A stretch of 64,000 bases of DNA from positions 6,209,001 through 6,273,000 of the forward strand of contig NC_134029.1 of the NCBI RefSeq assembly GCF_964204645.1, given 5' to 3'. A program made the position numbers and the translations under genes. The stretch comes from Tubulanus polymorphus. Taxonomy: Eukaryota; Nemertea; Palaeonemertea; Tubulaniformes; Tubulanidae. Positions 1 through 64,000 of the stretch are shown piece by piece. The notes under the pieces were generated by a model, which saw only the letters and a program-made list of their open reading frames with translations, searched no databases and was not told the origin of the DNA. Numbering within the stretch: position 1 is the stretch's first letter; every line of letters begins with the position of its first letter.

Positions 1-3000
1 GATTTCAAAATATAGCGCCAGATATGTGGCAGTAATGCGATACTATTAGAATGATCAGATCTAAATGTCAAAGTCTTTGCGCACGAGAATGAGGATTTAG
101 AAGCCATTTTCAGCCGTAAAGGTGCGTCAAAGCTTCCATGTATATATGCTAAGCCGTATAGTATAACCACTATTACCTTAATTTTTCATAGAATCTGCAC
201 GATAGCCGCAAAAAAGCTCGACAAGACCTTTCCAATAAGTATATCTATCAACGTTGGTATTGGCTTAATTTCCGGATCATGGCTACGAAATGAGTAAGAC
301 ACGTATTCAAGTAGAGAACCCCATTAGGAATATAGACCGCCAGCAAAAATAGAAGATACCTTATTTCATAGCGATACGCCTACCAAGACAAAGGATGTTC
401 ACCATCTCGGCGTGAAAACGGATAATTGCGTTCAGGTTATTTTATCGTTACTTGCCTTTTGGGCAGTAAACAGGTTTTTACAGCTGAAATATCACATTCG
501 GCGCGCATTTCTTTATTTCATAGCAATTGAACGAACTTCAACCTTTTCGCAATGATCATGAATAACTACAAACCAGAGGTGAAACCCGAGCTATCCCGAT
601 GGCAATTTGCCTTTCGTCGACACGAAAATTGAATTTTCTAATTCGTAAACAAAACGAAATTATTCAATAGCGTCGGAATAAGAGAAATTGCAACGGACGA
701 CTTTTATCATGTTAGCACTACAATTAGAATAATTGCCGGCTTGATTCGCTGAAACAACGTTGTTTGCATTTCCGTTTGCTGCCTTGTAAATAAGAGATCG
801 TCGCATTTACATCAATAAAATATTTTATGATTGCGTTGCAACAAAAACAAGCGCAATTTATTTCCATTAATGATATGTTCTGATCGCTGAAGCCCTTCGT
901 ACTATAACGGCAGCAAAGAAAACCGTTTCGAGGCCAGAAAGTGCGTGTGATTAGAAGACAATGAACGTCCAGTTAATTGGGAATTAAATTTACGTGATTA
1001 CGGGCGATAAGTTTTCTGATTCTTCCATCGAATCTGAATTCGTTGAATACAGGTATCAGGGTATTTCGTCGTGTTTGAACAATTTATTCCTATCATGAAA
1101 TCATATTCACCGTATTCAACGAGATTCGTATGGAAAACCCACGATCCTCAATTATTGATCCAGTTATGAATGCAAATAATAAATTCCGAAGTCTTAATCT
1201 AACAAATTGAAATAAAGGTATATCGATTAGTCAAGATCGAAACGTACACAACGGATAAAGACCCTATGATGATCATTACTTTTCATACATTGGAGTTGAT
1301 GAGTCAGATTTTCTAAAGGAAAATCATCATTTATGTACGGGTACATACCTGCGATTGAAAATTGAAGTAAACTCCAGCGTTTCCACTCGATCAACTCGCA
1401 TCCGTCCATTTTGTTTGTATTCGTAGGGTATATTGCTAACTTCATATATAGATATATTTATATATCCGAAGCTTGTCGATGTCGGAAGATTCTGCTGCTA
1501 CACTGAACTGCGAGAGCAAGTCAATCTTTCTATCGATCACATTTGCGAGCGTCGCCGAAACACCATTCTCTTTTCGAGCTGCTCGCGTCAAATCCATAAT
1601 ACAGAGAGGAAAGCGTGTTCCTGACAACGGGAGGTTTATGTTACGTAGATTTCTGATAGATCTGCGGGTTTTAATGAAAGCGGATAATGAAAAATACTAA
1701 TTTAATCTTCGTTGCGGTAGACATGTTGTAGGTAGACTGCCCAACGCCGCGGGCGTATGAAAAATATAAGCGGCAGGGATAAGTATGACATAGCGTACAT
1801 ACTGCCCCTGCAGACGTTGTCAATTAGACATAACACCGGAATATCGGTAAATCCACTGCTTAACCATTGCTCGTCGCATGGCTTAGCCGAAGATATGAGT
1901 TTGATAGAATTTAAACTGCTTTCTCGAGTGGCTGGGAATTTTGAAACTAAGGCCAGTGTGAACATCCGGTATGGACCTTCAGATCGTATTTACAGTCAGG
2001 GTCCGTTTTAATGGCATCCTTTTCGATGCCATTGATCGCTATACGCCAACGTTTTTCAGTGAACAAATTTTCCTAATCTAATTCAAATTCGATAAAAAAC
2101 CGCCACGTGTTCCATTGGTCCCAACAGGGACATTATAACGGGCTTTCACTGTTTATGTATCAGTCTAGCTACTGTTTGCTCAGTCGTTGTTTTACGTCAT
2201 TGTCAAACACACATCGCCTCATGATATTATTTTAGTAAAAATTCGATTTACCGATACATTAGAATTTCGCAAGTATTGAGTCCAACCATTACCTATTCCC
2301 CATCAGAGCAGTTTTGATGTTGTAAAAACAGCGTAATGTCGGAGTTTACTCCGAACAAAACAAAAATCGCCCACCTCTTTACATATATACGTATAGAGAC
2401 AACGTAAGGCACGACCTTTTCACCGTCATATCTTGTGATCTTAAACAATCAGTAAAAAAGCATCAGCCTTCTTCTGCTAGCAGTAATCAAGGATCAGTTT
2501 CGGCATCATCAGCAATGCGGTATAATTGAATTCAGTTAACACTTTTGTCAGCGGCGTCGACTAGTTGCAATAATGATTAGTTTCGCGATGTAACTGATGT
2601 GGACGCAGTTATAAGATGAAAAATCTCACACTAGAAATCAATTTGAATATTTATTAATCGACTGAAAGTACGTAGTTACGGCTGTTGACTGTTGACGTTA
2701 ATTAACAGGAAATTAGGCAGAGCTATTAGACTTCAAATTGATGTAATTCTAGGCTTCGCATCGTCCATCCGCATTTATTGAAATGTCGCCTCTAACTCGT
2801 AGAACTAACATCTTTTTGATTCATCCATTCAGTGCTGATTAAACGTCAAAACAGATTTTTCGTAAGTGACGGTTAGAAATGTTTCTGGATGTAATTTCTT
2901 ACAGCTGAGTGATCGGATATTCACCATAGCATTGAACCACGAATGAACAGATAGTTGTTGTCAATATGTGAAATTATACCTATCAAGTAAAATTTTCATT

Positions 3001-4388
3001 GGGATTAGATATCTGAAAAGCTTGAAATCCACTCAATGAACTATACTGTATAGACTTTGCCCAAGTCAGATCCGTTTAACTCGGATGACCGTTCAGCTCG
3101 GATCTTTTTAAATATATTTTTTGACACTGTAAATGAAATAAACAGCATACAACTCGCATATCACTCAAATCGGACACATTTCTACTGTCCTAAAAGATTT
3201 GACTTGAGCGAAGTCTACCGCAATATGAAATGTTACAGACTATACGAAAATGGTATTTATCAAATTTCTCGGAAATTGATGTCAGAAAAGAGTTTTGCTT
3301 CCGATCCTCAATTCAGATAATACGATTACATTGATGCATTCTTCACTCGACTCAGCGCGCAAATACGAAAATATACATCGATCGTATTTCATCAACAAGA
3401 AATCATCATCTTTCGATGACGCCATCCATCGGAGAGCGTTGATGTATTCGTGGTTTTGTATGTATCCCGAATGATAAGTATATGGCAGCATCCTCGTGAA
3501 CAGCTCACAAAAAAACCTTCGGATATTCAGCAGACGAAGTATCGTGTGACGCATGTTCATTGGAAATTGCAATTTTGCGTGAATTCCAAAACCATTATTG
3601 ACAGAACGCCAAACTTGCAATCGGTGATCTCCGTTAGATGCACTTTTTACTACACGAATCAATGTTGATTGTATGTTTTACCATGTAATTCTCTTGTGTG
3701 TTTCGTGATAGGTTTGATCAGGGAGGCTTCACGCCTCCTTGGTATAACGGACGACCTACCGGACGTTTGGCGACCACCAACGCGCTTTCAGCGATAATCG
3801 ACTATTCGGTGCATGCGGATGCTAGTTTTGGCCGAGGCAAAGAAGTATAAGTATCGAATTATATTCTCAAAACCTACGCGGATTGCGGTAGAATATCAAG
3901 TCGGGGTCCATTTTCGTAGGTCATCTACGAGAAAACAACGAGAAAAGGCCTCGACTAACTCGGGTTTATAATCCTTTTTACAGTTTCCAGGCGCTATATT
4001 TTTGGTACTCGCTGGGTCCGTATTGTCCCTATTTTTTCTAATTCAATCTTTTTATTTCATTCATATCACTGGATTGGAAAAGAAAATAGATAGTAGGGAA
4101 AGCGAAGTCTATTATGTTGATCTGTTTAATCAGTCATAATATAGGAAATATAATTTTAATTTCGAGGCATCGTTTTCATTGTCGATTCCCTTTTTCTGTT
4201 AGTCTCCGTCAATCTGAGTTTGAAAATGATACTCCTGAAATTGATGGATGGATGTAAGTATGCTGGAAATACGATGCATTTATATAGTTATTTCATCAGT
4301 TCAAGGTCCAAGTTCAACATAGATTTTGTATAATTTGGTAACGAAATTAGACGACTATATTCTTCCTTATGCATTTTTATACCTTGAA
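1..4388. other. gene-poor region, no supported gene
   Basis: I see no exon chain, RNA gene or conserved domain here. Open frames are short and none has recognisable composition. A 126-codon open frame on the minus strand (3662-3282) has no family signature and no clear splice context. A TTTATT at 4051-4056, which is AATAAA on the minus strand, is a reasonable poly(A) signal for the protease gene ending at 4389. Confidence 0.5.
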
Positions 4389-7300
4389 TTAAAGGCACAC
4401 TAATGCAGCTCCGGACCAAGTACCATCGGCTAAGCAAGTCCTACTTTCATCTCCTGACTGGTATATGAGCCCTGGTTTACAGCGATATGTGATAATTTGG
4501 CTTTGATAATATGTACTTGATGGTAGAACCCCGTCGTGGTCTATCGTGGTTGTATCATCGCTGATATCATCTGGGGGACTGCACACAGCGCCTTCGTCTA
4601 CAACAAACAAGACGAAGAAAATGGTTTTTGATTTTGAATTTAGGGAGTTTATGATAAGTGCCAATCGGTGCTATAAGTCTACCTGGTTTTAAAATGGCTT
4701 GAACTGAATAGTTTCGACATTCGGACCAATACGTCGAGAAACCACCCAGTGTCTCACCCACCGCTGGAAACTGATCATAAATCATCCATTTTTTCATGAC
4801 GGCGTTCTCTTGTTCAGGAGTCGTTGGAACGCATTTAGTATATGCCAATGGCTGGACTTCGTTCGATACATACGCCCATCCCAATACGTCACCTGCTTTG
4901 GCAGAAATTCGCTCGGTCGAGTTAAGAGGGATGGTCATCATCGTACCAGCAAATGTTTGGACGTAGGTCTCGCCGACGAGCAGAAAAGTGTTATCGCTGA
5001 CTAGCCGCCATACTTGAAAATGGACGGCTCTACTGCTGTCAGTGAAAAATGCCCATTCAATAATGGAACCATCGACAGGGATAGTTAGGGACTTAATAAT
5101 GTTGACATGTCTGTTTACATCTCTGTAGTGCTGAGGCACCATACCGTGTCCGATTGTTATTTGTAGTTCGTGGATGCCTAGAAAGTAAAACACCCTAACG
5201 CATTCATTAACTTCATTTTTATGAATGTCCAGCTGATATTGTATTATCGTTATGTATAGTAAAATCAACCAACCATCAACGATATCTAATTAAGATAGCA
5301 AACTCTGCTGGGCTACTACTACTGTAGACTCTTATTGCATTAATGTACGTACTCTGGCAGTTAGGAACAGCTCCAATCCATGTTTCATTTCCCATGCAAA
5401 CTCGGTGAAATTCCTCCTCAGTGGGACTGACGAAGCCAGTTAGACAGGCATATGACGCTACATTTCCCTGATGATAAGTCGCCAATGTTCCATCCATGAG
5501 AGAAGCATTCTGGTAAAGTGGCGGGACAGAACATCCATCTGAAAAAAAAGCCACTCACTCGATTACTCGTTAGGTATACGGTGACAAGTATGGTGATTCT
5601 AAATGAAGGAAAGGAAGTAGAACAACCTTGTTTGCAAAGTTGGTCGGCACATAGTCCACAAGTTCGAGGACAAAATGACTTGGCATAAGATTCGTATTGC
5701 GTACACATCACTGGTATTCTTAACAAGAGGCCGGGACAGTCCTCGTCTTGAACATCCTCGCAACTGGATGATACTGAAAATAATGTGAAAATCGACAATG
5801 AAAAATAGCAATATTCCCCAGCCGATTGTTTTTTTTATTTTCGACAGACGATTAAGTCACATACCAGGAGATGCACTGCCCGCACATACAAATGGTTTTG
5901 TTAATTCACAGTCAGAGCTTTGCCACGAACCACTTGGCATCAAAACTCCGCAGTCGTCATTATCGGTTCCCCAATCCCAATTGCTGTATCCAGCAAACGG
6001 CATGCCTCCCCATGTCCAATCTCCATTTACATTTTTCTCTAGACCGATCCACGCTGATGAAGAATAGTCGAGCTGTGTGACACTGAATTCAAAAGATGGC
6101 AAAAATCTTTACAATTTCCAATTTTACTCACAAAATCATTCCGCTGATTACGTACATGAGATTTCGAACGATTCCATTCTCTTGTGAGTCATGAATGTTG
6201 GCCAGCGAGTAGCCTGAATTTGGACAAGTAGCTTTCGCTTCAGCCTGGGACATTCGCTTTTTAGATAAGCGAAAGCAGTGACCATTATGCTCATAATCAC
6301 CAACACTACAACCTAGAAATTGAAATTAGAAATCTTCGGGGTATGGCGTCATTCGCGACTGATCAAAGTTGTTTTTTGACAGAATCTGTTTGATTTGACG
6401 CATTGAAACTTCGTATATAGCGTCGCTCGATTCGGTTTCTGGAAACGCATTGTATTATTATCAACGCAATAAACGATGGTATATTATCATTTACCGCTGC
6501 AACTTCGATCCGTCACAGACCATGCGCCATTACTCAGACACATGATAGTGTGTATAGCATCGCCGCCATTAGCACAAGATAGTTGGACAACATCGCCGAC
6601 ATGGTAGCTCGACTTGGCAATGGAAATCATCTGTTCTACCGTTGCATTGTATTCCGGGGGTTGGCAGCTAACACAAAACGCTGAAAATAATATACATTCA
6701 ATTCTATGATTTCAGCTTACTTCAAAATCGTATTCTTTGTAATCTTTGATTTTACATTCATTTTCTTCACTTAATAAATGCTTATACTTGCCGAATCTAC
6801 TGAGGGATATCATTCGATGCCTTACCTTTAACAGGCGGGTTCCCACAGTGGTTACAGGAGGCGTGGCAGCCGATGAATCCTGCGAGGGAATCACAAAATA
6901 ACGAATCGGAAGTCTTCATTTCTAGACAGTTCGAATACGAATCGGTGCACTCATCTATTGGAAAAATAGGCAATATGTGAGCAATGGATTAAGACGTGTC
7001 GGATTTTAGTTATCAAATCACATCTTCATTTTAGATTAATGCTTCGATACCTAATAGACATGGGTCACATAGATGTTGCTGGCATGATTTGGTATCCGTA
7101 TAACACCACGGTGCAGGCCCTCCATCTGGATTTCTACAGTAGCTATGGCCGCCCTGGATGCCGGTTCCTATATAACTGAAAGTTATATTTTACATATTAT
7201 TTTATGCAACGATGGGTCATTTTCGCTAGTTAATAATAATAGAATTTCTTCCACTTACTCAGGATTCAACGGATGCACCGAACATTTTGGATCCACTTGT

Positions 7301-10300
7301 TCCCAGTTTACGCATGGTATGTATTCTTTGGTATAGCTTACATTGCCGGCGTATGAAGCGCCTCGATCCGCTAGATTATAACAGAAATCATCCTCTGAAA
7401 CAAGAAAATGACAACGTATTTCATTTTCACTCTTCCACTTCTTCTCCCAACAATTAAAGACTACCATCTACTAGAGCAAAACGTCGTCTAAACAATTCTT
7501 TGCCGACCAAATCCAACAGTGAGCTGTTGTAATACAATCATTTTACCAGTTCGGTGTTGCCAAAACATCCGGAAAATAGAAATCATCCACCAGACGATCG
7601 TGTAGAAATTACCTGTGATGTATGATACAGAAGCAACGAATCCTTTGGCGTTGTATATTTCATTACTTTCGAAAACAACACTTGCGTAATTGGTTAGGCT
7701 GATGACGGACCTTGAGACATTACTGGTACCACAAAATCTGAATAAAATGATTAGCACAATTCAATCGATAATCTACCGAAACGGAAATCCTGGCACAATG
7801 ACGCACAAAGCGTTTGATATATCTAAATGGAAGGAATTGCTGCATCTAAGACGTTTAAATTCAGAAAAGCCAAGTATAACTAGAAGTGTAATTCTATGAA
7901 CACTTAACTGTTCGCCAGCTTGACCGGGAAACCTGCTGTAAATTATTAGCTTGTCCACGCAATCGACTGTGTGAGTTTCTACTTGAACATCGATTTCCTG
8001 AATTGTTATTTGAATGAAAGTATCTTCTGGAGCCTGGAAGATATTAAGAAGATACTTATCAAATTCTTTGCCATAGCAAGGCTTTTCGAAAATGATACAA
8101 AATCAAATTTAGACTCTTTGTATTTGACGTCTACCTGAATTAGCCATGTACAGTGATCTCCGTCGTAGTAGTTATTGGGCCATCCCGGTGACGTAATCGA
8201 TTCAATGGTGTTCGTACTGTTCAAAATGATATTGTGTCCGCATCCTGGAATATTAAGAAAAAAAAACAGATTAAACGAATAATGCCATTTAGTATGATCC
8301 AAGTATTAGTATCGGGAAATGGTGTGGTGGTGTATGGTATGGTATGGTATGGTATGGTGTGGTATGGTGTGGTGTGGTGTGGTGTGGTGTGGTGTGGTGT
8401 GGAGTGGAGTGGTGTGGTGTGGTGTGGTGTGGTGTGGTGTGGTGTGGTGTGGTGTGGTGTGGTGTGGTGTGGTGTGGTGTGGTGTGGTGTGGTGTGGTGT
8501 GGTGTGGTGTGGTGTGGTGTGGTGTGGTGTGGTGTGGTGTGGTGTGGTGTGGAAGGTGTGGTGTGGTGTGGTGTGGTGTGGAAGGTGTGGTGTGGTGTGG
8601 TGTGGTGTGGTGTGGTGTGGTGTGGTGTGGTGTTGTTCTCATTAATCGGGTGAAATGAATTTACCGTAATACAGAGGATAGTAATAGCAGTAATACAATT
8701 GGATTTCTCCCCACCATCCGCTGTGTTTTGGTTGTAAGGTTCCCGTAATGTTGTGATCGTCGGTACCAAATGAGAAGATTTCCATGCGATTGACTGTACC
8801 TGATGAAATGAAGATTCTACTAATATCAAAAAGGATTGAAACTGACTGAATTGGAGCATTCGATGAAATAGCCCTCCACAAATATAGGTTAATCATAGAT
8901 TCTTACCAGAAACCACTGGACATTCGGAGTGACCATGGAGTGGAATCAGATAAAAAGGGTCTGTGAGCGGTAAGTGTGTATCGTCATTTCCGGTGTATTC
9001 ATGGCAGCAAAATGTAATGACGGTCGAATCGTTTGTATAAATCCCAAATGGAAGCGGTCCGTACGTCTCATCTGGTTGATTAGCAGAGTATCCGTAACCA
9101 GCAAATGATACCGTAGTTGTCGACATACCTAAAAAGGAGGAAGCGGAAACTAACAGTGCGATCCTGTTAAACTTCATTGCAGTTTCCCTCTTTGTAAATA
9201 ATTTGCTTTCTTTTTAAAAATCAACTTAAAAAGTTATGTACTTTGGGGACAGTCGCTATTGGCTCCCGCAAAAATGCAGTAACTTCCTTGATCCCAAACA
9301 GCCTGATTATCGGTCGAGACAGGTATATCCGCCATACAAAATAGTTGGTAAATAGTGTAGAAGTCTAGCATTTTCGCTGGCTGATATACTGGGTTCCACC
9401 AGTAGTTATTGGCACCAGGTTGCACCGATTGATGCCGCATTGCTGGGGTCCAGTTTGGAACGGTTCCGCAATCGGCTTCCTCATCCATTACCATTGGAAT
9501 ACCGTATCTCCCTGATGGCCACTCGACTACATCTAAAATACCAAATGTTGCACATCATCTATTCAGTTACTTGTCTGTGGTTTAGTTCCCCGATCGAATG
9601 TTTTTACACCACTTAGATGAAATTGTTTTAAGCTCATTCAATTCTAAAGCCTATTTATCGCAAATATATTTTGTCGATTGTGTTGGCGTAAGTTTTTTGA
9701 TAAAGTAGACTGGCTGAATTTACCTGGGTAGCTGGCGCCGTCACAGGTTGGACCTCCAGTTGGTTCGGGACATATGCATTTACATGTGCCATCGTAATAT
9801 CCCCAATATCCTCCGTTCTGACAAGCGAGTGGTGTTTGATTTGAACAATTCTGCGCTGAAAGTGCAATAAACTGTAAGTGAAACTTCCACGAGTCGTGTA
9901 TGTGAGGTAAAAGGATTAAATCTTTTCTCACCGACGCAGCCATAAAATATCTGACCATACATAACATCATAATAACTGAGAGTCAGTTTAGAAACATCCG
10001 CTAAGTATACGTTATTTTCGTCTTTAACATTATATATCGGATGGCCGTTAGTACTGAAATCCTGTTGAAAGAATTGAAAATATTGGAAATTATGTGTATT
10101 AAAAACGCTCGAAAATCCTTTCACTCACCGAATTCTGTTCAAAAGGTAGTTAACAACTTACGAATTTGCCATAATGCATGACTGACGATAAGTCATAATT
10201 TATTGGGTATTTTGTGTAATGGGTTCCCGAAAAAAGATCTGTAAGTAGGGAAAGACATGAATTAATTTCGCACACAAGTTTCATCCTTGTAAGTAGATCC

Positions 10301-12313
10301 GATATTGATATGCAATTCTTTAATATCTTTGAAATCTAGTTTTTACCCTTATCAGTATTCTGATCCAAAGGATTGATGTACTGATCACGTTCTACTCGCG
10401 TTTGTTCGTGTGAGAATCCAAGGGAGTGCATAATCTCGTGCAATATGGTCGTCTGAAAGAGTTTCAGAATTAGCGAAATTCATGACTGATTTTTTTTAAT
10501 TACTGGTTCTATACTAACGGAAAAGTCGCATGATGATATTTCTTGTGCCGAAACATTGAGGTTACCAATGAAGGACCAACACCCCTCGTCACTGTAAATG
10601 CACCAGAAAAGAAATAATCGCGATCATATTCGGTGACAACCAAGAAGAGTCCGATTCAATGAAACGGACTTAGATCAAGGCCAGAAAATGTATGAATTAC
10701 CTGATAATAAACTTTAAAAAGCCGATGTGCGAAACTCCATAATCTGCATGAACGTTTTCGTAGTAAGGAATGAACTCCAAACACAGAACTTTTTCCAAAT
10801 ATTCCATTACCTTAATCGTTTTCTCTATCTGCCCTGTGCCTACAAATGATTTTATTACAACTCACATTCTGCCCACCTACACTTCACTTGTTCAATTACA
10901 GTATTGGTAATTATTTGAAGTGCCACACGTTGCGGTAATTATTTGAAGTGCCACACGTTTCGGTATTTTTGACCATCATCAAGTGCAACATTCACCTGAA
11001 TGTTCTTTGTACTTACCGACTGCTTCATCGAATGTGTAGAACACCTTGCCATTTTCCCAAGCCAATGAATCATCGGTTTGTATGGCTATGTCCCGTTTCT
11101 TACGGCTCTTTGTCCTTCGATCATGCGCATCTTTTTCGTCGTGTTCTCTCTTTTCGTGTTCAGTTATTTTACCAGTAACGAAATTATTTGAGCGTCGCCT
11201 TGCCTTGATTTTCGATTTCGTTTTCCTGGTTTTCTTTCTCTTCAATTTTGAGCCACTTCCCACGTTTAATATCGATCCATCATTTTGTTTTGATTTCAAC
11301 TTTTTAGCTTTCTTCGATTTTAGAGAACTAACTGCCTTGTCGATCTAGCGAATAACGTTAACAGAGAGCGTAACATTGACTAAATGCGTTGAAAAGATGA
11401 TTTCTGAAGATAAAAAACCCACCGACACCTGACAATGATCTTTCTAGGGTGAGATCGAAACATCGTGTTCTTTTAATTGTCTTATTGAATAAATTCTCTA
11501 TTTTCTTTTAAACTTTTAATCTATACAAAGTGAGTTTTTTTATCTTATAATCCGTGCACCGTGCTTTCTTACCGTCGATTTCCCTTTCGCTATGTCAAAC
11601 GCAGTACGAAGAACTTCTTTCTGGCTTTCCCCGTCGAGTTTCCCTTTCCCTGTTTTAACGATTCTATCGAGTCGTTCAACTTCAACATCCATGGCTGTTA
11701 GATGATTTTCATTTGCAAAATCGTCCTGAAAATACATGCGTTGGATCTTTTTGAATCGACATTCGGAATCGACGATTGGAATACAAGTTTAAGTTTGTTA
11801 CACACATTCGCGTTTCTGGAATGGCTTCCTGCATTTAGCACATGACTTAACCGCGACTTCTCACCGCTGGAAGGCTCCAATGTTCTGAACAGTCCTTCGC
11901 CGTCCAAAAAGATCTGCAATTGTAATTATACAAAACAAGGTGTTTTTCAAATAAACGTACCAATAATGAACCATTTCGGACGACAATTAAGAGATCTTAA
12001 GTTAATATATATCTAAATCCGATAATTCATAGATCATTTTCGGCGGATCTGTCAGTGATTACCTCGTTCAACCGTTTCGGGTTGAACTTTTTACCATTGC
12101 GAACGCTGTGTCCTCTACTATTAACACTCTCATTGATCAGATTAGCATCGGGCACGGGTGCCTTTGTCCCTAAGGCAACGCCCGCTATGCCCAAAATTAA
12201 GGTGAGTAGGCTGCAATGAAAGTGATATAGAAATATAGAGTATCCTCAATTACTATGTCGAGTGAACGTGGGTATAATTTGCTTGTAACTTACCTGAGAT
12301 TATGTAGTTTCAT
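4389..12313 (-). CDS. mosaic secreted astacin metalloprotease with ApeC, CUB, kringle, ShK, sushi and C-type lectin modules
   Basis: Exons on the minus strand: 12313-12294, 12210-12063, 11913-11806 (donor uncertain), 11725-11573, 11344-11017, 10839-10701, 10591-10519, 10452-10347, 10238-10162, 10061-9932, 9855-9724, 9532-9242, 9128-8907, 8799-8665, 8244-8135, 8033-7933, 7737-7613, 7394-7259, 7175-7051, 6954-6826, 6680-6495, 6312-6132, 6082-5865, 5773-5627, 5538-5353, 5177-4683, 4597-4389. All phases agree, giving about 1469 aa. Order: signal peptide; basic propeptide with a furin-type RKKR near residue 227; astacin catalytic domain with zinc motif HEIMHSLGFSHE from residue 328 and Met-turn SVMHY; EGF (about 430-471); ApeC (about 472-687); CUB (688-799); kringle (800-886); ShK (887-929); sushi (930-991); C-type lectin (992-1124); ShK (1125-1173); sushi (1174-1235); an unassigned beta-rich module (1236-1400); terminal sushi. 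All zinc ligands are present, so activity is expected. The only weak joint is exon 3, where the stronger donor at 11864 breaks the frame. Confidence 0.9.
4683..5177 (-). other. unassigned 165-residue beta-rich module in the astacin C-terminus
   Basis: One exon encodes about 165 residues between two sushi domains. It has alternating hydrophobic strands, the local motifs FQVWRLVSDN, AGDVLGWAY and PLAYTKC, and only two cysteines (in PLAYTKCVP and SECRNY). The pattern resembles a jelly-roll type adhesion module. I cannot name the family. A phase-1 intron on each side makes it an exchangeable domain exon. Confidence 0.5.
8317..8634 (+). repeat. (GGTGT)n microsatellite in an astacin intron
   Basis: About 318 bases of near-perfect five-base GGTGT repeat (ACACC on the other strand) lie in the intron between astacin exons 14 and 15, with a few GGTAT, GGAGT and GGAAGGT interruptions. 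Because of the five-base period every frame is open in both directions, so the open frames here are artefacts. Confidence 0.97.
8665..9532 (-). other. ApeC (apextrin C-terminal-like) domain inside the astacin protein
   Basis: Three exons (9532-9242, 9128-8907, 8799-8665) encode a module starting WPSGRYGIPM. It continues with the FCM, GSYCI and CP spacing, then VSFAGYGYS, LPFGIYTNDS, TFCCHE, DPFYLI and the closing asparagine-rich segment. This order of tryptophan-glycine and paired-cysteine motifs is the signature I know for ApeC domains. In amphioxus these have been linked to binding of bacterial peptidoglycan components. The domain assignment is from motif memory, not a profile search. Confidence 0.78.
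10906..10961 (+). repeat. 28-bp tandem duplication in an astacin intron
   Basis: Two adjacent copies (10906-10933 and 10934-10961) share the core TAATTATTTGAAGTGCCACA and differ at only one or two bases. They lie between exons 5 and 6 of the protease gene. This looks like a recent slippage event. Confidence 0.85.
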
Positions 12314-14256
12314 CGCCTTCCTTTACCCCACCAATGACAAAATTCATCATTCCGATTTAACTTATATATACAAGTTGCTTTAACAGGTGCTGGATTGACT
12401 TGGATTAAGATTACGAAAGGTTTTGCAATATGCGTGATTTGTATTTTGAACAGCTCTTTCATATTCGAGATGAATTCGTACATTGAAAATAACAATGGTT
12501 TTTGTTCTAAACGTCTTTATGAGGTTACATTTCCGAAAGAATTACAATGAGCATAAAATCCGGGTTAACTGTGCGTTAATTTAGAAGGGATTACGAGTCA
12601 TAATATAAATCGTCGGTTTAAAAAATTCTTTATTAACTTCCATTGTATTCACAGACAACGGTTTCAGATAGAATGGAGTATACTTCAAACAAATTATCTG
12701 CGGTCTAGACCAAACATGAAAGTAAATTGTGACGCTTATTTCCGAAGAAGATATATTGCAGTTATCAAATTAATTTTATCAATGATTTGTAATACCATGA
12801 AAGAATCACAACAATTAAAAACCTCATCTTTTGTGGGTTTACAAAACTTTCGACCCTGTACCGAAAGTTTGTCAATGATATTTTAGAAACCTCCATGAAA
12901 CCATTGAAGTCGGTAAAGTGATAGAGCAAGTTGCACAGAGTGAACTGGATTCTGGGTTCTGACTTAAGGAACTAACATCGCCCCTACAGTAAATATTACT
13001 TATAGCCTAGAAGCTATATACCATCGTATACCGGAGGGAAACCATGGGACACGATGTTGATCGGGATCGGCACAAAATGGTCCATGAAATCAAGTTCTAA
13101 GTTCTAAGACTGGAATCTGAATATTTCAACGTGAGCATTCAATTGATTTTTTCTTTTTCGTGAAAACGACGCTGGTTGTTGCCGCGAGTATCTCGCGAAC
13201 TGATAGAAATAAACTGTTGATCTTTGCTTCTTTATTGAGTCAGCACTACCTGCGGCGCTAAAGCAGTTTTCACGCATGGTATTTAGGAAATGGCTTCGAA
13301 TAATATGTATATTGCCATGCTAGGTAAGATTTTACGTGGCGCTTTTTCTATTAACATTAGACAAATAGTACATATGCATAATATATGTATACCTTCATCG
13401 TCTTCTCAATAATTTTGATCCTGAAATGATAAGTAATCAGCGCGTTTTTGAGTTTGTGGTTTGATTTCACAGTTGTACTTTCAATCTGACTCTACACTTA
13501 AATTATTTCATTTTCACTCTGTCCATCATTGAGAGGGTAACGTTTAATAATCGTTCAAATAATTCGTATAAGGTCTCTAAGACTAAGAGACTGGAGATTG
13601 TGATTTATACGACACTATGGTTTCCATGGCGATATGCTCGGATACGTACGATCAGGCACCTTGAAACCGGTTTTCGTAACCAACGCCCTAAAATTAAAGA
13701 TCGCTTTTACCAACACATTGTGTTATCAGCACGGTAGCTGATAAGGATAAATCATCTGTTCCATTCACTAGTTTTTTTGTAGTCGATACGAAAATCAAAA
13801 TAGCTCATGAAATATCTTCATGAAAAGACAAAAACCCCTGGTCTTATTCCCATGGATGTGTTTTAAGGCAACACAATTACATAAGAAATCCTGAAAATCT
13901 GAAATAGTTTTTGTTCTATCAATTACATGCAAGTCAGGAGTTGACGAATCATATTGTCCTTCGTTTCTATCTTCATCCAATCTACAATTTAGAGATATGG
14001 ACGAAGTAGAAAAATCTAATTAGAAAAAGGAAATAGAGTAAAATATACAATGCGGACTTTTAAAAAAGCCCTTTGAATATTCATATATCTATAAATATTT
14101 CACAGCTATTCTCAACCAGTATACCAGCCCCAGTGTTTTAACCATTGATCGAGACATACGCTGACTACCTACGAAACGATTAATACGGAACCAGGAATTA
14201 GTCGCTCTCTCTAGATTATTGTAATCAGTAACTCTTTTGCCTATTTAGAATCTGAC
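12314..14256. other. shared upstream region of the divergent astacin and Ig genes
   Basis: This 1.9-kb AT-rich gap separates the start codons of the minus-strand protease and the plus-strand Ig protein. It must hold both promoters. Apart from the TATA-like box near 12365 I recognise no motif, repeat or coding exon. Confidence 0.5.
12362..12371 (-). promoter_or_regulatory. TATA-like box upstream of the astacin gene
   Basis: On the minus strand a GTATATATAA stretch lies about 50 bases before the first ATG at 12313. This is the spacing expected for a TATA-driven gene with a short leader. TA-rich DNA is common in this window, so this is suggestive only. Confidence 0.35.
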
Positions 14257-16396
14257 ATGTCATTGGTAATTCTATTATCTATTTTTACAGTAGGGTCATT
14301 GGCGGTAATTACAAGCGCAGCTGATGTTCTTCCACCATGCGAAGGTAACACTTACTGTATTCATGTCACCGACGACGGCAATTTGACCACGAAGATACCG
14401 CGTTTTACTGTGTCGTGTACTGTGAGTAGACTGTATGAATCATATCTTTCTTCATCCGATGTCTTTTCTAATAACAAATCCCGATAAATTGTTACCAACT
14501 CGGAACATTACTTTTCTATGCGAATTTTCTGTCTATTATTCAAAAAATAATGTTTGTACATCGGGGAGGTTTCTCTCATGAGAAGAAAAATGCTTATTTC
14601 AGTAGATAGAATCAGGACAGTTTTCGAGAGATAAGAAATAAAAAAAGAGTCTATTAATGCACGCATTTCAAATTCAACATGTCTCTGTCTCTATGATTTA
14701 GATAGGGTCGGAGTTCGAAGGTTCTGTCGAAGATTTTTACATCACGAAAAGTGTAATTGGTTTGCCCGCGTATAATCTGACGTACGGTTCAACTTGTGCC
14801 CAACCTTGCAGCCACAGACTAACCGTCACATCGAACCCACTTCAAGCAACTTTCACAGGTGAACAAAATGTGAATGTGTTCCTTCGTTCGTTTCGAGAAA
14901 AGGGTTATTTTCCAATGAGAAATAGAGAATGTGTCGAAAATGGTTTTAATTTTATATCTACTGGGAAGGTGCGCTCGGGGGTGATACTGGAACATATGGT
15001 TGTGTGCAAAATTCAACAGGTGAAATCAAGACTAAAGATATTACTGTCACAGGTATTGAAATAGTTACAACGCATCTCATTATGCCAAGCGAAATGATGT
15101 TTATTGCGGCTGCTCCATCTACGAATGAAGATTATATTACTTCACACAATTTCAGGATCGGTAATTGGTGGTGGGCCATATTGGTTGCAAAAAGTAAATG
15201 GGCACAATGTTTACTTGACTACAGGCGAAAAGCTAACGGTAGATCTTCGAAACATATCTCTAATCCCAAATATAACGTAAGCCGTTGTTATTTCTAACAG
15301 CAGTGTTTCGATAAAATGGGCCGATGAATAGATATGTTTTTATTGTTTCAGGTGCTTAGCGAATTCTGGTGGTTATATGGCTCCTTCTCTTACGATAGAC
15401 CTTCCAGAAAATCCTTCCCACCTATCGATACGTAAAAACGGCAGCATCGGGAATGGAATCCCCGTAAATGGGTAAGTTAGGAGCATACGACGACTGTTAG
15501 ATTTTTTCGATTCCAATGCATTCTTGTAATGATTTCATTATCATAGGATCCATATTTGGTGGGTCGCCAAGACGGAGTTAGTTCTGACGAACGACGTGAT
15601 CAGTGACCTTATATCGACAGATGATCACGGACGGGATCTATCGTGTACCGCAGCAACTGTTGGTTCAGAACTTAGCAAAAACGTTACTCTATTTGTTAAA
15701 TGTAAGATTGAAAGGAAGCGAATTTATAAGCTGTTTTCGAATGCATGTAAAGTAATCAAAAGTAATCAAAGATTCTGATGAATAGCTTCCACGTAAATAT
15801 TAGTGTAAATGTGGGAATCAGATATTGAGTGACTCGTTTAGCTAGTCTTGAATGTTGAACGTATTATACATTTTTCAGTTTTTCCAGAAAAGTTTCGTGG
15901 AAAGAGTGCCACGGGCATTAAACCTGGTGATTTGAACGTAAAGGTTTCAATCAGTTTCTCGGCAAACCCGTTGCCCGCGGATTCAGAAGTTATATGGAAA
16001 ACCAAAGGTGACAGGCTACTTAGTAGCTCGGCGCAGTACCAAATAACAAACATCGTACGTGTTATTCGAAAAGGCAGTCTTTATACCGGTGTATAATGTG
16101 CATTAAACCTGGGGAACAAGAATCATACATGGTTGTTGTATACGTTATATTTCCAAGAGAAAATAATCCATATTCTAACCATGCGTCATTTTTTACAGAT
16201 GGAAAACATCGAATTCAATTCAACTTTGACAATTGTGAATGTGACCAAAGAAGACATAGGAATACAATACTGGATTCAAATGAACAGAGTCCCAACACCG
16301 ATTACTGTAACAATAAGCTCCGCTACAAAGAACTACAAAACTTGGACACTGTTAACAGTAACAATATTAGTGTATTCTTCATTTTCGTTAACGTAA
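14257..16396 (+). CDS. immunoglobulin-superfamily surface protein, probably GPI-anchored
   Basis: Eight exons join in phase: 14257-14421, 14702-14858, 14969-15052, 15156-15276, 15352-15471, 15547-15701, 15879-16054, 16199-16396, giving 391 aa. The first exon encodes a hydrophobic signal peptide. Ig-fold hallmarks follow: GGDTGTYGC in exon 3, a WW plus DLSCTA pair in exon 6, and an EVIWKTK strand in exon 7 leading to a TLTIVNVTKEDIG strand in exon 8. I read this as about three Ig-like domains with several N-glycosylation sites. The protein ends in a hydrophobic WTLLTVTILVYSSF tail with no cytoplasmic residues, which suggests a GPI anchor. The exon 3 acceptor at 14968 is weak and short-spaced. 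The family is not identified further; adhesion or immune recognition is inferred from the fold alone. Confidence 0.75.
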
Positions 16397-16555
16397 TAGT
16401 AATTTAACGTAAATTTATTCGAGATCTAATTCACATTTGACTTAGGTTTTAGTTCTGTACTAAAAAAAATAATCCAATTCAAGACCACTTGCGGATAGTT
16501 TAGAGATTTGTTGTAATTTAGTTGTAAATAATGATTTGATACTCAGAGTTGTCGA

Positions 16556-16654
16556 ATTATCGGCATCATCAAGTTCCACCGGTGACTCTAGGTCTTTGTT
16601 TTACCTTGTATATACACATATGTTATTGAGAAAATATCATATAAAATAAATAGA

Positions 16655-16738
<84 letters not shown>

Positions 16739-16837
16739 TCTATTTATTTTATATGATATTTTCTCAATAACATATGTGTATATACAAGGTAAAACAAAGA
16801 CCTAGAGTCACCGGTGGAACTTGATGATGCCGATAAT
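16556..16837. repeat. perfect 282-bp palindrome with (TA)n centre between convergent genes
   Basis: The left arm, from ATTATCGGCATCATCAAGTT, is mirrored base for base by the right arm ending at 16837. Each arm has about 105 unique bases and the centre is roughly 40 TA repeats (about 16650-16735). AATAAA occurs at 16645-16650 on the plus strand, and its mirror TTTATT at 16743-16748 serves the minus strand. The element therefore places one poly(A) signal downstream of each convergent gene: Ig stop at 16396, Kelch stop at 16962. Confidence 0.93.
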
Positions 16838-16961
16838 AGGGGAATTAAAAACTATATATATATACATGTAGATAAAGTTCATACACGTGATATGCAAAAT
16901 GATGTCGATTTTTTGTTTATTGTTCCATGCCGCTAAAGGCGGGTCACGTGATCGTGTGACG

Positions 16962-19192
16962 TCACGGATTTTCATCAGATCGACTGCACCGAATGAATAG
17001 GGAATGATTTTCACGAGATTCCGGGATGAATCCGGCGACAAAAGTTCTTTTCATTCGAATCCCCAGCTGTATTATGCTGTTCGTACTCCGTTTAAGCTCC
17101 TCGTCAAATCCACCGCACATATAGATACTATCGCGCCCCAGCGCCGCCATACCACATTTCTGAGTGACGTCACTCTCTTCCACATCCATATATTTGAATA
17201 ATATATTGTTGACACAGTCGTAGACGTAAATAACGTTGTAGTAGTAGTCGTACTTGTGAATGAAAATATGATTTCCATTAGAGACGGCGTTGCCGCATGG
17301 AAACTGTCCCTCGCATTTGATAATCCACTGACCGCTGGCCAGATTCAGCACCAACAAGCTGTCATCACCCATCACATACAGATAGTGGTTGATCACCAAC
17401 ACCGATGACACTTGTCGAATGTGCATCGGCATCTTGGGTAAAGTTGTCCAGCAATATTTCGTGAAATTAAACCGATATACCGAATCCAGATTACCAACGA
17501 CATAGAGATAATCTGAACCCTGGTGACGAGAGAAGAAAGATTTATGGTTCTTCATCGGTTTTGGAATTTCAGGAAGAGGTCTAATGTATTGAATAGCGTC
17601 CAATGGAATTGTATTGCCGTACTTGATTCGCGCTTCCATTATAATCTGCGAGTCTGTTTTGGTATCCACTGCCCAGAAGTGGTTTGTTGGTATTTCTTCT
17701 TCACCGTAACAACCGCCTAAACAGAGAAATAGTGTTGGTTTAAATCGACATTTTAGAAAAAAAGTTTGTTCAGAAAAACGCTATGTTAACTTCAGCGTAT
17801 ATTATGTACAAAAATGAAAAGTACTAGAATGGGTATTTACACCTTCAGTAGAAATCCTTGACATACGGAAAATGAGTTAGTTGCCACCAACATTGTCTTA
17901 GAATAGAATAGCAATTCATTTTGCAATTCATTTTTTAAGATGTTGCACTCTAAGACATTATTACAAAGTTAAGGTATTAAGTAAGAAAAATACAACAAGA
18001 TCATTTGGGTTCACGGAGAGACTGGTTCAAAGCCATGTAACCCGTAAGCAGTCATCATCGAAAAATTTACTTGCTAAAATGCTCGCCTAACCATCTACAA
18101 TTTCTTCGCCTTGAGCGATATCACATAAATGAAGGTTCTATTGAAAACTTATTAGTAATTACTTGATAAGACAATAGTGAAATAACATCGAATGTGCTAC
18201 GTATTTCAAGCATTTCATTTCATCAAAGTCTGATCAATTGAGGCCAGTTTTATGAAAACATATCCCTTTTTCAAGATTCAAGTGATATCAAAAATACATA
18301 AAGTCTTTATGTATTTTTGGTGATATTTATAGTTGAGTCATAGAATGAATCATTAGAATAAACTACTTACCCGTGAGGTAAACTAAGGATTTATCCGTAT
18401 TGAATGCACTAGAAAAGCTGTGCGTCAGCATACGTGTGCTACCATTGTTGAATGTATAACAGGGTAATGGCACCCGTCTATGCTTACCCCTTTGACCAAA
18501 TCTGTTTAATGAGAGAAACATATAAAAGGTTCACGACCCGCGTAATTGAATTGGTTCAAATAGAAATCATATAATAAAATGATATGATATAAGAAAATAT
18601 ACTTAGATAAATACAACAAAAGAAAGAATCGATCAGTAGAAAATAAAAAGATTTAAAGATAAATGAACGCAAATCAAAATGTAAAAATCATAGAGAAATT
18701 TGATATGTATGATGGCTGATTCGGGGCCATACTAAAAATTTTTCTGTACGGCTAGAGCAACGATAAAAAATGTTCACATTGGCCCGTTTTTTAGTTTTCT
18801 CGCGTGAGAATTTTTGAATTCTCGTGCGAGAAAACCAAACTTTTTAAATTATCGCGCGAGAAAACCAAAAAACGGGCCAATGTGAACATTTCTTTTTTTG
18901 TTGCTCTAGCCGAACAGACAGATTTTTTGGTATGGCCCCAATCAGCCACCAATGAATACGCATTCGTTACGATCTACATAAAAAAAGAAGATGTGTACGG
19001 TATTCATAGACTGAAGACGTATGTATTGCACTTACTTGTTATCGAGCGAATATATTTCTATGTCTGTGAAATGTGAAATCTGGTTGGATATCGACTGACA
19101 TCCCCCAACTAATATCAATTCCACATTGTCATCAGCTGGTAAAACATTGCTCTGTCCGCAACCCATGAGTAAACTGATGATGAAATCAAAGC
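16962..19192 (-). CDS. Kelch-repeat protein (C-terminal part; N-terminus not found)
   Basis: Exons 19192-19036, 18501-18371 and 17716-16962 join in phase (phase 2, then phase 1) and end at a stop at 16962. The reading frame contains successive Kelch blades: VELILVGGC, SLVYLTGGCYG followed by FWAVD, YLYVVGNLDSVYRFN with WTTLPKMP, HYLYVMGDDSL with LASGQW, and DSIYMCGGFDEE. Kelch propellers often act as substrate adaptors for Cullin-3 ligases when joined to a BTB-BACK region. No BTB or BACK exon was recognised upstream to about 23 kb, so the start is unknown: it may be far upstream, or this may be a Kelch-only protein starting at an ATG near 19162 or 19250. The second intron holds a MITE. Confidence 0.75.
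18708..18952. mobile_element. hairpin MITE in the Kelch gene intron
   Basis: Two arms of about 100 bases are inverted copies: TGGCTGATTCGGGGCCATAC on the left matches the complement of the right end near 18935-18950. The inner parts TTCACATTGGCCCGTTTTTT and TTTTCTCGCG also pair. The element has no coding capacity and lies inside an intron, as expected for a non-autonomous DNA transposon. Target-site duplication was not resolved. Confidence 0.8.
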
Positions 19193-22100
19193 TATTAAGA
19201 TTGAAAGAGAACAAAGACACTTTATGAGAAATTAGACGCAAATGGACCATAATTTGAAAATCCTTTATCTATAAATGCCTCATACATATTTGGTAGATTT
19301 ATCTAGATCCAAATGTGTGTTCCTGTTCTTTTTAGCCAACATGATCAAGTGAATAAGTGTATTTCATTGTTGTCTCCTTTCTTCGAGATATTGTCGATAA
19401 GAAGTGGAAATTCCGAATTAAAAAGTCGAGATTTCGAAAAAAATCATATGGCCGCAATTCTCCTCCGTAGAAAAAAGACAATTTTTGGAGTTCATGGTCT
19501 GAGACCATCATAACATGAACTCCAAAAGATAAAAATATTGAAATTTGATGGAATACTTACGAAAAAAATGTAATTGCCTAAATAAGTCAAACTACGCAGT
19601 ATCGTTGATTAAGTTTATATCATTTAGTAATCCCGATCCAAGATTTTATGTTCGTTTGAGCTCCTTCCTTCCGTTGCGGATGTTTAGTAGTAATAGAATA
19701 CTCATCCATCGGGTGCCGTCTATATACATACACACATCTAGGAACAACAAACACGACCCGAATTCCACTAAACAAAGATCATCGTCAAATAAAACCCCCA
19801 TAAGGACAAACGAGTGGATAAAAACCGTATTTTCCAGGATTCCAGCATTTTACCCGGTCCCGGAAGTACGTCGACCCCGATCGATTCAGCACAACGCAGA
19901 CGATTCCAGGAAATGGATGCGGTTGTTCTTTCATCGGTGGTTACTGTGTTTTCAGTGATAATTATTGACGGAGATCGTCAATGAACAGCGTTACGAATAA
20001 TCGCCGTAAATTCCTCGAAACAAATGACATTGAATGCGTAAAATAATGACCTGTTTATTAACTGTGTTATGTTCGTAGATATTCGTTAAAAAACAATGAT
20101 ATTTCGTCTGTTTATCGACCAAAGAGAATTTAGCGCCATAAAATGGCAAACTTGTAAGTTTATTCCTACACGGCAGTAAAAACCTTACGTGCCATACTTT
20201 TTGATTCGATAATAAAACTGACATTTGTTCATACTTGTGCTTCGATTGTTCGCATTAGAAGTGTATAATGAAACAAAACTTGGAAAATGTAAAACAAAGT
20301 AGGGACCTGTAAAACCTGTGAAATTTCCCGATAGAGACATGAGAATCGATAAAAAGTTTTTTGGAAGTTTTACTCACTATTACATAAAAACTTATTACAA
20401 AAAATTGAAAATTGTAAAAAGCCTTTGAATAATACGAATGAATTTCTGTCGATCTCGAAAATTTCAAGAATTTTACATAACTGTTACTATTATCACGAGC
20501 TATTAAATGCGATAAACAATGATTTGAGTCGAATTATCAAGAATACGGTTTCAATGTTAATATCCTCATCAGCGCGCATTGTTGCAGAAAATATTCGAAC
20601 GAATTACGTCATAAAAAAGGTAACTATCAGCGGGTCTGATCGATATTTCCACTTTGTTTCAGCGATATGAACGAAATGAAAAATTGAATTGAAAAAATAA
20701 GGAGAAAAAATTCGACAAGGCGGACCCAGGGGGTACCCAAAAACATGGCGCCTGGAAACCGTAAAATGGCTTATCGGGTAAGAAATCTTCGATTTTCAGA
20801 GTAGCACGTTTTCGAATACGAGTTAACTAGTGTATGATGATATGAGCAGAGACAAATGCCAAGGGGTTTCCTGACAGACTCATAAACTTAGAAGATTCGT
20901 GCTCAGTGACCCCGAAACGGTTGAATCAGTGGAGTGCGACCCTTGATACAAAATCCATCAATCACTATAGCACGAATGCATAATATTCGCCACTTCCGAG
21001 AATAAAAATCGAATCCCAACTGTGTATTTAGATATCACAAAGTACCTCGTAAATTTCGTCTCGTTAATTACATCGAGATCTCGTGTATACGCGCGTCTTC
21101 AGGAAATGATTCGTATTCAAGATCATATCTCGTTCAAGTTGTAATATTCGCTTGGAGAAGATAAAACCATTTAAATTCTATCGACCTGCTAAATATGAAG
21201 AAAATGCTTGGAAATTGTCACGTATATTCGTAAAGTCTGCAGGTTTACCGCCCATCGTAGATAAACTTACATTCTATATAGCTGTGTGGAATAGTTAGAA
21301 AAATCTTTGAACTTACCTCCCTCACTCGTTTTCACGGGAAAATGTGTTCCCGAAACAAAGCGAATCTCGCTTTATCTAGAATCGATAATTCTGTGTATTT
21401 TACAACATCTTGTGCATCATCGTTTCGCGCGTATAATTCACGATAATGTCACCAGTAGCGTGCGTAAAATACCCTGATCAAAACTAATTACGCTTAGTAT
21501 GAAGAGACGTAGCTAAAGCTACCTGAAGCTATTATCGGAATAATTTCATCAGGATTTCACCGTCGTTGTGCGAGCTACAAAAATAGCAACATTATTGGAT
21601 CTATAAATTGTCATTGACGCTCACTCCTTAACAAATAATATAGACGATCTAATCATTTTTTATTTCTATATCGGAAGTCCTCCTGCATATGAGGGCTATT
21701 CACGTACATGCCTTTTTAAAACAAATCTATTTTTAAAACTTTTGTTAAGAAAAATTAATTAGTACCATTTGAATGTGACCGCTTGCCGCATGCCGGATGT
21801 ATATGATTTCACGATCGAAAATGACTAACAGGATCAGTTGGTTTTTTATGTATCTTTATTGGCAACAATTTTTCAGCTTTTTACATATAATGGAAGCATA
21901 ATAACGATAACTGAGCAAGAATACGGGTTAAGCATTATATTCAGTATTGAGATGAACTTTAAGCACAAGGGAAAGGGACCTTGTGAGAATTCCTACCCAA
22001 GCTCTATGGTTTTAATGTGCCAGAACACGATACATTGGAAGGAATTGAAACGAACCATTAGAAAACGACATAGATTCTACAAACGAAAAATATGTAGCCA

Positions 22101-23322
22101 CAGCACCAACCGCTGGTCTAACGGGGTTGTTATGACATGCCCTGAGGGCATTCTAGGGGTTCGTGCTTAAGTATCTCCAAGTACCTTTTTTAACAGATTC
22201 ACTCGTACGAAATGTATGTAGAAAGGTTTTTAATTGTCGATTTCGATATCAGGTTCTTGTTGAAAATTGCACAAATGCACAATATTGATATAAAGAATGT
22301 CACTCAATATCAATGATTCACTAATTATTACTGCGCGTCCTTAAGAAACTCTACGCGCTATTGAAATTTGCTTATTGCCCTTTTTGCTATGTTGCTCAGG
22401 TTTGACCCATCCCGTAAATCCTGACAACGGGCCTGTTTTCAATATAACTGATCATCTGATTCCTGTGTGCCCTAAGAAACTTCTCGTGTTTAGCACGAAA
22501 GATTTCTTGACACGCAGGAAAATGAACAGAGGACAAATTTGATGTATCGTGCAACAGTCTATTCTAAAGTGATCGGTATGTATATTTCTTTCCGTATTTT
22601 TTCACTATACGCTGTTGTGACGTAATAGCGAGTACATTCTATATACATCGACGGTTTTTACCTTTTAGTACGAAAATAACTAAATGATTCTAGATAAAAT
22701 ACTGAAAGCTTTTTAAGCATAGTGTCTCCGAAATAGTAATATATTCGAATAATAAATGCAAGTCGCTAATACGGACCGGTCATTTTAGCGTATTAACATG
22801 TACGTACATAAATATACATATATATTTCGTTTATACATTACGTGATAGTTAAAAAGAGCCATTCGAATCTACCGCTTATGATTTGCGGTGAGGGCGCAGT
22901 CCAGCCGGAGTCATGTAAAGATTAGGGAGCCATTCAGGGCAGGAATGTTAAGGGAATGAAGTCTATACGGTCTGCTTAGTTGTATCAAGCACGGTTTAAA
23001 CTCTGAGACGAGAGCGTCGGAATAATCTAAGCTAAGACGAAGCAGATGCGAATATGTAGGATATTTTACATTTTGTCGATGCTAGAATGAGTCATGATAA
23101 CGGAACACAACGTTTGATGCCTCTTCACAGGACACAATAACGAACAACAATGGAGCCTAGGTATGAAGAAGAAATGGATCTACATATTTCAATAGAAATA
23201 TATCGTCGATTGAAACCGCAATCAACGATGAAACGATTTCTTCAAAAGATCAAATCAATATGAGCGGTGTCCTTACGAAAAGTGAAGATGCATCGAATGC
23301 TTGTTTCAGATTTAAGTAATTT
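19193..23322. other. intergenic region with no supported gene
   Basis: This is about 4.1 kb of AT-rich sequence. An open frame at 21838-22170 (plus) could include an exon of an unknown cysteine-containing secreted protein. It begins with TTG rather than ATG, and its best donor does not join in frame to the next open stretch near 22400-22551. Upstream exons of the Kelch gene may be hidden here, but I could not recognise them. Confidence 0.4.
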
Positions 23323-26300
23323 CTAGTAAAGTAAGTCGTCTAATGTTTTGGGAATTGAATCTTGCCCTGAATTAAGGCTGGGTTCTTCGATTGATAGAAT
23401 TTCGCTGGGTCTGCGCAGAAGGGCCGACCTACCGGCTGGACCTGCGTGCTCGTGTTTACTAGCCAGACCCATCAACTCGCTATAAACGTTAAACGTTTCT
23501 CTACGCGACAGCAACCTATCATCCGCGTCAAAACTTCCGGTCGAACTGCCGTCTGCGATCATCGCCTGACCACGTGGTCGTGACATCATGTTTTTGTACC
23601 ATTCTCGACTTTCTTCATTCGACTCGAGATCGATTTCAATGATACGAGTTATGATAACCGCCGTTTTGCGCCACATGTCCATTGTTCCCCAAATCGGGAT
23701 AGTTCGTTCGCATCTCACTTTCACTTCCACCTGAGCGCGACCGTTTTTCACACCGAGTTCAACATTCTCGGAGACCGAATCGAAAGTTTCAATCGAATCT
23801 AAACTAGGAATAGTTCCGTCAGCGTGCACTAGGTGGGGCTCTCCGATAATCTCCTCTTCCTCGCGATCTACGTGTACATTTTGATTAACGGAAGTAACTG
23901 TAGGGTTTACGAGTTTACTTTTCGATTTGACAACGGAGTTTTGTTCCAAGTAATTTTCAGCTTGAGTGTAATAGTCGTAACGTCTTGGTTTATAGACATA
24001 TTCGGACCTTAGTTTATCCATGTAACTCCTATGATCGGTATAATCCAAATCTTCAGTTTCAATTTCGTTATTGTAAATATGGGTTCCAGTCGTCGTTTTA
24101 GAATGATCAGTTCTTGTCTCATTTACGTAAGTCGAAGGCTGGAAATCGGGTATACTCGGTCTTTGTTTACTCTTTCTTCGGGCGCTACCGTCGTATTTAT
24201 AAAAATACCGATCAGGCAACTTGACATCATCTAAAAGAACTGATTCTGAAATAGAAAATTGTGATGTTGAAACTTTTTCAAGTATCTAATCGTAGATATT
24301 TCCACCCACACCTTTATATCTTAAAGCTTATATTCTTATTTTACTGGCGTGACCTACCTGAGCCAAGCATTTACCAAAAATACCAGTTTGTAACAAACAA
24401 ATTGAAGAATACTTATTCGATAAAAAATAACATGGCGTAAGACATGTCAGATATGATTTGATATATGATGAATGTTATAATCGTGTAGAGAAGATTTTTA
24501 TTCCGAACTTGTGGCCGACTGGGACCTTTAGGTAATAAGTTTATTCTAACTTCACCAGTCGTCCAGCGTCTTATATCACATTATTTTGTATCAATTCCTG
24601 CAACTTCATATTGTAATTTAAATCGCGAATAAAACATTATAATCATTATTGTTCGCAGACATTTAGTATCATAAACAGGGTTCTTGTTATATATCATACG
24701 TATACAGTTATGCAGTGAGTTAGGACGTGCTCTAACTAGGTTTTGAAAAAATTATACATGTTCAAGTATATCATATAGACAGTCTGGCTTGTTATATTTC
24801 GTCGTCAGAATAAGTTTTGTTTACACTCGAGCGGGTGAAACTCTCTGTGTGAAAAGCTTCAAATATTTCTAGGAGTGCTTGGGTTAACGTATATACATTC
24901 CTAGCGAACAATCAAAAAAGGAAAATATAGTAAGAAGCCCATTATTTTAATTCATGTAATAATCTCGAAGTCTTATTCTGGACCTCTTGTATTGACAAAC
25001 ATACACGAAAAGCATAATAATCTGATGTGGATATTTTTCCGAAATTACGTTCTGTGGGTCTCTTCTGCGCAGTTCGAATATAAATCGGTACGTAGTACCC
25101 TTATTTTCCCACACAGTGAAAAGTTGGATGACTAGTTTCAATGGCCATGTGTGCATTGTTCGATAAGAACAATTGACACACAGAGCACTGAAAGTTACGT
25201 CGATTGCGGCGTACAGATTTGGTCTCAAATACGTAAGACTCTACACTATCCGAAATATCACATCCTGGTTATTTGAACAACTCTTTAATGCATATCTACT
25301 TATATCGTTCGTGTTTTGATAGGAAGTCAAGGATTGGCACGCAATAAGCCATGTTTATGTGATGAAACCAAAAAATTGCTGAAACTTTGTTATATTGTTA
25401 AGTTAACTAGTTATATGGTTAACTAATTTACCTAATCATTACTAAAATGTGTTAAACTACGAAAGAGTTGCAAACATGTTATTATAAATATGATTATTTA
25501 GCTCATTATTAGTTCGGGCAACGTTAGCTACGAATCCTATCTACGTATTAGAGCGCTTTGGTAAAACAGTTACGAGGCGAGGGTGCAGCGGTCAAAATGC
25601 ATGCAAACCCACCGCGTTCTGTGGTCGTACGTGTAACTCGCGTCGCCGGATTCCTCCTTTGTTGGTCTAAATGGGACTGGAACACTGCTTTCGGTAGCGA
25701 GTAGATAAAATCGGACTCGTCGATTCCTACCTTTTCTGGCGGCGGTGGAGGTCTATGGTAGTTTGTACGCGTTCTCGTGGTAAACGTTTCTTCACGTCTG
25801 CTCAGGTCGGGGTTGCTGTCGTACATCGGATTGGCTCGATTCACGTAAAACGACGTCTGAAATACATTACCATCATCTCCATATTCACTGAGCTTTCCGT
25901 CGTCATCTTCGACCACATTCATAAACTGTGGTGCTCCAGCAACGCCTTCTAGTTGATTTGAAATCAATATTCTTCCTCTCTCCACCTGCATGTCCGGCCG
26001 CTGTTCGCTGATGATGATCTGCGCGATATTTTTCGTTGTATCTTCACCGTCCGAACCGGACGACGATGAGACATCAAGTTTCATCGGTTTCTCGATGTTT
26101 ACGCCTGACATGTACCGCCGGCCGGATTCTAAGAACGCGTGGTCATCGTTAACGTCGACGCTAGGGTACGCGTCTTCGACATAAATACCACCATCGCCGA
26201 ACTCGAACATCGTATCCGAATGTTCTAGATTAACATCCATTAATGTTTCCTTATTTAAGTTCACGAAGACCGACTGCCCGGAGGTGTGACGTACCCTATC

Positions 26301-28544
26301 GTTGTCACCACTGAGACTGTAGGGGGCGCTGTGGACGTAGGTTTTGGTGGTCTCAGTGTTTGTTTGATTGTAAGCGGGTGTGTCGCGATAAATACGAATA
26401 TTGTCGCTTTGTGGAGACAGGACGTGATTCATCTGTCTATTATTTACTGTTTTCTCCGGAATTGTGATATAGATTGAATTATAAGCTGATTTCATACCTT
26501 TCTGTTTTTCTGCTTCAACTTGTTCGCTCGTCGTGTGTGTGGTTGATACACTCGTTATTGACTTGGAAATTGGACGTATTTCGACTTCGTTTACAGGTTG
26601 TTCGATTTCTTGTTCTACATAAACGTTTATCTCTCTATCAGTCGTAACCGGCTTCTCTTCGACCAACGGCGGTTCGTAACTCATACGTTTAACGATGCCT
26701 CTTATTTTTGGTAAATCATCTAGATTCGTCTTTTTATCGGCGAATGTTTGTTGAAGCGGTTCCTCTTCGACTTCGCGGTATTCTTCCACGTTTATCTCCG
26801 GTACAATTTCTACTTTATGGTGCTCGGGTTTCGGTGACGCCTTGCTACTTTTGGCCTCCGCAGGTTTGCTCTGGTACAGGGGGTTCTGTCGACGGACGTG
26901 ATAATTCGGTTTAAAAATGTTGTCCGAATTGTTACCCTTTTTTCCTTTTTTATGCTTTTTCGACGATTTCTCATTTTCCGACGGATCAGAATCCCGATGG
27001 ACGCGAACTATACGCTTAGTAGTTTCTATATTATCTTGTATTTCTTTGCGGGAATTGTGCGGGCTTTTCTGAACCTTAACGCCGACGGGCTGTGGCTTCT
27101 CATAACCATTAGTGACGTACTCGGTCTTCGCAACTTGCGTTTTTGCAGAGTGATTATTTGGCGCGTACTTTTCATGCTTGATGTGATGTTGTTTGCGAAT
27201 CATTTTCGGAGATATCGCTCGGAGAATGTTCGGTTTGCCATTCTCTCGTTTGACCACACGGACGTACTGATCGCCATTGTTTAGAGTAGGATTTTCAGCG
27301 TGATTTTCGGCTTTCACCGCTCGACTCTCAAGAAACCGGACATTATCAACGCGCGCAGGCTCAGATCGTTCAACTCGGATAACAGCATTGTTAAGATTCG
27401 GAATCTTATCAGCCTTGCCGCCTCCTTCCTTTTTAATGACTACGTTTTTATATCGCTTTTGTCCATTGTCCTCTGTTACTATCTTCGCGGGGATAGAGTT
27501 ATCGTCGCTCGTAGATGAACTACGACTTTCGATGCGGTACCTTTGTGGAATGTTATTCGAATCTTCAACAACTACGACCTTTTGTACGCCGCCGTGACCA
27601 GTGTCTAGATCACCGACTTTGATTCGTTTGCCTTCGATAACAACGATCTTATTCCCACTTTCGTCGTAATCTACGCGAACATTTGCCGTGTCTTTGTCAA
27701 CTTTTCCGTGTTCGTTGCCCATGTCGGTGGTAACGTAATCCAATTTGCGTTGATCTAGATCAGCATTCGATTTGTAGCGTTTTTCTAACGATTCCAAGCG
27801 TCTCAATCGTCTGTCGACGTCGGTTCCGTCACCGAATTTATTCAACAGCTCCTCTGTTTTGCCTTTCGTCAACACTCGTACCGAATCCGGCGAAGATGTC
27901 TGCGCAGCATAAAAATGTTTTGGATTTTCGAATTTTTCCTTCGTTTTTGATACACTGCCGCGTCTGACTACCCGCTTAATATGTCTAGCTTCTGTGGGAT
28001 TAGTCAAATAGATGTTCAAGTCGATACTTGCAGGCTCGCTTACAGCGTAACTACTGGCATTTCCGCTCGTGGTCGCTAAGCTAACGGGCTCACTGATGAC
28101 CATGGAACTGGCCATAGAACCAGAGCTCGGGAACGACTCGTCTTCGCTACTGTATACATTGCTTGTGTGAACTGCTCGTTGCTTATAGCGGGTATGTGAG
28201 TCACGAACATGGCCACGAACATTTTGAGTACTCTCGACATTTTCAGGCAATCTAGAAGTTGTCGATACCGATCTTAATTCAGTTACACGAGGACCCTTCA
28301 CCGTTTGAACGTTCGCCTGGTTTTCATTTATTCCGTACCCAATCATGGTGTCAGCGGTTGGTACCATAACACTCATTGGGGCGTATCCGTCGTAATAAAC
28401 ACTGCTTTCTTCGTGTTCCATGTCTTTTATACTTCTTGACTTGGGAGTTTCCTTTGACATCTTTTTCCCACCTTTTCTTTCTCTGCGAAACCGACGCCTA
28501 GCGTCACTGGTCTTTTGCTTCGTGTCTTTTGGCTTTCTTAACAT
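23323..28544 (-). CDS. large charged, mostly disordered protein of unknown function
   Basis: Exon 1 runs 28544-25613, from ATG at 28544. A GTGGGT donor in phase 1 joins the acceptor before 24245, and exon 2 runs 24245-23323 to the stop, giving 1284 aa. Reading through the donor instead gives a 998-aa product ending at 25548, a possible alternative form. The N-terminus is very basic. The middle is rich in Lys, Glu, Ser and Asn, with short basic-acidic blocks such as RRLRRLESLEKRYKS. A PPPPP stretch sits near the end of exon 1. Exon 2 has SREWYKNMM and a Ser-rich tail. The WYK segment faintly recalls SoHo-type adaptor proteins, but not enough to name it. No catalytic domain, signal peptide or membrane segment is evident. 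Both exons share LSRRE-ETF type motifs, which supports one gene. A cytoskeletal or scaffold role is only a guess. Confidence 0.72.
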
Positions 28545-30418
28545 TTTGCAACTTTTTTTTTAGCAAATCGCCATCTGTAACACGTATTTAAATATGTAGT
28601 AAATGACATATATAACATCTAAATTGAGGGGAATTTACCAGACATTCTTGTACCTCATACATTGAAATAAAGTTCCTCAGTAGTATATAAAGGTGTAACC
28701 GTTTTTGGCGTTACTCACCTGTATATTCAAGACGTGGGTGGTAACATACGCGCTCAAAGAAAATTACAACTCCCTATAACAAATATTCCGAACGTGATCT
28801 TCACGAATTCCATCGTTGTCTCAATATAGAATCTGCGCTACATTGTCGAATCTCAAATCCGCTAACGAGTAATTTCTGTGTATATGCAGTTCATTAGAGT
28901 GAGAAATACGTGATCAGTTTTCTCGAAGTGTCGAATTGTTTAACAGTGCTGGGTGCGCATGTAAAGCAACTAACAATGCCCGGCGGACAAGATTCTAACC
29001 GGTCTATATATAATGCGTCAATAGGCAGTCATTTTTTTCAATTACCACGGATTTCATTATGAAATTTGTAAAACCTTCCAACTCCGATCAACAGTGACGA
29101 TTCGTTTTAACACATTCAGGCTGGATATATAATGTGTTTAAATAGGTCGCAAATAGAATATAAAGAATTTCAGAAAATTAAAGTCGATCTCGAACTTTTT
29201 CGTAATGTTGACAGATTTCACAAACGTAAACCCAATCCATATAAATCCCATTCGGATCGTGCTTCGAAATATCACATTAGGAGTATAAACTGAAAATAAT
29301 AACAGTGATCGTTTATCAAAAGATAAATATAAAAATATTGCACAAGAAAGAAATGCGGGTAAATTGGGTCACACGCAGGAATGTCATTCGGTTAGCACGT
29401 TCGAATTGACTTGAAGCTCGTTTTTAGATTTTAAACTGGTCTGACGACATATTTTGATCACTGATAAAAAAATCAACAACATCCTTCCCATATAGATAAT
29501 CATATCTGGGTTAATAAGATAAATGCAAACTCTATAGTTCGTTTTCACAATACGGTCTTAAATCGTCGTATTTCTGCGTGGGACCTGTAAGTGTAAAAAA
29601 TAATGTAATCACATGAGTTGTTTATGCTCGATAATTCACATATTTTTCACACCATTTTTCTGATTACCTGCTACAAGTGGCTATTGGTAAGCAGCTACGA
29701 GCTTTTGGAATAAACCTTTAATCATCTGTGTTTTCTACAAACACTATGAAAATGGTGCGATTGCGCACTTGCTTTAAATATTGTCGTGGACGTCATTAGG
29801 TTCAATGACATATCTACCAATCTAAGACCAGCTTTGGATTAGTTTCAATTCATCTCGATTTTTTTGAAAGGTTCCCCTAGTAGAATGAAATTAAAAATGT
29901 TTCAAACACATTCATCCGAGTGTTTTTTGGCTAATGTAAATTCCTAGATAAAGATGGCTATGTAATTTCTCACGCCCACTGCCGTAGATTCATCTTCTCT
30001 AGGATGTATTCACCCGTACCCTCGATCCAACGTACTTGTACAACGCGTGAAGTGTTCTTCAAAGAGAAAATATTTAACAACAATTGCACAATGACCACTT
30101 GATCCCTTTTCTATATGGGTGTGTTTCTCCAGTACTGGATATCTAAAAATACAATACTGCGATTCGGAATAGAAATAGCTGTACATTTATTCTGTAAAAA
30201 GAGGAGTTAGACGCGTGTCTTTTTTTCGTGTGGATCTGTAATATGGGATCATCAAATGAAAGAAGCGTCAGATGATAAGTTGACAGAAAGTCTTTATTTG
30301 AAAGCTGATCAAGTAAGTTTGCAAACATTCCAGGAATCTTTCAAATTCTCGAAAGAATACCTGGATATCATGTCTCTATTTCTTTGGTTTTTTATAGATG
30401 TGTTCATGAATCACGATC
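28545..30418. other. intergenic region between the disordered-protein gene and the glycosyltransferase
   Basis: No coding exon is supported. A short ATG-led open frame at 30256, followed by GTAAGT (from 30313) and an acceptor ending at 30397, could be a 5' leader exon of the glycosyltransferase. It cannot add protein sequence, because a TGA at 30407 lies in frame just before the ATG at 30419. Confidence 0.45.
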
Positions 30419-32893
30419 ATGGGTGTTGTGTGGCTAAGAAGGGCTATCTTTTTCACTGGATTGATTGTAATCTGGCTTACATTGGTCGTCCTGAACTGTT
30501 TGAATATAGACTGGGCTAGTTTACAAAACCTGAGAAGCAGCGAAGCTATTCAAACGTACGCGATCGTAGCGATGACATGCGTCCTCCATCTGGGAGTAGC
30601 TGACGCCCTACTCCGCACTGTGGTAGTAATCATCCGCGGATGTAGTACGAGGCAGACCGGGTTACGAATGGCAGACGGATCGAAACTCAAACTAGTCATC
30701 AATTACAACTTATTGGCAATATCGGAAGAATGTATCGACCAGACGTTTACGAACATGTATCAAACGTTTATGAATAATCTATCACCGAACGTGACTTTAG
30801 TTTTAGTAAGTACGACTCCCACCGACGAACTTCGCGAATACTCGCTCGCCCAGGTGGCTGAATATCGGCTGCGGATCTACGACCGGCTGATTGCAGAGGG
30901 CGAATTATTTCTGGAAGGTCGTTTCAAAGCGGTCGATTCGCATAGACTTCATCATTTTTGGTTCGATCTTTGCGACCATTTTGGTCTCACCTACGTACAA
31001 GAGAAGTTAGCCGAATTATGCAGTCGTCACAGCTACGAATTCATCTGCGTCCATCGAGTGTCAAATGTCTTGAAAAAATGTGGGCAATATCAGGACCTAA
31101 TACTTTTATCGGAAGGCGAGGATCAAGCGTATACCTACACGGAAAAATGCCTGTATGGTAAATTTTGCCGGCACCACGGGGAACCTTTATTCCAAAACAC
31201 ACCCGATTCTAGAAGACTCGATGGTCGTCATTTCGATTACACGCTAGTTTTAGATAGCGACACCGTCGTACCGAGAGGTACAGCTTTACAACTCCTAGCC
31301 GCCGCCGCGGGGAACCCACGTCTTGCCGTTATCCAACCGAATATAAAACTGGAATTGCCGAAAGAAGCGACCTTCTTCATGTATCTGGAGCGTGTAAGAA
31401 ACGAGTTGACAACGGCCGAAAACAATGCCATTACAAATTTCTTAGGTCAAACTTTATTCTGCGGCAAAGCCTTAATTAATAATCAGTTATACGTAGATAA
31501 AATCATAGGTAGTCCGGTGAACCAATTGGAAATGATACCAGTTGACGTCATGAGTCACGACACATACGAATCGTTGATTTTGCACCCGTTTCCGTTAACA
31601 TCGGTTTCGTTAAAGGAACAACCCACTACAAATCTCATCACGTGGTCTCACAGACAACAACGATGGACTACGGGGGAAGTGATCAACGCCACCTATATTT
31701 GGAACTTGACATTCGGAATGCTGATTCGCTTGCTAAGAATCGTATTTTGGTGTAATTGCTGCGAGCCATTCCGGCGCGTGCGCAATTACCCGCCTTGTAA
31801 CCTCACCGGGCTTTACCTCGTGGCTAAAATTCATTTCAGTTTATTCATAAAACCATTCCTGATAACGTACATATTGCTGCACAGTTTTCTCTACGGAGTT
31901 AAGTTTCGCTATCCGTATATTCCACTAGGCGGTGCATTGGTCGTATGGTTGTTTCTTCCGCGTTTATTCGTCTTCCGAAGAAATCTGCTGAAATATTTGC
32001 CGCTGGAATTGTTGACGTCGATCTTGCAACAAACCTCTGATATCTTTGTCGGTACGTACCGTCTACTCGTGGGCATCGTCGCTGCGTTGTCCCGCCACCC
32101 GCTGAAATGGCTGCCACAGCGCATAATCGAACAGAAATACGAAGTGAAATCGAACTGCGGAATTTTTCTCGACTCGTTGCGTGTGTTCGGTATTTATGCC
32201 CTCGTCGCTTCTATAGCGTGTTTCACACTCGTTCTCGTAGACTTATACGGAATTTACTCGTCGTATTTATTGATATACGTAATGCTGGGAATAATTTCAC
32301 TGCTGCCGATTTATTGTTTCCTGACGGGGCTGTCGCCGATGTGCGGTCGACGTAAAGTATTCAAATTACATCTCAGTCCACCGTGCAACCATGCGCTAGA
32401 ACTGTCCAGTGTTAAACGCATTTACAGCATCGATACTTTGGTCAGACGACGGATGGAAGATTCCGATTTATCGGAACAGAATTTTGATCTATTTCACGCT
32501 GTGCAGCCAAGCGTTGACGACCATTCAAATTGCAGTATTTGTCATATGAGTTACGCAAATGAAATACTACCATCTGTCGAAGATGGACTCGGGCACTTCT
32601 CGGGGAATGGCCACGTGAATTCCGGTTTCGAATCCAATTTTACTCTCTACGAACAACCGTGGCATATTGATGGCCAATTTCCCGGTATTCACACGCGACA
32701 CTTCGATAGTGAAAATAACGAATTGACTCATCGTATATCAGTGGACACAATTAGTCTGTCTGAATTCCGCCCAATCAAAGAATCATTACAATCGTCAACA
32801 TCATCGTCATCATTATGTTCATCATCTTTATCATCATCACAGACGGAATCAGATTTTCTCCCTAATGGAGTGATCGGTGCCCATTTCTCTTAA
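30419..32893 (+). CDS. multi-pass GT2 processive glycosyltransferase, OpgH/MdoH-like
   Basis: A single uninterrupted exon encodes 824 aa; an in-frame TGA twelve bases upstream fixes the start. Two membrane segments (about 6-27 and 43-66) precede a cytosolic GT2 domain. The nucleotide-sugar motif is DSD at residues 279-281, in the stretch YTLVLDSDTVV; AVIQPNIKLEL follows. The acceptor-site aspartate lies in SHDTYES (Asp381) and the processive motif RQQRW is at 412-416. Several membrane helices fill about 430-660, then a Ser-rich cytosolic tail. The VMSHDTYE ... LKEQP ... HRQQRW spacing fits bacterial glucan synthase OpgH better than chitin, cellulose or hyaluronan synthase as I know them. The product polymer is unknown. 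The lack of introns contrasts with its spliced neighbours and suggests retroposition or old transfer. AATAAA at 33067-33072 is a plausible poly(A) signal. Confidence 0.85.
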   Translation: MGVVWLRRAIFFTGLIVIWLTLVVLNCLNIDWASLQNLRSSEAIQTYAIVAMTCVLHLGVADALLRTVVVIIRGCSTRQTGLRMADGSKLKLVINYNLLAISEECIDQTFTNMYQTFMNNLSPNVTLVLVSTTPTDELREYSLAQVAEYRLRIYDRLIAEGELFLEGRFKAVDSHRLHHFWFDLCDHFGLTYVQEKLAELCSRHSYEFICVHRVSNVLKKCGQYQDLILLSEGEDQAYTYTEKCLYGKFCRHHGEPLFQNTPDSRRLDGRHFDYTLVLDSDTVVPRGTALQLLAAAAGNPRLAVIQPNIKLELPKEATFFMYLERVRNELTTAENNAITNFLGQTLFCGKALINNQLYVDKIIGSPVNQLEMIPVDVMSHDTYESLILHPFPLTSVSLKEQPTTNLITWSHRQQRWTTGEVINATYIWNLTFGMLIRLLRIVFWCNCCEPFRRVRNYPPCNLTGLYLVAKIHFSLFIKPFLITYILLHSFLYGVKFRYPYIPLGGALVVWLFLPRLFVFRRNLLKYLPLELLTSILQQTSDIFVGTYRLLVGIVAALSRHPLKWLPQRIIEQKYEVKSNCGIFLDSLRVFGIYALVASIACFTLVLVDLYGIYSSYLLIYVMLGIISLLPIYCFLTGLSPMCGRRKVFKLHLSPPCNHALELSSVKRIYSIDTLVRRRMEDSDLSEQNFDLFHAVQPSVDDHSNCSICHMSYANEILPSVEDGLGHFSGNGHVNSGFESNFTLYEQPWHIDGQFPGIHTRHFDSENNELTHRISVDTISLSEFRPIKESLQSSTSSSSLCSSSLSSSQTESDFLPNGVIGAHFS

Positions 32894-33066
32894 AAAAAAT
32901 GGGAGTTCAATACTTAAAATCCCCAAATGAACTGGATCCCGGGCATATGGTTCATTTTAGGAGATAGAGGCAGACGGTCTAGACATAAACGTACTAGACG
33001 TAAAGGTATCACGACTTAATCACAGAATATGTAGGCATTCAAGCGTATAAAATACATTGTTGTAGA

Positions 33067-33072
33067 AATAAA
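33067..33072 (+). terminator. poly(A) signal for the glycosyltransferase
   Basis: An AATAAA hexamer lies 174 bases after the glycosyltransferase stop codon, in sequence with no coding potential and before the convergent gene ending at 33462. Position and strand fit mRNA 3'-end formation. Confidence 0.5.
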
Positions 33073-33461
33073 TCATTTTTATTCCAATCGTTTTTGGTAA
33101 TTCTAACAAATTCATCATTTACAGCTTGCAAACCCTACAATACTAGTTATAAATATTCACGCAATGTCACCTACGTCAAAAAATTTAATTGAGACATCAT
33201 TTTAACTATTCGTATCATTACACATAACATCAGAATATACATCACACATGAATTATATATCCATTGTCGTTCTGATGTTTTACTATTTTGGTTAAGAATA
33301 AGGTACCAGCAACGTCCGAGTTCCTACTAGAAAAGCTGGTGGATCATCACTTGTCACAATAGTATTGCCGGTATCTAATGAAAGTGGTAAATCTAGGCGA
33401 AAACACATGAAACATGGTCATATAGTTACATCATCGGCAAACGAAGATGATAAATGTATCG

Positions 33462-34343
33462 TCAGATTCTAGCGAATTCAAATTCACGGGACATATTATT
33501 GTTCCACAAGTTGAAATTATGGATCGGGTCGATTCGCAAAGTGTGAACACGCGCTGATGTAACAGTCTGTCCATCTTTCTTCCTTATCGTATCTAGAATA
33601 TCCATCGCGTTCTGGAAACGATATGACATAATCAGTTGTTTGAACAATTTACTGTCTTTGGCCAGTTTCGGAATTTTGTCACTTGTTAACTCGGAAACTG
33701 CTCGAGGTCCGAGCCCTGGTTGATGTTGAATCGTAATTGCCATGGCAGGAACCAACTGCATGTTGTTGTGGTTGTTGCGGTGTTTCTGTACCGCTTCGAT
33801 CGCGAGTTGTTTCTCGTTTTCGGTTTGAGTTTCCAGTTCGGGCGGCGGTCGTATGGACAGACGAGAATTACTAACAGGCGGGGATGACGTTCTGCTCAAA
33901 ACGTTCTGATATTCCGGGAAGACGTCCGTAATGCGCTCATACAGAATATCCTCGTAACATTTCATTGCAGCGTACTGCGCCTCGGCAGAGAGCAGGGATA
34001 GGAAACGAGGGGTGGGCGGCAACTCGATACGCTCTTCTTCCAGTATCGATGACGTCGCCGAATCCCGTCTGCTTTGTTGACGCGGGAAACCTTTGAAAAC
34101 GCGATTGATCGACGTGCGTCGACCGAACATACCAGCATGGCTGATGTTGGTAATGCTCGGTCGGCCGATACCGGCTCGCGACGATCGACGACCGGGATAC
34201 AGTGTCTGTTCCGACGAGTCCCTTCGCTCCTCGTCCTTATGAAAAGCCACTGCTTTCGTATGTCCGCTAGACTGTGAGCAAACGCTCGTCCTGCGACTAG
34301 CCGGCTGCGTTTGAATGTTCGGTAGCTTGTTTCTATCGCCCAT
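33462..34343 (-). CDS. unrecognised 293-aa protein
   Basis: A single open frame from ATG at 34343 encodes 293 aa. The first 100 residues are basic and Ser/Arg-rich, with phosphorylation-like RRTS, RRSSR, RRDS and RRTSIN motifs. A predicted helical stretch follows (FLSLLSAEAQYAAMKCYEDI), then a Pro-rich linker. The C-terminal part, SKLFKQLIMSYRFQNAMDI followed by LDTIRKKDG, looks like a folded helical segment. No signal peptide or membrane helix is present. Length, composition bias and a clean start argue that it is real, but I cannot assign a family. It is convergent with the glycosyltransferase and may share its 3' region. Confidence 0.65.
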   Translation of the reverse strand: MGDRNKLPNIQTQPASRRTSVCSQSSGHTKAVAFHKDEERRDSSEQTLYPGRRSSRAGIGRPSITNISHAGMFGRRTSINRVFKGFPRQQSRRDSATSSILEEERIELPPTPRFLSLLSAEAQYAAMKCYEDILYERITDVFPEYQNVLSRTSSPPVSNSRLSIRPPPELETQTENEKQLAIEAVQKHRNNHNNMQLVPAMAITIQHQPGLGPRAVSELTSDKIPKLAKDSKLFKQLIMSYRFQNAMDILDTIRKKDGQTVTSARVHTLRIDPIHNFNLWNNNMSREFEFARI

Positions 34344-36372
34344 TTTGAAAATTCATACGATTACACGATTAAGTCTATAATACACGATGTAATATAACCA
34401 AGTTTTAAATCAGCGATGAATAAACGCGATATCGGCTGCAGTTAGCAACGGTTGCTGGCATTATTTGAATCGACTTCCTGTTTGACAAATATTCGCCGCA
34501 AATCCAATTTCTACTAGGAGCTATCGTTAGTTTTCGTCGAAGAAATAAACGGCAATACTTCTAAACAGCTCCAGTTTTTTCGTCTTTGAGATATATATAT
34601 CACCTCTACAATCGAAAGGAAATCACCGCACGGGTTTCGACACCACTGTCTAAATATAATGAATGATTTCTGCTTTTGTTATTTACACAATGACCAACTA
34701 AACATTTCATTCAATTAATAAGCTTAATCGTGGAAGTACTCATGGGTTCATGAGTTCGCAAAACCTATACACACAATAAAATCCCGTTTTGCTGGCGTAA
34801 ATATGAAATGAGTAGCGTTGACAGCGATTCTGTTTACGATTTGAATTTTGCCGTTATTTGTATTGACAAAGTCCAGGCCCGCGTTTCGCAACGATCGGTA
34901 TCCAAACCACGGTTTCAAGTGATCAGATATTCACCAAAGTCTTAACGATGCGCGTTGTACAGTCAATTATGGTGAACTGGTGACTTTTTGCGCATTGAGG
35001 ACAAAATCGTTTCGCTTTCACGCTGGTCGCAAAGCAGACTTTCCACTGGGCGCACTGCAAAAAAGCCGAACAAATCAGTTATTAATTTTGTACGTACATA
35101 CAAAACAGCAATCATAAAAACCGGGACGCGTTGATTGTGTTAGTATGTGTATACGTCAAAGATTGACTGAAAAGCTTTAGTGTATTTCCTCGAATTCTAA
35201 CTCCCATTTATTTTCGAATAAATGTCGTCTTAATACCGACGACTAATCGATTCATCCCCTTATCAATAAGCGGCATACATTCTATTCAATATCAGCGCCG
35301 ACGCGAGTTTCTCGCAACGAGAATGTTTGATCAAAACACCAGATATTTGGCAGTTAAACAAGTCCGAACACCTGTCGAAAAAACTATACCTGTTATACCA
35401 GTTTTAAATGCGATATTTATGAAGTTCATTACACGTCTCTAAATTTTGTGCGACACGAGTCTTGGGAAATATCATGGTCTAAGAATTATTGCTTACCGAA
35501 AGAGATCGAACAGGAACAAAAATAAATGAACATTGAACTGTTTTGTTAGATGGAACGCAGGCGACATTTGAAAATGACGCTTCATAAAAATGCAATAAAA
35601 ATGTAATAAAGTATAAGATTTTTTCAATAGGTCACCGGCTAAAGTTTAGCAAATTGTACTCGGCTATATACATACCTATAATGGATGCGAATTTACTATT
35701 CGGTATAAAATGTAATTTCTTCAGATGTTATAGTTTAAATAGTTTTAATTCTTTTGGGAAGAAATTTGCCAATTTCGATGCAACGCTAAAGAATGTTTCG
35801 AAGTGATAAGGTGGCTACCGCAGTGTAAAAATGATTCATTTGCTTTAGAACGTAAACAGGTAACTATCAACTTAATAGATATTTTAAACTTTGAAAACTA
35901 GCAAAACTACTTACGCGCTTAATTTGTGGTCTCGATGTACCGGAAACTTCAGTATCGGGGAGTATCGATCGTGGTGATAGACATAATGTACTCTCTTGGA
36001 GTAACGAATATTAATGAATATAACGCTTACTGGTGGTTTCTACGCGTGTGGCCAGCGCTCCACTCGTCGACACGGAAAATTAGATTAAACCTCTTTACAC
36101 GGGCTGATTGCTCCTCGCACCCTCGTCGTTTAACAAAATAATACCCTCGTGCATGGCTGAATTAGTTAATCCCATTTTATTTCAGCTCGATATGTTCATT
36201 CGTAATCATTGAGTATAATAGTATATACGAACTGTTTCTCAATGACCATTTCATTATATTAATCCGCAACGGCTTCAATCGTTAGATCGAATTGCATTGA
36301 AATTATTATCATTAATTACAATGACCATGATTTCAAACGATATTGATTGCTTCCAATCTACATTATGAGATA

Positions 36373-36487
36373 CAGGGCACGGTTTTATAGACTGGTATTA
36401 CCTTTAATCCGGGGGCTAACACAATTCATTATCAATTGAGTTAGCCCCGGGTTAATGGTAATACTAGTCTATAAAACCGGCCCCGGG
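36373..36487. mobile_element. hairpin MITE, family A (copy 1)
   Basis: Inverted arms built on GGTTTTATAGACTGGTATTA on the left and the complement TAATACTAGTCTATAAAACC on the right, with an inner GTTAGCCCCGGGTTAA segment that also pairs. A second member of the same family lies at 58042-58136. Confidence 0.85.
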
Positions 36488-36927
36488 ACATTCCTTATTT
36501 TACCTCGACTAGACGTTGATCATATTCTCGTCTAATTTCAACAAAAATAACGCTGGAATGAAAACTTTTAGTTTGATTTAAACATGATGTATCCTTCGCA
36601 AAGCAGTTGAAGTGCATAGAGTCTGCTTTCTAAGCATCCAGCCATAATACGCATGATGCTTGTAATTATACATATGTACATATGTATATCGCATAAATGG
36701 CAAATGAATATTATCATTATTGCGTCGCGTAGATATGAAATTCGAAAATGTTACAATGTCCGTGGCTTCACGCATACTGATACGTGAGAAGTAAACGCCT
36801 ATAAGGTTCAACCAAATCGACTGGACGCAAAGGTAGCAGTGGGTTAGAATAAAGAGTATTGAGATCACAATTATTATTTGGTCAAGTCAAGCCCTTATCA
36901 AATGATCGAATGATCAAATAAAGCGTT

Positions 36928-36944
36928 CATTCATTCATTCATTC
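36928..36944 (+). repeat. (ATTC)n tail-like microsatellite
   Basis: About four ATTC units follow the sequence AATAAAGCGTTC. Short tandem tails of this type end LINE or SINE copies in many animals. No body of such an element could be recognised upstream. Confidence 0.45.
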
Positions 36945-37726
36945 AACCTTAAAAATGAAAAAAAACTGCCATTCTTTTTTATTCTTATTTTCTAGCGGGA
37001 AGGTAAATATAAATTCACATTAACAGTGACTCATATGTATGGGGAATAGTTGGGGAAAATGAATTATACATGTATATCCTATTTGATTTACTTTTTAACA
37101 TGTATATATTTGAATACCTCTATTATAGCAATTATATATTATAAATAGCGAATTTATCGATTTAACATAATAGAATATCAAATAATACTTCAAGTGAACT
37201 TATAAATACTTCCTAGTACGTGTTAATAGTCTAATCTTACATGGAAATCAATTTTTCATTATCCTCCAGTAAGTTGTGCGTTATACAGCTACAAAGATCC
37301 GTGGATGATCTTGGAAGCGAAGAAAATGGAGGTTTGTCTTAAAGATCATTCTGTAGTATTTTTCTAAGCTCTATTCATCATTCCAGTATTCTCTTCGTGA
37401 GAATATTAGGTATGAGCATATACTTTCATGTTTTTCGGTTTGAAAAACTTCACTTTCTTTTATTTATCGCTGAAATCAAGTCTTAACAACTGTGTTACTT
37501 GGCCTTGCTGTTTTGCTAATCGGTGCATTTAAAAATGGTTTTCTTTTTTCTGGATACACTTTGAATTGGGTGGAAAGAAACGACTGTATCCTAAATTAAG
37601 GCTTTACCTCGAGGAAAAATTACCTCTTTGAATGAATGATTTTATTTTTCTCTTTACTTTCGGGGTAAACTAAAAATCATTTTATGATAAAATCAATTTA
37701 TGATCGATTGTTGAATGTTCTAGCGT

Positions 37727-39128
37727 ATGAATCTAACACATACGACGGCAACAACAACAACAACAACAACGTTGATCGATAATACGTCGCTCAATACAAC
37801 GTTAACCGATATTCTGAACCGAACTGTGGAATGCCCCGCCGTCAACAAAACAATCGGTAGGATTACACACTATTATTACTCAATCCGATTTTCAATCAGG
37901 ATTTCTATTCAACAGTTCCTTTTCTTCAATTTCGTGGTTCCGGTTTGATCTGTAACGTTATTTTCCAATTTTCAGTAAACTGCTCCGATAGTAGGGAAAC
38001 AAGTTGTAAGTAATTTGAAAAGCTCCTGACTACTCAATTCTACTTCTACGGCTTTTTGAAATTAATTTGAAGATTTCTTAAAAGAAGAACACTGCATATC
38101 AACTCAAACTGTATATCAACGTTAATTCGATTTATGTTGGTTTGCAGATTTATCCGGCTCATGGATATCTCTAGATTGGGCAATCGGTATCACAGTAATT
38201 GCGTCAATCGAACTGATGATCATTATACTGATGTATGACAAAATATTACGTGATTCGCATCGTCAGCAAACAGATTTGCGAGGTAAATTGACTTTTTCTT
38301 ACCGTTTTAAGGTGTGAAGAACACTAAAAAGTTTTGTTTGCAATAGAATCACTGAAGTAGTACAGAATTGAATTGATTAGGCGTAATGTGAAAAGATTCT
38401 AATATTTGTAATTCAGCTAACGTTAATACTACTAAAGATTTGTATCTAAACCTATCTGCTTATATCAATCTAGGGTGAAATCGCATTTCGTAGAATAGAG
38501 TAACTATTTGTATTTTGTCATTACAACAGATTCATCGAAAACTAAGAGAACCAGATTTGCCCCGAGTTCCGTATTTTTCCGTCCCAATTCTGGTGGAGAC
38601 GATTCCGTCAACCTCTTCGCTGACCGGAACGCGGAGTCCGGTTTTCCAAGCGACCGACAAGCAGCGTCGAGCTCCATCGATGCAGCGTCGGATTTTTCGC
38701 AACGACGTTGGAATAGTGAAAGACAGCACTTCAGTAACAGACGATCGATGTCCGAAATGAATTTGGCTCAAATGGGATCCAGAAATAAGACTCGTCTCGC
38801 ACCGCCACCACCGCTACCTCCGAGTCAAATTAGAGCTCAAGGTTACTGTATGGGACAGGCTGGAACTTCAAATACACTTCCATGTAATTTCACCAGTGCG
38901 GCACTCGAGCCGAGGGAAACTTCCTACATAAATCTGGATGATATGGAGATTGAGAGCTCGATTCCACCGGATCTTCCGAGTATTAGTGATATAGAGGGCG
39001 AATTCAGAGTACATTACGAGAGACCGTCATTGCAGTATTCTATGTATACTTCCGACGAACCATATATACCTACCCCACCACCACCGACTTGGAAACCACA
39101 ACCACCTCCGACAACATCTGAAATCTAG
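37727..39128 (+). CDS. single-pass membrane protein with proline-rich cytosolic tail (intact copy)
   Basis: Exons 37727-37856, 37976-38005, 38148-38282 and 38530-39128 join in phase for 297 aa. The N-terminus is a Thr/Asn-rich ectodomain with many N-glycosylation sites and a (ACA)n-encoded Thr run, and no obvious signal peptide. One helix follows (WAIGITVIASIELMIIILMY). The long cytosolic tail has basic juxtamembrane residues, LAPPPPLPPSQ, and a TPPPPTWKPQPPPT terminus, typical of SH3, WW or EVH1 ligands. AATAAA at 39379-39384 could end the mRNA. The gene faces a GPCR pseudogene 336 bp away. The family is unknown; a receptor or adaptor role is inferred from topology only. Confidence 0.72.
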
Positions 39129-39464
39129 AGGATTTGATCAAAGATTGCAAAAATATCGTGATTTCATATCTTTAAATTCTATTTGACAGTTTATTTTACG
39201 ATCAATCATTTCGTTATGACACATAAGACATGAACACTCAATAGATTGTATTCAAGACCGATGTGATTATTATTCTTCGTATCATTCCGGATGACGAGTC
39301 TTAAATTGTGTTTGTTAGGTCACTTACACGAAATACCGTGATTTATCGAGGGAACATTTTATTTCAAATCCGTGAGAAAATAAAACACTTGACCAAATTT
39401 GCATAAAAATGTACAATTTTTTCTGTAGTTCGTTGAACCTAGCATAAGCCAACTAGTATATCTC

Positions 39465-40716
39465 CTAGACGTGTTTTCCTGGCTTTCTCATTCCAGTCAC
39501 TTTACAATGAAAACCGGTGAATGAATTGATTAATTGCCTTCTGAAAACCCTCAACGTTGCCATGTATATGAAGAAGTTGACGCAGAATACAAACTCTCGA
39601 GGAAAATAAAGGATTCTTTCCAACCCATGACAATACATTTTGCTAATGGCGTAAGTTCCATTCGAAAAAGGGTCGATGCGATGATTGACCCAGATCTGGT
39701 AAACTACGTACTCAATGAAACTTTGCAAAAACTTGAATAATGAATTCGGTAAAACAAGTGCTATGTATACAACGACTACAACAAGGAGGGTTTTGCTGGC
39801 TGCGGACTGATGACGGTCTTTCCTATCCGCACAGAGAGCAGCACCAGATCGTTTATTACGTAATACAGCAGTATGTACTGATACTATAATGATAACTACA
39901 GATGGGATTATGTCGTGAAGAAATACCTTTAATGCAAGTAAAAATACCGTATGATATCCGTTTATTCCTAAGTCACGACACTGTAAACTACTAAACGACT
40001 CCTTTCGTATGCGGATCGTGCGCAAATAGATTTCTTTAATCCTAACAGCGTTATCCAAATTCATAACAAATGACCACAAAATCACGACGGCCACAACAAT
40101 TTTGCGTCGATTGACGGTGAAATGTTTCATGTGAAAGAAGGGAAAACGAATCGAAACCAATCTCTCCATAGCAATCACAAGAACTGTGTAGTTTGATACA
40201 GATAAGGCCTGTTGAAAGAATTGATAAGTCAATAAACACAATGGAATCAAACGTCTAGGTAAATATTCAAAATAGTAATAATAGTAATATAATGATGGGC
40301 ATAATTTGTAGTGTTTAGCTACCGTTAACGAGTTATCCATGCACTCTTTCGGAGCCACCCCGACATGGTGTAGGAAACGCCGCATGTAGTACGGGAACTC
40401 CTAAAAACCGAACAGTACATAAATTTGATCGGAACAGGCCAGAGTTATTAGATAGGGGAACCTTTAACGAACTGACTGACATTTCCGACACTTTATCAGA
40501 AGAATGATAGTAAGACCATTGAAGACACATCCCAGTGGAAACAGGAACAATCTAGTCGAGTATTTGTTATAAATGCTAAAATGGCGAATGAACTGATTAA
40601 ACGAATTAAGCAGTAGCCTTTCGCCGCACGATTATCCGTACGCTATCAATGGTAGTGGTCGAGACTGTCGAATTTCGATTTAGTGCTCTTTCCAAAACGC
40701 TGGTAAAGTTGTGCAT
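39465..40716 (-). pseudogene. class A GPCR pseudogene (left unit)
   Basis: This aligns along its whole length with the intact receptor at 45133-43883. It carries a one-base insertion near 40606 and two in-frame stops in the TM2 region (TAA at 40466-40464 and TAG at 40403-40401). From ATG 40385 the remaining 306 codons are open, covering TM3 to TM7. The stops remove TM1 and TM2 from any product, so a working receptor is not expected. Confidence 0.85.
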
Positions 40717-41391
40717 ATTCAACTGCACTGCCACTGACGACACAACGAGCGTAAAATAGACGTTACTGCTACCCGAACTTTTTTAGATATTTCTCTGTTT
40801 CGCATATTGTGAAACCGATCTCTGAAATAAAATGTTGAGTAAGCTTCAAGCAATACACGGAGCCTCTAGCGTTTCATTCTCTTTCGGTTGGAGACAACGA
40901 GTGACGTTTGATACATTCTGAATATACAAGTAGTTCATATACGTTGCATGCTATGTATGAAAATCCTACAGAAGCATAAAATAGTGAGCAGCAAATAAAT
41001 TTCTCAATTCTTTGCCAAGAATATCCATTCTTGTATTTTCTGTTACGGTAGTCTTTTTAGTGGATGATTTTAGATTGGCAACTCGGTGTACTAGAGTGCT
41101 TATCAAGGATTTAAGTAAAGAATCGGAGGCTGTACGTATAAGGTCGCAGTTGTGTTTGGGAAGGCTCTCTGCGTACAGCGACAGTAATTCAAAATTGTCA
41201 ATCTGAATAATTGAGAAAGGGTAGACTTCGTACTTTTTGATGAATGATTTTCAATAACAGGCAAAATGTCATATTTTGTGGATACAGAGAAGGATTTGAT
41301 GACCCAAATTGACTCTCAGACCCCTAAAAATTCAAAATTATTTATGATATAGATGCCCTTCCATAGCTGAGCAGTACTCTGAAACCAGGCT

Positions 41392-41745
41392 AGATCCATC
41401 CTGGATCCAGAGATAAGGCGCCTCGTCACGCACCGCCACCACCGAGTCAAATTAGAGCTCAGCGTTACTGCATGAGACAGGCTGGAGCTTCAAATACACC
41501 TCCACGTGGTTTTACCAGTGCAGCACATGAGCCGAAGTAAACATCCTACATAAATCTGGATGATATGGAAATTGAGGGCTCGGTTCCATCGGATCTTCCG
41601 ACTATTAGTGATATAGAGTGCGAATGCAGAGTTCATTACAAAAAACCGTCATTGCAGTATACTTCCAAAGAACCATACCTACCCCACCACCACCAACTTT
41701 GAAACCACAACCACCTCCGACAATATCTGAAATCTAGGTGATTTC
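41392..41745 (+). pseudogene. decayed copy of the membrane protein's last exon (left unit)
   Basis: The sequence resembles exon 4 at 38780-39128 (ACCGCCACCACCGAGTCAAA and downstream TCTGGATGATATGGAAATTG) but has a TAA near 41538, several deletions and no upstream exons. Its 3' flank also resembles that of the intact gene. It is more diverged than the two main units are from each other, so it predates the tandem duplication. Confidence 0.8.
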
Positions 41746-42142
41746 ATCGACGATTGCAAAGGAATATCGTTATTTCTATTTCTCAATCATATTTGACAGT
41801 TTCATCTTAACGATCTATAGTACCATTATAATACAAAACACGTAGATAATCAACAGATTATATTCAAGACCGATGTGATTATTATTTCATTAACCTGCGG
41901 CCTACCGGATGGTGATTTACTAAAGGCTGAGGCACTGTTATATCTATTATGCCACGAACATGAAATATCGTCGTCTATCAGGAAAACATCTTTTTTTGAA
42001 TGTTCCGTGAAAAAAATAAAAAAACTTAACCAAATTTGCAAAAATATACAAATACTAATGTTTCTCTATTCTGTCGAACCATAAATCAGCCGAATCGCTT
42101 CTTTCTCCGGACATTGTTCACTCTCTTTGTTGTTTGTTCAAT

Positions 42143-43540
42143 TTAACTGCTCCGATAGTAGGGAAACAAGTTGTAAGTAATTTGAAAATCTCCTGACTAC
42201 TCAATTCTACTTCTACGGCTTTTTGAAATTAATTTGAAGATTTTTTTAAAGAAGAACACTGCATATCAACTCAAACTGTATATCAACGTTAATTCGATTT
42301 ATGTTGGTTTGCAGATTTGACCGGCTCATGGATATCTCTAGATTGGGCAATCGGTATCACAGTAATTGCGTCAATCGAACTGATGATCATTATACTGATG
42401 TATGACAAAATATTACGTGATTCGCATCGTCAGCAAACAGATTTGCGAGGTAAATTGACTTTTACTTCCCGTTTTAAGGTGTGAAGAATACTAAAAAGTT
42501 TTGTTTGCAATAGAATCACTGAAGTAGTACAGAATTGAATTGATTAGGCGTAATGTGAAAAGATTCTAATATTTGTAATTCAGCTAACGTTAATACTACT
42601 AAAGATTTGTATCTAAACCTATCTGCTTATATCAACTGCTTGGAAGATTGTTTAAATGAACCGGAACCGAATTTCCAATTATGTACTTCGATTTAAAAAA
42701 GAAAATTCTGTAAATTAGACCGTCGAGCAAACAACTATATCTGTACTTCCATTTCCGATTTCAAAATCAAACCCCCTGTTTCGCTCCCGGCAGGTGTGGT
42801 GGGTCTGTAAGGGACACTCAATCAAAAAATCTAACGAAATTTACAAACAAAATAAACAACAGGGACAATCCCTATTTTAAGATCTATATCAATCTAGGGT
42901 GAAATCGCATTTCGTAGAATAGAGTAACTATTTGTATTTTGTCATTACAACAGATTCATCGAAAGAAAACCAGATATGCCCCGAGTTCCGTATTTTTCCG
43001 TCCCAATTCTGGTGGAGACGATTCCGTCAACCTCTTCGCTGACCGGAACGCGGAGTCCGGTTTTCCAAGCGACCGACAAGCACCGTCGAGCTCAATCGAT
43101 GCAGCGTCGGATTTTTCGCAACGACGTTGGAATAGTGAGAGACAGCATTTCAGTAACAGACGATCGATGTCCGAAATGAATTTGGCTCAAATGGGATCCA
43201 GAAATAAGCCGACTCGTCTCGCACCGCCACCACCGCTACCTCCGAGTCAAATTAGAGCTCAAGGTTACTGTATGGGACAGGCTGGAACTTCAAATACACT
43301 TCCATGTAATTTCACCAGTGCGGCACTCGAGCCGAGGGAAACTTCCTACATAAATCTGGATGATATGGAGATTGAGAGCTCGATTCCACCGGATCTTCCG
43401 AGTATAAGTGATATAGAGGGCGAATTCAGAGTACATTACGAGAGACCGTCATTGCAGTGTATACTTCCGACGAACCATATATACCTACCCCACCACCACC
43501 GACTTGGAAACCACAACCCCCTCCGACAATATCTGAAATC
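42143..43540 (+). pseudogene. broken copy of the membrane protein gene (right unit)
   Basis: Exons equivalent to 2, 3 and 4 are present, but exon 1 is absent and the exon 2 acceptor is lost at the duplication border. Exon 4 has a five-base deletion near 42964 and a seven-base deletion near 43458, each shifting the frame. Its long open frame (42939-43592) is out of phase with exon 3. No intact protein can be made. Confidence 0.82.
42636..42884. mobile_element. 249-bp insertion with 8-bp target-site duplication
   Basis: The left unit has an uninterrupted site. Here the octamer TATATCAA is duplicated on both sides (42628-42635 and 42885-42892). A related copy lies at about 47605-47835 (shared ACCGGAACCGAATT, GATTTCAAATCAAACCCCC-like and CAATCCCTAT segments). 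Eight-base duplications fit hAT-type elements, but no clear terminal inverted repeat is visible. The insertion postdates the tandem duplication. Confidence 0.82.
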
Positions 43541-43882
43541 TAGAGGATTTGATCAAAGATTGCAAAAAAATATCGCGATTTCATATCTTTAAATTCTATT
43601 TGACAGTTTATTCTACGATCAATCATTTCGTTATGACACATAAGACATGAACACTCAATAGATTATATTCAAGACCGATGTGATTATTATTCTTCGTATC
43701 ATTCCGGATGACGAGTCTTAAATTGTGTTTGTTAGGTCACTTACACGAAATACCGTGATTTATCGAGAGAACATTTTATTTCAAATCCGTGAGAAAATAA
43801 AACACTTTATCAAATTTGCAAAATAATGTACAATTTTTTCTGTATTTTGTTGAACCTAGCATTAGCCAACTAGTATATTCTC

Positions 43883-45133
43883 CTAGACGTGTTTTCCTGG
43901 CTTTCTTATTCCAGTCACTTTACAATGAAAACCGGTGAATGAATTGATTAATTGCCTTCTGAAAACCCTCAACGTTGCCATGTATATGAAGAAGTTGACG
44001 CAGAATACAAACTCTCGAGGAAAAAAAAAGATTCTTTCCAACCCAAGACAATACATTTTGCTCGTGGCGTAATGTCCATTCGAAAAAAGGTTGATGCGAT
44101 GATTGACCCAGATCTGGTAAACTACGAACTCAATGAAATTTTGCAAAAACTTGAATAATGAATTCGGTAAAACAAGTGCTATGTATACAACGACTACAAC
44201 AAGGAGGGTTTTGCTGGCTGCGGACTGATGACGATCTTTCCTATCCGCACAGAGAGCAGCACCAGATCGTTTATTACGTAATACAGCAGTATGTACTGAT
44301 ACTATAATGATAACTACAGATGGGATTATGTCGTGAAGAAATACCTTTAATGCATTTAACGATGCCGTATGATATCCGTACATTCGTAAGTAACGACACT
44401 GTAAACTACTAAACGACTCCTTTTGTATGCGGATCGTGCGCATATAGATTTCTTTAATCTGAACAGCGTTATCCAAATTCATAACAAGCGACCACAAAAT
44501 CACGACGGCCACGACAATTTTGCGTCGATTGACGGTGAAATGTTTCATGTGAAAGAAGGGAAAACGAATCGAAACAAATCTCTCCAAAGCAATCACAAGA
44601 ACTGTGTAGTTTGATACAGATAAGGCCTGTTTATAGAATTGATAATCCAATAAACACATTGGAATCAAACGTCTAGGTAAATATTCAAAATAGTAATAAT
44701 AGTAGTATAATGATGGGCATAATTTTTTGTGTTTAGCTACCGTTAACAAGTTATCCATGCACTCTTTCGGAGCCATCCCGACATCGTGTAGGAAACGTCG
44801 CATGTAGTACGGGAACACTTTGAAACCGAACAGTACATAAATTTGATCGGAACAGGCCAGAGTCATTAGATAGGGGAACGTATAACGAACTGATTGACAT
44901 TTCCGACACTTTATCAGAAGAATGATAGTAAGACCATTGAAGAAACATCCCAGTGGAAACAGGAACAAGATCATCGAGTAGTCATTATAATAGCTAACAT
45001 GCCGAATGAACTGATTAAACGAATAAGCGGGAGCCTTTCGCCCCACGATTATCCGTACGCTATCAATGGTAGTGATCGAGACTGTCGAATTTCGATTTAG
45101 TGCCGTTTCCAAAACGCTGGAGAAGTTGTGCAT
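43883..45133 (-). CDS. class A (rhodopsin-type) peptide-receptor-like GPCR, intact
   Basis: A single exon encodes 416 aa from ATG 45133; upstream in-frame codons lack another ATG. The N-terminus carries NFSS and NRNST glycosylation sites. Seven hydrophobic helices are visible, including TM1 (SMILFLFPLGCFFNGLTII), TM3 ending in ERFVSIRFPF at the DRY position, TM6 (LLVVVVVYIALVLPNSLF) and TM7 with NFFIYMA at the NPxxY position. The third intracellular loop is basic. The overall pattern, with Pro in TM6 and a short tail, resembles invertebrate FMRFamide-type receptors, but the ligand cannot be inferred. The ERF and NFFIY variants are unusual. The gene is convergent with a broken membrane protein gene. 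Confidence 0.82.
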   Translation of the reverse strand: MHNFSSVLETALNRNSTVSITTIDSVRIIVGRKAPAYSFNQFIRHVSYYNDYSMILFLFPLGCFFNGLTIILLIKCRKCQSVRYTFPYLMTLACSDQIYVLFGFKVFPYYMRRFLHDVGMAPKECMDNLLTVAKHKKLCPSLYYYYYYFEYLPRRLIPMCLLDYQFYKQALSVSNYTVLVIALERFVSIRFPFFHMKHFTVNRRKIVVAVVILWSLVMNLDNAVQIKEIYMRTIRIQKESFSSLQCRYLRMYGYHTASLNALKVFLHDIIPSVVIIIVSVHTAVLRNKRSGAALCADRKDRHQSAASKTLLVVVVVYIALVLPNSLFKFLQNFIEFVVYQIWVNHRINLFSNGHYATSKMYCLGLERIFFFPREFVFCVNFFIYMATLRVFRRQLINSFTGFHCKVTGIRKPGKHV

Positions 45134-45784
45134 ATTCAACTGCACTGCCACTGACGACACCACGAGCGTAAAATAGACGTTACTGCTACCCGAACTTTTT
45201 TAGACATTTCTCTCTTTCTGCATATTGTGAAACCGATCTCTAAAATAATAAAATGTTGAGTAAGCTTCAAGCAATACACTGAGCCTCTAGCGTTTCATTT
45301 CTTTTCGGTTGGAGACAACGAGTGACGTTTGATACATTCTGAATATACAAGTAGTTCATATACGTTGCATGTTATGTGTGAAAATCCTACAGAAGCAAAA
45401 AATAGTGAGCAGCAAATAAATTCCTCAATTCTTTGCCCAGAATATCCATTCTTGTATTTTCTGTTACGGTAGTCTTTTTAGTGGATGATTTTAGATTGGC
45501 AACTCGGTGTACAAGAGTGCTAATCAAGGATTTAAGTAAAGAATCGGAGGCTGTACGTATAAGGTCGCAGTTGTGTTTGGGAAGGCTCTCTGCTTACAGC
45601 GACAGTAATTCAAAATTGTCAATCTGAATAATCGAGAAAGGGTAGACTTCTTACTTCATGAATGATTTTTCACTAACAGGCAAGATGTCATATTTTTGTG
45701 GATGCAGAAAAGGATTTGATAACCCAAATTGACTCTCAGATCCGTAAAAATTCAAAATTATTTATGATATAGATGCCCTTCCAG

Positions 45785-46092
45785 TACTCTGTAACCAGTC
45801 AAATTAGAGCTCAGGGTTACTGCATGGGACAGGCTGGAGCTTCAAATACACTTCCACGTGGTTTTACCAGTGCAGTACATGAGCCGAGGTAAATATCCTA
45901 TATAAATCTGGATGATATGGAAATTGAGGGCTCAGTTCCATCGGATCTTCCGACTATTAGTGATATAGAGTGCGAATTCAGAGTTCATTACGAAAAACCG
46001 TCATTGCAGTATACTTCCGACGAACCATACCTACCCCACCACAACCAACTTGGAAACCACAACCACCTCCGACAATATCTGAAATCTAGGTG
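45785..46092 (+). pseudogene. decayed copy of the membrane protein's last exon (right unit)
   Basis: Counterpart of the relic at 41392-41745, with the same in-frame stop after GAGCCGAGG and the same shortened proline-rich end. It is duplicated along with the unit. Confidence 0.78.
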
Positions 46093-46453
46093 ATTTCATC
46101 GACGATTGCAAAGAAATATCGTTATTTCTATTTTTCAATCATATTTGACAGTTTCATCTTAACGATCTATAGTATCATTATGATACAAAACACATAGATA
46201 ATCAACAGATTATATTCAAGACCGATGTGATTATTATTTCATCATCCTGCGGCCTGACGGATGGTTATTTATTATAGGCTGTGGCACTGTTATATCTATT
46301 ATGCCACGAACATGAAATATCGTCGTCTATCAGGAAAACATCTATTTTTGAATGTTCCGTGAAAAAATAAAACACTTAACCAAATTTGCAAAAAAATAAA
46401 TCTGCCGAATCGCTTCTTTCTCCGGACATTGTTCACTCTCTTTGTTGTTTGTG

Positions 46454-46850
46454 TAATTTTAAGACGAAAACCGGTGGATAATTCGATTAATTGACTCCTG
46501 AAAAACCCTCAATGTCGTCATGTATATGAAGAAGTTGACACGGAATAAAATTGTCGAGGAAAATAAAGAATCCTCTCCAACCCTTGGAAATACGATTTGC
46601 TCTTGGAATAACTCGTATTCGTAAAAGGTCGATGCCATGATTGACCCAGCTCTGGTGAACTATGAACTCCGTGAAAGTTTTCCAAAATTTGAATATTGAA
46701 TTCGGTAAAACAAGTGCTATGTATACAACGAGTACAAAACAGAGGGTTTTGCTGGCTGCGGACTGATAGCGATCTTTCCTTCTATCCGCACTGAGAACAA
46801 CACCAGAACCAGCACCTAAATATAGAAATTCAATAATTGCTCCCATAATC
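46454..46850 (-). pseudogene. third GPCR copy, 3' fragment
   Basis: The reverse strand encodes recognisable TM6 sequence (ASKTLCFVLVVYIALVLPNS) and parts of the loop and TM7, but with frameshifts and no upstream half. It directly follows the right duplication border. It is probably the partner of the older exon 4 relic. Confidence 0.8.
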
Positions 46851-46852
46851 TA

Positions 46853-47953
46853 CCCGGCAAGACAAGGAACGTTGATTCATAATTTTTTAGGCTTCCGAAT
46901 CCATACATTATCACAGGATCCACCAAACCTTAATTCTCCTACGAGGTATATGATTATATTTTTGAATGATGATTGATTTGTTTAAGAGAAAGGTTCATTC
47001 GATTTTGAAATGTAGAAGACATTTTGAACGTTGAAGACCGAGTAACTTTTGGCGAACCAAGTGGATCTTTGCTTGCAATGGTTGGAGGTTCCACATTTGT
47101 CGTGTAGTTTCTGTTCAGTAAAAGAAAATCTTTTCAGCATTTGAAAATTGAGAAGTAACCATCGGTACAATATAAATCAAACATCTTTAGACCTCAGGAT
47201 GAAGCAGGATGAATGAATAGTTTTATTTACAGAATATAGGGTGTATACGTACAGGTTTACAAACAGCGGGACGCTGGAGTGTGCGAGACTTGAGCAAAAC
47301 ATGAATAACAGTGAGCGAATAATTAATGGGTTGATAATAGGTGACAGACATGTTAACACGATGGCAGGGTCACCCATGAATGTTAATCCAAATCATCGAA
47401 AAACAGTGTTTTCATAGTCGATAGTTTTTAATGCGAAAGAAAAAATAAACGGGTACCCATTCGGATTTTGGATGATTTCTTGTATCAATACACATGCTTT
47501 TTAGCTCTCCGATTATCTATCCTTCCATTTTTAATTTCGTGTTACACTTCGTACGTATCATATCTATTTCGCTTTATTGTAGCTCCGTCAATCAGTTGCT
47601 TGCCATTTCAGCTGGTTGGATGACTGTTAAAATGTACCGGAACCGAATTCCCAATTACGTACTTTCGATTTAAACTCTAAAAAATTCTTTCGACCACCGA
47701 TGACACGAATGTACTTCGATTTCCGATTTCAAATCAAACCCCCAGGTAAGGGACATCATATCAAGACGAATCAAACGAAATCTACCAATCAAAATAAATA
47801 AGTGTCAATCCCTATCTGTAGATCTCAAACAATATAGCGTATTTGAATTGTAAGAATCGAATCGATCTGCGTCTTACGTGAACTAGTATCAACCAGCGTA
47901 TGCTAATGAGCTATGACGCGCACCTGCTAGCTTTGTGTCTGGATTTGGAGAAC
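46853..47953. other. intergenic region upstream of ZFR
   Basis: No exon is supported. The stretch about 47605-47835 is a dispersed element related to the insertion at 42636-42884. The ZFR promoter should lie between that element and 47954, but no TATA or other motif stands out. Confidence 0.5.
47605..47835. mobile_element. second copy of the 42636-42884 insertion family
   Basis: The copies share TACCGGAACCGAATTCCCAA-like sequence near the start, a GATTTCAAATCAAACCCCC-like middle and a CAATCCCTAT end. This copy is more diverged. It lies about 120 bases before the ZFR start codon and could contribute to its promoter. Confidence 0.7.
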
Positions 47954-62904
<14,951 letters not shown>

Positions 62905-63679
62905 AAATATTTTTGGTGTCGATTGCTGGTAAAATATTATATCGAGTATATATTCGTAGATGATATCTGCAATTGAATATTGGCGAAATCGATCCCAGTG
63001 TTTGTGTATCATAGTAGAAGTTGTATATTTGTAGTCGTGCAAGTCCCACAGTGGTGACGTCATTTCTTCAATTGTAAATATTATTATTCCAATATCTCCA
63101 AAAGTCGAGATAGCTCATATAAATCATGTACATAGACATTTAATCATGAACAAACAAACAAAAAATATGGTTATTTTAATCGATTTTTCGTTTTAATTTG
63201 TCATTCCGAATAGTATTTTGGTGTTTATATTTTTTTATGTACACACTCGCTTGATGTTGGGTAGTGTGATGTTGGGTAGTGTTTGAGACCAGTCAAATTC
63301 TTTATATTATTTTAATTGATTATCGTTTGGAAGAAAAACTCTCAACTCTGTCCGGTCGGATCTCTTCATTTTCATTGTTCAGTTCAGTGTATTTGCGATG
63401 TGTTATCGGTTAGTCTGGAAACATTTCTTGGATTCAGTTCCGACGAAATGTATATTATAGAAAACCCATCTCTCGAAGGAAATGTATATGGATACTAAAA
63501 CTGAAATGCTAGACATGTGTGAAATTTTGAATGTAGTTCAATAAGAAGAAAGTATAGGTATAGGAATAGGAATATCGTGTAAAATCTAACGGGAATGAGA
63601 ATGAATTTGAATGCATAAGGCGCGTATGCATGACGTTTATCAGTAATTAGTTCAGTGTGTGTTGTTCAAAATCAAGTCA

Positions 63680-63685
63680 AATAAA
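63680..63685 (+). terminator. candidate ZFR poly(A) signal
   Basis: AATAAA lies 776 bases after the ZFR stop in non-coding, AT-rich sequence, followed by GTGCTTTGTGCTT, a GU-rich stretch expected downstream of cleavage sites. Earlier use of a variant signal cannot be excluded. Confidence 0.5.
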
Positions 63686-63830
63686 CAAAGTGCTTTGTGC
63701 TTATCTTAATTCATTTTGACAGTATATTTTTCTTTCTGACGAATAATCTCTCATGTCTTAAATGGATTCAGGATATCATGTGCGGGACAGGTCTATTCAG
63801 TAATCCATTCAAATCATCTATTCTTACTGT

Positions 63831-63944
63831 ACTGGGTCCAGTTCCACAGTTCCGAGTTAAGATTTAACTCTGAGTTAAATCACTGAAAATGAACTAACTT
63901 AAACTCAGAGTTAACTCTAACTCACAACTGTGGAACTGGGTCCT
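63831..63944. mobile_element. hairpin MITE downstream of ZFR
   Basis: ACTGGGTCCAGTTCCACAGT at the left is mirrored by ACTGTGGAACTGGGTCC at the right, and the inner GAGTTAA segments (TTAACTCTGAGTTA) also pair. No coding capacity. A short target duplication could not be fixed. Confidence 0.82.
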
Positions 63945-64000
63945 GAATGTGTAAAAAATCCAAAAAAATTTGCCGATCCTGACAACTGCTGCTAGAATCT

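What the first reader, a model, noticed from the sequence alone, without database searches (positions are those of the whole stretch)
4389..12313. Astacin protease fused to an ApeC domain and eight other extracellular modules
The sequence shows an intact HEIMHSLGFSHE zinc site joined in one frame to EGF, ApeC, CUB, kringle, ShK, sushi and C-type lectin modules. Astacins with EGF, CUB or ShK tails are well known; ApeC is known as a putative microbial-ligand domain. I do not know of an astacin that joins ApeC, kringle and C-type lectin. The inference is a protease targeted to microbial or glycan surfaces, possibly complement-like in logic. The alternative is a digestive or hatching protease with adhesive modules.
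Basis: partly seen in the sequence, partly recalled or inferred. Interest (0 to 1): 0.78.

Follow-up and report, generated by a model that had tools for sequence, protein, structure and literature searches.

The report
Astacin protease carrying microbe-binding ApeC module
This animal gene encodes a secreted zinc protease fused to a bacteria-binding module and ten other extracellular modules; the fusion is real and belongs to a family of at least six genes in this genome, but a limpet mucus protein with the same module set was published in 2020.

Summary
On the minus strand, window 12313-4389 reads as one complete 27-exon gene. It has GT-AG introns throughout, an ATG with a signal peptide, and a stop codon, giving 1469 aa. 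Pfam finds astacin, ApeC, CUB, kringle, C-type lectin and three sushi modules above threshold. EGF and two ShK-like modules are supported by cysteine pattern. One 164-aa module is new to Pfam. The two-gene alternative is essentially excluded: five other loci carry the same module order at about 25-45% identity, and a sixth carries its first half. All keep the zinc motif, and all 11 module junctions in the window gene are phase-1 introns. The architecture is not new to science. Limpet protein P-vulgata_14 (Kang et al. 2020, PMC7333891), found in pedal adhesive mucus, has peptidase_M12A, ApeC, CUB, kringle, sushi x2, C-type lectin and ShKT. This run adds the gene family, the conserved unnamed beta-sandwich module, longer kringle/sushi tails in paralogs, and purifying selection on one duplicate pair. 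Likely role: a furin-activated secreted protease held on bacterial cell wall or mucus by ApeC. This is inferred, not shown. The window gene's lectin module lacks the classical calcium/sugar motifs, and no complement-type serine protease is present.

The parts
12063..12313 (-). exons 1-2: start codon, signal peptide (MKLHNLSLLTLILGIAGVALG) and start of propeptide
   Evidence: splice model; hydrophobic N-terminus; exon 1 is only 20 nt and not confirmed by cDNA
11017..11913 (-). exons 3-5: Cys-free, very basic propeptide ending in RKKR|D, then start of catalytic domain
   Evidence: basic site also in paralogs
9932..10839 (-). exons 6-10: astacin catalytic domain with HEIMHSLGFSHE and SVMHY Met-turn
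   Evidence: Pfam Astacin 96.5 bits; crayfish astacin 1AST E=1e-23
9724..9855 (-). exon 11: EGF-like module, 6 Cys
   Evidence: cysteine pattern conserved in 6 paralogs
8665..9532 (-). exons 12-14: ApeC domain, 8 Cys
   Evidence: Pfam ApeC 1-208/208, 102.9 bits; genome search
7613..8244 (-). exons 15-17: CUB domain, 4 Cys
   Evidence: Pfam CUB 52.8 bits
7051..7394 (-). exons 18-19: kringle with 8 Cys (6 canonical + 2)
   Evidence: Pfam Kringle 43.2 bits; Cys conserved in paralogs
6826..6954 (-). exon 20: first ShK-like module, 6 Cys
   Evidence: cysteine pattern, tblastn to paralogs
6495..6680 (-). exon 21: sushi 1
   Evidence: Pfam Sushi, 3 stretches
5865..6312 (-). exons 22-23: C-type lectin-like domain without EPN/QPD or WND motif
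   Evidence: Pfam Lectin_C 61.1 bits; motif check
5627..5773 (-). exon 24: second ShK-like module
   Evidence: Pfam ShK 16.9 bits, below cut-off 20.9
5353..5538 (-). exon 25: sushi 2
   Evidence: Pfam
4683..5177 (-). exon 26: unnamed 164-aa module, predicted beta-sandwich, 2 conserved Cys, conserved in five paralogs
   Evidence: no Pfam hit; paralogs E 6e-19 to 6e-8; AF2 pLDDT 73, pTM 0.74
4389..4597 (-). exon 27: sushi 3 and stop codon
   Evidence: Pfam Sushi best stretch 1406-1468 (one search gives the same exon in protein 1)
8320..8633 (.). (TGGTG)n pentanucleotide array, 63 copies, inside intron 14

Best explanation
The locus is a functional single gene for a secreted, multi-module astacin (M12A) metalloendopeptidase. 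It is one of at least six full-length colinear paralogs in this invertebrate, of the same kind as limpet mucus protein P-vulgata_14. Likely working: (1) secretion by signal peptide; (2) zymogen activation by a furin-type cut after RKKR, which frees the catalytic domain; (3) the ApeC domain, with help from the other binding modules and the unnamed beta-sandwich, holds the enzyme on bacterial peptidoglycan or mucus glycans at a wet epithelial surface or in secreted mucus; (4) the zinc protease then cuts proteins there, either microbial surface proteins or host mucus proteins. Steps 1-2 follow from the sequence and family knowledge; steps 3-4 are inferred from tested ApeC proteins of other species and from where the limpet protein is found.
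For: Complete model with GT-AG introns, start and stop. Full-length ApeC and astacin Pfam hits. All zinc ligands and the Met-turn present, closest solved structure crayfish astacin. Five paralogs keep the same module order, each matched module by module, and a sixth has astacin-EGF-ApeC-CUB. All seven keep HExxHxxGxxHE, so protease and ApeC have been kept together through divergence to about 30% identity. Purifying selection in the C11 duplicate pair: omega 0.225 overall, 0.08 in astacin. All 11 module borders are phase-1 introns, p=0.0002 given 15 phase-1 among 26. Short-form ApeC proteins bind peptidoglycan and agglutinate bacteria in amphioxus and molluscs (PMC8361754, PMC9585378). P-vulgata_14 was detected in bulk pedal mucus of all three limpets.
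Against: No transcript or activity data. This ApeC was not itself tested for binding, and ApeC sequences diverge widely. The C-type lectin module lacks the classical Ca/sugar motifs. Tested ApeC proteins bind bacteria but do not inhibit their growth, so an antibacterial effect of the fusion is unproven. The substrate is unknown.
Confidence: 0.55

Rival explanations
1. A matrix- or mucus-processing enzyme: ApeC and the other modules bind host glycoproteins or glue, and the protease matures or sheds secreted mucus, adhesive or cuticle proteins, with no direct antimicrobial role.
For: P-vulgata_14 is in limpet adhesive mucus. Oyster ApeC and astacin gene families are linked to larval attachment (PMC10225672). 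Many astacins process extracellular matrix (general knowledge; review PMC9848320). The first ApeC protein, apextrin, is found in the apical extracellular matrix.
Against: The only measured ApeC ligands are microbial wall components and related glycans.
Confidence: 0.32
2. A digestive or hatching astacin with adhesive modules.
For: Astacins are often digestive or hatching enzymes (PMC9848320).
Against: Eleven conserved tail modules and multi-copy retention together with ApeC fit a tethered rather than a diffusing enzyme. The only located relative is in foot mucus.
Confidence: 0.08
3. A chimeric gene model: a short astacin gene followed by a separate ApeC/kringle/lectin gene.
For: No cDNA was available here.
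Against: The same order occurs at five other loci, and module junctions here are all phase 1. A limpet transcript and mucus protein join the same modules.
Confidence: 0.02
4. A complement-like cascade protease.
For: CUB, EGF, sushi and kringle are shared with complement and clotting proteases (general knowledge).
Against: The catalytic domain is a zinc astacin, not a trypsin-like serine protease. Sharing common modules does not show shared logic.
Confidence: 0.03

Closest known systems
P-vulgata_14, Patella vulgata pedal mucus protein (Kang et al. 2020, PMC7333891)
   Same: peptidase_M12A, ApeC, CUB, kringle, sushi x2, C-type lectin, ShKT in one secreted protein; the listed order agrees with the order of these modules here as far as the table can show
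ApeC-containing proteins of complex architecture (mollusc groups 8 and 9, PMC9585378; survey Li et al. 2021)
   Same: ApeC with more than ten extracellular domains
   Different: their module lists are not in the text held, so it is not known whether an astacin domain is among them
Apextrin (MACPF-ApeC)
   Same: secreted, with an ApeC domain; two loci that look like this also lie in this genome
   Different: perforin-like domain in place of a protease and tail modules
Astacins with kringle, CLEC, ShKT, sushi, CUB or EGF tails (PMC9848320 Fig. 1)
   Same: same catalytic family and tail module types
   Different: ApeC is not in that review's list of astacin partner domains

Membership tests
Astacin family M12A | HExxHxxGxxHE zinc motif, Met-turn SxMHY, four Cys in the catalytic domain | tested here: met
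   HEIMHSLGFSHE, SVMHY, 4 Cys; Pfam 96.5 bits; 1AST E=1e-23
Astacin family M12A | signal peptide, propeptide latency, proteolytic activity | tested here: inconclusive
   signal-peptide-like N-terminus and RKKR site seen; activity not testable here
ApeC-containing proteins | ApeC domain of about 200 aa with eight conserved cysteines | tested here: met
   208/208 profile positions, 102.9 bits; 8 Cys
ApeC-containing proteins | peptidoglycan binding | not testable with these tools
   shown for other ApeC proteins
P-vulgata_14-type proteins | astacin + ApeC + CUB + kringle + sushi + C-type lectin + ShK in one chain | tested here: met
   ShK below Pfam cut-off
P-vulgata_14-type proteins | orthology by sequence | not tested
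Calcium-dependent C-type lectins | EPN/QPD and WND motifs | tested here: not met
   absent in the lectin module of the window gene; paralog C2:3.82M has QPN and WND
ShK channel-blocking toxins | functional Lys-aromatic dyad | tested here: not met
   no Lys at the dyad position in either ShK module (sequence, position from general knowledge, hand alignment); also absent in P-vulgata_14
Complement/MASP-type proteases | trypsin-like serine protease domain | tested here: not met
   no such Pfam hit

The most novel reading that the evidence does not exclude
Exon 26 defines an uncharacterised extracellular domain family (beta-sandwich, possibly glycan-binding) that is a regular part of a multi-gene class of pathogen- or mucus-targeted astacins, an invertebrate effector in which wall recognition by ApeC and proteolysis are built into one chain.
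Probability: 0.35. Interest if true: 0.55.

Novelty: new member of a known kind. Interest (0 to 1): 0.36.

Why it matters
It shows that the odd limpet mucus protein is not a one-off: the same long architecture is kept as a divergent gene family with intact catalytic sites, so a microbe-binding type of domain (ApeC) and an astacin protease appear to be under joint selection. It also points to a conserved unannotated module and gives a clear test of whether ApeC can aim an enzyme at bacteria or mucus.

Tried and rejected
A chimeric gene model was rejected because of colinear paralogs. The exon 26 module has no Pfam match and no convincing PDB match by sequence. Its fold search gave best Z 7.7 (lectin-like domain of Cwp84), then phage proteins at about 6.6-6.4 and several CBM6 and F5/8C-type jelly-rolls at about 5-6.4, all in the range of a common arrangement, so no family is claimed. 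Decayed extra kringle/sushi modules were sought in window 1-4388 and above 12400 and not found. A plasmid search with the N-terminal part found only Thermus M12 peptidases over the astacin part. Of the two papers holding both 'ApeC' and 'astacin', neither describes a fusion.

Full report
What is there. The minus strand of the window, 12313 to 4389, contains a complete gene of 27 exons. Every intron is GT-AG, phases are continuous, and the conceptual protein runs from a signal-peptide-like start to a stop, 1469 aa. A simple splice and codon-usage predictor, trained on this gene and run without homology hints, recovers most of the same exons; this checks consistency only, since the training gene and the test gene are the same. 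Pfam finds ApeC (102.9 bits, complete), Astacin (96.5), Lectin_C (61.1), CUB (52.8), Sushi (three stretches) and Kringle (43.2) above curated cut-offs, and ShK (16.9) just below its cut-off. An independent genome-wide ApeC search also picks out these exons. Cysteine counts per module fit the known folds: EGF 6, ApeC 8, CUB 4, ShK 6-7, lectin 6, sushi 4-5; the kringle has 8, two more than the usual six, and the aligned paralogs share them. Exon 26 codes for 164 aa that no Pfam model recognises.

Is it one gene? Yes, as far as sequence can show. The own genome (267.8 Mb, 77 contigs) has 34 ApeC exon matches and over 150 astacin exon matches. At C2:2.16M, C2:3.82M, C2:29.98M, C11:7.60M and C11:7.62M the same modules recur in the same order: astacin, EGF, ApeC, CUB, kringle, ShK, sushi, lectin, ShK, exon-26 module, then more sushi and, in most, kringle. 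Identity to the window gene is roughly 25-45% per module. The paralog models are automatic: a single ShK or sushi between the larger modules is not recovered in every one, and in the C11:7.62M copy the CUB part was not recovered by blastp although tblastn hits its first exon. A sixth locus, C6:20.24M, has at least astacin-EGF-ApeC-CUB. Pfam on the C2:2.16M model confirms Astacin, ApeC (153 bits), CUB, three kringles and three sushi; its ShK is just under cut-off. All seven keep HExxHxxGxxHE. The five full-length paralogs show a Met-turn of S[IV]M[HQ]Y type; the C6 model is too incomplete to show it. The two C11 genes are a divergent duplicate pair under purifying selection, omega 0.225 overall and 0.08 in the astacin part. 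All 11 module borders of the window gene have phase-1 introns, the signature of exon shuffling.

How it probably works. The propeptide is Cys-free, strongly basic and ends in RKKR, and comparable basic sites precede the catalytic domain in several paralogs. Furin-type activation is therefore likely, though not tested. The catalytic domain aligns with crayfish astacin through the zinc site and Met-turn. ApeC proteins of amphioxus, oyster and snail bind peptidoglycan and bacteria without inhibiting growth (PMC8361754, PMC9585378). The simplest inference is a protease held on bacterial wall or mucus by ApeC. The lectin module of this gene lacks EPN/QPD and WND, so classical calcium-dependent sugar binding is unlikely, whereas the C2:3.82M paralog has QPN and WND. 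The ShK modules lack the toxin dyad lysine (hand alignment on the sequence). The exon-26 module is predicted as a beta-sandwich (pLDDT 73, pTM 0.74, five sequences). Its structural neighbours include lectin-like and carbohydrate-binding jelly-rolls but none above Z 8, so a glycan-binding role is only a possibility.

Comparison with what is known. Kang et al. 2020 (PMC7333891) reported P-vulgata_14 from limpet bulk pedal mucus with peptidase_M12A, ApeC, CUB, kringle, sushi x2, C-type lectin-like and ShKT. They noted only hypothetical homologues and proposed an antibacterial role in the mucus. The 2023 astacin review lists kringle, C-type lectin, ShKT, sushi and others as astacin partners but not ApeC, and the mollusc ApeC paper mentions complex groups with more than ten domains without naming astacin in the text held. 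This gene is a new member of that known kind. What appears new is the gene-family scale, the long kringle/sushi tails of paralogs, and the conserved unnamed module.

Limits. The species and phylum are unknown, no transcripts were available, the limpet sequence could not be fetched, and paralog models are rough at their ends. Exon 1 (20 nt) and the exon 3 donor are the least certain splice sites in the window gene.

Noticed in passing
G000 C2:8883346-8883882 (L024) and C2:26634932-26635472 (L025): Two other ApeC loci that look like apextrins: the C2:26.63M model matches ApeC (160 bits) and weakly MACPF (20.1 bits, below cut-off); C2:8.88M looks alike in its model but was not run against Pfam.
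   Followed up: partly
G000 C11:7598000-7635500 (L022, L023, L028, L029): Divergent head-to-head duplicate pair of the long astacin-ApeC gene, dS 0.22, omega 0.225.
   Followed up: yes
window 30410-32893 (+): 827-aa uninterrupted ORF with membrane-like segments, a DSD motif and QQRW, resembling a processive family-2 glycosyltransferase, but with only a weak Pfam match (Glyco_trans_2_3, E 0.47) and no plasmid match.
   Followed up: partly
window 38499-40400 and 42918-45199: Tandem duplication of a rhodopsin-type receptor gene (7tm_1 in the second copy) together with a proline-rich ORF; the two copies are very alike.
   Followed up: no
window 8320-8633: Pentanucleotide array (TGGTG, 63 copies) in intron 14 of this gene; a possible site of length variation.
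   Followed up: no
G000 C2:29978500-29994999 (L026, L030): The longest paralog carries at least four more kringles and many sushi repeats after the exon-26 module, so tail length varies greatly in the family.
   Followed up: partly
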